Below the pieces are notes generated by a model that saw only the letters and a program-made list of their open reading frames with translations, did not search any database and was not told the origin of the DNA. Of a DNA stretch of 64,000 bases, positions 1 through 64,000 are shown piece by piece. A program made the position numbers and the translations under genes. The stretch's first letter is position 1. Each line of letters starts with the position of its first letter. Source of the stretch: Owenia fusiformis. Its lineage: Eukaryota; Annelida; Polychaeta; Sabellida; Oweniidae. The stretch is from positions 19,267,513-19,331,512 of the forward strand of contig CAIIXF020000004.1 of assembly GCA_903813345.2 (NCBI GenBank), in the 5' to 3' direction.

Positions 1-291
1 AGCCAATGGGAGAAGATCATCTGCAGTGTCAAAGGTCAGTAAAGAGTTAATATACTCTGAGCACAAATTCAAAGCACTGTTGACCTGTAGAAAGGATGCT
101 GTGTGGACGATACGGTTTAAATTCTCAAGGTCAATTGCTAACTTTCCAGTGTATATAAATGTTACAATATCCCTGACTCCAGTGGGACTTAACCCTTTCA
201 GTTCCACCACATCCTGACATCTCTCTTGCATTGGGGAAAGGAACATGGCACGGAAGAAATCACTTGTGGCAACAAGCATAACTTTGTGCAC
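1..291 (-). CDS. BTB gene, second coding exon (truncated by window)
   Basis: Phase-0 exon of at least 97 codons after the acceptor at 293-292. Contains VHKVMLVATSDFFRAMF and CSEYINSLL, typical of BTB helices. No stop or donor before position 1, so the exon continues outside the window. Confidence 0.85.
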   Translation of the reverse strand, partial: MHKVMLVATSDFFRAMFLSPMQERCQDVVELKGLSPTGVRDIVTFIYTGKLAIDLENLNRIVHTASFLQVNSALNLCSEYINSLLTFDTADDLLPLA

Positions 292-3200
292 CTGAAAAAT
301 AACATTAAACAAGGCATTAACATGACAAAATGTCACCACCTAAAACAATTTGGTCAATTTAAAGCAAGTTGGAAAATACCTTTTGACCTTAAGAACTTCT
401 GAGAACATGGAGATGATTTTGAAAAAAAAATTAGTCAATTTGAAGCAAGTTGAAAAAAGACCTTTTTGACCTTGAGAAGGTCATTGAAGGTCAAAGGTCA
501 AATCTAAAGTCAGATTTGAACTTCTGAGAACTTGTAAAGTCAAATTTGAACTTCTGAAAAGATGTAGATGATTTTGAAAAAAAAAATTTGGTCAATTTGA
601 AGCAAGTTGAAAACAGACCTTTTTTGACCTTGAGAAGGTCATTAAAGGTCAAATGTCAAATCTAAAGTCAGATTTAAATTTCTGAGAACATGTAGATGAT
701 TTTGAAAAAAAATTAGTCAATTTGAAGCAAGTTGAAAAAAGACCTTTTTGACCTTTTTTGACCTTGAGAAGGTCAAATGTCAAATCTAAAGTCAAATCTA
801 AAGTCATATTTAAATTTCTGAGAACATGTAGATGATTTTGAAAAAAAAATTTAGTCAATTTGAAGCAAGTTGAAAAAAGACCTTTTTGACCTTTTTTGAC
901 TTTGAGAAGGTCATTGAAGGTCAAATGTCAAATCTTAAGCCAAATCTAAAGTCAGATTTGAATTTCTGAGAACACGTAGATGATTTTGAAAAAAAAAATT
1001 AGTCAATTTGAAGCAAGATGAAAAAATACCTTTTTGACCTTTTTTGACATTGAGAAGGTCATTGAAGGTCAAATGTTAAATCAAAAGTCAGATTTGAATT
1101 TCTGAGAACATGTAGATGATTTTGAAAAAAAAATTTAGTCAATTTGAACAAGTTGAAAAAAGACCTTTTTGACCTTTTTTGACTTTGAGAAGGTCATTGA
1201 AGGTCAAATGTCAAATCTTAAGTCAAATCTAAAGTCAGATTTGAATTTCTGAGAACACGTAGATGATTTTGAAATTTTTTTTTTGTCAATTTGAAGCAAG
1301 TTGAAAACAGACCTTTTTGACCTTTTTTGACCTTGAGAAGGTCATTGAAGGTCAAATGTCAAATTTTAAGTCAGATTTGAATTTCTGAGAACACGTAGAT
1401 GATTTTGAAAAAAAAATTTAGTCAATTTGAAGCAAGTTGAAAACAGACCTTTTTGACCTTTTTTGACCTTGAGAAGGTCATTGAAGGTCAAATGTCAAAT
1501 CTAAAGTCAGATTTGAAGGTCAAATGTCAAATCTAAAGTCAGATTTGAATTTCTGAGAACATGTAGATGATTTTGAAAAAAAATTTAGTCAATGTGAAGC
1601 AAGTTGAAAAAAGACCTTTTTGACCTTGAGAAGGTCATTGAAGGTCAAATGTCAAATCTTAAGTCAGATTTGAATTTCTGAGAACACGTAGATGATTTTG
1701 AAAAAAAAATTTAGTCAATTTGAAGCAAGTTGAAAACAGACCTTTTTGACCTTTTTTGACCTTGAGAAGGTCATTGAAGGTCAAATGTCAAATCTAAAGT
1801 CAGATTTGAAGGTCAAATGTCAAATCTAAAGTCAGATTTGAATTTCTGAGAACATGTAGATGATTTTGAAAAAAAATTTGGTCAATGTGAAGCAAGTTGA
1901 AAAAAGACCTTTTTGACCTTGAGAAGGTCATTGAAGGTCAAATGTCAAATCCAAAGTCAGATTTGAAGGTCAAATGTCAAATCTAAAGTCAGATTTGAAT
2001 TTCTGAGAACATGTAGATGATTTTGAAAAAAAATTTAGTCAATGTGAAGCAAGTTGAAAAAAGACCTTTTTGACCTTGAGAAGGTCATTGAAGGTCAAAT
2101 GTCAAATCTAAAGTCAGATTTGAACTTCTGAGAAGATGTAGATGATTTAGAAAAAAATTGAAGTCAGTCTAAACAGTATTTGTTAAGTTATAGGAAGTTG
2201 TAAGAAATTGTTACAGACGCCGGACGCCAGACGCCGGACGCCAACCACCAACCGCCGTCGCCAAAAAAACGGAGACCATAACAATATGTCACCACTTTTT
2301 GGTGGTGACATAAAAATTATCTTTTAACTTGATAATGACAATGGCAAGGCATCAAATCCCATCAATCATTTTAGTGTCAGAAAATACAACTAGTCATCAT
2401 TTCTTTTGCCACCATAATGGATAAATTGTGAAAAGTAATATGTCATGTTTGCATGTATGTATGGGGGTCCGCACATTATACCGAAACCCATTATACCGAT
2501 GCGCATTATACCAAAACCCATTAAACCGACGAGCATTGCACTGGAAGGCGTTATACCGATTGCCATAATACCAACGCAAATGTACACGGACTGGGAAATT
2601 ATGTGTTACGCACAGAACTTTAATATTAAATCACGAAATATCTTCACAGGCTATCAACATAACGTACATTTTTTGTACATTACATACATTGTATTCTTAA
2701 ATCTATTTTGATCCAAACTAAACTTCAATAATAAATAAGTGACATATTTTTGAGTTTCCCTTCCTTGATGAACTTATATTAAGATTAGTATTCTGTTGCT
2801 ATTTCTTGAATGGTCTTCCTGATTAAATGTGCTTGATTTTCAAGAATACTTATCATATTCTTCTACTCTTATCATACATCTTCCATTACAAGAATATTGA
2901 TGGCTATTCATCGCGGTGGCTAATTGATTTGGCAGACACTATGGCAGAGACATTGCTCTGATGCCACAACTTCCATATACTGATAACATTTTTTGACAAA
3001 CTTGTTATAAATTAATGAATATCCAGTAAAATGAAGAAGTCAGTAGTATAAGTTGCATTGTTGAACCTCAATGGATACTGCTATAATCCCAAGTTTTTGG
3101 CCAATAGTCAATCAGTATTGACTAGAGATTGGCCTGTCATTTCTAATTTTGTAAAAACTGAACCGGATGTGACTTAAAATAGGGGTCCTGTGATTGCTCA

Positions 3201-4795
3201 ATATTAAATTGGTCACAATATGAGTGTACTGATCATGCGCATTGCTGATGATGGGAGTTGCACCTGCTACGCACAGTACGCCCGTGCATACCAAATGAAT
3301 TTGAAAAGAAACTAAAGATGTATTAAAATGCATTAATTTGTTTGCACAATTATCAATGATTCTTTATTTGTATGTTAAACCATTAAGTTTTACCATAGAA
3401 CTATTTTGAGTTGATAAATGAGACTTAAAATTAAAATAAATAACTATGATAGGCTGAACACAAGGCACATAAAGATGGTCAAAATAGTGTCAGAATTAGA
3501 ATAAAAGGTAAAGATAAAAGGTTTTCAACATAACCAATTACATTTTTTTTTACTTTTAGGGGCACTACCGACACTACCGGTATGAAACCAGGTGTACGTA
3601 ATACCAGTATTGAAATTTGATGCCACTTGCAGCACTATTACACATGCAACTCTTCATTTTAAAATACCGATCAATATCAATATTCAACAATTTTACAAAA
3701 ATTTGAGAGTTTTTTGCGTATATGACGCTATGCCAGTGCAGTTTCATATGTTGTGGTTACCAAAAATACTGTAAAATTGACACAAAAATGGCAACCATTT
3801 TCACAATCAGCTTTTGAGCAGAGTTCATACTCCCATATAGCAATGGAAGGCCGTCCAACTCTCCCCCTATTTGCGTATTTGTCACACATTTGCTGAAGAA
3901 ATTGGAAGTCACGTCAGCTTTTTTGCGTGACAAATTATAAGGCATTTTACCTGATGTCAAGCAAAAAATATTTCTGTAGAATAACACATTTCGTTCGTTC
4001 CCGAATTAAAATATGTTATCTATTGAAAGCCCATGAGTTGACATAATGGGAGCAAAACTTAAACTTTCAGCCATTTTTCAGCCAATGATATCTTCCAAAG
4101 CTTATAAGGAAAGGTAACTGGGATTTTGGTTTTATTAAGATAACTGATATGCGATGATATGGTAACGTTATGAGAGTTTATAATGGAGAGCTAAGAAGTC
4201 CAGTTATCACGTATTGAAAACTGACATGGCCATTACCGTATCATACATTTCCAGTTTTTAAGATTTTCCAAAAGTGTATCCCCCTTAAAAATTGCGTCCT
4301 GTAATAAATGGTTCCTGTGATTCAAAGTCAGATTTAACATGAGACGAAGTAAAATTGATGAAAAGTTTGTATCTATTTTGATCGGAAATCAACTTCCAGG
4401 AAGCAAACTTAAAAGGAAATTTAATACTTTTAGCAATAGAATATCATTCGTTTAAAATTAGCGGATTTTGACATAATAAAGAGACTGGAGGTAGGATCTT
4501 TATCAATACTTTCATCCAAAATTGAATTTTTAGATATGACTTGCATTGCGTCTACTGGACGCAGTGATTTTCTCTTTTCGAGTCTATCAATTTTTTGTAA
4601 TTTTGGACAGTGTTAATGAAAGCACTGTTCTGTTGAATAATAAATATTTACCTTTATTTGTGCACCATCTACATTCAGTGTACAATCACACATCTCATCA
4701 GCCAACTGAAGTTCCATAATTTTACCAAGAAGTAGGTTGCCATGATTACTCTCCTCCATTGTTTTTTCATAATGGTCTTCATCAATGTCACTCAT
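1..4795 (-). CDS. BTB-domain (probably BTB-kelch) protein, 5' part of gene
   Basis: Two exons join in phase 0: 4795-4652 (start codon to donor AAG|GTAAAT) and 291-1 (acceptor TTTTTCAG|GTG, open to the window edge). Together they give 145 residues. The first exon has an acidic leader, then LLLGKIMELQLADEMCDCTL; the join produces DGAQIKVHKVMLVATSDFF, the classic BTB core in which the conserved H follows the beta strand. The second exon continues through YTGKLAIDLENL and the final BTB helices to the start of a BACK-like region. BTB proteins dimerise through this fold and many act as Cullin-3 substrate adaptors. The kelch repeats expected from the family would lie beyond the left edge and are not seen, so a BTB protein of another class is possible. 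The 4.36-kb intron holds a minisatellite. Confidence 0.88.
331..2310. mobile_element. TIR element carrying a minisatellite
   Basis: The left end TGTCACCACCTAAAA (331-345) and the right end TTTTTGGTGGTGACA (2296-2310) are inverted copies of each other with one mismatch. Between them lies a tandem array, then a GC-rich tail with repeated GACGCC and CCAACCACCAA words (2216-2270). The same tail family recurs at 26100-26190. It sits in the BTB gene intron. No coding capacity is seen, so it is non-autonomous. Confidence 0.6.
346..2160. repeat. Minisatellite, about 13 units of ~125-160 bp
   Basis: Units share the order: GGTCAATTTGAAGCAAGTTGAAAA, then GACCTTTTTGACC, then GACCTTGAGAAGGTCA, then TTGAAGGTCAAATGTCAAA, then AAGTCAGATTTGAA, then CTGAGAACATGTAGATG and an A-run. 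Length variants come from loss or gain of a TTTTTTGACC block and of an AAGTCAGATTTGAAGGTCAAATGTC block. Each unit carries several AGGTCA/TGACCT hexads. Apparent reading frames here are by-products of the repetition. Confidence 0.92.
2286..2311. repeat. Perfect hairpin at end of the minisatellite element
   Basis: 10-bp arms ATGTCACCAC / GTGGTGACAT around TTTTTG. The right half doubles as the element terminus. Confidence 0.7.
2473..2580. repeat. Short degenerate tandem repeat, ~13-17-bp period
   Basis: About seven copies of CATTATACC variants separated by 13-17 bases (starts near 2473, 2490, 2503, 2519, 2533, 2549, 2563). The open frames on both strands here are explained by this repetition. 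Confidence 0.7.
2590..4650. other. Remainder of BTB intron, no gene seen
   Basis: AT-rich single-copy-looking sequence. No spliceable coding segment or recognisable element was found on either strand. Confidence 0.5.
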
Positions 4796-4807
4796 TTTTC
4801 CCTTTGG
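4652..4807 (-). CDS. BTB gene, first coding exon
   Basis: Acceptor CTTTTACAG ends at 4808, so the exon starts at 4807 with 12 bases of 5' UTR before the ATG at 4795-4793 (context GGGAAAAATGAGT). An upstream in-frame ATG at 4858 would need read-through of that acceptor and gives a non-conserved leader, so the start at 4795 was preferred. An upstream 5'-UTR exon is implied but was not located. Confidence 0.82.
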
Positions 4808-5350
4808 CTGTAAAAGACAATAGTACATACACTGAAGATGGACACCCTGTAATGACATCTTTTAAATAGATGATGTGGCAATTCTTAATCCTTCTTCCAA
4901 ACATATTGTAAATGACAAAGCATTAACACCCTATACCAGACCTCCTAGACTTCCACCAACGCGAACATAAGTTCTGACCTTAACTATTATCTAGGTCAAT
5001 CGGTTCAGTGTCTGAAAGCAAATCTATAGTACTCGATTCTGAATTTTATTGTTCATTGTACAAGCTTTTCTTGATTATATTTGGTATACTGACCATTGAG
5101 CAATGACAAAGAACGATACTTCTGATGGTGTCATTGTTTTATTTAGCGTGCGGGTGTAAAAACAAAATTGCGTAATAAGTTTGATTTAGAACTTTCGGGT
5201 CGCGCAAATAGCTACGCAAAATGTATTGTTGAAAAATATTGACCAATAAAATTTTGTCCTTTTTGAGGGCTTTTTAACAACATATTTTCGTACCTTCTAA
5301 ATTAAAGAGCCAACCACGAAAGGCTTAATTGCTGAAATTAACCCCCCCCC
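4808..5350. other. Upstream flank of BTB gene, nothing recognised
   Basis: Should contain the BTB 5'-UTR exon or promoter if these are nearby, but no TATA box, CpG cluster or clear donor could be assigned. Confidence 0.4.
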
Positions 5351-6103
5351 CTATCACACCAAACTAGCTTTTACCCATTCTTGCTAGTCCTACGAAAACG
5401 TCGTAAAATGGGCTCAATCTGGCTGTGGTCGGGAAATATGTCTAAAATAATTAGCTACTTTGTCCATATACAGTCTTCAATACGTCCATCTCATTCGCAG
5501 TTCATTCAGGTCGCACCATGTCGGTGTGCAACATCTGACAACGCGTCCCTTAGTCTAGAAGGTCATCATGACCTGATTACAGAACGGTATGGTCGCCATC
5601 GAATTTTGAATCGATTCAAAATTCTAAATCACATTCCCCATCCGGGAAAGTCCATGAAGTTTGTAAACAGACCGTAGAACGTTGTAGCTACGTTCATTCC
5701 GTTCGCCCACAGTTTAAAATAAAACCAGTTTTGAAGAACGCAGTGGCAACTTGCTTGGTGTGATAGCTATATTTTTGTTAACTCATTGATAAATACGTTC
5801 TTAATCAGTTTTAACCCGTTTGCAATTAGTTCTACCTCGTTCTCAATACGTCCTCAGACAGTTCAACTCGTTGTAAACATGTCCCTAGTATGATTGAAGT
5901 ACGATGGTTCCATTCGTAGTATGTCCAGCTCGTGACGACCAAGAGAACATTTTGAGCATGTTCTAAGGTCTAGAGGACCTACCTGTTCGAGTATGTTCGA
6001 TGAAGTTTGTAAATAGACCCCAAACGGTAAGTACGTCCAATCCGTTCGTACACAGTTGAAGCCTGTTTTCGAGAACGTAGTGAGAACTAGTTTGGTGTGA
6101 TAG
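5351..6103. mobile_element. DNA transposon-like element with CTATCACACCAAACTAG ends
   Basis: A perfect 17-bp inverted pair: CTATCACACCAAACTAG at 5351 and its complement ending at 6103. An internal copy of the right end (CTTGGTGTGATAG) ends at 5766, and the ~115 bp before each right end are diverged direct repeats (5648-5766 and 5999-6103, both starting near ATGAAGTTTGTAAA). It therefore looks like two overlapping copies or a partial internal duplication. No transposase. Confidence 0.65.
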
Positions 6104-6166
6104 TAGGGTAAACAAAGACTGCACAGTGGTTTTCACCGATGAATCGTCACTAGGTAACCCCGGACC

Positions 6167-7058
6167 TACACAGGCAAATTACATCGGACCCCGTACGAGC
6201 TTGTACAAGCCTCGAGAATTACGAGTTATTACGGACAAAAAGGAGCACCATCCTCGTACAGGCTCGTACGAAGCTCATTTTCGAGGCCCGTGCAAGCTCA
6301 TACGATGCTTGTAATTGTTGTTTTCGAGGTCCGTACGAGCATGTATGAGGGTCCTAATTTCATGTCTTGCTACATGATTCACGTATCTATCCAGAACATG
6401 TTGTAATGATTTATTATTTCAGAGCGGTGTTTTTATTCGACAACAATAACATTTATTTACATTACATTTCAACTTATTCTTTTACCACACGCAAATGTTT
6501 TTATATGGATTTACTTCTCTTGTAGAGACATATGGTGTCTTCCATTGGTAACCCTGTTTATTTTGTTTCCTAGCTTTTATACTGTTCATCATGTTGATAC
6601 AGACATGCAAATATTTTGAAATTATGGAAGACATATAATTCATAATTAGATATAATTGAAATGTCATTTCTCAAGTATGCTGTATTTTATTTCATCGACC
6701 ATCATCGAGTGTTCATCAAAATAAACGAGCAATTACAAGCCTCGTTACGAGCCCCGTATGGGCAAGTACAGTGCTTGAAAATTACGAGCATTTATGGCCT
6801 TGTTACGGGCATCACACGGGCAAGTACAAGGCTCGAAAATTACCAGCTATTACGGGCCTCATAACAGGCACTGTACGAGCAAGTACAGGGATCGAAAATA
6901 AAGATTTATTATGGGGCTGGTTACGGGCACCGTACGGTCAAGTACAGGGGTCGAAAATTACGAGACTCGTAACGAATCCCGTACGAGGTTGTACAGGGCC
7001 CTTTGACTCGACGAGCTCCGTACAGGGTTGTACGGGGTCCGATGTAATTTGCCTGTGT
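6167..7058. mobile_element. Inverted-repeat element built of CGTACGAGC motifs
   Basis: Perfect 29-bp inverted repeats lie at 6167-6195 and 7030-7058 (core ATCGGACCCCGTAC). Inside, 6190-6350 and 6720-7030 are packed with CGTACGAG, GTACAGG and ACGGGC words; 6725-7000 forms about four ~65-bp tandem units, each beginning near GAAAATTACGAG. A fragment of the same family is at 30715-30785. The middle (6360-6720) is plain AT-rich DNA. Confidence 0.65.
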
Positions 7059-7164
7059 ACAGGGGCAGGTATAGCCGTATATACTCAAGGTCTAGATTGT
7101 AATCCCATCTTTATTAGTAAGTCAAGAACTCTGGGGTCGCGCACTGAAATTTCTTGTGGAAAAT

Positions 7165-7790
7165 AGATGTTCAGAGTTTATCCATATTTTTTGTGATTGT
7201 CAAACAGCATTACACTCATCTTTTTTCAATAAGTAATGAAGTTAAAAAAATCAGATGCAAATATCACAGCTCATTGGGTCCCTGGCCATTTGGGGGTAGC
7301 AGGCAATGAATTAGCAGATTAAGCTCTCAAACAAGACAAATAAAATAGCTGACCTATTTGAGAAAGTTGGCTCGAGTCGTACATATGAATCTGGGGATCG
7401 CAAATTAAACTGCCTCATAAATCAGTTAATAAGTGGACACTCCCAGTCCCAACTGAATGATCACATGTCTAAAATCTCAACGGATACAACACCAACATGT
7501 CCCCACTGTAATAAGAATGAGTCAATTCATCATTTCCTATTGAGTGTGAACAGTATAATGATAATTATAAGGAACCGTCTTTTATACAGAGTAGAATCTG
7601 AACTTCTAAACTCTAATACCATTGATATCCCAAAAGTCAATCTACAAAGTATTAATGGGATTAAATACAGACATAAAACATTCGGTCAACAACAAGATTG
7701 TTGGCCATCTAAGGAGCTCTTAAAAGACTCAAAAAGATTCTATTATCTAAAAAGTATGCTCTTCCATCGCGGCCATTTTATTGGATAAAT
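7165..7790 (+). pseudogene. Non-LTR retrotransposon 3' end (RNase H and C-terminal zinc motif), degenerate
   Basis: Near 7185 a frame reads CDCQTALHS, matching the RNase H strand that carries an active-site Asp. At 7255-7320 it reads ITAHWVPGHLGVAGNELAD, the strongly conserved WVPGHxGVxGNExAD motif, followed directly by a stop in place of an expected codon. From 7465 an open frame has TCPHCNKNESIHHFLLSV, the C-x2-C...H knuckle at the end of Jockey/R1-type ORF2 proteins, with the last Cys replaced. Stops and frame changes show it is dead. Only the 3' part of the element is present. Confidence 0.8.
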
Positions 7791-7883
7791 CAGTGAACAT
7801 AGCCGCCCAACCTCGTTTTCAGAGGTGGCGTAACCATCATGCTATAACACCATGATAATACTAAATGTTTCTATTTTTACATA

Positions 7884-8972
7884 TACAGGGTGTTCAATAA
7901 GTACTGATAAAAAAGCTCTAACTTTTTTATTTTTTCATACATCTTACTAATCTTTCTAGTATGCATTGTTGAGTATTATATTGATGTACTGTAAAAGTTA
8001 CGGACTGTGCTCTGACAGGAAGCTGGTGCTGGGTTGAGGCAAAGGTGGTTAGTGCTGTATCAGATCTGCACGAAAAATGTCTCAAAATGACCAAATTAAA
8101 ATGTGAATATTGCTCCTCAGGCAATTGCTTATGTACCAACTTGTCACACATCAATGTCATCTCTAAATCATTATGAGTTACATGGTGTGTTCGACCAATA
8201 CTTGAATCAGTCATGTCTGCAATTTTTCCGATTGTAATTCATCCAATATTTCTTTTATTATATTAATCTGACTTGGGGAAGTTACAGCTCTTGGCCACCC
8301 CTGTCTAGGTTCAACTTCAACTGACTTTATCCCTCTTTGAAATAGCGGTACAAACGATATATGCCAGGGTTAGATATTAAGTGTCCTTTCCATAAGCTTC
8401 ATGGATGTCCTTTATTGTATCCTGTTTAGATGAACCCTATGAGTACATGTATATAGAACTTGGTGTTGCTTCTAATTTGATGCTAAATATAATTGATGTT
8501 CTGTTCAGCAGTCATGTTGCTGATGACTTAATTTCTGCGGAGTCCGTGTGATGTAATTTCTCCATGAAGTCATCTGATCTTAAATTGCTCTGTGATATCA
8601 TGGGGCACCATGATATGTAATTGTATTCTTATGAATTGCTCTGTGATGTGATTTCCACCTTACAATTTGCTCTTTGATGTCATCAATAGGTGCTACCAAG
8701 GTATCTTAATACCAATGTTTATTTACCAACTGTCAAAATGGATTCAAAAATAAAATTATGTATGAAAATATTGAAAAATAATTTGTGCAGACCTGAACCA
8801 CGATGAATCCCATTAGCCTCCACCTAGTACCACCTTCCTGTTAGAGTAAATTCTTGTAACTATCACAGTACATCAGAACAATACTCAACAATGTATACAG
8901 TAGAAAGGTTAGTCAGGAATAAAAAATTAAACAAGTTTCAGCAATTTCATCAGTACTTATTGAACATAATAC
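7884..8972 (-). mobile_element. mariner-type transposon relic
   Basis: The left end TACAGGGTGTTCAATAAGT has the usual mariner look. GTTCAATAAGTACTGAT is repeated in inverse at 8951-8966, with the outermost right bases decayed. The length of ~1.09 kb is shorter than a full ~1.3-kb mariner, and the half next to the right end has no transposase, so an internal deletion is likely. Confidence 0.7.
7927..8330 (-). pseudogene. mariner transposase N-terminal fragment
   Basis: The minus strand near 8304-8225 reads GWPRAVTSPSQINIIKEIL, corresponding to the linker after the first helix-turn-helix (the GRP-like motif). A frameshift near 8220 leads into a 95-residue frame with the second helix-turn-helix pattern (IGRTHHVTHNDLEM, then HKQLPEEQ). 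The catalytic DDD region is absent. Relationship is by motif order only. Confidence 0.55.
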
Positions 8973-9338
8973 TCTAACTAATAGAGCAGCTTCAGGATGT
9001 ATATTTTTCATGTAACATCATGCACCCTGACCACGGATAGTGGGAAGTCCTCCATATATTACTTATATTATATACACCAGGTAACGCAGCTTCCATCCAA
9101 AATAAAAAATATGTGATTTTAAAATAAATTATTTGTCTAGTTTTCGTTAAACAAATATCCTGAGACACATAGGGCCTGTAGAAAACACTAAACAGAAAAA
9201 TAAAAAAAATATTCGTACCTCCAAATCTGCTTTATTGGTCAGATAATGCACCAAATCATAATGGTAGTTCAAAATAAAAATTTAAGGGGACGGAGCACCT
9301 AATCTCGCGAGAATAAAGCAAATCACGCGAAGGCGCGC

Positions 9339-9650
9339 ATGCGCACAACGGTACCCGGAAACATGGCTCAGTTTGTGAATTTACCATGGGAAAATGTCAA
9401 GGATTTAGGTCATTATGTTTGCATTGTAGGTCAAGCAGGAACTGCTAAGACAACTCTTCTTCGAGAATTACTTTATGATGCCAAAAATGCCAGAAAAAAG
9501 GTAGAAAACGCAATAGTGTTCCCAAAAATTTTCGCGGGGTTTTTATGACACATCCGCAGTAGAAATTGTCAATTTACTGAGCGGATCTTTCAATGGCCTG
9601 GAGAAATTTTACTCACGAGAATTGATGATTACTGAACACATATAGGCATA
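9339..9650 (+). pseudogene. P-loop ATPase-like reading frame fragment, frameshifted
   Basis: An open frame from ATG 9339 runs to 9548. The second in-frame ATG (9363) gives MAQFVNLPWENVKDLGHYV followed by CIVGQAGTAKTTLLREL, a Walker A loop of the GxxGxxKT type after a hydrophobic beta strand, and then a second strand NAIVFP. At about 9540 this frame stops, but an overlapping frame stays open to a stop near 9648, which suggests one small frameshift. No Walker B motif is seen. I do not recognise the family; a captured host exon, or a packaging-type or helicase-like ATPase from a mobile element, are all possible. A splice donor GGTGAGT at ~9655 also makes an expressed exon conceivable. Confidence 0.45.
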
Positions 9651-10112
9651 AGAGGTGAGTGACCCAGTTATTTTTGCGTATAAATGTTTCAAGAATAGCA
9701 GAGCTGTCAAGTGTCCCGCGAATGGCGGGATTATCCCGCGAATTTGATCAAAATTGGGCTAATTCGCGTGTCCCGCAATGTCCCGCGAAGTCCCGCAAAT
9801 GTGGTTTTTGACCTCCGCGAATTTCCGAAATTGTTGCAATCCCCTATATTGTGATTATCTTATCTTATAAAAGAAGCTAAGTTTTTGCACTTTTGAGGAG
9901 TAAAGTTTACCTAATTTTAAGTACCTCGCATGCTGTTGTTTGGTATCAAAATAAAGAGGAAGGGTTCAACTTTCATTTTAATTACGAAAATAGGGATGTA
10001 GGTCAAAAATAGTTCTAACGTTGGGCTTTTTACTATCCGTGTGGCCTTCATCTCAGAACTGAGCAAATGTTAGCAAACGCGAGTTACAATAAATGGACGC
10101 TGATATCTAGAA

Positions 10113-11175
10113 AGGGTGCATTGTAGAAAAACCGGGTACCGGGTAGTAAATCCTCCATGCTGGGTTCAAACTTGGTACCCGGTACCCAGTCAAAAAACGG
10201 GTACCCAAAAAACGAAAAATACGAATATATAACATAATTAGATTATGAGAAAACGTGTAAGATTTGTTTTGAATTCACAAAAATGTATGTAACATCCTTC
10301 AAAATTGAGCTAGAAGCTTCAAATAAAAAGTATATTTAAGGCTCTTTTCTTCCTCTATCGTCATGGCCATATTTTCATCGGTTATGGGGGGGGGGTGCGA
10401 TCGCACCATCGCGCCATCTGGCTACGCCTATGACATTGTAAGACATAACAATTTACAATTCCAGGCCCGTAGCCAGGGGGGGTTCGCAGGCCCCCCCCTG
10501 GCCAAAAATTCTTTCAAAATCATGCAGTTTTTCACCATTTTGAGCACTTCTCAAGTGATTTTGGCCATATTTGGGCCAAAATTGTCAAATGTGAACCCCC
10601 CCTGGAAATTTTTGAAAAATGAACCCCCCCCCCTTGGCAAATCCTGGCTACGGGCCTGAATTCAGTGGGCATTTTGTCGAAAATTGGGATAACTTAAATT
10701 ATGATTATAATCAAAATCATGTAAATTAACACGTCACCTCCCTCCCAAAGCAACGATAGCTATTTACAGATTTAAATCATAATCAAAACAATTCACGTAC
10801 CAACAAACGAACTATTGAAAATAGAGTAAGATTGATTTGTCTTGTTTTTCAAATCGTCTTACAATGTCATTGGCGTAGCCAGGAGGGGGTGCGATCGCAT
10901 CCCCCCCTCCCCCTTTCATTACCAATGGAAATATGATGATAGACGACGAAAAGAGCCTTAAAATGCTTTTTATTTGAAGCTTCTAGCTCAATTTTGAAGG
11001 AAGTTACATACATTTTTGTAAATTCAAAACAAATCTTACACGTTTTCTAATGATCTAATTATGTTGTATATTCGTATATTTCGTTTTTTGGGTACCCGGT
11101 TTTTTCGACCGGGTACCAAGTTTGAACCCAGCATGGAGGATTTACTACCCGGTACCCGTTTTTTCTACAAACCCT
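10113..11175. mobile_element. Third-level nested foldback element
   Basis: A long palindrome: arms ~330 bp (10113-10450 and 10853-11175) with high identity, ends AGGGTGCATTGTAG / CTACAAACCCT, flanked by the exact 8-bp duplication ATCTAGAA (10105-10112 and 11176-11183). The arms include repeated GGGTACCGGGTA words and the palindrome GCGATCGC next to a long G-run. No coding capacity. Confidence 0.85.
10462..10658. mobile_element. Fourth-level 197-bp MITE with CAGGCCCGTAGCCAGG ends
   Basis: Perfect 16-bp inverted ends CAGGCCCGTAGCCAGG lie in the loop of the foldback element, with AATTC on both sides (5-bp duplication). A fragment of the same kind of end (TGGCTACGGGTATG) occurs at 51588-51601. 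Confidence 0.8.
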
Positions 11176-12083
11176 ATCTAGAAAAGTAACCCCATTCCCT
11201 ATAATTTGATGTAGATTAATCGAACCCCTATATCATGGGCTTTCAATTGAAAGAAAATTCCATGAATAGGTACATTTTAATATATAACATTATGGGGGTA
11301 AGCGTTTCATAGTTGTTCACGACGCCAGAAGTGCAAAGTATTGTTCCGAATTTTTGAATTTCATGTTAGATTACGGTACTCACACCTGAAGCATGGTTTT
11401 TGCTTTTGAAAAATTACAATAAAGTTTAATAATATTCCTATATGTATTTTGTGAAATTGTGTTGACGTTTATTTAAGTTACAATGCAACGGTGCATTGTA
11501 TTTGATTAATCAGTATCTGGAAGTTTGATTTAAGTACTTTTACACGCTTTTACATTAGTCCCAATCACGCAAATTCTTGAATGTCCCGGGACATCCTGCA
11601 AATTTAGGTGAATGTCCCGCGAAATCCCGCAAATTTAGGGCACTTTGTCTAAAAAATCTGTCCCTCTATCAAGTTTTGGGTGGTAAACCTGTTAACTATA
11701 GCGCAATTAGGGTGTTTGTCCCTCGAATGGTCCCGCGAAATACCGCGAATTTGATAAAAAAAATTGGCCTATTAGCGCAATCACGCAAATCCCTTAAATG
11801 TCCCGCGAAATCCCGCGAATTTAGTAGATGTCCCGCAAAATCCCGCGAATTTTGGGCACTGGGTCTAAAAAATCTGTCCCGCGAGAAAATCTTTAGGGGT
11901 TGACAGTACTGGAATAGCATGATATCAAATAATCTGTACATTATGCTACGATTCTTTCAAAAATTGAATCTAGAGGACAGGTGACCATATTTTTTTCATA
12001 TTTTTTTAATTTTTACTAACATTACCTGGTGTATATAATTTAAGTAATATATGGAGGACTTCCCACTATCCGTGACCCTGACC

Positions 12084-12382
12084 TTAACCTCTTGACTACC
12101 CAGAGTGACGAGATTTCTCGTCACCTCAGAAATGACCTTGGAACCCAGAGTGACGAGATAATCCGTCACAAAATATTTCACCAAAATAGCTCTTATTTGA
12201 ACAATTTTTATCCAATTTACACAAAAATTGTTTTAAAATGTCTAGAAATGATCTCTGCCGTCTAATTTTACTGAATTGAACATCGTCCGTTGTATATGTA
12301 TGTAGTAAAATGTCAAAAGGTGGCAAAAATGAAAAATTATCTGGTTTCAACCTATTTTAGAACCTGGGATTCAAGAGGTTAA
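12084..12382. mobile_element. piggyBac-like MITE (TTAA target site)
   Basis: TTAA followed by CCTCTTGA at 12084, and TCAAGAGG followed by TTAA at 12371-12382. An internal direct repeat CCCAGAGTGACGAGAT lies near the left end. 299 bp including both TTAA copies. The duplicated TTAA is the hallmark of piggyBac-type insertion. Confidence 0.7.
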
Positions 12383-12703
12383 TTGCCAAAAAGTCGAGTG
12401 ACAATGACATTTTAGATGTCGAAAATCTAATCTTGCAGAGGTCCGTGACGTTATAAATAGAATCGAGGTCTTTGAAGAATGTAAATCTGTATTACCTGTA
12501 GTTCGTATTTCTCTTCGTCCCCTCAATGAACAATTTTCGCTTCGGGTTTCCTTTTATAGCTGTTTTACGTACATTATGATCCACATTTATTAATTTCTTC
12601 GAAATGTCAACCCCAATGTCGTCATCATTTCAAAACGAGGTCCGAGAAATCCCAATGCCCTGGGCCAATCAAATGCCATTCTCAAAATTCATTTCGTTCG
12701 TTG

Positions 12704-12891
12704 CAAGGAGGATTGGCTCCCAGAATGCAACACCGATATTCTGCAAAACAATCACCTAGCGATAGCTTTGTTGGAGAGTATCGGGTCATTCTCCATGCAG
12801 TCGTACAAATTATACAGACACGAATAGCAAATGACGCATGCGTGGAGATTAAAGAATATCGAGTTGGAACCCTGGCTTCCAATCCTCCTTG
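12704..12891. mobile_element. 188-bp MITE with 8-bp TSD
   Basis: Inverted ends CAAGGAGGATTGG...CCAATCCTCCTTG with imperfect extension inward for ~40 bp, flanked by GTTCGTTG (12696-12703 and 12892-12899). Confidence 0.75.
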
Positions 12892-13017
12892 GTTCGTTGC
12901 GTACTTTCACTCTTACTACAAGGTAAAGATTCCACTGAACGAAAGGCTCAGATATTGCCCAAACGCAGGGGATCGCATTCGCACTTCGCAATGCCTCGTA
13001 ATACAAATGTGGTATGT

Positions 13018-13112
13018 TGCGATGGCGGATCTGTGGGGGGGTTGCTGGGGGCCCGCCCCCCCCTTGGGTTGGCCCAAAAAAGATTGGGCCCCAAAAAATG
13101 TTGGGCCAATGC
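13018..13112. repeat. Fragment of GGCGGATC / GGGCC-rich MITE family
   Basis: TGGCGGATCTGTGGGGGGG followed by GGGCCCGCC and several GGGCC words. Similar ends are found at 48837-49012, 51249-51500 and 56778-56943. Overlapping open frames on both strands are artefacts of the low complexity. Confidence 0.5.
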
Positions 13113-13286
13113 CTTAAAGGACAATGAACTGAAATAGCTTTTCTCAACTTCAGCTACAAAAATGCGGTTTTCTCCATTGTAAGCCCACCGTAGAGTTCTT
13201 GCGATAGAGTCTAGCCATTGTAAAGTAAATGTTAGATAACTGCTAACGGTCATAGAAAACGAAATAAAACTAACTGATAAATCAAA

Positions 13287-13475
13287 TTGGCCCCCACGTG
13301 ATTAGTAACGTCATATACAAAATATTAGCTTTGGTTCCATAGTAATCACAACGTCACGGCAACCATAGGATTGTTGTATAAACAAATAACAAAAACATTT
13401 TGGCATTATGACGTCATGATATAATGGACCAAAACGGGCCACGTGGGGACCAGTGAGAGATCACATGGGGGCCAA
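13287..13475. mobile_element. Small inverted-repeat element with CRE and E-box words
   Basis: TTGGCCCCCACGTGA (13287-13301) and TCACATGGGGGCCAA (13461-13475) are inverted with one mismatch. Between and around them are TGACGTCA (13409-13416), several AACGTCA half sites and CCACGTGG. Confidence 0.5.
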
Positions 13476-13635
13476 TAACGTCACAACCAATTCGAATATT
13501 GCTTATTAAGCCTTAATTATGTAACTATGTAACAACCAACATTTTCCAACCGATCATTGTTGGTATGGGTAGATTTACTACGAAAAAGCTCGAGCACTGC
13601 CCGAAAATCTTTTCACGGAATTAGAAAGGTAAATG

Positions 13636-13665
13636 CATGGGCTTTCAACTATTTGAAAGCCCATG
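13636..13665. repeat. Palindrome CATGGGCTTTCAA
   Basis: 13-bp perfect arms around CTAT. The same palindrome occurs at 50474-50504. Confidence 0.75.
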
Positions 13666-14039
13666 GTAAATGTCTTCCAAATCGAATACACACGATATTA
13701 AACATAAATTCCTTATATTAGTTTTTAAAACCTACACCACACACACATCATTGTTTTTGCTTCATATCAGTTAGAATAGTGACACCGTACATCTAAAGTG
13801 TGCGACGATATATTTTGTCACTGTACGTTGTCGATGGTTAGGCGTGAATGTAGAACAGAAGATGGATCACCTTTGAAAATTGTTTCTGTCGCTGTCACTG
13901 GAGAAACCAAAATGCTGGGCAGATCCCCGGGGCCAGATCGTTTTGCATGGACTTCTAATTATTTTAAGTCCATGGTTTTATAAAGGATCGGTAATGATAA
14001 GGTGAACTAAATAAAATACAATATTTCATTAACATTGTG

Positions 14040-14160
14040 ATTAGTTTCATTTCATTCCGAACATTTGATACAAGGAACAAAATAAGTGTCTCATGTGTTT
14101 TCTAAAGCAATATAGAGAAAAGTTTATATACAGGGTGGGCCAAAAAACCAATACCCAATA
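14040..14160. repeat. Dispersed repeat ending in a mariner-like tip
   Basis: The block TTTCATTTCATTCCGAACAT...GTGTCTCATGTGTTTTCTAA recurs in the same orientation at 19680-19785 (~85 % by eye). It is followed by TATACAGGGTGGGCCAAAAAA, a mariner-type terminus; a similar lone tip TATACAGGGTGGTCCAAAAAA is at 19020. No inverted partner was found for either tip. Confidence 0.45.
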
Positions 14161-14318
14161 CGATATATGTTAACTCATGCCATGTATTATATACCATTGT
14201 TAAAGATAAATCATTTTCTAACAATATGAGACAATTCGAATGAAAACCTGCTGCTTTATTGAAGAGTTACACTGTAGAGGCTAAAAATGACACCATTGCA
14301 TTTGGTTCAGTAAGTGTA

Positions 14319-14385
14319 ATATCCAGGTTTTAACAATGGAAGTGTAAAATAATATTTTACACTTCCATTGTTAAAACCTGGATAT
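14319..14385. repeat. Perfect 67-bp palindrome
   Basis: Two perfect 33-bp arms with a single A between them. The left arm starts ATATCCAGGTTTTAACAATG. It lies about 260 bp beyond the FABP stop codon on the FABP transcript side. Confidence 0.9.
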
Positions 14386-14633
14386 GTCAAAAAGCTGTCC
14401 GATTTAAAAAATAATGCGGCACTGAGACGTCTGTTTTGAAACTTATTATTGCAACAAGAGTTAACAAGTCGTTTTGGAAGTGCAACAACAAAAAAGAAAG
14501 TTGGTAATATGATTTTTAATGTTCTAAAATTAACTATTATAAACTAAGTATCCAATGAGCAAAAATAACCTTGCCAATCTCGAATTTTACAAATTGATTG
14601 TGTGGTTTCACATTAATTGTTTAATAATATTGA

Positions 14634-14639
14634 TTTATT
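14634..14639 (-). terminator. FABP polyadenylation signal candidate
   Basis: AATAAA on the minus strand 7-12 bases past the stop codon; another AATAAA overlaps the stop codon itself. Either may be too close to be used, so the true site may lie further on. Confidence 0.35.
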
Positions 14640-14645
14640 GATTGT

Positions 14646-14708
14646 TTATTTGTCACGTGTGTATGTTCTTGTACTCGTGTGTTCTTCTTTACCCACTGGA
14701 ACCATAGT
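14646..14708 (-). CDS. FABP: FABP exon 4
   Basis: Acceptor CTATTTTCAG, 21 codons ending TRTYTRDK-stop. It is 1.37 kb from exon 3 because intron 3 holds a foldback element; it was identified by the RTY signature and in-phase acceptor. Confidence 0.9.
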   Translation of the reverse strand, partial: TMVPVGKEEHTSTRTYTRDK

Positions 14709-16730
14709 CTGAAAATAGACGAATTCATTACAATTCAATTAAATGTACATTTACATAATTTTGCTCTAGAAATGCTAAAAACCAACCAACTATTGGTGCA
14801 TATATTCCTGAGGATGTAGTTATTATAATGTATTAAAATTGTTGAAATGATATAACAATGTCTTCATATATTTGAAGAAGCAGTTATAAGCAGTCGCAGG
14901 GGTCTGCGGACCAGTTTTACACTGTTTTTTTTTATCAAAAACGTAGGAAATCACCACATTTTTACTTGACTTTGTAATTGTTCTTGTAACAACACAACTG
15001 TTTCCATGGTAACAATATTTTGTTATGACTAAATTAGTTCCACTATGGTAGCATTCCTAATATATGATGTCATAGTATCACGCTGTCATTAAGTTCTATG
15101 CCTCCATATCAGGTTATAGTAACACGCCCGGTGATCGTACAAAATGGATGGAGGGGGATTATGCGATTTCTGCAAGAAAACTCAACAAATTTGGAAGATT
15201 TATTTTTTCAAGAGAAAATTTACAACTGAATTGCCAAATGAATAGGCCCAGTGCATGGCAAAATATGTAAGGCCATCTAGTATTTTTTTGAACTGATACC
15301 CTTCTAAGATATGAGATCTATTAAAAAAGGCGCATCATCACCAACGTGCAAAAGTCAATGTTTTTGCTATAAATCGGGCAACAATGGTCTACACACGACC
15401 TGTAATAAATAAGTATAAGGGACGTTATTATCACAATACTAATGACATCTTGCTCATTTTTTAAAGTTAGTTTCCATGCGTTTTAAAAAAAATAATCGAA
15501 ATAAATTAATATTGGATGGAGGGGGGATAACGTGTATATACATGTAAGACATGATAAGACATGCTACTTGAATTTATTCTTATGACTCCAAATTTTCCCA
15601 TTTTTCATTCTCCAGAGATATAATATCCAGTTTCTTACTGGGGTTTCTTTGAAGGGTATCAGTTAAAAAAAATACTAGATGGCCTATGCCTAACATATTT
15701 TGCCATGCACTGCGCCTATTCATTTGGCAATTCAGTTGTAAATTTTCTCTTGAAAAAATAAATCCTCCAAATTTGTTGAGTTTTCTTGCAGAAATCGCCT
15801 AATCCCCCCCCCCTCCATCCATTTTGTACGATCACCGGGCGTGAGTACGTAAAGGTGAACGAAGTTATTCCAAACTGTAGAATCAACATCCTACAACAAC
15901 GAAATAGTAGTAATAACTTCCTTCCTTTGCCTAATTGTCTTATTAAAGAAAGAACAACGTCAAAACGACATTGATTTCACTGAACACTAAACTAATGGAT
16001 GTAGGAGGTGAGACACAGAATGTGGCACTTATTTGAAATGTTGTCCAAAAGTCCAAGATGATGTGAATTCCTACCAGTATCATAGTGTTATCGTCCACAA
16101 GTTCTCTTGTAATGATAGATTCTCCTGGACCCTTCTGGTGTTTCACCAGCTTCCCGTCTTTATTAGAGAATGTACTCTGGAAACAATCAAACCTGAAATA
16201 CTTTGCATATTTTGTACAATTTTGATTATATTGCCAATTTCAACGCCCCGTGTCAGTTTGAAAGATAAAAAAGAATTGTTCTTATTGTAACTGACCTAAA
16301 AAAACAAGAATTCACGGCCTACCTTACATTTTCTTCCATCTGCAGTCACTTCATCAAATTCTTCCTCAAGTTTGGCAACTCTGCTCGAATTTTTAAATGT
16401 AGATGTAACGTTTATAGTCCAGGAATCACCATCTTTTACAAGTTCTTCATGAGTTGATGTCACATTTCCTATCTTTCGTAATGCAAATCCCACACCTGCA
16501 ACAATTATTAAATCAGTTGTTCAGACATATAATTGCCTTCAAATGGCTCTCTTGGGCCCATACCAAAGCCTTGCCTATAGGTTTTGCCTTACAAATATGT
16601 TATCTTTATGTAGCTCTCTAGATCTATAGACGTAAGGCCATACCTAGAATTACATACCTACTGCCTTCATGTAGTTTTCTAGATTTTCTACTGATTTTTG
16701 GCTCCAATTTCCTTGAAGTCCATCTGCCAT
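14646..16730 (-). CDS. FABP: Fatty-acid-binding protein (intracellular lipid-binding protein family)
   Basis: Four exons: 16730-16658 (73 nt), 16495-16323 (173 nt), 16176-16075 (102 nt), 14708-14646 (63 nt), joined in phase to 136 residues plus stop. The first three sizes equal the classical FABP exon sizes; the last is 12 nt longer than the usual 51. The protein shows the helix-turn-helix lid (KAVGVGFALRKIGN, residues 22-35), DGDSWTI (46-52), KLEEEFDEVTADGRK (66-80), Arg106 in IITREL, and Arg130-x-Tyr132 in STRTYTR, the carboxylate-binding pair. It should carry long-chain fatty acids in the cytosol as a ten-strand beta barrel. Closest in character to the heart/brain/adipocyte group, but no one-to-one orthology is claimed. 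All splice sites are GT-AG. Confidence 0.96.
15123..15843. mobile_element. Foldback element in FABP intron 3
   Basis: Long inverted arms (15123-15305 and 15651-15843), ends CACGCCCGGTGATCG, with a GGATGGAGGGGG run close to each tip. The central part contains AGATATGAGATC and ACCAACGTGCAAAAGTCA. No coding capacity. A second copy is at 17866-18495 and a fragment of the centre at 57000-57100. Confidence 0.85.
16075..16176 (-). CDS. FABP: FABP exon 3
   Basis: Acceptor TTGTTTCCAG, exactly 102 nt in phase 0, donor CTG|GTAGGA. Encodes residues 83-116 with the ligand-binding Arg106. Confidence 0.95.
16323..16495 (-). CDS. FABP: FABP exon 2
   Basis: Acceptor TTGTTGCAG|GT, 173 nt, donor AAG|GTAGGC. 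Encodes residues 26-82 plus two bases of codon 25. Confidence 0.95.
16658..16730 (-). CDS. FABP: FABP exon 1
   Basis: ATG in context TTAAACATGG; 24 codons plus one base, donor G|GTATGT. The Gly codon at the join is completed by exon 2. An acceptor TTATTTCCAG just upstream (~16745) suggests a preceding 5'-UTR exon. Confidence 0.93.
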
Positions 16731-16744
16731 GTTTAAGTCAAATC

Positions 16745-17865
16745 TGGAAATAAGAATTGTCTGATTGTAAAGTAGTTCTTGATGTCAATAATAGTCAAAG
16801 AGCTTTTATTACGCAATCATTTATTTTAAAATCTGCACGGTTTAGACTGTAATTTTAACATTAAAAAATCACATATAAGATTAATAATCCAATGTTTCAC
16901 GTGTCTCATAAACCCAGTGATTATATTCAACATCCCTAAATACTCAAATGTAAACACTTTCTCAAATGTCAACTCTCATTTCTGCTAAAAACAACAATTC
17001 TCACTCATTTTGGAGCATTCAGAGAGCACTGCACTTAATGACCTCAATCTCAGCCTATGTGGGTCCAAACACTTAAATATTTTTGTATTCTTCATTTTAC
17101 TCCTAAAAATAAATCATACGGACTGAGAGGGCATTTGCCCTTTATCCTTTCAAAACTTCCTTCGATTTTTTCAGTTTTCAGTATTTTGCCATCTTGATTA
17201 CTAGAATAGTATGTTTTTTTCCTGCTTTAAAATTACCCATATTAATCTTTGTGTCTCATGAGGTACCTGTATCCGTGTATGTTTACTTCTGTTTTTTTCA
17301 TCATATTATTGATAGAATTCAATAAAATTATCAAACGCCTTATTAAAACATGTATGCTTTTAAAATCTTTTTAGATATTTATACGTAATATTCAATTTAT
17401 CAGTTGTTAAACGTTAACCTGGTGAAAACTACTTTCAATATGACAAAAATAGCTTTCATATTGTTATTCACACACAGCTAGGCAAGGTGTGTTCGATTCC
17501 AACCAATCTGAATACGCTATTTCACATAACTTCATTCCAATATACAACCAATAACGAACTCAATGTCACTAGTTAAAAGGTTGTCAAGGTGATAATTTGA
17601 CACCTCAGATTGAAATTGATAACTTGCCAACTTGACCCTTGCAAATGTTTTCATTGAAAACATTTGCATTTGCTCCGCATCTCGTGCAAATTTTGGAAAG
17701 GAACACCTTTCAAGGGGTGGTCATTCCACATTGCAGTCCAGGGCTCAACAATTTGATCCTGACAAGAGAACGCATGTGAAGGAGTTGCTATTTTTCTAGT
17801 TTGAATTGATTAAACAGTTTTAATCAAGAGTGCCCATTTTTGTATTTCACTTAATACTTTCTTAT
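16745..17865. other. Upstream flank of FABP, no gene seen
   Basis: AT-rich. Should include the FABP promoter and any 5'-UTR exon, but no motif could be assigned. Short direct repeat AAAACATTTGCA near 17650. Confidence 0.4.
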
Positions 17866-18495
17866 TCACGGAAAATGGGACGGATGGGGGGGGGGGTAGG
17901 CGATTTTTGCAAGAAAATTCAACAAATCTTGAAGATTTATTTTTTAGAGAGTTTACTATTGAATTGCTAAATGAATATAAAGCGCATGGTATAGTAAAAT
18001 ATGATCTACATGTATTAAGATCGGCGCAACGCACCAACGTGCACAAATCATGTTTTTGCTATATGTAACTTATGTTACATGTTATTTATCATCTTATATA
18101 TGAGTATATATACATAAATATGTTGAAAAAATAGTGAAAGTATGCGAAACATACTACAAGTGGCAGGTATCGCCTCTTACATGAGCAAGCGTCATGCTCA
18201 TATGTTTGAGCATTCTGTTATTTACAAGAATTTGAGAAGCTACTCCCTTCTTTTGTGCATTTCATATGTCCTGTCCAGCAGTGGAAGCATATTTCCAGAT
18301 CATATTCGGTCCCTCCACCAAACATGAAACATATGAATTCACAATAGTTTTCTGCTCCTAAGTTATACCATTGGCCTATTCATTTAGCAATTCAATGGTA
18401 AACTTTCTCTTTAAAAAATAAATCTTCCAGATTTGTTGAATTATCTTGCAGAAATCGCCTACTCCGCCCTCCGTCACATTTTCCGATCACCGGAC
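17866..18495. mobile_element. Second copy of the CGGTGATCG foldback element
   Basis: The right end CGATCACCGGACGT and the arms (AGGCGATTT...GCAAGA, ATTCAACAAATC) match the copy at 15123-15843. The left tip is altered and the GGGGGGGG run is longer. The arms have diverged, so this copy is older. Confidence 0.75.
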
Positions 18496-18499
18496 GTAA

Positions 18500-20085
18500 T
18501 CATCTCTAAAGATCCAATTTTTAACAAAAAAATTATCATTTTAAATGTTCAGATTCATTTTTTTCCAATAAGCATTTTATCTATATTTGAGGCAACTCTG
18601 AAATTCATTGACTTTTCAAAGCTAGTAGAAAAAGCAGTTTTTATTTTCCCAGTTTCCTGATTGTGGTTACTCTGTATGATACTTTATTTTTATACTATGA
18701 GTACATTCTAAACAATGAAAACTAGGTAAAATAAGAAACTCACCAACTTCTGAACCTATGTATGTTAACAATCCTCTTTATTGTTATATTTCTATCAATT
18801 TGAAGAGGGTGTCAAGTTATAACCTTTGAGCTCGCAGGTAGGTTGGTTAACGACTTTGTCAATATTCAAGATTACAGAGACAATGCACTAACGTAGAAGC
18901 CCTTACACAAGGAATAATAATGATGATGATAATGTGATATTACATTATTGTACATGATTATATAACATACAGGGTATTCAGGAAATAAAGATAAATAGAA
19001 ATGAGAAATTGAACACGTTATACAGGGTGGTCCAAAAAAGTGAACTCATGCAACAGGCTATAATTTCCTTAATACATGCATGAATTGGCTAATATTATCA
19101 CATCTTCTTGAGAAAGGTCTAAAATTTCATTGATGCCATAATTCATTCGCAGACTTGAATTTTGAAGAAATTTCAAAACACAAACCTGCCTGAAAATTAG
19201 ATATTCTGCAAAAGGCTAGTTATCGATATGGTGAACTGAATTCAACAATGTTTTTCTCTTAAACCAATTATTGAAAACATTCTGTAAAAAATCACGGTCC
19301 TTTATGTAATGTTGACTGATTGGTAACAATTTCATGCAAAAGTTATTTATATTTATTTTTTATAACTGTTTTTGTTAAAAATTTTTGTTTTTTAGTGCAA
19401 TTGTTTTTTTGTTCCTTTCTACCAATTCTTGTCTTTCCGAACCTTGTTGGAATAAAATACCATATACATTTTCTTAGACCTCTCACTATTATAGTTATAC
19501 AAATGAAATTTAGGTTGATTTAACAAAAAGTATGCAAAAACTTACAAAACCACCCAAAATAGATAAAAATTAAGATAAACCTTTTATTTCATGAACAAGA
19601 TACTTGATCAACCAAACTTTCCTTTGTACAATTACAATATTGAGAGACCTAAAACACGTTGTTTATGTCGTTTTGTTCCAATGAGGTTCGGATAGATGTT
19701 TCATTTCAATCTGAACATATGACACCAAGAACAAAAGAAGTGTCTGATGTGTTTTCTAATACAATATAGAGAAAAGTATATACTCTACTTCAAATTATAA
19801 TGTTATCATTCAAAAGATAACCATTAAATTGACGATCTTTCAGATGAATTGTTCAAAAAACAAAGATCCAGCAGAAAAAATTAAAAATTAAAAAATGAGT
19901 CAAATCAGTGGGAATTTCAGTAATAAAAGATTATTGTGAAATCATCATGTGAACTGTGTTCCTGTAGCAGAGGATATTATGAAACAACAGGTTGGGCAGA
20001 AGGAAGAACTTGGATAAACACAGGGGTACTCAAATGTTTTTCCTTGAAGTTTAGTAATAAAAACACAAACATGAGTTCTATATAT
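18500..20085. other. Spacer between FABP and the YAP 3' end
   Basis: AT-rich without coding signs apart from the lone mariner-like tip at 19020 and the dispersed repeat at 19680-19785. Confidence 0.4.
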
Positions 20086-20091
20086 TTATAG

Positions 20092-20097
20092 TTTATT
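20092..20097 (-). terminator. Candidate distal polyadenylation signal of YAP
   Basis: AATAAA on the minus strand, overlapping TGTAAATA, a Pumilio-type element (20094-20101). Up to here the sequence from the stop codon contains no element boundary, as expected of a long 3' UTR. Nearer AATAAA words exist, so the real end is uncertain. Confidence 0.3.
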
Positions 20098-23000
20098 TAC
20101 AATAATATGTGTAAATGACCATGAATTCTAACCCTTCCCAACTAACCAGGAACAATAACATGGCATTCTCATACACATTCCTCAGTCAATTTAGATACTC
20201 CACTTTCACATAATCATAACCCTCAATTACGCCCAGTTAAAATCTGATCTCAAAAGCTGAGAAATCAGAATTAAGTTTACAATTGTGATGATAATAAGAT
20301 CACCTCATGGCACATATTAACTGAGAATATTGCCACATAATCATCATAGTATATCAATGTTCATAAATAAACAGTAAATCCACGTTTGTGCTGAAAACAT
20401 CTGTCATCTACTAACAGAAAGTAAATTACAAATTTTAGAATTTAGTGTTATCATATGTATAGACACTTAGAATGTAAGGTTTAAGCTTTTAATCCACTGA
20501 TACCACATTTTAATTGATATAAACTAAATGTACAGTATATGGGAACAAAATTTTACTGGGAGCAATGTTAACTTAATATGTATGAACTCCATCTACATGA
20601 AAGGAGGCAATCTTTTACACTACATGATTTTTGTTACATTTTATAATAAAAAATATACTTAGTAACAACTTACAAAATCCAACATCAATTAACAACTTAA
20701 TATGAATCACCATGCAATAACTTTTTTAGTGTTTTTAAATTTTTTTCATGATTTTTTTTTTCAAAATTTGGATACAAAATGTCTACACTAAAATGAATAT
20801 AGTCTTATAAGAATAACCAACAATGCACGGTACACCATTGTGTAAAAGGTTTTAAGAGATATAAAAATTATATTTTGTGTATATTTATAAATTCACACTC
20901 CTCCTTTATAAGTAACTGAGATCAGGACTATGTGGTACAGAAAAGAAGGTAAAAATCCATCTGACAGCTCATGTTGCATTAAGGGACATGTATTCTTCCA
21001 TTTCTAGCAACATGCCCCAGAATACATGAGAAACGATGACTTTGTCATTGTTTACTGTCAACATTTTTTCACTTCCTTTTCAAGCAAGAATTTTTATCTA
21101 CCTGTAAAGCTTAAGAATTTTGTAATATTAAGCAGACAACATTTATTAAAAGCAGAACTTTAAAACATTTCTGGAAAATTGTAAATTGTTTTAAAGCTCA
21201 GCTCTAAATTGAACAAATAACTTAGTGCCTTATCAAAGTTAAGCTTTTATCTCAGTCAAAATGGGTATTATAATAATTGACACATTTGAAAATATATATT
21301 TCATAATTTGATAATCATCAGTATTATATTTATATTTGATCGCACTATTTCTCAAAGTTTAATGAATAACTAAATCTATGATACATATAAATGTGGTCTT
21401 TAGATAATGGATAAAATAATATAACAGTTGTATAAATATAGAGCAGTATGTAGGTCTGTATTTGGTAGAATAGGCTCTACTAGGAGTTGAACATTTTGGT
21501 ACATTCTAGACCTTCTAGAAAGTTTCATCTTGTCATCAAATATTTCACAGTCAATCTAAAACCGTCATTGAGTTTCTAGAAAGTTGTTAATTATTCTGAA
21601 ACACAACAATTATGCCATATTCAACAACAAAGTGGAACAATAAGGAGGCAGTACCGTGTCAAGGAAAATATTCTTCCAAAAAAGTCATGGTGATCGTTTC
21701 TATTTCCAGGTTTATATAATTGATCAGCATGAAGAAATTTGCAAGAACATTTCACTATAGATTGATTACATGAAGTCACTAGTCTTACATACTACAGTAC
21801 AAATCACAACTCTCAACAATTTAAAGTATTTCCTACACCGTAAGGTGAACTTTGACAGGTACTGTAATATTAGGAATTTTACACACCACTGTAATTCAGG
21901 ATGTATCTATGTCATTGAGTAAACATTTTTTTTAATAACATTTGAGGTTTGCTTTTGGGTTGCTAAGAGACCTTGAATATGATAATATGTGAGGTTAGAC
22001 TTCACCATATATACTGATCTAGTGATTGCACCAATTTCGAATGGTATGTGTAAGGACGAGCTACGACTACTAAGTTGACTTTCTGACCAGCTTAACACTA
22101 ATAAAGCATAGCTGAGGGCATAAACACATACACTGTCTCTTCATAAATTGCATAGCCATTTCTCATCATCAAAATACTCACTGGTAAACATGCCTTTTGC
22201 ATTGGATATATATGATTAAAGACTGCGTTGTTTCACATGTATGAAGAAATAAAACTTATCAATGTACATATACTTCTTTATCTGTCGTTGATCAGGAATT
22301 ATTGACATTTTGACAATATTAGATCATAATTTATTGTCGTGAATTCAAATTGTATGTTTAAACAACTGTTTTATCATTATTTGCGTTTGATCACATTAAA
22401 AACACATGGCATACATAATTTAATATGTTCCACTTCCAAAACATCAAACAATCTGATATAATCATCACCATGTGCTATAGAAATATGATTTAAAAAATCA
22501 TAGTAGCCTAATCTTTTTTGGTTTTTAGTCGTCATGGCTCATCTTTACCACTACCATTCAATATTGGTGCGATCACTACTTATAAGGTGGACATCCTGCC
22601 CAACAACAAGTAGTATTAGTCTTAGGAAATTCTTAGTCTTAGAGTGATCATTGATGACTATGTTTACATGGAGAATTCACTGTAGCCAATAACTGAATGA
22701 CTGCCACAAAAAACAGTATACCATATCATTACGCTTAACATAGCAACCACCAGGTAAACATGACAACATTGAAATCACCAAGGAAACACACGGCATTACA
22801 TAAACAGCACTGAGCATAAATACATTCAGGGTTTGCATAGAATAAAGTTACTCTGGAAATACTATATAAACAACAGCAATAGCAACCCATGTCTCCAAAT
22901 GTTCGAATAGATATACAATGGAGTTGCCATTCCAGCTGATTTTATTCCAAGAGTTACTCAAACAAAATTATAGTCAAATAAAATCAGACAATTAACCTAA

Positions 23001-25565
23001 TATAAAGAGAACAACAGCAGAATGATGTAAAATATAGCCTATATTGTTTAAAAATACATTCTATTTACAGCACAGGCTTTTGTTAAAACTTAAACACTTG
23101 AAAAAACCTGCCAGCTCTATGAAAAATATTTCATGTCTTATTATACAAGTTCATTGTAACACACCCAGATGGTACTTAGTTACTTTCATATCGAGACTAA
23201 CACTTTCCTTGAAGATTACATTTTTCTGAAACATATTATTCACATCATTTTCGAAATATCCATACTTGATGAATAACTACAATACCTTATCACAAATGAA
23301 TAAAGGCAAGTTTGGCTTTTTCTTCAGAAAAACATCTGTAAAATAACTAAGAATCATCTAGGCAAGAGATTTGAATTCAAAACTCATAACTTATATGAGC
23401 ACTTGGATAGAAATACTCTTTGTTGTTATATGTAGGGTGACTAATAGCATCAAGCAACAATCTCTATAAAAAATCCCTATAAATATTGTTTGCACAATAA
23501 CTTTTTTGATATTTTTTCATTTAGAGTTCACTTTTATTGCCTTTAAAAATGTCCATGCACAATGCATTTATATATATATCCTGCGTCAAAATACTGCAAT
23601 ATGGGTAATAATATTAACCAGAAGGCAATGAAATACCCACAATGCAATATGGGTAATAATATTAACCAGAAGGCAATGAAATGCCCACAATGCAATATGG
23701 GTAATAATATTAACCAGAAGGCAATGAAATACCCACAATGCAATATGTCCACACAATAGGTCCCTAAACTGGGAAATAATATAAAACTACAGTATGTGTA
23801 GATGCATGTATTCAATACATTATAACAATACAAATATAATAATAGTTATTAAACATAATGTTTCATATCTTATACCGTATACAAGGCACGACGCAGGTCT
23901 TCTACATCAAAATATTGCATAATGGGTAATCTTGTTACCCAGAATTCATTACCCAAAATGTGACATATTGCTGGGTTACATAGTTTCTTGTCTTTGTAAT
24001 GACACCTTTCAATTTAAATAATGGTTCCCTAGCACACTGTATATCAAGACTTGTTATGCCACTTGAAAAGATGTTAATGTAAATTATAATTGCTGATCAG
24101 CTTAATGAGAATAATAAAGCAAACAGAAAGATGGATATAGTATCATACAATACATTGCCATACTTCATACAATGAGATATTGTAATATATATTTTATGTT
24201 TTTCTTATTGAACTTTAGAAACTTTTAAAACTTAAAACTCATTATTGATAAGTATACATTCAAAGAAACTAATTCAAATAACATTTATTTTTTGTTGATT
24301 TTTTGCATGCTTATAATGTTAAACAACTTATAATACATACATACAATAATCTTTAATGATGAAGCAAAAGCAAGATTCATCCCAAATTTTTATGTATCTC
24401 AAAGAGCAGTATGGAAAATTACCTAGAATTGAATAGCCACAGTGAAATATGTTGTTGTATAAGTCAATTGATAAGTACAGTATGGATAATAATAGGAATA
24501 ACTTAATGGTCACATGCATTCCTCATAAGCATACAAGAACAGAAATCGAAGACTACAGTACATACCTTGTAATTTAAATAAAGGCATTCAAGAATGAAAG
24601 AGTGAAAGCTATGAGAACCATTGGGTCAACCCTCACGGAAGATTTTACTGACAATGACCACGTATATACCACTATAGCAAGAATATACCAGTCAAAATAA
24701 CACCACATTCATATTTCCTATCAAAATATTTCTTGGCAAGATTCAGGAAATGACAACAGTTTCAGAAAAAATAAAAAATCTTACATTTTGAATGAACATT
24801 TTGAGCACTCCCTGATAAGTCTGAGAAATGTTTGGCCAATATGAATTAATTCCTTGATTCTCAAGACCATAACTGAGAAACAACAATTAATTACAATGGC
24901 CTTGTTGGAATTTGTTTTTTTCATTTGAAAAGTCCTATGACAAATGAAAAATCTTAACTAGATATGAAGTATGCAAGATTTATACATTTGTAACAGGAAT
25001 ATTCATGATGTGCCTTATGAGCAGGCACTATAACAGTTCAACATTGGACCTCCATTGGGTCTATAACAATGCACTCAAATTCCTTTCATGACATCACAAA
25101 AAATATGGCATTTGTATTGCTCTGCAGGCTTGAAACAGCATTCACTGCTTCTACATTGTATTTGCCCTTTTTGAATCTGAGTATGAGATGATATAACCTA
25201 TCGTGCAAGATATATATTCTCAAACCCAAACAGGTTGCATAGAGATTGTTTACAACTCTTCAAACAATTCAATTCTGGTGTAGAAAATTTGAAAATAATG
25301 TAACTCACTGGACTGAACATGTCTTCTTAGAGGTTCACATAAAGAAGTACCCCATAATATTCTTTTTTCATTTTCATTTTACCAGATTCCTTTTGCAATT
25401 TATTACTATACCCGAGAGATTAAATAATCATCTTGTAATCTCAAATCAAAATCTGTTTTGGATGAAAACAGTTTGGGTGCTCTGCTAGACTACATAGGGA
25501 CTCCCTGATATGGAAATATCATCTCTGTACCAAAGACCCCTTAGCACATGCAACAATGAGGCCCC
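20098..25565 (-). other. Probable YAP 3' UTR, AU-rich
   Basis: About 5.5 kb downstream of the stop without a recognisable transposon end, unlike nearly every other interval of this size in the window. It is AU-rich on the transcript with many ATTTA-like words, and contains a 48-bp tandem repeat. Inferred from absence of insertions; transcript data would be decisive. Confidence 0.35.
23596..23747. repeat. 48-bp tandem repeat, just over three copies
   Basis: Near-identical units start at 23596, 23644, 23692 with a partial fourth at 23740 (unit begins GCAATATGGGTAATAATATT). The length is a multiple of three, so open frames arise on both strands. A related inverted GGGTAAT...TTACCC lies at 23925-23955. 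Confidence 0.9.
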
Positions 25566-25640
25566 TTACAACCAGGTAAGAATGTCCATCTTGTTGGGGT
25601 TCAGATCAACATCCTGCAATAGCTCTGAGCTTATGTCCTC
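25566..25640 (-). CDS. YAP1: YAP exon 7 (last coding)
   Basis: Acceptor TTTATTCCAG, phase 0, 24 codons ending MDILTWL then TAA at 25568-25566. The terminal LTWL matches the conserved YAP PDZ-binding ligand. Confidence 0.96.
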   Translation of the reverse strand, partial: EDISSELLQDVDLNPNKMDILTWL

Positions 25641-28600
25641 CTGGAATAAATGAATCAATCAATTAAAGCTTCATGAACTGTTATACATTCTATTCAAATT
25701 TTACATGCCTACAAGAGAATTTTGAATATTTCAATTGCTTGAAGAACAACTCTTATTACAGAAACATGACATGTGCTGTCACAGCAAAAGCACAATACCA
25801 CTGGAAGAATGGTTACCTGTAAGCTAGGTACAAGGTCATCTGAGTCCATGTTTGTCTCTGTGTTGCTTGCATTCATATCCAATGTTCCCTGCATTGTGTC
25901 CAGGTTAAACTCACTGTTATGTTGTAATTTCTGACCTGAAATAAGCAATAAACACTGTACGATATCTGTAATGCAGTCTTGTAATTTACATGATAAAATG
26001 TTTACATTAGATTTGCAACAATAGCAATACTACCAACTACTGAATACTATTTATAAGAAGGCATTGACATACAAAATGTCCCCGCTTGTTATTTGTTTCA
26101 GACGCACACCACCGAATGCCAACCACCAAACACAAATCGCTGAATGCCAACCACCAAACATTATCCACAAAAAGTTGGAGACTATAATAATATGGTCTAT
26201 TATTTTAATGGCCATTCTTCCAATAGCAATTGTACAGTCGCCATGGAAATTTTCTGGTCAGATACACATGGTCACTATAGGGCACCCCTACAGCGCGTGA
26301 ATTTTTTTTATAAATACCAAAACAGCCACAAGATGCCCCTACACCGATCATATGATCACCTAATAAGACTGAATACACTGTACATAAGGTGACAGTAGAT
26401 CTTCTATGATTGGTGCAGAGGTTTACTGATTTCAGGGAACTATGGTCAATGTATGGTCATCAACAAATGTGATTGATATTTTAGGCTTATTGCTAATTTT
26501 TAAATAAAAAAATAGCAGTGGGACTCACACTCAAAACCTGACTCATTCAGGTTTCGCCACAAAACTTTGGACTGGAGTAACTAGATAATCCCAACGAACA
26601 AAATATAAATTACCGAATTCCAATCAATTATACTCATTACTTTGGTTAAAATTGAAAAATTTAGATTTTAGAATTGCAAATTCTTGCAAAGCAGCCATTT
26701 TGAATTTTCTGAGGTACAAATCTGAAAAATAATACCATAATTGTGATCTACTCCAAAATTCCTTCAATTTGAGTATAATATAGCCATACTTTGAAGGGAT
26801 CGAAAAATTATTGCGAAATCGTACATTAGACGGCCATTTTGAATTTTACGAGGCTCACATCAGAAAAAAGATACAATATTTGCAATCTACTTTTAATTGC
26901 CTTTCATTTGAGTATAATAAAGCTATACTTCAGAAAGATCTAAAAATTAGCGAAAATTTCTGTTTTCCTGACCCCCCATACACGGCCCCTGGGGGTCAGG
27001 ATGAAAAAAGGGAATATATGTGAAATAGATAGATGTTGCGAATATACTACCAAAATTTCAAACAATAATATTAATTACTTTGGTTTAGAATGAAAAATTT
27101 ATGATTTTTGCGAAAAAGTTCCGTCATTTTTAAAGCGGCGGCCATCTTGAAAAAATTTTTTATTGCGTAAAACTTTTCATCAATATACATCTTTCCACCA
27201 AATATGAAGAAAATCCGTCAACTAATATTTGAGTTATCTTCCGGACGGACTGACTGACTGACGGACGGAGGGCTTCACTATATCCCTACCGAACTTCGTT
27301 CGTTGGGATAATTTATGAGTTGAAGCAGAAAATCTCCCAGGAAAAAGGAAAGATTATTTCAGTGTTATTAGTTCGTTTTCTTACAAATATTTCAATTTTT
27401 ACAGCTTAGATTTCTGTCAAATGTTAATGTACTCTATTAGTTTTATGTTTACAGAGCTTGAAACAGAGGACTGGGGAGAAAACAATAATCATAGATACCA
27501 GTATTCTGTAATTCCGTGCATGGACAAAAGTCAAAACCTCAAAATTTTACAGAATTCTTGATTTTCATGAAAATCATGCGGAATTGCCAAAATAACCAGA
27601 ATACTTGGTCCGATTTTCGGAAATTCAGCGAAATTCTCTGGACTCTTGCAAACTAAAACCATTTTTTAAATTTAAGCAACCACGTTTATGAAAGCCGGGA
27701 TCTAATTGGTCCTCTCTGGCCACAAGCTAAATCTACCAATGAGAATCTCTGTTCTATACAACTTACTTTCATGATTTTCGAATCCCCGATAAATTCAAAG
27801 AAAAATCCACTAAATTAACGATATTAAGAGAGAAATAAACCTGGAGTAAACCAGTGCAGCTGGGCAGTACAGTTAGAACTAGAAAAACAGCAACTCCACG
27901 GAGTAGCAAATCCCACCATACAAAACATATTTTGATTATTAGTGGCCATCTTGAAAATTCCTTCTTGAACAGAGCTTGTTTGTCCCTAGGCATCAACATA
28001 TAAAATGTAAAGCATATCCATCAATTAGCATTTGACTTGAGTTATCAAAGATTACGTCCCTTTTATATGAAAAATGGTAGCCATTTTGAAATTCAGCCGC
28101 CATTTTGAAAATCTTTCTCCTGTGTCCCTAGGCATCAGCATATAAAATCCATATACTGCTATTTGAGTTATCAAAGATTCCGTTTTTTATGAAAAATGGC
28201 GGCCATTTTAGAATTCAGCTGCCATCTTGAAAATTCTTTGTCAAACAGAGGTACTGTGTCTCTAGGCATCATCATATAAAATTTGATCCGAATCCGTTCA
28301 CAGGTATTTGAGTTATCAAAGATTACATTTTTATGAAAAATGGCCACCATTTTGATAATTAGCAGCCATTCTAAAATCCCTTCTTCAGCATACCTCCTTT
28401 GGTTCTACGTAGGCATCAGCATATAAAATTTAAACCAAATCCATCAACTTGTATTTGAGTTATCAAAGATTATGTTTTTATGAAAAATGGCGGCCATTTT
28501 GAAATTCAGCCATCATCTTGAAAATTCTTTCTTAAACAAATCTACTTTTTATCTAGGCACAATCATATAAAATTTGAAGCAAATCCATTCACTGGTAGTT

Positions 28601-31600
28601 GAGTTATCAAAGATAACATGTTTTTTTCAAAAAATGAAAATCTTTTCTTCAACGTAGCTCCATTGTCCCTAGGCACTGCTAGTCCTTGCTCATGCGCAAC
28701 TTGTAGTTCAGATATTGCCGAGTCATGGCGTGTTGTAAATTCCAACTTGAGCCATTAGCTCTTTTGATGTCTGCAAATCGATATGCGAGTTTGCAATAAC
28801 CTATGATACCATTATGAAACTGAATACGAAAATTTGGCAGGGTTTGATGGAAAAGTGTAATGAGGAGAATTTTCAAAAATAAGAGCTACTAAGACCAAAG
28901 CCAACCAATTTAATGAAATAAAAATGTGATTTAATACTGCACCAGATAGCCACAGAGTGAACATAAATCTATGTATGGAAACTAAATGGTTTTCCTGAGG
29001 TGATAATAAAAATAATTTATTACTAGTATGTTGTATATGTATATGATGACCTCACACATGTTAAAACTCATTAAGTCCATCTGATTTATCACCTTCTATA
29101 CCCTAATCAACAAGTAAAAAACATATATGAAGTCAATAAGTCATAAATTCTTGACAAAATTCAATAAAATACAAAAAACATGAATAAAGATGTATTAATG
29201 ATATATCCATTTTCAAGAAGTTAACAGTTAAACAGGAAAGAGAAACTGCAAATCTGGCCTTGTCCTTAAGTGTTATTTTGACCAATCTTATAGTAAAAAA
29301 TGTAAAATAACACTCATAAAAATGATGCCTTTTAGCTAAAGTGTCATTAGACAGTATGCTTATGAGTATCCATATATCAAATCTAAACAAAATCATTCTA
29401 TTACTTTTTGAATTATAGTAATAAAAAACTTGAACACAAAAATGGCAGCAATTTTTAAAATGGCCACCTTCTTAACCAAAGTGTCATAAAACAATGTGCC
29501 ATGCTAATGAGTGTTCACAAAATATGAACAAAATCACTCCAATATTTTTTTACGTTATCACAAAAATTGTAAAATATTGTGTAAAAGCCCCCATTTTCAA
29601 GATGGCTGCCATGGCTACATTTCTTGCTTAATTAATGTCCTATACAACTTTCTTACATTTACATATTGCTATTACAGTTTTATATATTGTACCTAAATTA
29701 CTGTATCTATGAGAATGGGAACTATTTTCTGTCTAGTATTTAACAACTACTTGCCCACTATTTTCCCTTATATATTGGAACTACTTGTCATGAATACAAT
29801 CACTTTTTTCTATAAAGTATGTGATCTCATGAAACAAAAATCAAAAACACACTTACCATCAGTGGCATCCATCTCATCAACATTGCTTAGAAAGTCATCT
29901 GGTGTTCTAGGGAGAGAATATGTTGTCCCCATCCCCCCTAGGCCAGAGTCGGCACTATTTTCTCTATTATGTGTGTTGCCCCCCTGTCCAAGAAATGGAT
30001 CAATTCCTGTTGTGTTTACTGACTGTAGATCAGGCTCAGCAGAGGGTGTGCTGGAGATTGTCAGGTTGTCTGTTGTCACAGTGATTCCCTGTAGGAGTGC
30101 CATCTCCTGGAACATGATCAAGGAAAATGTAAGGATGTGTAAATGTTGATTAGAGAATTTCTACTCAAACATAAACTTTTTCCAAAGATTAATTTTTAAC
30201 TTCTGAAGAATGGAAAAATACCTCTGAAATAGGCTCATACATATACGAAGAATATTGAAGAGATGAATCCTTCATAGAGAAAAAGCCTGAAAGCTAAGGT
30301 ATGGCAAGAGTTACATTTTAAAGGATAAGTCAATAAATCAATATGCATAAGTCTAAATACAGTAGGTGAATGTGCTATATTCATCAGACAAGCTGTTAAG
30401 AGTTTACTGCTTTCAGTTCAAAGGCTAATAGAGAGTCTATACAGATAGTTTAAGTCAAATAGATTTCAAATACAGAGCATGTAAATGAAATAACAGTGCA
30501 CACCTTTCTATTTGACATAAACTTAAAAAAGGTTGAGCCAGTTCATAATGAAAAAGAGATAACCAAAATTAGATTATTTTCTGGGCTATTTCATTAAACC
30601 CCTTTAATTTCAGAGGCAAAAACCACAACATAACACAGATTAAGAGCATGAAACAAAATACTCAATCATGGTAACTAGAGATTCCATTTTTCATGCTAAA
30701 GGGAATTATTGTTTTCAAGGCCCGTACGAGCATGTACGAGGCTCGTAATTTCGAGGCTCGTACAAACTCAAACAAGGCCCATTATCAAACTCTTTTACAG
30801 CACGAAAAAAGAAAGCAATTTCCACATTCTATGTTTTAAAATATTCAATTTGATCCTCATTCCGCCTACCATGTGTGAATAGGCTCTATCTTGAAGAATG
30901 TTGTGACTACAAAATTTAAATGAAACTGCCGCCATTTTTTCGCTTCAGATTTCGAATAGCCTGTTTTGGTCTTATTTGACCAAACAAAAAATTTTGAAAC
31001 ACACAAGAAGTGATCACAATACGAGTCTAATTCTTTTGATTGCTGATTATGAATGTATAGCCAGTTGTCATGTTAGTAAATGATGATATATTCAGTGTTG
31101 TAAAATATCTATTTACATCCAGTTTTAAGAAAAACATATTGTGAAGGTAGATTATTTTGAGAAGCAATGGGAAGATGAATCACAACATGTTCTATTTTAG
31201 TAGTTTCACCTGTAGAGTAAGAATCTACAATTAAATAACATTACAATCATGGTCTTATGCTTATGCAAAAAACTCAGATCAGAAATGAATAATATATGCA
31301 TGTTATGAAGTGTAAAACATGTAGAATTGCAAACTAAAGATAGAAGATTGAGAAAATCAAAAGGATCAACTAATATCTAGTGATATGAAAGAGTAAAAGC
31401 ATGTTATGAAATATTTTGTAAGGGATTACTATAAAAGATAAAATTTATCTTATTGATGGAGTGATGCCAAAGTGATAGTACATACTTTGAACACTAGATG
31501 TCAGTTATGTTTACATTTTACATGGACACTTCAAGTAACATGGTTCGCAAGTAAGCATTACTTGCTTTTCTATTACTCTAACCTGGATTGTAACGAAAAT

Positions 31601-34600
31601 TGCTCAAAATCCTAACATGTCTATAACATGCATCAAGGTTATCAATAGATGAGTTTCAAGTTAATCTGACCATGACTTCTCAAGTTTTTACTATGTTACA
31701 AATGTTAGAATAGTTTTGAGATCCATAATTCATTGTCATGGTAACACTCATATATAACCCAAAATCTCAAAATGATTTTCAAATCAAAATAACCTTAAGC
31801 ATGTAACAGAGGACTGGAGGGGAGTTGCACGCAGTTTGATACACAGACAAAGTGCGCGCATATCAACATTGCAACATACAAGTTGGAGTCTGTTTTCAAA
31901 CATCATTTTACGACATTTATTCTACATTGGTTTATAGTTTCATACGTCCATTCGGTGGTGATCATATGATTCTACCATGTGATAACGAAAACTGTGTCCA
32001 GATTAACATAGGTTTTAAAATTTAAGCAGATTAATAAAAAATATTTCATCGGTTTATAGATTACCGACACATAAGTTGATGTCGCACTTTTCACAGAAAT
32101 CAAAATACTTGGGTTTTGTTTCATAGGTAAATCTCACCCAGGTTTCATGTACACTACAAAATATTTCATATTGAAGTAGATGATCATGAGACAAACAGAC
32201 ATTATATGACGCAACACTGTATATCTTGAACACGAAAGCTCCTAAGGAACCTTATATTGAGATAATTAGGTTAACGTCAGGGAAAAAATTGAGTGCTACT
32301 TGTAAGTAAGTAAAGTATGTAAGTCTCCACAAAACCTTGTCTTTCCAGTACTTTCATCCTTTTGGGAGTCGTGTCCTCCCCTCTTCCATTTTTAAATATG
32401 CGTGCAGTGTTTCAAACTGCGTGCATAGTATGCATGCAGTTTGGGTACCACGCCATATGATATTGCTTTTAAAGAGCTCTACCTCAGAAAGGAGAATTAG
32501 AAACCAACTAACTATGTAGCAGAGTACAGTATTAAAAGCTTTAGCAAGTTCCTCTATGCTACAATACTATCTAAAATTCACCTTCAGATTTACATATTTC
32601 TCATGATAAACTCATTATTAAAGATACCCATAAAGCAATAACATGAGAACTATGGGGTTACAATCCATCTCAAAAGGATTATCAACTGATCACAGAATAG
32701 TTAACTGAAACATAAAAATAAAAAAAAAAGATTCAAATACCTCAAAATCAATCCAGAAATTGTGATTTCAAGAAGATTGAATGATCAATATAGTCACCCT
32801 CCCAAGTTTCACATGCCCCCACTTGCAAAGATTGATATATAAAATGTTTTGCTAAGTTTCTAGAATGAACCCCAATTGTTAAGATGGACCCCTGTTGTTG
32901 AAATGAGATCCCCTTGAGATGACTTGCATTTATCTGTCAGGTGTGGCATGCCTATAAGGGCAAATGTCACCTACACGCACCCTCTTATTAAGGGCCTCCT
33001 CCTTGGCACGTAAACGTTCCCTCTCTAACTGGACCATCTTCAGCTGTTTCATATAATCAGTAGATCCCTATGAGCACAAAAATATAATCAAGTAAAATTA
33101 ACACCCTATGTAGACAGATTGCTTGAAATTACATAATCATGAGGAGAGGCTCAACATTCAGCAGGAAACTAAAAACATTTTGTATATATCATTTCATTTT
33201 TTACTGCTTAATAAAAGGTGAATGACAGACATATTTAGTTCTACAAGTATCAGAATAGCATAACATTTTGATATTTCAAGGTAACTCATCAGGAAATTAA
33301 TGGAGGCGATTGAAATTACAATGTGAAGGTAAACCGGCAGCAGAATATTTGAAAAACTAATATATTCTTATACATGAAGAGTAATGCTTACAGGTCCAAT
33401 ATCTCATGGTTGCATTAACTTTTGTTTCGTATAATGTCATGCAATTAATGTTTGAAACATGACTAATGTCATACTAGAACAACGGCAACGCCAAAGCGTA
33501 GCGAATCCCATCGAACAGAAATGGCTGGCAATTTTACAAACGAAATATATAGCAAACATCATAAAACAACACACCAGCTCACTAGCCAAGTTGTCATCAG
33601 AAGAAATAATATGCTTTTAAGTAGCCACCTATAAAATCTTTGAAAAATCGCATACATGTACTTGTAAAATAACACACATAAAAATGGTGGCCATTTTTCA
33701 AAATGGCTGACTACTCCCCAAAGTTTTATTAGACAATGTGCCATGCTTAAATTGTTCACATATCAAATATGAACAAAATCGCTCCACTACTTTTCGAGTT
33801 ATAGTAAAAAATGTAAAAATGACAGCCATTTTTATAAAATGGCCGCCTACTATCTGAAGTGTCATGAGACAGTGTGCAAGGCTCATGAGTATTCACATAT
33901 CAAATATGAACAAAATCGCTTCACTACTTTTCAAGTTATAGTAAAAAAACGTAAAAATGGTGGCCATTTTTCAAAATGGCCACCTACTACCCAAAGTGTC
34001 ATTAGACAGTGTGCCATAGTATTCACATATGAAATATGAAACATACCAAATATGAACAAAATCACTTCACTACTTTTTGAGTAATAGTAAAATACGTTAA
34101 AATGGCGGCCATTTTTCAAATTTTTTTTCAAAATGGCCGCATTCTACCAAAAGTGTCATAGAACGGTGTGCCATGCTTATAGTATTCACATACCAAATAT
34201 GAACAAAATCGCTCCACTACTTTTCAAGTTATAGTAAAATACGTTAAAATGGCGGCCATTTTGAAAAATGGCCGCCTTCTACCAAAAGTGCCTTTGGACA
34301 GTGTGCAATGCTTATAGTATTCACATACCAAATATGAACAAAATCGCTCCACTACTTTTCGAGTTATAGCAAAAATCGTGAAATAACGAGTAAAGGCCGC
34401 CATTTTTCAAGATGGCTGCCATGTGCTTCTTTAATGTCTACATTTGTAGCTTTATTAATGTCCTTCATAATTTTTTACATTTAAAACATATTGCTATTAC
34501 AGTTTTACATATTGCACCTAAATTACTGTAAAATCGGCACTAAAATGGCTGCCATTTTGAATTGAGCGGCCATTTTGAAAATCGGCTTTCGAGCAGAACT

Positions 34601-37600
34601 TCTACCCTCGGACGGACGGACGGAGGCGTTCCCTATATCCCTCCGAACTTTGTTCGATGGGATAAATATGACCAAAATGAGCTGAAAACAGCCATTTTGA
34701 AATTTTACTAGATATTTTGCCAAAGCTTCTAGACATTATTGTTAGCCTATACTTTTAGCTCCATGTACAATTTCAAGCAAATCAATACTTTTGGATTTAC
34801 AAAATAAATCTGATCAGCCTCACACATATTTCGTACACCTTTCTATATCTTGATGTGAATCGTGAAATAAGAAGCTATGATATTGGTAAACATGCCAGAA
34901 ATGAACATAATATTATTAAAAGTGTATATTAAACATTTTGATGCCATTGTGTCAATTTTTGATGAATCAGAGATGTATTTCATCTCAATACAGGTTAACA
35001 TTACAAGGATATGTCATCTTTGAGCTCTGGGGTTAATGCCCCCTGAGGTATCGGCATATAAAATTTGAATGAGATCCGTCCACAGGTATTTGAGTTATCA
35101 AAGATTATGTTTTTTGAAAAATGGAGGCCATGTTTAAACTCAGCTGCCATCTAGAAAATTTATTCTTGACCAGAGCCACTTTATCTCTAAGCATCCGCAT
35201 ACAAAATTTGAACCAAATCTGTCAACTGGTATTTGAGCTGTCAAAGATTACGTTTTTTTAAAATGGTGGCCATTTTGAAATTCAGCTGCCATCTTGAAAA
35301 TTCCCTCTTCAGCAGAGCTCCTTTGTTCCCAAGCATCAGCAAATAACATTTGAACCAAATCTGTCCACTGGTATTTGATTACACTTCTTATGAATAATTT
35401 TGGCCATTTTGAATTGAGCAGACATATTAAAAATTCTTTCTTGAGAAGATGTACTACACCCTTAAGGCATGAACCTAAAAAGAATTTAAAATCTGTCAAC
35501 CAGTATTTGAGACATTGCCCCGGACAGACGAATGGATGGATGGAAGGCTTCTCTTCACCCCCTCAAACTTCGTTCAATAGGATAATGATACATCATCAAG
35601 TACAATAGAATGTAGAAATATATTGCATCAAATGTGAAGGAACTTATTGAGACTATTGTTGCTCCTGCCTACCTGTGGGGACTGTTGTAATTGCTGCCTG
35701 ATATGTGGTTGTTGTGGTGAAGGGGTTTGCTGTTGCTGTTGTGGCTGTTGCTGTTGTGGCTGCTGTTGTTGATATAATGGCACACTGCCAGTTAAGAGTT
35801 GTGTTCTGATATTACTTCTTTGTTGACTTTCTGCAAAACAATGGCAAATAATATTATGGGATGCCTATCAATCTTATCAAAAGTAGTAGCCAACCACCTT
35901 TTGTAACATAGTTTTGGCAATAAGTTATACTGATTTTATCAATGACAACTACATTATTTTGTGTTTAATTGAATGGACTTCAATTCCCTGAAAGTGCAAG
36001 CCAAAATCAACAATAGTATTTACAAAGTTATGTTACAAAAGCTTGGTGGCATTTTTTGTGTAGAATCCATGTGTGTAAATGGACGATATTTAGAGAAAAC
36101 GTTGTAACGCTCACAAAATTTGACCTACTTGAGCTACACATCTGAAATTTCTCAAGGTACTTTCACATTATGTCAAAGGACAAGTCTATATGTTAATGGA
36201 CAAACAAGTTATGCAATGTAAGGTGGGTGTCATTTTTTGTGTCACGACAAATGGCAGCCATTTTGATATATAGCAGCCTTCTTGAAAAAATCTTCTTAGG
36301 CAGACCCCCTTTATCTCTAAGCTTCAGTATATAAAAAAATCAAATCCATCCACTGGTATTTGATTTATCAAAGATAACATTTTTAACGAAAAATGTGGCC
36401 ATTTTGAAATTTAGCTGTAATCTTTAAAATTTCCTCTCAACAGAGTTCCTTTGTCCCTAGGCATCAACATATAAAATTTGAACCAAATCCATCCACTGTT
36501 ATTTGAGTTATCATTGATTATGTTTGTTTTTAAAAAATGACAGCCATTTTGAAATTTAATTTTGACATCTTGAAAATGTCTTCTTCGGCAGAGATGCTTT
36601 GTCCCTTGGCATCAACACAGAAAATTTGAACCAAATCCAACACTCAACCAAAGAACAACCAACCAACAATTTTTTTAAATTTATTTAACCCTTGTAAGTA
36701 CATGTAATCAATATACCATTCAGAAAGGATAAAAATATGTTGTGATAAAAGAAAAAAAGATTGCCCACGCCAGGAATCAAACACCAACCTTTCGGACAAA
36801 ACCATAGGGATTAGAAATTCGACGCACTACCTACTGTACCACACAATGACTAAAATTCTATAACCATACAATTTTTAAAAAAAAGTAATATAAGTACGCT
36901 TCTTTTATTTCAAAATGATCAATATACTGTTTACCATTACTGTTTACTGTTATTACTGTTATTTACTGTTATTGAAAATTGTATGCTGGACGTACGTTTG
37001 GCCCTAAAAGGGCATCAGTACTAATAAAATCCTATTATTATATGACTGATAATGTTGAAATGTATGTTTTTGCAAGTTTTTTTCATCTGAATTTATAAAT
37101 AACGAAGTTTTATTGAGCACCAAGCTTCCCGTCATCAGTCTTGGCAAATATAAGCGGTTACCGGAATATTGAGTCAAGGCACCTAATCACAGATCGGAGC
37201 ACATTGAAGCGGGTTATTTTAATTTAATTTTGAATTTCTACTGATGTAAGTGGAAATTATGGCAAAGAACAATCATCAAATTGATACCATTAATGAATTG
37301 GCTGAAGCCCCAACATTGGTAAGTCAATAGAAATACTTGTTTTACATCATATAACACAAAAATACCAGGGGGGTTACTCTAATTGTGCTTTTGGACGATC
37401 TGATCTCTTTAATCATTTCATTTTGACACAAATCTTATTTTATTTGAGATTGTAATAATATAAAATATTAATAATAAAAATCAAACATTTTCCACATGAT
37501 ATGACGGGTCATTTTTTCAACCTTTTTTACCGAAACCAAAATTGTCCCTCAATGATGTCAAAATATGTTTCATAATCCAAACCCTCCTTTCCATGAGATC

Positions 37601-40600
37601 ATATTTTTTGCCCATTGTGAAGAGAATCTACAATACATTTGAGTACCAATCCATACTAAGTCTTGTTTAATAGTGATTAGTGCAAATCAATATGATCTAA
37701 TTTCAATGAGGTGTTTTTTCAATTTTTACTTATTTCATTTATTCAAGTGTCTACTTACGAGTAAGCCGAGGGTCAAACCAGCTTGTATTTTTCGAAATAT
37801 GATTTATGAAATAAACGTGGCCATCAGGTGTTACACTCTGCTCCCATCCTGGAGGAAGTGGTCCTAGGGTACTGCTGCTGTTGGGGGTTGCCTGCTGGGG
37901 GGCAGGAGCTGCTGCTGGGGAGCTACTTGGTAAAATCTTCCTTGGGTCATCCCAAGTTGTTACTTGATCTGCGTGACTGGAAGGTATAACAGATATAACT
38001 TATTAACAAATGTGTATTATTGTATATATGAAAGATACATGTAATCAGGGCACGCCTTAAGCGTCGGACTGTCGGACTTGTCCGGTAGAATATTGATGGG
38101 ACCGGTTAAAAATTAAAAACTGTCGGACATACTGACCGATACATACTAGTCAACTGGAAATACGGCCTGGATATTTTGTCCGATACCTTGACACGACCCC
38201 TAAACTTAGCTGGGAGTGTGGCTGTTCATTCATCTTTACACGCCCCTTATATTTAATTCAATATTAATTAATGGAGCCTACGTTTGTTAACTGTTCGACG
38301 ATGATCCACAGGGGTCAGTGTCATTAATAGATCAGCCCTTACGTCACTGCATACATAATTAATCAGTATCACGTGAATATACGAATATATCCAAATATAG
38401 GTAACGGAAAGTAGCGAATGCGATTTTACCCTAATTCAGGAACTATTTCTATATCCGGTCAAGTTCGATGCATTCATTTGCAAAATTTGCGGCCAAACCT
38501 GGCGCCAAGCGGGGTTCTGAAGGTAAGTAGAATAGCTAGAAAGATTACTCAGTAATCCTAGATCATCTAGAACTATAATTTATGTCCCTTTTAAGCCATA
38601 AATTGCCGCAAAATGATAATTTCCAGTTCAATTTTTAAAAATGGCGGTCGAAAAAGTTTCGTAATGAGTGCTTAGGTTATGAGTTTTATCACTCATTATA
38701 TATATCCATGCGCCATAATGACTATGAATGAGTTTTACTACGATCAAATAATTTTTACTACGATGTGATGTTTTTGTTTTTTCTGATTTATTTTAGTATA
38801 CTGTAATAAATGAGCTTGATAAATAGAATAAGGTGCTTTTTTTTACTTTAAGAGTTATTTTCATTGACCAGCTAAGTCTCTCAATGACCAGCAGGTTTTG
38901 GAGTGCTGCTGGTCATTGTGACCAGCTGATTTTATAGTTGACCACCTCGAATTTTAATACTGCTGGTCATGATGACCAGCAGGGAAATTTGGCTTAAGGC
39001 GTGCCCTGCATGTAATTGGATTCTCAATTTAACAACTAATATGGTGTCCAACACATATGCATCAACAATGTGATCTAGTGTCTTTGGAACAAGAAGAGCT
39101 CTTCAAATGTGGAGGTAGTATGCAGAATAAACACTCATATTTCTATATTTATAGATAGATGTAGATTCTTATTGATTAATAGCCCAAATCAGTAATTAAA
39201 CATTTGTTTGACGTATAGTCGTATATACACTGACTGAAACAAACATGATCCCCAGGGATCGGCGACCAATTTTGGCCTGAACCAGAGAATAGTGAGGTCA
39301 ATATCCATGGTAACCCGACCCAAGGGATGCTAACCCATCCTTACTTTTCTATACTTTCTTTATATGCAAGTTTTTAAATTTGACATTTTACATTTCAAAA
39401 TATATCTACCAAGATTTAATACTTTATTTATGGTCACTAAGGTTCATGACCTCATTCAAAACATAAACATCATGTAACTGGTGTACATCTTTACTTTACC
39501 TATCATGTTGCATAACAGTAATACTGTAAACATATATTAACATACAAACAATTTATCATTTACATTTTAGAAAAAGGGTAATTACCTTTAAAATGATATG
39601 TTAGTATGAACATGGTTCTAGTCTAAAAAGCCCTGGGCAACAGAATTCACAAACAAAGTTGAACCATCATCCATCTTACCAAGATATTTTAGCAATAGAG
39701 CTGAAGAAAGTTGCATAAACAGATCTCAGCACTTGTTTTTATTTGTTCTGGTTGGGCCAGACTGCCATAGGCTTCAATGGTAAAAACTTGCTATATCGTC
39801 ACTTACCATTCGCGAATGCAACTAACACCTGACAGCTACCGGATTAACCTACTATTCTATGACCAAATCATTTAAATATGAATGAATAGTGGCAGGTACT
39901 GTTCATATCTAAATGACTTTCCAGTAAAATAGTAGGTTAATCCGGTAGCTGACAGGCGTTAGTTGCATTCGCGAATACAAACTTTATTTCACGAGTTATC
40001 AAAATGTGTTGGTTGAATCTGTCTAAAAGTTGATGACCCTGTTATGAAAATATTGGTTGTTGAACGAATAAACAAAGGTATTAAAGAATTTTATCATTGA
40101 GATTTGGTTCTCACTTTTTTACTCACTTTTCTCAAGTTTTTTAAAAAGTTATGGAAAATAGCATTACTGTAAAAATCAAAGTTATTGGTGTAGAAAACGT
40201 TTCACTGAAATCAAATATCCTAACAAAAAGAAGCAAAAGTAAATCACTCCAGGTTTAATTCGCAAACCTCTTAAAATCACATGAAATTTCAAAGCTATAA
40301 AGAAACTGCTCTATTATGCGATTATGAACAAATTGTTCAGAGCATAAAACAAAATGAGACAAAGGCCATATCTGTAGATTTTGATCAACATCTCTCCTTC
40401 AGGAGACAATGGGACATTTTATATATGTGTGCCAGTAAATTAAATCTCCTTGTATGTAGAGTTCATATGAATGTATTAGACAGTTAGACAGCTAGCTTTG
40501 ATTGAGAGGCAAGCTGTTAGAAGTCACATCTGGTCTTCCCACACTTGTCCCAACCTCAACATCACCTTTCACTTCAATTTGTCACTGGCCATGCCAAATT

Positions 40601-43600
40601 TATACCATTTTCTCCTAGCACTGATTACTTGTCTACTTACTAATTATGTAACTTGAAGCAACTTTTGGAATCAAGGGATATACTGAAGAATAAAGTCTGG
40701 TTGGACTGAATAAAAAGGGGTTTTCTTTCAAAAGTAGATGCAAATTAATTTTTATTTAAACAAAGATCTACTTAGAAGATTCACAGGGTTTCCAGTCTGA
40801 AACATGGATTTTGATTGGTTCCGACGTATTCCGGAAAATGCCGAAACCGAAATGGAAGATCAAAACATACACTATTGCAGAAATGCCCAGTGGTGCCCCA
40901 CGAATTGAAAGACTTGTTTTTCATGATTAGTTAAATATTTATGGGATAAGCATTTCCCAGGTATTACATGTAATGAAAAATATTATATTGGTAGCCCTGG
41001 ATTATCCAAGACTTCATCTATGAAGATTATCCAATTTAAAAGTTGTATAGTCAGTGGTAAACAGAATAAGAACAGCATATATTTTTTAGCCAACAGTATT
41101 TTGAATTCTGATTGATTTTTGAACATGTCGAAAAATAGTTAAGTGCTCATCCAATTGATTATGTATTGTACACTGTAAATATTATGTATATATTTTGTCG
41201 TTCATTTTAAATATAAAAAAATCTTTATTATCTCCACTAGAAACCATTATATATCTATCTAATGTTATACATCAAGATAACTGAGATATCAGAGTAAGAA
41301 GGAGAAATGCTAATAAAAAGAAGCAAAAGTTCACAACCTTGACATGACCTTGAAGATCGCAAGTTGGTAAAACGTGAAAACAAAACTCTTTAATTTGAGC
41401 ATTTCCTTCATTCATTTCGGACTATTTTGGTATAACATTACTTCAGAATTGTGTGAAAAGGACCCAATGATAGATATTTATCAGGAGGATGCATCGAATT
41501 ACAATGTATGTCATTTTTATCCTGTTTTAGTGTAAGCACTCTATTATCGCCCACTTTATTTTCACGTTCACAATATTTTTCTTGAACTTTATGAAAAAAA
41601 AAATTAGACAGGACTCACATTTTTCAAATGGGTTGTGTCCCTGGGACTCAGAAATTTAAATGGCTATACCGCGAACACTGTTGCCCATATCTCAACTTTG
41701 CTAAACATATGGGTTCAATAGTGAAAGGGTTAGGGAATTGATGGACAGGGGGCCTCAGATACAGATAAGGAAGTAAAACAGATACAGTAAGGATGTATTG
41801 CTGAATAATGTGAGGAAAGTGCTTGGAGGATTACTCAATGCTACACCTTCATTTGAATCTTTATTGAAATCATACCTATCCAGATAATATAAGTTGCTGT
41901 TTGAGCAGCAAGTGGTGGCCATACCAACAACTAACACTCATCTGTAAAATTATATGATATACAGCTGAAATATCTCAAGTAACTCCAGAATAAAATGAAA
42001 TATAGCACACCTTGTAACATTAGTACTTTTTGTTGGAGGGGGTGGCATTTTTGACACTCTGTATATACATTTATCGAAAATACAGGGATCTTACTTGGAC
42101 ATTTGATGACGGTATGGTCCTGAGATAGTATGGAGGAGGAGGTTGAGATTTTGAAATTTATATCCAGTGCATTTTTGACATTTATGGGACTACTTCTTTT
42201 GATTTTTCTAATAGAAATGCATCAATGATTTAGTGCAATCTAAGAACATCCATCATCTTAGTACTTTCTACATGTTCAAATTAAGAGGTCATTTACAGTG
42301 TCTGAATAGAAGTAATAATACATGTCTTATAGACACAAAGCAAGTGCTAGATATTCAACTATTGTTATTAAATGTTGCCAATCATTCTCGTTTTTATATT
42401 TTAATATGCACAATCAAGTGGTACAAAATCCATCTTACTGTTAGTGAGTTATTTAGTAGAATTCTATATAATACAGGGCTCTCAAAGGGCTTATTTGAGT
42501 CTTTGTATCTTTATGCTTGTATCGTAAAAAAAACACACAATGCATCGATATATCGATGAATCGAGGGACCTGGGACCCCTACGATATATGATGTTATATG
42601 AGCAGTTATATTAGGACATTACTGATTGTCCGGGAGAAAAATCTGGACAATCCGATTTTAAACAAGACCATCCTAAAAGTTTTAAATTTGGAGTAGGGAG
42701 AGGTTTCTTCAATGGGCTCATGCTCAAAGACATGAACATATAGAAATGATAAGATTTATGTATGTGTTTATATGAGAATATTATACAGACAACATCATCC
42801 TTCAATCTGAGTACATCTTCCCTTTCTAAGTTTTATAGGAATCACAGATCCACATGGCTGTTGGTGCATTTGTTGTCTATTCTTGACTGTTGTAGTGTCT
42901 CTTTAGAACTAGAAGATGAAATGTATCAAGAGTCAGTAATAGATAATCTTGCATAGGTGCTCGAATGAATAATCTTGCATAGGTGCTCGAATGAAAAACC
43001 GCTCTACATAGTACTGTATTTACCAATATATATCAATAGGTTTCTGTATCTTCTATTCAGGGAGTTGGATGTAGATACAAATACAAAAGTAGAATTAGTA
43101 AAGAACAAAGAAAATAAAAGTTTAGCTATCAACATACTAAACTGTATATTAAAATACCACTTAAAGAAACTTTGGATGTATGGGATTGACTAAATATTAT
43201 CAGAGAGAGAGTTTCACATGATTAGGTGAAACAATTCTGCAAGGGCCATATACAGTACCATGCCCTTCATCAAAATATGATACTATGTTACTATGGTAAC
43301 CAAGGGTGGGCCTACATAAAGAAACCTTGCAATAACTTTCAGTTATTCTGAAAGAAATGCCAGAAAATCAGTTTCCTGAAGCATGAAGTGGTGAACAATA
43401 TCTTTCATATTTTCAAGCAAAAAATCTAAGATTGAAAAGCTTTTTTGAAATGTTGCTGCCAAATCCCATGATATTGATGCTTTTTTCAAAGGGGAGAAAC
43501 AAACCAGTTTTCTTCATTGAAGGGAAGCATACTGCTGATAAATTTCAACTCCTAGTAAACCTGCTAAAATGTTCTTATTTTTATCATAATATAGAGAGAT

Positions 43601-46600
43601 GTTTGCTATCAAGACATTAGAAATAACATGTTGATATCTATTAGATCTTGCATTAAAACATGAAATCACAAAATATAATTGGTTTGACATGCACAGACCT
43701 GGGGACAATTCGGAAAATACAGGCTTATGTCAGCTTTAAGCATTCAAAAAGCTAACTATGTGTTTTATATATCATTTTGAAGTAACTGTATTTTTATATG
43801 CATTTCAGCGATGTTGTTTTCCTTGAAAAGTCTGATGTGATCTATCATATTTTAAAAGTATAAATATACCCTGACATCGTCAATTATGCTGTAAGACATA
43901 ACACTTTACCCTTGGATGGTTCATTGAAAATGGAATAAACTTTTGAACTAGTGATCAGAATCCCTGAACATGTGCATTTATGACATCACAATTACGTAAC
44001 GGCTACAGTTCAAATTTTGATGTTTTCAAAATATTGTTTATATCTAATGCATACCATTTTGTTTGCAATACTTAAAGGCAGAATCATTAATACAGAAGGT
44101 GACAAAATTGCAATAATAATAACGGTAACCAGAAAAATAGTATATTACCTGTATTATAAAAATCCTAAGTTTTCCTCAAATTATGCACTTAAGTTTTTTT
44201 TAGAAAATAGACACAACAAGAAATGATTTGAGCCAATAATATTCTAAAATTGAGACAATTTGTGTTTGGCTTGCTCGCTAGATCTGATTCTCTCTTTAAG
44301 ATATACCTTCTACAGAAGTTACAATGAAGAGAGTATTGACATTTTAGAAACAAATTGAAAATAGAAGAAAACAGGCATTTGGCCATTTCCTCTCACTCTT
44401 CATGTGTATAGATGGGAAATGTCTAAGTAACAAGACTCTACTTGAATGAAGATATATATCGTCTGACAAACGGTCTTCCATAATCTTATTCGCTTAATCT
44501 GTTATTTAAACTATTTGGAAAAATTCTGTCCCTGTGATCGATCAAACTGAACACTATTTAAGGAAAAAATTCAAGATGGCTGCCGTATGTGTGTAAGTTG
44601 ATACAAATGACACTCTAGATTCATATATAGATAAATATGGTTTAAAATTATATTGATTCAGTAGTAAAGCATGTACATTGTATCTAGAAATACAGTGACA
44701 TTCATTAATGAGCTGAATTAGGGCAAAATGACTTTATATAGGGATTCTACAAGGTTCTATTTTGGGAGCACTCTTATTTTGCAACAACTTTAGTCATTAA
44801 ACTTGTTTTCTTGAATGATGTTGATATTTCACACATAATTCAATCCAATATTTCAAATTTACATGAAAACACTGTCTTACAAGTACCAAGGAGACTTTGA
44901 AGGAGTCCCGCAAGGTTCTACTACACTCCATTATTATCACAATCTCTTGGAATTCGGTGGAAAATATTCAAAATTGCGATACATGCAAAAGTATGGGCTA
45001 GTCAATTATTAATACAAATAAGAAAAATTCCATCCCTCAAATCAACCAAACCTAATTCTATTTCAGTAAAAAATCTAAGGTTGTCGAAATATGTACATAA
45101 TTCGGTAAAATGACACCTTAGATTCATACATAGAGATAATATGGTTAAAAAATAGGTTCACTCAGTACTAAGGCATGCAAATATATTTAGAAATGCTATG
45201 ATCTTCTTTGATTTGAATTTTGGCAAAAAGAGTTTCATAGGAGTTCTTCAAGGTTCTATTTTGGCCCTCTCTGTTAGAACTTGAATTACTTTATAACATT
45301 CTCTAATATATTTAATATCTAAGACATAATTCAAGAATATATTTCAAGTTTGAATGAGAATATTGTCAACCAAGTATCAATGTAAACATTGAAATAGTCT
45401 TCCAAGGTTCTACCTTAGTCCATTATTATCACAATCTCTTAATAGTATGATGAAATAAGGGCAGGTAGACAAGAACTTATCAATTATACAGAATTACATG
45501 TGGAATTGCACAATACTGTACATTTAAGTACAGATTTTTTACAAAAGCAAACTAAACATGTCTAGATACTTGCTGGGTTTAGAGCCCTGTGTCGAGTTGT
45601 CTACAGTGAGGTCAACAGTAAAGGCCATGTGATGATGCAGCTATAACACAGCTAATAGCAGAAACAAAGCAACACAAAACCAACTTGCCAATTGTATGGC
45701 TTGATAAACTAAGGCAGCAGTGTACCACACAAATGAACTCATAAGCTTTGAAGCATTATAATGTTCCTCAACATGTGATTGGCCTTGAGATAGAGCATCT
45801 TGAAGGTATTCAGTTGAGATTCTTGACTGTAACAATCACCACTGGTTGGCAGCCTTTAGAGAAGGGAATCATGGCAGGCTGCGTATTACTATTCATGGCA
45901 GCTATGAACATCCTTCTGAAAGGAGCCACAAGGAGTGCAATGAATTTAAAATGAGAAATTGTAATCCACATCCAACATACTAGTATCACATTTTCATGGA
46001 TTGATGGGGTCACTCTAGCAAATAACACTGAAATAGCCATTCTGTGTATCTTCACTGAACTAAAAAAGCTAGTAACCTGGGAATCATATGAAATGTTGCA
46101 GTCTCCTGGAAGCTCCTTATCATTTCCTTATAGAAATGACACAAAACTAAATGACACAAAACTTACCCAACCAACTAGGTAAGACAGGAGAGCCTAATAG
46201 AACATCCAACATGTTGACCCAATTGTCACAAGTACTTCAAACTGCCTAAAGAGTCCTAAAGCAACATATGTGATTTAGGCAACAGATTGGAAGGTGACTA
46301 ATTGTAATGACTATTACAATGAGACTCCTTTATTGCCCAAATGACTTGATTGTCATCACATCAGAACATCAGAATATGATAGTCCCTTTCCTGGCTGTTA
46401 AATTCTGCTGGAGTTACAGCAACAGAGTGGAACAAGGCTCTCTTAGAAATAGGCCAAACAGAAAAATGGTGACTATGGCTGCATTGTGCAGAGCTGGCTG
46501 AATAAATGAGTGAGGTTTGATCAACCTGTTTTCCAACCTTTCTGAGTATGTATGCAGCTTTAGGGGAAGAAGTAGAAAAAAATTAAACTGACAAAAAAGA

Positions 46601-49600
46601 CTAAAGCTGCTAATCATAACAAAACCTGAAGGGCAATAGTGCCATAAGCAATGATACTCCATTGTTTAAACTCACGTCAAAATTCTCCAATTATTTTCTT
46701 GCTGGTGTCAAAGTAATGGTGTTGTAGTTGTAAAACATGGTAAATACATTGATAAATTTGCAAAACTCACTCAGTACTCAATGTTCAGTTGTTTGGGCAA
46801 TTTACACAAATTGATTTTGTTGTAAATTAGTGAATTTGTAAGTGTAAAGAATAAGAAGGGTGTCAAAAGTGAACCTTAAACGGCTCTTATGTAATAATGA
46901 CTTTTAAAACTGATTTCTGTAAATTATAGAATGTATATTCCTAATTATAGAACAGTAGTACCAATGATGTTAAATTCATTAAATCAAATAGAGTATCAAT
47001 TGTACCAATTTGTGAGTATACAAAATAAGAAGGGTGTCAGGAATGAACCTTGCTTAACTCCTAATTATTTATTTTGAATTGAGTTCAAAACAGTATTATG
47101 TGTTATGTGTGTATGTTGTATACTACAGCTCTAAACATAGAGATAAACATGTCTAATCATACTCTGATGAAATCATAGCAACCTCTCTAGTTTATGATTA
47201 CATTACATTACATAGTGATACATGTACTACATAAACATATAATCATACACATATATAAAATATGTTGTGTCCCATATAGTTATAATAATCATATTATAAT
47301 ATCCAGTTACATTTGAAGATTGTCTGAATGTACTTATTTGTTTTCTGTTGATACACGTTTCTAACTTAATCCTACAGAATGATACAATTGACCACAACTT
47401 CCTTTTCCCAATTTTATGGGGTAGGGCACTTTCAACGCTTTTAAAAAAATACTTTCAATTTTTCAATAATTGAAATCTTCATATTGTAGTATCAGGCAAA
47501 GTAATTAGATGTTTTTTAAATAATAAATAGAGGATATCCTATGATTTATGAGTGATATGATTTTTATCCACGAATGGATATGATATCTGCACGAGCGAGC
47601 GTAGCGAGAGAGTGCAGATATCAATATCCATGAGTGGATTAAAATCATATCACGAGTAAATCATAGGATGTTCTTTTTATTCCATATTTAAAGTCATCAT
47701 CAGAATCGTCCAATATTAAGTTATTTAATTCGAATTTCCAAACGATCCGGCGATGTTGACACTTAGCCCCGTTTTGAGTCTGAAGTAGCAAAAATCCATA
47801 AACCATCGCATACGACGTCGTATGTCATGGCTAAAAAACGGTATGTTATGGTTAAGTGAAAATTTGTCAAAAATATCATATTTTACCACTGATTACAAAA
47901 ATACCGTTTTTATTTTCACATGTTATCCTATGAATATCATGCTGACTATGGAATAATTAATGTTATTTGTCATTGCATTCTTTATTTGAACCTAGGAAAT
48001 GAACATTATTTCCCATTTTACGCCAAATCGTCACACTTTGGGGCCATGGGAGAGGGCTCAAATTTAGTTTAAAAATTTGAAAAAAATTCACATGACTATT
48101 TTCACCTTAAAGAACAACATTTCACCATGAGAGCATGAATTTTCCCAAAAAATGCCTACCCTACATATTATTTAAGTCATACTTTGTCGGCCATCTGGGG
48201 TTTTGGGGGGAAGAAGTGAAATATTCCGTCGATCACAGGGACAGATTTTTTAAAAAAGGTTTTAAGAAGCAGAAAAGTCAAAGTTTATACTTGTATCACC
48301 ATCTGAAATATTCTGCCTAATATAGGGGTAAATTCCCCCCACTAATAGAGCATCTAAAAAGAGGTATGAATATAATCAGAATTATGGTATTAATAATTCA
48401 TTTCTAATAGAAAGATCAGTCAATAAATAAAACTTCATAGTAGTGTGTTGAGATCAATACTGGATCATTCATCCCTTTCACCAACTTAATTTCCATATTC
48501 GAATGATATAATATATATATATATATATGAGTTAGTTATTTTCAAAAGGTGGAGTGAACTATAGTACCTAGTTTAGTCAATAGAGGGAATAGTTATCTGT
48601 TCCCGGGAAAGTTTCCCCGGGAATTGTTACTCCAACTGAGTAATTCAGTCAGTAAATTGGCTTACACTACGATACAATTTCGATCCCAGCATTTTTTTGT
48701 ATTATGCATGCGTTCTATGTGTAGGATTGGATAGTTTTTAACAACACGTGTCACTCGTCGGGAGAGGTGTACTGTGATAAGTTGCACATTCAATATCGCA
48801 ATTATTTGGCCTTTTTGAATTTAACAACTTTGACAACACTGGCGGATCCAGATGAAAATTTAAACCCCATTTTTGAAAATTTGGCCTAAAATGCCAAATC
48901 ATGCCCAAAGAGAATCATTTTTGAGGCCATATGTAACTTTCGAGCAAAACGATTTTTGGGCTCCTACAAAAAAAGGGGGGGGGGGCGCAAGATGGATCTG
49001 GATCCGCCAGTGGGATGATAACAAAAATAGGCGTATAGCTAAATACGGTGAACAATCGTAGAACTCCTGATATGCCCGTTAATTTCATGATTTACGTATA
49101 CAGTATATAAGTACAATTAGTACGCTATGAACGCATTCGTTTATTTGACTTGGAGCAGAATTCAAGCACATATGCAGAATACGGCGGTATGATCTTCCAT
49201 TGTGTGTTTCATCTGGACGAACCCCCGTCCTCAACATAATATAATATGAAGTATTGCTGCCCTTGTTCGAACCCCAATACTCGAAAACCCATTATTACAC
49301 CGAAATCAAATAATACGGAATCCAATACTCTAGAAAGATAAATCAATTAAACTTTATGAGAATGACGTATACAGTTTGCTTAGCGTCCCGGAGGTGGGGA
49401 TGGAGAAGGCGTGGCTTCCCACGGCAGGGAAGGACAATTTTACAAAAAAAAGTTCAAAACACAGCGTGTATTTAATTAATTTTGTTACCGTATATATTTT
49501 CATTAAGTTAAAAATATTCAAAAGCAGTTTAAAGATCAGTAAAACATGCAATGAAAATACATTTAGGAAATATACATTTAGACGGATCTTCAATCTCCTT

Positions 49601-52600
49601 TATGGCATAGTTGAATGATACGTTTAGAAACTAAAAAAACTAAGTGTAATGTATATAGAACTCTATAAATTGACATTAAATAATAACCTGCCAAGATTTA
49701 TTAAAAGTTCCAATATAGCAAATATCTGCCTTCATCAAAACTGGTCATTCTTAGTTCATCTGAGTAACCTGGTCATAACCGCGATATTTAAAACGCCGCC
49801 AAATCCGAACAAATCTACTAAGGGTTAGAGGAATTTCTAAATAGCTTTGGAATCTTTGTCATTTAAAGGACATGCGTTCATTAAAACTAGTCTTTCTTAG
49901 TTCTTCTAAGAAAGACTAGTTTTAAGAAGTAAATAGCCGCTATATTTAAATCGCCGCCGAATCTTAAGGAGTCCCGGCATTATGAACGAATCTACTAAAC
50001 GCAGTTTCGCGAACTGGATAAATGGTCAATTCTGGGAACAGAATCATAGATATAATGAAGAGGTTTCGCACAACAGGTTAACCAAATAGGGGGATATTGG
50101 AGTGAAACCCCCGGGAATAATCTCAGAGTTTAAAGATGACATACGCTTAATTATAATGTAAATTTATTCTGATGGTCAAAATCTACAAAAATGGCAGCCT
50201 CAGAATTTTTATATGATTCGAATAATATTAGGCCAATGTTCATTTCTGGAGAATTTAAACAATGTCATAGGAAGGTGGCAAGCAAAATACGTAATTATGT
50301 CTGGTATCGTCTAAGCCTTTGGGGTTCCCCACCTCTTGGGTTAGCTGAAACGTACCCGTATTCGTATATTTCATTACGTTTACGAATACGGTATTTCGAT
50401 AATTTTTGTTTCGCAGTACGTTTTTTGAAGTACGTAATTTTGAACGCATCTCAATCTGCGGCTATTATTATTGCCATGGGCTTTCACTAGTTGAAAGCCC
50501 ATGGTATTGCGAACTAGTGTCAAATAAATGGCCTCGTTTGCTCTCAGGTTCCAATTCGTCGGTAGTCTAAGCTTTTAAAATCCCACCTCCATTCGAATTT
50601 TTGGTAATGCAAAAATAGGCATTAACCTTTTTCATCCCAAAGAGGGTCATTTATTAATTTTATTTAATCACTTTCAAAATAAACGATTTCTAGGTTTACA
50701 CTAACTAATTCAGTGAAAAGTAAACTTTGTAGAATATTTAATTTTATGAGTCATAACTCAGATAGGCTTAGATAGTGTTCATAAATGCAGTGACTCCATT
50801 ATGCTACAAAATACGTAAACAATTTTGTTATAGGTAGAAGTTTCTTTTGAGAATATTAAGATTGCACTAAGTGTGTATTGACTTAACATAAAAATATACA
50901 CCATTGACTGTATATCTAAAAACTTCCAAGTTGACAACCAGAATGCAAGATGGCCGCCGAAAGGTTAATCAGCTCAAGAACTTCTTACCATGTAATATGT
51001 GTGAAATTTAAAGTAAATCTGTCTCATGATTTTCCTGGAATCGTGATAACAAGAAAGTGCATAAGACCTCAACCGCACGCCGTCCTCCCGTTAAGCTGAC
51101 GGCAATATCATACCTTTTTTAGGTGCGATAAAAGCCTTCTTTAACTGTTAACAACGCCAACTAAATAACAAAATACATTTTGACCCAATTATCTAGCGTG
51201 AATTCATCTTTTAAGGGGTCAAATATGGGACATCAAGTACTGTATTTCATAGGATGGGCCAAGAAAATAATGTTGGCCCATATTGTAGGGCCTCTTTAGT
51301 GGGCCTTTTGGGCCTTACTTGACCTTTTTGGGCCTTATTTTTTCAATGTTATGCCAAATTTTCAAAAAGCTGGCCATAAATTTTCAGAATTTTGGCACAA
51401 ATTTTGGTTTTAGGGCCCTAAAAAGTTTTTCCTCGCAAGTGCGGATATTTTTTCATGACTTGAAGTGTGGGCCCCCCTTGTTAGCTTCCGGATCCGCCAC
51501 TGTCTTTTACAATACAATTTTTTTTTGGGGGGGGGGGGTTGCGGGGGGGGGGGGGGGGGGGTTCGAGCCCCCCCCCCTTACAAAAAGCTGGCTACGGGTA
51601 TGAATAACAATAGTAAAATGCTAATGGACTTCATGAGACCAACATATCTTGTAACTGGAACTGAATATATGTTGAAAGCAATACAAGTTATGGGGAAAAT
51701 ACGTCGAATTATACGAAATACTTACGTCTTCTGCTAGCCAAAATGGCCTCAGCCGGGACGAATCTAAATTGCGAATGGTCTATGTGGAACGAAACTGTAG
51801 CAATTTCTATCAATGCAATATCATTTATGGAATAAATAGTCTAAATAGTCGATCAAAGATCATTTATAATTCAAATAACCATGCATAAAGAATTTGTTTT
51901 CAGTGAAGTCGAGAAGAATTGAGTCCATCTGAACCGACGCTCAATCACTTTGTCCATTGGTGTCAAACGTCACGCACGTTAGAATTTTATTGGTTCTATT
52001 CTATTTTCTGCATACAATAATTGACGAAATTTTCTGAACTGTGAAACTGAGATTAGACAAAGCAATAAAAATCAGTGCTTGGCACTCCTGACAAGACTAT
52101 TGACATAACCATTAACATAAGGACAAGATGTACATCTTTTATAACGTGCGTAATTGCTTGACACGAACACTTTTATCACATATAAATTAAGCTATGGTGT
52201 CAAAAAACAGATTAATGACGAAAACAACCACAATATTTGCTGATTCCAGATGAATGTTCCCTTTCTTACATTTAGGTGTGTGTGAAAATCGTTTTATATC
52301 AGCGAGAAATTTAAGTAATTCGTTAATGCGAGAGTATGGCGGATTAACGTGCGTAACGAAGTTTGACACCAATCTTCGAGCAACTTATAAAGACCATATT
52401 GCCGCTTCAGAGTTGAAACTTACCACTGGATCTATAACATCGCGTAAATGTGTAAATAAAATACAATTTCATTTACACATGTGATCGCGCATTTTGTATG
52501 AAAATAGGCTTTCTAACGTGCGTGACGAGTTTGACACGAAAAACGATAATGCACGCAACTGAGCATAAAAATTATTTTCCATATATACTTCATATAGCAT

Positions 52601-55600
52601 TGAACACAATGAGAGCTCGGTGTATCCTCCTTTCGAAAAAACACTCATCTGCCTTTTTGTAAAAATAATCAGCCTGGAGCTCATGAATAATGTGCGTGAT
52701 GGTGTTTGACACCATGCATCACGCACGTTAGTTCTAAATTGACATTGTCTTATTTTTCGAGTATGGTAGATTTATTATCTGAAAACGAAATGATTCACAT
52801 AGGTAACCTCTGTAGACTTGTGGCAACACATTTTTCCGCCTCATTTCCAGAAAGAAAGATCCAGGGGATGTATCTCTGATGTACCCCCCAAAATTGCTTA
52901 AAAAACTGCAAAAACAGCTGGACACGAAGCCCAAAAAAGTGAATAACTTCAACAAATTTTAACATTTTCACCTGATATTATCCTCAGTATCTTTTTGACC
53001 TCTACTGAGTTGAATAAAATAATCGTTTTTGGCTATACTTCTCAAAATGTTGAGATATCGAGCATGTAATATTTGAACTTTTGAGTGACGAACTTTTGAA
53101 AAAGACCCAACTCCGAGTTAAAATTTCTACGCCTTCCCTGCGGCCTGTAGTTTTTCTACGCTCGCCGCAGAAATTCACCGATTTAATTGATCTGCGGTCG
53201 ACTTGCGGCCGCCGTGCGACAAATGTGACTGGGGTGTAATACCCATTATAAAACTTACGTAACCCAATGCGCCAAAACACATAACAACCAGATTCAACCA
53301 GACAAAGAACCACAATTCCGACTGCGATGTCAAACTGCCACAACACAATCGAGCACAACCCAATTATAAACCAACACAATACAGCCAACAAGATAAACAC
53401 AACTAGACTTAACCAAATACTCAATTAATTATACTCGATTAAATCAAACAATCAAAACACAATCTATGAAACTGTGATATCAGTATATCCAATTAAGCTT
53501 CTCTAAATAGAGACAACAATCAACCGGGCAACCACACAACACAATCGTTGACCACCCGAAATATACTCCCCCCCTTCCCGATCAGCATAAGGTTTCTGCT
53601 GAACATATCCTGGACCACCAACAATGAGGAACGATATAGAAGTACAGATTCTAACCCTTTTTGAAGTTCCGTCTACTTCATTAAAGTAAGGTCGTCTGAA
53701 CTATTTGTTCGTTAATATGTTTATTTTCTGAAATATATTAGTTATGATCACTCAATCACTCGATTAACGGTATGCTATGAAAACTATTTTTAATGTTTTT
53801 AACTGATGCATTCACTGCATTATTTTCTTGCACTTTGGAGATATTTTCAGATTCTTGCGAAATTGCGTCTTGGAATATCTGCTTGAGAGATGTTTCTCTG
53901 TAAACACAAATTTCTATCAACAATTCACAAACTCTGATGGTACATTGTATTCTCGAATAACATATCGTTAAGAATGTTCGAGCTTTGTGACGGACCCGAT
54001 GCAGAAAACGTAATCCTTCATTTTAAGGGGGGTTTTTACCACACATGGCGAACACTGCCGAGCACTCACAACTAATCCCATGAAAGACATGCTTCGAAAT
54101 CTGTCCTTAATTGTACAATGCCCCACTTTATTAATTTGAACTAAAAATGATGAGATCTGACTACGTGCGATCGTTTCTTTATGTCATTTGATTTAATCCT
54201 GGCTGCCTGTGTTATTCCGCCAAGGTTAAAAAGCGAGTGACTAAATGAATAAACCAAAAATCCAAACCAGAGGCGTTTTTAAATCCCGACTAGATTATGT
54301 TCCTTGGTACAAAATTATCATATGTAGCTTAACGTATGACATTCAGGACACCTGTTTAAAATAGAAAACATCTTACAGAATGAGAAAAGCCTACATAATC
54401 TATTTCGTAACATTACGTCAAAGTAACTATAGAAATAGTTGTGAAACAATAAATACAAGTGTTTAATTTCAGAAGCACATTCGCCTGCGCAAAAGCAACC
54501 TTTAGCCCCTTCTATTGGGCTACGTGGTAACGCCTTTCATGTTTGAATTGTAAAGAGAAAAAAATATTTCTAGGGCTGCAGATGTCCAATTCCTCACTTT
54601 TCTAAGTTTTGCCATTTACAATAAGTAGGAAATTGCAACAAATCATGTAAAGTACAGAATATGCATCCATCTGAAGTTCTAACAAAAATATAAGTTAATA
54701 AATAGAAAATTGAATTTAACTTTATTGAACACAAAATTGGTATCTTCTTCGAAAATATTGGGACAGTTCGTAGGTGCAGAAAATAAAGGAACCCGTTTTG
54801 GAGTTGAGGCTACCAAACATATAGAGGGATGTATGATATTGGAAAATAATGTATCCTTTTAAAAACAAATGTTAAAATAAATTATAGAAAAGGTGTCCAT
54901 TCGCCAGTACTTTTTTCAAAATACCCGTTCATTTGTAATTGTCTGTCTTTCATCGGTTTGCCCCTCTTGATTTTATCAGGACCGCCCGCGTCAGTGGGTT
55001 ATCTTCACTGGAACCAGACTATATTCTTGTCCGACGCATGAGAAAAATGATAATATCAATACTTTTGCAAATGCGGCGTTCCCCTTTTGCTTTTGCAAAT
55101 GTTGAAAATTGAATGTGAATTGTAACCCCGGGAGTGTAACATTGCTCAGAGGGACTCGATCCCTTAAAACAATTGGACCACAATTTCATTCGTACCTTAT
55201 TCGCAGAATCGATGGTACAGCTGTAGTAACACCAAGTAGTAACACTATGTTATTTCTAAATGATAAATGTCAAATATTACATTGCTTTTGCGAGACCTCT
55301 ATGGGGACCTCATCAACTTTGAATAAATGTTTCATTTTTCCCCCTTGGAGCCCCTGGGTTTGATACCAATCATAATACATTGTACATCTTCTAAATTACC
55401 GCTAGTGACAAATTGAATGATTGTATTTTGATTTTCACTTTACAAATGTAACATACAATCCTGAGGTTACAATAAAGACATATAAAACTGTTTTATATGT
55501 CTGTACACAAAGACAATGGGATATGATGTAGTTTCGTGTTACCAGGTTTATCAATCCTATAGTCACTTCATATATAAAAACGTATTTCTCATTTATCAAT

Positions 55601-58600
55601 CGCCAAACTATTGCTGGGGTGTACATATAATTTTGATTGCTGTTAGCTAACCGCGGGACGCACAAATTAGCTCGATCACAATTTCTTTGATAATGAATTG
55701 AGCTGTATGTCAAAACTAATTAGGTGCTTTCCCAAGTAGAAATTCACCAATCAGAAAACGTACATATTTGAAGAAAGATATGCATGATGGGATTGAAAAG
55801 GATGCCGTTTGTTGATTAAACTACTCACCTATAGTAACATTCCCGGGGGAAATCCTCCCGGGGACAGATTAATGTTCCCTCTATTGACCAAACTTGGTAC
55901 TATACTCCACTCCACCTTTTGTAAATAAGGTCCACATATGCATTAAAAGAAGCTTTAAAAGACAATATACATGATACTAAATGGAATGTACAATTTAGCT
56001 GTATTATACAATATAATATGGTGGAAATGAAAGCTTTGACAATTATTGACTGGGTGAGGGCATGTATTCAAGCTGAGGACATGATTATTGATCGCCTTTT
56101 TACCTCACGTCAGACTCATGCAAAAATCTCACCTTTATTTTCTGCATTTTACATTTTTTCTCATCAAAATTCTACTAAAGTGTCTCATTTATTTATATTA
56201 GTCAACAAAGAGAACCATGAGCTTGTAATTGCATCTTCTAATAACTCATATATTCCTACTGCTGCTGCTGCTGTTGCTTCTCTTTTTTGCTGTGCTGCGT
56301 TATTATAAGGATGAATTTTAAACATCCTAGATTAGATATTGCAAAAATGCTACATTAAAAGAAATGTAATTATTTTACACCATTATTTGTATTATTACTG
56401 AACTACAAATTTTTTAAAGTAAGACAATAGTGGAGATTGAACCCAAATAAAACGTGAATCAATAAGTTATGACCAAAAACGAGTTGAAAACCACATATTT
56501 ATTTCTGCAATAAAATCGTCAAAATGGCCGCCAGAAAACAAGATGGCCACCCAAAAGTTAATCAGCTCTAGGGACAGAGATAAAATGATTAAGTTTCACA
56601 TGGCATTATTTGGTCATTTTTGGGTTACTGTACTCCCGGTTAAAAGTTGTATTTAACTATTAGAGTGATTTTCACTCCTTTTCAAAGCTTTAATATGTTC
56701 TATAACACTGAATTTTGCTTACGCATTTGGAGTGGATATTCACCTTTAATGAAAACAGAAGTTGATTATATATTGACCACCGGCGGATCCAAAATTTTGT
56801 GTTAGGGGGGGGGCGTGTGATAGTAATTGTGGGCGAAAAGTCAAATTTTGTAAAAAGCGATGAGGCAAAACACAAATTTTCTGACTTTTTAGGGGGGGGG
56901 GGGGGGCGTGCGCCCCCTACGCCCCCGTCTAGATCCGCTGGTGTTGACGGAATGTTGTGTTAGGTGTGTGTTAGGTCTTCTATTATTTTTTTCAACCGAT
57001 ATGCTTCGTAGATATGAGATCTTTTAAGAAAGGAGCATTGTCACCAATGTGCAAAAGTCAATGTTTTGCTATAAATCTGGCAACAATAGTACACAACTTA
57101 TGGATAAGGTTTGTATCAAGCAAAAATTCAAGCAAATATTCAAGTTTACATCCAATTTACTGGTTTACACTTAGTTTTCATCAGACCTTGGTGTGTACTT
57201 TGATGTAACTAACCTCAAGTACTACTTTTTTCATGGCCTGACTTCGTCGCTAACATGCTAAATATAAGAGTTAGCTGACGTTTGGGAGTCTGACTTACCT
57301 TCTAAAGGTTAGAACCCGAATCTTAATGAAACCATATCACCTTTGTTCCGTCAACCATGGAGCATTTGCCACGACATCCAAGAGGTAAATCATGGACCGA
57401 GAAAATGAATGATTTCCTTGTAAGTTCCAGAAGTTTCAATACGAAAAATTACCGAACATATTAGTCTATATGTGAAAACCGAATATTTGTTCGTTGTTTT
57501 CACGATTTACAGGTTCGTTTGTTCTTCAATGTTTTGGTCTAAATTATAAAGCATCACCAACAGGTCTTACTCTATTAATCGACTAATACAGCAGACGGCT
57601 CATATTTCTACGTAGCATTTCATTCAGACCAATAGTGGGAGTGTAGATCACGCAGTTTCGTTCGTTGCGTACTTCACTTGAAATTGGTAATTTTAAATAT
57701 TGACTACTTCACTCAGCTTGGCGGATGTAGAACATTGCTTAATATTCTTTTAATTTTCACACCAGACATGCTTGGTTGACACGTCAACAAAGTAAAGTTC
57801 AAGGGTCAATGCGTTATTTCGTGATAACTACAACGCCTTCCCGGAAGTCAACATTGATGAAAAATGAAAAAGTCGGAAAAGCATTTACACTAATTTCTAT
57901 CAAATGATATGTTTATGCATCATCATCGACGCAACAAAGGTGATATGGTTTCATTAAGATTCGGGTTCTAACCTTTAGAAGGTAAGTCAGACTTCCAAAC
58001 GTCAGCTAACTCTTACATTTAGCATGTTAGCGACGAAGTCAGGCCATGAAAAAAGTAGTAAATAGGTATTTACAGTGGCAGTGGTATTTGTAGTGTACAA
58101 AAATTGACCAGTACTCTCCCCCCCCCAAAAAAAAATACAGCGCATATCATGATCATATAATATTGCCTTTTCATTTCATATAGATGATGAATCATCTGAT
58201 GGAAAGATACCGAGATGATGGGATACATAAGAAGTACTTCAATTTCAAAATCAACATAGCATCTTGAGCCTTATCACCTAAGTTACATGTGACTCACTCC
58301 ACCTACTCCTGAAACTTGCAAAACAAACTTTAGGAAGTGCAAAACTAACCTGAAGCCAAGATGGCTGACATTTTTAACTTTCAAAATAAAAAATAAAACT
58401 CACTTTATAAAGTATTTTTGGCCGTTCTGTGCTATGGCTGAAGTCCAGCCGGGGGGCAAATGCGCCTCACCATCGAGGGTGGTGTCTACGCTGTGTTGCC
58501 GGAAGTGTTGAGTCTGGGGTTTGGGGGTAGCGAGAGGGGTTTGTTGAAAAGCAGCAGGAGAGCTGACACTCCGAGTATGTACGGGTACGATAGGTAAACT

Positions 58601-58825
58601 ATTGACAGCGTTTGAATGATAGTTTGTGGAGTCAGTGCTCCCTTCTCGACTGTGACTCGCCGAGTTACGTCCATGTTGAGGATTAAAAAATGACTCTGGT
58701 AGGTTACGTTGTTTGTATGGTAAAGTTTGAGCTTTTTGGGGATGGTTGAGAACACGAAATAATTCTTCCATTCCCTGTTTTGAGTCCACTTCCTCTCGCA
58801 CTTCACGATGATTTTGAAGATCCAT
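25566..58825 (-). CDS. YAP1: YAP/Yorkie Hippo-pathway transcriptional co-activator
   Basis: Seven exons join in phase to 442 residues plus stop: 58825-58404, 37976-37759, 35830-35673, 33067-32981, 30106-29857, 25935-25817, 25640-25566. Domains: N-terminal TEAD-binding region with MEELFRVL (19-26) and LPESFF (42-47); HxRxxS LATS sites at Ser63, Ser88 (14-3-3 site HTRSVSSP) and Ser112; WW1 123-154; WW2 181-212; Gln/Pro-rich segment ~234-255; coiled coil ~268-300; HxRxxS at Ser346; DSGL (348-351); PRTPDDFL (361-368); C-terminal LTWL (439-442). The protein should shuttle to the nucleus, bind TEAD and activate growth genes when Hippo signalling is off, and be retained by 14-3-3 when LATS phosphorylates Ser88. 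An upstream in-frame stop supports the start. All introns are GT-AG; intron 1 is ~20.4 kb. Confidence 0.97.
25817..25935 (-). CDS. YAP1: YAP exon 6
   Basis: Acceptor CTTATTTCAG, donor CAG|GTAACC. Residues 380-418, including DDLVPSLQ just before the join, which corresponds to EELMPSLQ in vertebrate YAP. Acidic transactivation segment. Confidence 0.95.
26100..26192 (+). repeat. Solo copy of the GACGCC/CCAACCACCAA tail
   Basis: CAGACGC...GAATGCCAACCACCAAAC occurs twice, followed by AAAAAGTTGGAGACTATAATAATATG. This parallels 2212-2290 of the minisatellite element (CGGAGACCATAACAATATG). Confidence 0.55.
26510..27315 (+). repeat. CCATTTTGAA repeat block ending in GGACGGACTGACTGAC
   Basis: Two ~125-bp units (26640-26800, 26810-26960) followed by a third with AGCGGCGGCCATCTTGAA, ending in a GACGGAC/TGAC run and ATATCCCTACCGAACTTCGTTCG...GGGATAA. 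The same terminal block ends the arrays at 34610-34670 and 35520-35585. A perfect 10-bp hairpin CCTGACCCCC/GGGGGTCAGG lies at 26967-27000. Confidence 0.7.
27960..28680. repeat. ~140-bp tandem array, five units
   Basis: Units are marked by GGCATCAGCATATAAAAT (starts near 27988, 28131, 28265, 28411, 28556), TTTGAGTTATCAAAGATTA, ATGGCGGCCATTTTGAA and GCCATCTTGAAAATTC. Related arrays lie at 35030-35590 and 36240-36640. Confidence 0.88.
28690..29430. other. YAP intron 5 stretch, no gene seen
   Basis: AT-rich. Open frames on the minus strand show no family resemblance and no splice context. Confidence 0.4.
29435..29700. repeat. Degenerate copy of the AAAATGGCGGCC array
   Basis: AACACAAAAATGGCAGCAATTTTTAAAATGGCC, GTGTCATAAAACAATGTGCCATGC and the tail TTACATATTGCTATTACAGTTTTA match 34370-34520. 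Confidence 0.65.
29857..30106 (-). CDS. YAP1: YAP exon 5 (activation domain, degron region)
   Basis: Acceptor CATGTTCCAG, donor G|GTAAGT. Residues 296-378: end of coiled coil, IDPFL, HNRENS (LATS site Ser346), [21 protein letters not shown] with the Abl-type Tyr358, NVDEMD. Confidence 0.96.
30140..32980. other. YAP intron 4, mostly featureless
   Basis: Holds a short CGTACGAGC fragment at 30715-30785 related to the element at 6167-7058. Two GTTTGATAC/GTTTCAAAC-type blocks near 31830 and 32400 share GCACGCAGT words. No coding segment recognised. Confidence 0.4.
32981..33067 (-). CDS. YAP1: YAP exon 4 (coiled coil)
   Basis: 87 nt, phase 0 on both sides, acceptor GTGCTCATAG, donor AGG|GTGCGT. 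Residues 267-295: [20 protein letters not shown], matching the YAP leucine-zipper region. A second possible donor 10 nt on (G|GTGACA) would break the frame. Confidence 0.93.
33470..34670. repeat. ~130-bp tandem array with AAAATGGCGGCCATTTTT core
   Basis: Units are marked by ATATGAACAAAATCGC (near 33768, 33905, 34053, 34197, 34333), CACTACTTTTCGAGTTATAG, a palindromic AAAATGGCGGCCATTTTT and GTGTCATTAGACAGTGTGCC. It ends in a GGACGGACGGACGGAG run and TCCCTCCGAACTTTGTTCG. Lies in YAP intron 3. Confidence 0.9.
35030..35590. repeat. ~140-bp tandem array, three to four units
   Basis: Same family as 27960-28680, ending in GGACAGACGAATGGATGG and CAAACTTCGTTCAATAGGATAA. Its end lies only ~80 bp from YAP exon 3. 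Confidence 0.85.
35673..35830 (-). CDS. YAP1: YAP exon 3 (Q/P-rich)
   Basis: Acceptor TTGTTTTGCAG, donor CAG|GTAGGC. Residues 215-266 plus two bases of Gln214. About half of the residues after 233 are Gln, encoded by mixed CAA/CAG, so it is not a pure triplet repeat. Confidence 0.93.
36235..36640. repeat. ~140-bp tandem array, three units
   Basis: Same family (GGCATCAACATATAAAATTTGAACCAAATCCATC). Lies in YAP intron 2. The right end lacks the usual GGACGGAC block. Confidence 0.8.
36766..36853 (-). mobile_element. tRNA-derived SINE head
   Basis: On the minus strand, GTGTGGTACAGTAGGTAGTG (A-box-like, 36827-36845) is followed ~45 nt later by GTTTGATTCC (B-box, 36773-36782) and a GCGTGGGCA acceptor-like strand. 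Box spacing matches a tRNA-type pol III promoter. The body probably runs on to ~36650 toward an A/T-rich tail. The cloverleaf is imperfect, so it is not a functional tRNA. Confidence 0.65.
37259..37318 (+). other. Possible first coding exon on the plus strand, antisense in YAP intron 2
   Basis: ATG (37259) opens 20 codons ending exactly at a strong donor TTG|GTAAGT (37319). The upstream ~150 bp contains GC-richer sequence and a possible promoter. No continuation exon or family was recognised; it could be a transposon leader exon or chance. Confidence 0.2.
37759..37976 (-). CDS. YAP1: YAP exon 2 (second half of WW1, all of WW2)
   Basis: Acceptor ATACCTTCCAG, donor C|GTAAGT. Starts inside WW1 ([13 protein letters not shown]) and contains the whole WW2, LPPGWEQ...[18 protein letters not shown]. 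An Ala/Pro-rich linker joins the two WW domains. Confidence 0.97.
38046..39008 (+). mobile_element. hAT-type DNA transposon, non-autonomous
   Basis: Perfect 17-bp inverted ends CAGGGCACGCCTTAAGC / GCTTAAGGCGTGCCCTG, flanked by the exact 8-bp direct repeat CATGTAAT (38038-38045 and 39009-39016). CAGGG ends plus 8-bp duplication indicate hAT. Subterminal arrays: GTCGGAC words at 38063-38175 on the left, TGACCAGC/GCTGGTCA words at 38866-38985 on the right. A short leader exon with donor is retained, but no transposase core or zinc finger. Confidence 0.9.
38468..38522 (+). pseudogene. Retained leader exon of the hAT transposase
   Basis: ATG with 18 codons ([18 protein letters not shown]) ending at G|GTAAGT at 38523. 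The basic composition suits a transposase N-terminus. Downstream exons are missing, so it is probably a remnant from an autonomous parent. Confidence 0.4.
39017..39800. other. YAP intron 1 stretch, nothing recognised
   Basis: AT-rich sequence without coding or repeat signals. Confidence 0.4.
39808..39976. mobile_element. 169-bp MITE with ~48-bp TIRs
   Basis: Inverted arms begin ATTCGCGAATGCAACTAAC and continue through TAGCTACCGGATTAACC-like sequence to TACTATT, with two or three differences between arms. The tip ATTCGCGAAT is itself palindromic. Confidence 0.85.
39990..42940. other. YAP intron 1 stretch, no supported gene
   Basis: AT-rich. The longest frame (42233-42559, plus) shows no recognisable motif. 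A GGACCTGGGACCCC word next to the palindrome TCGATATATCGA lies at ~42546-42580. Confidence 0.4.
42943..42994. repeat. Perfect 26-bp tandem duplication
   Basis: Two identical 26-bp units starting ATAATCTTGCATAGGTGC, directly adjacent. Perfect identity suggests a recent slip. Confidence 0.95.
44560..45440 (+). pseudogene. Two diverged direct copies of a LINE reverse-transcriptase fragment
   Basis: 44580-44955 and 45100-45440 are direct repeats (TGACAC...TTAGATTCATA, then CAAGGTTCTATTTTGG, then ATTATTATCACAATCTCT). Frames near 44745 ([13 protein letters not shown]) and 44908 (GVPQGS) resemble the GVPQGSILGPLLF motif that precedes the RT catalytic site; the second copy has GVLQGSIL near 45240. 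Stops throughout. Confidence 0.6.
45655..46080 (+). pseudogene. Non-LTR reverse-transcriptase fragment, frameshifted
   Basis: Frames read WLDKL near 45697, then [14 protein letters not shown] (45750-45790), [13 protein letters not shown] (45845-45884), [12 protein letters not shown], and after a frame change at ~45997 FMD and later LVTW. The order matches invertebrate LINE-like RT proteins in which MAGC replaces PQGS and FMDD holds the catalytic Asp pair. An expected segment around the motif TIS is missing and at least one frameshift is present. Confidence 0.7.
46090..47530. other. YAP intron 1 stretch, nothing firm
   Basis: Near-duplicate blocks AAGAAGGGTGTCAAAAGTGAACCTTA (46855) and AAGAAGGGTGTCAGGAATGAACCTTG (47030) occur in the same orientation ~175 bp apart. 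Possibly further LINE debris. Confidence 0.35.
47536..47669. mobile_element. 134-bp inverted-repeat MITE with GCGAGCGTAGCGAG centre
   Basis: Arms ATCCTATGATTTA...GTGATATGATTTTTATCCACG...TGGATATGATATCTGCAC are mirrored around GAGCGAGCGTAGCGAGAGA. Arms ~55 bp with scattered mismatches. Confidence 0.8.
48509..48529. repeat. AT microsatellite
   Basis: About ten AT units. Confidence 0.9.
48536..48652 (+). repeat. Left member of a ~110-bp inverted repeat pair
   Basis: Matches the reverse complement of 55816-55928 at roughly 80-85 % (CAAAAGGTGGAGTG, ATAGTACC, GTCAATAGAGGGAA, CCCGGGAA). Contains the internal palindrome TTCCCGGG...CCCGGGAA. The pair brackets 7.4 kb. Confidence 0.8.
48837..49012. mobile_element. 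176-bp MITE with CACTGGCGGATCCAGAT ends
   Basis: 17-bp perfect inverted ends. The right half has an 11-base G run. Related elements at 56778-56943 and (fragments) 13018 and 51249-51500. Confidence 0.85.
49725..49990. repeat. ~100-bp tandem duplication; second unit carries a perfect hairpin
   Basis: Units ~49725-49825 and ~49870-49990 share CATNAAAACT, TTCTTAGTTC, GATATTTAAA-like and CGCCGCC words. In the second unit 49881-49900 and 49906-49925 are perfect 20-bp inverted arms around TTCTT. Confidence 0.7.
50474..50504. repeat. Palindrome CCATGGGCTTTCA, second copy
   Basis: 13-bp perfect arms around CTAGT; nearly the same sequence as 13636-13665. Confidence 0.75.
51249..51605. repeat. GGGCC-rich and GGCTACGGG-type MITE fragments with long G runs
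   Basis: 51249-51500 has repeated GGGCCTT words and ends CTTCCGGATCCGCCACTG. 51525-51605 has G runs of about 12 and over 15 separated by TTGC, then TCGAGCCCCCCCCC and TGGCTACGGGTATG. Open frames here are low-complexity artefacts. Confidence 0.6.
51960..52731. repeat. Iterated ~23-bp motif AACGTGCGTGACG...TTTGACAC, about 175-bp spacing
   Basis: Plus-oriented copies at 52142-52164, 52344-52370, 52514-52537 and 52688-52713; a minus-oriented copy at 51960-51982, and a minus half copy (CATCACGCACGTTAG) at 52717-52731. Plus-copy starts are 202, 170 and 174 bp apart. The DNA between copies does not align by eye, so this is not an ordinary satellite. Confidence 0.75.
53260..53580. other. Strand-asymmetric A/C-rich stretch
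   Basis: Rich in ACACAA, CAACC and AACCA words on the plus strand with very few G. On the minus strand this creates a hydrophobic-looking 140-codon frame that I regard as compositional. Confidence 0.5.
53590..54555. other. Nothing recognised
   Basis: AT-rich stretch inside the inverted-repeat-bracketed region; no coding motif or TIR pair found. Confidence 0.4.
54560..54840. repeat. Diverged partial copy of the Tc1-like element
   Basis: ATCCATCTGAAGT...AACTTTATT...ACCAAACATATAGAGGGATGTATG parallels 62220-62300 and the right tip CCAAACTTATGGAGGGGAGTGTATG at 62799-62824. Confidence 0.5.
55816..55928 (-). repeat. Right member of the ~110-bp inverted repeat pair
   Basis: See 48536-48652. Reads CCCGGGGGAAATCCTCCCGGG, TTCCCTCTATTGACC and CACTCCACCTTTTG on the plus strand. 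Confidence 0.8.
56778..56943. mobile_element. MITE with CCACCGGCGGATCC / AGATCCGCTGGTG ends
   Basis: Same family as 48837-49012, with two G runs of about 9 and 16 bases. The ends have diverged. Confidence 0.65.
57000..57100. repeat. Fragment of foldback element centre
   Basis: AGATATGAGATCTTTTAAGAAAGG...CAAAAGTCAATGTTTTGCTATAAATC aligns with 15306-15395. Confidence 0.7.
57220..58060. mobile_element. 841-bp foldback element with ~130-bp TIRs
   Basis: The arms 57220-57348 and 57929-58060 are nearly perfect inverted copies beginning TACTACTTTTTTCATGGCC. No coding capacity in the 580-bp centre. No clear target duplication. Confidence 0.88.
58404..58825 (-). CDS. YAP1: YAP exon 1 (TEAD-binding region, first half of WW1)
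   Basis: ATG at 58825-58823 preceded by an in-frame TAG eight codons upstream. The donor lies inside TTTATAAA|GTGAGT; the split AA|T codon gives Asn141 of WW1 when joined to exon 2. The naive frame ends in TGA two codons later, which is intronic. Confidence 0.96.
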
Positions 58826-59470
58826 ATTATCACACTTTCCCTCTCGCTATTCCACGTAAATTCCAGCTATAATGAGCGTTAGTAATCCATTGACGATAAT
58901 ATCATGTTGTTTTTCCTTGATTCGAAAGGTTACCTGAGATTTGTAGTACTTTTTCACTCATACGAAAACTTTCCTCAACTTCTTCTTGGTGTTAGATGTA
59001 CTTAGCCAAACTACGTACTTTCCAGGTGTGATATATTACTACGCTAGAATATAGTACTTGTTTACCTTGTTTTGTTGAATATGTCTAAGTAGAATGATTC
59101 CATGCGCATGTATTTAATTGATTCAAGTACACAGTTTAAAGGGGTTCGTTCACTTTTTAAAAGTTTTAAAACTATATTGAAAAACTTAAAAACTTCGTAC
59201 AAAAATCAATTAGGACACGATTCGCAGGGGGTCTTAAATGATGACGTCATGATTGACCTAGAGGTCATATGAACACACCTGGCAACTCGTTTCGTCTTGG
59301 TGTAATGATAACCAGGGGACAGTTACCAGATTTCATTCAAAAAGTAGTGATCACAGTTTATGGATTTTTCCTAAGTTGCCAGCATGTGTAGTTATTCATA
59401 TGTTATCAATGATAGATAAGATATAGAAAATCTAGATAGTTCTACTTTGACTGTAGCACGAACCTACTTT
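58826..59470 (-). other. YAP 5' flank
   Basis: Contains the 5' UTR and perhaps the core promoter of YAP, since no acceptor was found close before the ATG. No TATA box at a convincing distance. A TGACGTCA word (CRE) lies at ~59241-59248. Confidence 0.4.
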
Positions 59471-59477
59471 GACTAAG

Positions 59478-59985
59478 CTTTTCTCCATCTAAAATGTCAC
59501 TCGACTTTTTGGCAATTAAAAGTCCCTGCCTGCATTTAGTAGTCATATATTGTCATGTGCATAATTTTGAAACCATAATTATTTCACAAACCCTTTGTTG
59601 ATTCTGCCATAGTTTCCAATTTGTAAACAGCATTAGCCTTTTTAATTGGGAACTTTTTTGAAATTTCCAAAATGGCTGCCATGTGATTCCAGAATTAACA
59701 TGAGTGTGACGTGACATCACAATTGCTCGTTCCTAGGTAACAACAAGATCACAATTGCTCGTTTCTAGATAGCAACAAGATTTTTGAAAAAATGGCACAG
59801 AATTACCCTGATTAACACCCTTAAAATCCGATTTTCAAAGAATATATTTGGAGAAACAATAAAAGGTAAGTGGAATAAATTAGAAGATGGTTTCAAGTTA
59901 CCACAGAAGTCAATTTGAAACTCAAGAATGCTTTCTTTGACTCATAATCACAAAAAAGTCGAGTGACATTTTAGATGGAGAAAAG
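59478..59985. mobile_element. 508-bp MITE with ~34-bp TIRs
   Basis: CTTTTCTCCATCTAAAATGT...CACTCGACTTTTT at 59478 is mirrored at 59951-59985. Inside, the pair ATCACAATTGCTCGTT is tandemly repeated (59718, 59748). A lone, altered copy of the end occurs at 12386-12420, next to the piggyBac-like MITE. Confidence 0.85.
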
Positions 59986-59999
59986 TGTAGATCTATTTC

Positions 60000-60635
60000 A
60001 ATGTCCGTCAAAAAAAACGTTATTAATTTAAAGTTGCAACAATTAGTGCAGAGGGGCCATTCAATGATCATGGACCAGTGTCAAAATATATTTAAGTTTG
60101 GCTATTTCATCAAGACTTACATCTATTTTTATTATCTACTAAGAAACCCCCTAGATAAACATTATTTTAGCTGATATTCCTCTTGAAACATGGTGGATCT
60201 TAAAAATATAAAAGCGGATTTCCCCTTTTTGAAGCTTTGAACTGAATTTACACTTATTAATGCTGAAATTAATAGTTTATCCATACATTTTAAGAAAATA
60301 GGTATGTCAAAGAAGATGCCAGATGTTGCCTTGATAGCTCAGAAAAAGTTAAAAGTTTCCTATTTTCTCTCTACAGGCCTTGTTGCCCCTTTAAATAGGT
60401 TTCAACCCCCTCCCCCTTCTAACGTTAGTCAAAATTTTGATTCTCGTGGAGTTTGAATGAGTCAAAATGTTGATTTGCATGCAGTGTGCACAAGAACCCT
60501 AGCATACAATAAGGCTCTATAAACAACACATATCAAGTTTTCTAAGGCACATAACGAGGCCGCCTGATATGTGAGGCTTAAGGTACACAGTTGCCAACCA
60601 TAAATGATGGAGTAGTATATTGCTCAGAATGCACC
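60000..60635. other. No gene recognised
   Basis: AT-rich spacer upstream of YAP. Confidence 0.4.
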
Positions 60636-60639
60636 TTGA

Positions 60640-60745
60640 GGTCTAAAATCAAAAAGTTTCCGAGGGGCATGCCCCCGGACCCCCTAGATTTGCCCAGGCC
60701 TCTGCCTCGCGTACCTGCTATCAAAATCCTAGTCATGCCACTGTT
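60640..60745 (-). repeat. One end of a CAGTGGCATGACTAGG-type element
   Basis: On the minus strand CAGTGGCATGACTAGGATTT precedes GGGGGTCCGGGGGCATGCCCC. This style of end recurs among the other CAGTGGC elements here. No opposite end found. Confidence 0.45.
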
Positions 60746-60749
60746 TCTT

Positions 60750-61790
60750 ACATATCTGTTATATATTTGATGATCATACCAATGCAGAAGATGAAACTCT
60801 CAGTCTGGGAAACTAAAAATCAATGTCCATAATATATAGGGCTTACCCCCCCCCCTTCCCCTAACACAATTAATTAAGTTATTCTAACAGACATTGAAAT
60901 ATTGACCGGGTCCCTTACTTGAATAGTAGAGAAATAATTAAAATCTTCACATTTTCAATTTATATTTCACTCATATATAACTTGAAAATATTAGAGTACT
61001 GTTTTATCAACATGTGTAATCCTATTCACTTTTTTTCTCCATCATTGAAATCTAAAAATAAGCAATTAATGGGCAAAAGATCTTAGCGCAGTATAGCGTG
61101 CAAAATAATTGTACATGTATATCCCGGATTACATGTGATTTGGCCAATAAAATGTGTAGAGTTGATATTTTGAAGTTTCTCTGCCATGTTATTTTCGAAA
61201 AAATGTATTTCTCTATATAATACTGCCTTTGTTTGCTTATTTTTTAGGTTTTATTCAGAAGGAGAAAACGTGAAATGGATTTGAGATTATGTTAAATTTG
61301 ATGTTTTGCAATGTATCAATGTATTTCGAGTTTCTATATGATACTGCTTTTGTTTGCTTATTTTTTAGGTTTTATCGAAGGTATGGTGTTCTGTGCAATG
61401 AATGAAACATAAATAAATAGAGTACAGTACTGCGTACTCAGCACAGTAAGCATCCGGCCCCAAACAAATTATGTTACTCCAGGCTAAAAACATTTTTAGA
61501 AACTTGCCCCTGGATTCTCAAAATTGGGAAGCGCTCTTCACTTAGGAGAGTAAAAAATACCAGAAATGTGGTAGAGGTGCTATGTAAGCAGTCACGACAC
61601 TTAGAGCATTTTCCCTTTGTGGACACCAATGGAAATTCTTCTTGTATCCACTATAGATTTTGTAATTTTTTCAACATACATTTACACTCAAACTTTATTC
61701 TTACATCTTACATGCAAGCCACATCAATTTATGAGTATTTTCCTCTTGTACAACTACATGAAGACTATGACACACTGTTGTCTCTAAGCT
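60750..61790. other. No gene recognised; one short duplication
   Basis: TGTATTTC...TATATNATACTGC...TTTGTTTGCTTATTTTTTAGGTTTTAT occurs at 61203-61256 and 61320-61374 in direct orientation. Confidence 0.5.
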
Positions 61791-61797
61791 CAATGTC

Positions 61798-63050
61798 CAA
61801 CATGTGTCAGGGCACCTACACATATCGTAGGAAGCGGGGTAAACGGGGTACATAGCCTTACGTATATACCCTACATTGATACACTGTGTCCTATACATAG
61901 CTTGGGAAGTGGGGTAAGCGGGGTACATACCTTTACATGTAAAGTACACTCCCCTCCATAAGTTTGGCAACCTTTTCCCCCCATTGAACTACGTGTTAAA
62001 GCCTCTTTACCTTTGAATTTTTATTTACTTAACCTGCGATGAAAATACTTATACTATTGATGGAAACGTAATTTGACTTTAATTCCAATACCTCGAAATT
62101 TTCTCAATTTTTTCCTCAATTACAATAGGTCGAAAATTGATGATGAATTTGATGAATTTTTCAAAATCGACATTTCCATGTTAACCAATGGGAAATGGTA
62201 GGTTTGCCACAAGTCATATGACAGAATATCCATCCATCCGAGTCCTTGCAAAAAATACGAGTTAGGCAGGAAATCGAATTTGCTAACTTTATTTAACAAA
62301 AAAATTATATGTTTCATCAGGTTCAACAAAGTTATAGGGCTTTAAAGTCAAAATTGTTTTTCAAAAAACCTCTCCCATTGAAATAACGTACAGGAGGCGA
62401 AAAATTATTTTCAAAAATGACTTTGAAGCGCTGTAACTTTAATATTCATCAAATAAACTAAACATTTAGTGTTCAAAAAAGTTAGACAATTCAATTTTCT
62501 ATATAAAAATAATTTTTGCTGAATCTTTTACTGAAAAGATATCCTGATTTCTGATTGGCCTCGAACCCTTCATTTCCCATTGGATTACGTGGGAATGACG
62601 ATTTTCAAAAATTCCTCAAATTTATCATCAATTTTCGACCTATTGTAATTGAGGAAAAAATTGAGAAAATTTGGAGGTATTGGAAATAAAGTCAAGTTAC
62701 GTTTTCATCAATATTATAAGTTATTTTATCGCCGGTTAAGTAAATAAAAATTCTAGGTAAAGAGGCTTTAACACGTAGTTCAATGGGGGAAAAAGGTTGC
62801 CAAACTTATGGAGGGGAGTGTATGTATAATTATTACTAAATTGTTTCAAGCTCCTACATGTATACATAAATATCGTGGTCGACGGGGTAAACGAGGTACA
62901 CTCTACATTGCTACACTGTGTCAGGCACCTCTACACATCCTGAGAAGCGGGGTACATAGCCTCTAGTATACTCTACATTGATACACTGTGTCAGGCACCT
63001 ATACATAGCTTGGGAAGTGGGATAAGTGGGGTAAGCGGGGTACATACCTA
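61798..63050. repeat. GGGGTACATA / CTACATTGATACACTGTGTC tandem array, split by an insertion
   Basis: Units of GAAGCGGGGTAAACGGGGTACATAGCC plus ACCCTACATTGATACACTGTGTC lie at 61798-61945 and continue at 62865-63050 with three more. The break is filled by the Tc1-like element at 61947-62820. Confidence 0.75.
61947..62820. mobile_element. Tc1/mariner-type foldback MITE, TA target
   Basis: The ends CACTCCCCTCCATAAGTTTG / CAAACTTATGGAGGGGAGTG are directly flanked by TA on both sides (61945-61946, 62821-62822). Inverted arms of ~210 bp are nearly identical. The centre (62156-62606) has no transposase. Confidence 0.88.
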
Positions 63051-63089
63051 TGTTATGGTATCTGGTTGTGGGGTTCAGAGGTCAAACTG

Positions 63090-64000
63090 TGATATCACAT
63101 TAACACTCCAAACCCCACCTCTTCGGATGAGCGGTACGAAATAAATTTTTCTTTCGAAAATTGAAATAAATGGTATAAAATGATCAAGTTGAACAGAGTG
63201 GTGATGTCTCGTGTCATCTCGGGATGACACGTCGCCGGACGAGACACTCTTAGGATGAGACCCTCCTCGGATGAGCGGTACGAAATAAATTTTTCTTTCG
63301 AAAATTGAAATTAATGGTATAAAATGATGTTATAGTTCAAGTTGAACAGAGTGGTGATGTCTCATGTCATCTCGGGATGACACATCGCCGGACGAGACAC
63401 TCTTAGGATGAGACCCTCCTCGGATGAGCGGTACGAAATAAATTTTCTTTCGAAAATTGAAATTAATGGTATAAAATGATGTTATAGTTCAAGTTGAACA
63501 GAGTGGTGATGTCTCGTGTCATCTCGGGATGACACGTCGCCGGACGAGACACTCTTAGGATGAGACCCTCCTCAGATGAGCGGTACGAAATAAATTTTTC
63601 TTTCGAAAATTGAAATTAATGGTATAAAATGATGTTATAGTTCAAGTTGAACAGAGTGGTGATGTCTCGTGTCATCTCGGGATGACACGTCGCCGGACGA
63701 GACACTCTTAGGATGAGACCCTCCTCGGATGAGCGGTACGAAATAAATTTTTCTTTCGAAAATTGAAATTAATGGTATAAAATGATGTTATAGTTCAAGT
63801 TGAACAGAGTGGTGATGTCTCGTGTCATCTCTGGATGACACGTCGCCGGACGAGACACTCTTAGGATGAGACCCTCCTCGGATGAGCGGTACGAAATAAA
63901 TTTTTCTTTCGAAAATTGAAATTAATGGTATAAAATGATGTTATAGTTCAAGTTGAACAGAGTGGTGATGTCTCGTGTCATCTCGGGATGACACGTCGCA
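63090..64000. repeat. 153-bp satellite, about six units, runs off the right edge
   Basis: CGGATGAGCGGTACG recurs at 63122 (first unit ~144 bp, variant), 63268, 63421, 63573 (CAGATGAG), 63726 and 63879, i.e. every 152-153 bp. Units are almost identical. Each includes CGTGTCATC-TCGG-GATGACACG, a perfect 9-bp hairpin, inside TGTCTCG...CGAGACA. Confidence 0.95.

Follow-up and report, generated by a model that had tools for sequence, protein, structure and literature searches.

A nest of four small inverted-repeat DNA elements within 3 kb of the Owenia fusiformis genome

Architecture of the nest

We analysed a 64-kb window of the Owenia fusiformis genome (the whole stretch of DNA, 64,000 nucleotides). 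At 9032-12074 the window holds four inverted-repeat elements, here called E1 to E4, lying one inside another and each flanked by direct repeats, which from the outermost to the innermost read ACCCTGAC, GAATAGCA, ATCTAGAA and AATTC. The original prediction described a four-level inverted-repeat nest at this place, and this was borne out: all four direct repeats are exact and stand at the positions that it implied. The features are as follows, with a strand where one is assigned.

9024-9031: left direct repeat of E1, ACCCTGAC, by sequence match
9032-12074: E1, the outermost element; inverted ends 9032-9084 and 12022-12074, starting CACGGATAG
12075-12082: right direct repeat of E1, ACCCTGAC, by sequence match
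9693-9700: left direct repeat of E2, GAATAGCA; its final two bases are the first two of the CAG end
9699-11911: E2, the second level; ends CAGAGCTGTCAA (from 9699) and CAGTACTGTCAA (to 11911); about 1.14 kb without its insert
11912-11919: right direct repeat of E2, GAATAGCA, by sequence match
10105-10112: left direct repeat of E3, ATCTAGAA; the exact match reaches TATCTAGAAA
10113-11175: E3, a fold-back element; arms at about 10113-10444 and 10856-11175; 861 bp without its insert
11176-11183: right direct repeat of E3, ATCTAGAA, by sequence match
10457-10461: left direct repeat of E4, AATTC, by sequence match
10462-10658: E4, the innermost element, 197 bp; ends CAGGCCCGTAGCCAGG, matched at 16/16
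10659-10663: right direct repeat of E4, AATTC, by sequence match
10418-10434, minus strand: E4-like end motif CATAGGCGTAGCCAG in the left arm of E3, by likeness to CAGGCCCGTAGCCAGG; suggestive only
10868-10883, plus strand: E4-like end motif CATTGGCGTAGCCAGG in the right arm of E3, by likeness to CAGGCCCGTAGCCAGG; suggestive only

The direct repeats abut the exact ends of E1, E3 and E4, and to that extent the claim that each junction is intact holds; it does not hold as worded for the left junction of E2 or for the length of the E3 duplication. The left end of E2 starts inside its left repeat, so that the 12-bp ends (10 of 12 bp matched) and the 8-bp repeat are offset from each other by 2 bp. 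The duplication may have been 8 bp with one CA of CACA since lost, or 6 bp followed by a coincidental CA. At E3 the direct match extends over 10 bp (TATCTAGAAA, that is, ATCTAGAA plus one base on either side), and the symmetric readings pair AGGGT ends with 8 bp or GGGT ends with 10 bp, placing the duplication at 8-10 bp. Likewise, three of the four levels had been said to use 8-bp targets; the repeats of E1, E2 and E3 do read as 8 bp, although that of E2 may be 6 bp and that of E3 up to 10 bp.

The inverted ends of E1 are complementary at 52 of 53 bp, and without its insert and one copy of the insert's repeat the element measures about 824 bp. The case for E3 rests on its long arms and flanking repeat: over 319 gap-free columns the arms, each about 320 bp long, share 302 identities, and a further 38 columns of the alignment hold gaps. 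A 3-bp indel close to the left end kept E3 out of a scan for 8-bp repeats with 14-bp ends.

E2 is a single unit split by E3, because CCGCGAA sites fill both of its outer parts and these parts align with each other in direct orientation (E 1.4e-7). Of the 11 plus-strand CCGCGAA sites in the window, 10 lie in the outer parts of E2, with starts at 9716-9815 (a left stretch of about 9716-9849) and 11617-11843, on either side of E3. The sites outside E2 are at 41669 on the plus strand and at 9531, within E1, on the minus strand.

Element families at the four levels

Published values below are those given in excerpts of the cited papers. hAT inverted repeats are put at 5-27 bp (PMC3517528) or 10-25 bp (PMC3942097), and among the four levels E2 appears to fit hAT best, its 12-bp ends (10/12) lying inside the 5-27 bp range (PMC3517528); we therefore name it hAT-like, as a provisional label. 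E2 resembles hAT superfamily MITEs in its CAG ends, about 12 bp long, in a TA-centred flanking repeat readable as 8 bp, in its subterminal repeats and in the absence of a transposase, and it differs from them in the 2-bp offset between its ends and the 8-bp repeat. E2 could instead be of the hAT6 type, with a 6-bp duplication. The names hAT5 and hAT6 are given to hAT families whose duplications measure 5 bp and 6 bp (PMC12730594). E4, with AATTC on both sides and 16-bp perfect ends, would be hAT5-like judging from its duplication length and ends. Its 5-bp flanking repeat and CAG ends are shared with hAT5, whereas a single copy of E4 was seen in this window and a transposase is absent from it.

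E3, with arms of about 320 bp, lies above the 5-27 bp range of hAT ends; it is a long-arm fold-back element, probably Merlin-like or Mutator-like by its anatomy. Merlin elements have inverted repeats of 24-462 bp starting with GG and duplications of 8-9 bp (PMC8101967, as excerpted), and MULEs have 8-11 bp duplications (PMC3903597). The Mutator-like definition in the excerpted plant study (PMC3903597) combines 8-11 bp duplications with inverted repeats that are more than 75% alike, and E3 falls within it on both counts (8-10 bp; 302/319). Against the Merlin values, the arm length of E3 lies within 24-462 bp, its ends are AGGGT or GGGT depending on where the duplication stops, and its duplication is 8 to 10 bp, the GG end being present only with a duplication of 9-10 bp. 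E3 has in common with Merlin and Mutator-like elements the long inverted repeats, the 8-10 bp flanking repeat and the GGGT or AGGGT ends; it differs from them in that fold-back arms occupy most of the element and that a transposase is absent. A Pfam scan of the ORFs found no MULE transposase within E3. A placement of E3 among hATm elements (ends TAGGGTG, duplications of 8-9 bp; PMC6004678, as excerpted) was also considered and rejected, since TAGGGT ends put the flanking repeats out of register.

For E1 no superfamily is assigned; it is perhaps P-like. Its 53-bp ends, identical at 52 positions, are longer than the 5-27 bp of hAT, and its 8-bp duplication ACCCTGAC, which has no TA at its centre, has the length used by the P superfamily. 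P element ends start with CA. E1 shares with P-superfamily MITEs a CA end, an 8-bp duplication and its non-autonomous state, and differs from them in lacking P coding sequence. P stays a candidate for E1 because P elements duplicate 8 bp, yet the ends of Anopheles P elements measure 27-31 bp against the 53 bp of E1 (PMC1562414, as excerpted).

Elsewhere in the window, a clean hAT-like element lies at 38038-39016, with CATGTAAT on both sides and ends CAGGGCACGCCTTAAG. When terminal 100-mers were compared, the right end of E1 and the left end of this 38-kb element, which lies outside the nest, scored 26, equal to the 99% level of random pairs, and they were the sole cross pair to reach the 95% level; this resemblance would favour a hAT link of E1 a little.

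The left part of E1 also contains an open stretch with weak similarity to P-loop proteins.

9303-9545, plus strand: open stretch with a P-loop-like motif, left part of E1; 81 codons, ATG at 9363

Its Pfam matches were AAA_16 (E 7.2e-4) and NACHT (E 1.4e-3), both under their own gathering scores; the best PHROGs match had E 0.0052, and for the 61 residues from the ATG at 9363 the best PDB match was UvrA (E 0.0015). The stretch is possibly a captured gene fragment rather than a transposase, and we consider capture its likeliest reading. A second open stretch of E1, at 9517-9642, had no match in Pfam or PHROGs. Relatives of the P-loop fragment were sought in two collections that are not expected to hold the host: viral_contigs gave 8 pattern matches, of which 0 were confirmed, and phages gave 7 records with a best E of only 0.1. 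Upstream of the ATG at 9363 stand TCTCGCGAGA (9303-9312) and GCGCATGCGC (9335-9344). Both, we assume, resemble motifs of animal promoters. A more elaborate scenario would make E1 a gene-capturing (Pack-type) animal transposon carrying the start of a P-loop NTPase gene, both its promoter-like region and its first coding part, and later broken by three unrelated elements, and would have E3, with an E4-like end in both arms, re-entered by the same kind of MITE; we consider this conjunction decidedly doubtful.

Across the nest, no transposase domain was found by Pfam among the 21 listed ORFs of at least 45 aa (stop to stop, 9000-12100), several of which cross nest junctions; setting the P-loop stretch aside, a single match came in at E<=1, DUF3937 (E 0.082, under the cut-off). 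The four nested elements at 9032-12074 are most likely cut-and-paste DNA transposons of non-autonomous type, MITE-like or fold-back, whose levels come from different families, and we put the probability of this reading at roughly 0.88. Each level would represent one insertion, in which a transposase supplied from elsewhere, acting in trans, recognised the inverted ends and left a short duplicated target. From their anatomy we infer the superfamily names: E2 would be hAT-like, E4 hAT5-like, E3 Merlin-like or Mutator-like, and E1 perhaps P-like.

Order of arrival and alternative readings

The order of insertion had been described as fixed by the junctions. That goes too far: when an outer element moves, its insert may travel with it, and nesting by itself does not force the order; the simplest order of arrival, E1, E2, E3, E4, is nevertheless likely. 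Under the alternative of cargo movement, one or more of the inner elements would already have been inserted at another site when the host element came to its present place, and the true order would not run simply from outside to inside. Such a history is compatible with the identities proposed above and nothing in the window excludes it. The arms of E3 already bear E4-like end motifs, which may be the trace of a layer that predates the pairing of the arms, although they are only suggestive. There is also a precedent in rice, where one and the same MITE occupies a shared site in 107 similar MULEs, 40 intact and 67 partial (PMC3903597, as excerpted). Cargo movement requires extra movements, however, and nesting is normally read as temporal order, as in REANNOTATE (PMC2672092, as excerpted). 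We judge it unlikely, and treat nesting as temporal order as a fair default, likely to hold but an assumption here.

Nested transposons whose duplications can still be read are routinely used to put the activity of element families in order, and the nest resembles the nested clusters of REANNOTATE in having elements within elements and a relative chronology; it differs from those described in the excerpt in that small inverted-repeat DNA elements make up each of the four levels, all within 3 kb, and an LTR element for dating is absent (PMC2672092). Nesting equals arrival order only where cargo movement is excluded. The proposal to date the levels by the divergence of their arms proved unsound. 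Inverted repeats, unlike LTRs, need not be identical at insertion, and because they need not start identical, the matches of 52/53 for E1, 10/12 for E2, 302/319 for E3 and 16/16 for E4 yield no age.

A further possibility is that the boundaries of E2 are spurious, its direct repeat and short ends being a chance pairing, which would leave a nest of three certain levels. The ends match at 10/12 only, lie 2 bp out of register and, taken alone, score under the 95% level of random 100-mer pairs. But a scan for an 8-bp repeat with CAG ends matched at 10/12, allowing 2 bp of slack, found two matches in the window, E2 and the clean hAT-like 38-kb element, against a mean of 0.1 and a maximum of 1 in 20 surrogates. 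Moreover, the CCGCGAA repeats that fill both outer parts of E2 begin about 17 bp inside its left boundary. With these results, a spurious E2 is very unlikely.

The original prediction attributed the nest to one hAT-like machinery repeatedly entering its own relatives. Several features point that way: three of the four flanking repeats read as 8 bp, CAG ends occur on E2 and E4 (and on these two levels only), and the 8-mers of E2 and E3, though not that of E1, have a TA at the centre, as do the 8-mer duplications of Buster-type hATs (PMC3517528, as excerpted). The termini of the four levels are nevertheless dissimilar. In a comparison of terminal 100-mers with 300 random pairs, no pair from different nest levels reached the 95% score of random 100-mers, whereas for E1, E3, E4 and the 38-kb element the left and right ends of the same element did so. 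Additionally, the inverted repeats of E1 and E3 are too long for the 5-27 bp of hAT (PMC3517528), and the duplication of E4 is 5 bp. An 8-bp duplication is, moreover, common to P elements (PMC1562414), Merlin (PMC8101967) and Zisupton (PMC12730594), going by the excerpts of these papers, and the same duplication length need not mean a common transposase. The attribution to one machinery is not supported, and we regard it as highly improbable; the reading of four levels from different families is preferred.

The nest is not a product of chance. In this window an exact 8-bp match at a fixed offset arose in 30 of 400,000 random position pairs, an exact 8-bp match with 2 bp of slack in 201 of 400,000, and a 5-bp match in 740 of 400,000. 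Surrogates were Markov resamplings that keep dinucleotide frequencies on average, with n=10 for the two scans using 14-bp ends and n=20 for the scan using CAG ends. The scan for 8-bp repeats with 14-bp ends at up to 3 mismatches gave 10 matches in the window, including E1 and two that fall inside the arms of E3, whereas the 10 surrogates averaged 1.2, with a maximum of 3; that for 5-bp repeats with 14/14 ends gave two, E4 and 39830-39954, and the 10 surrogates yielded 0. Inverted repeats abound in the window (88 pairs of at least 20 nt within 6 kb, of which 25 were listed), but these surrogate and random-pair controls, the perfect direct repeats that abut E1, E3 and E4 at their very ends, and matching target duplications at nested boundaries, which a misjoin would not create, make an assembly artefact or chance pairing of repeats as the source of the whole nest exceedingly improbable.

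The nest is real, well bounded and ordinary, made of element kinds that are already known. With four small DNA elements stacked in 3 kb, it makes a neat example and offers candidate boundaries for four element families of the host; it opens no long-standing question. It is useful chiefly as a warning against reading a common transposase from duplication length, or arrival order from nesting alone.

Copies, relatives and surroundings

BLAST found no second full copy of any level in the 64-kb window. Outside the nest it returned short, weak matches only: for E1 at 32708-32749 (81%), and for E4 at 51565-51598 (82%). Besides those in the arms of E3, an E4-like end motif lies at 51588 on the minus strand. 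Each level is at most a candidate for a repeated, mobile family, because no second full copy was seen in the window or in viral_contigs, genome_contigs and phages, collections not expected to hold the host. In these collections, the ends of E1 and E3 had 0 exact matches each in viral_contigs and genome_contigs, and the whole nest had no match in phages. The E4 end occurred at 32 loci of viral_contigs, a count with no chance level attached, and a second motif within 3 mismatches was present at 4 of the 32 (L007, L018, L024 and L031); at L024 no element was apparent by eye. Six element-end strings were used in a literature search and none was found, and Rfam gave no match across the 64-kb window.

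An open stretch at 58400-58846 on the minus strand matches YAP, with Pfam TEADIR3 at E 2.6e-6 and the PDB chains Yes-associated protein, Yorkie homolog and YAP1 at a best E of 2.4e-8. A WW-like stretch lies on the same strand near 37.8 kb, and we read both as exons of a YAP/Yorkie-like gene, which marks the window as animal DNA. Followed in the direction of this gene, the nest comes after them, either in an intron or beyond the gene.

Several other repeat structures lie around the nest. One base from the right repeat of E1, a small element at 12084-12382, with ends CCTCTTGACTACCCAG and CCTCTTGAATCCCAGG, stands between two TTAA; we presume it to be perhaps a piggyBac-like MITE. At 800 bp from the nest, 12696-12899 holds an element with an 8-bp repeat, GTTCGTTG flanking 12704-12891, and ends CAAGGAGGATTGG. 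A long-arm inverted repeat at 15123-15843 starts with CACGCCCGGTGATCG and has a related, more decayed copy at 17873-18497, with no clear flanking repeat by eye. Two long-arm inverted-repeat elements flanked by TA lie at 57220-58060 and 61945-62822, their flanks presumably as in Tc1/mariner elements, and a perfect 33-bp hairpin with 1 base between its arms lies at 14319-14385.
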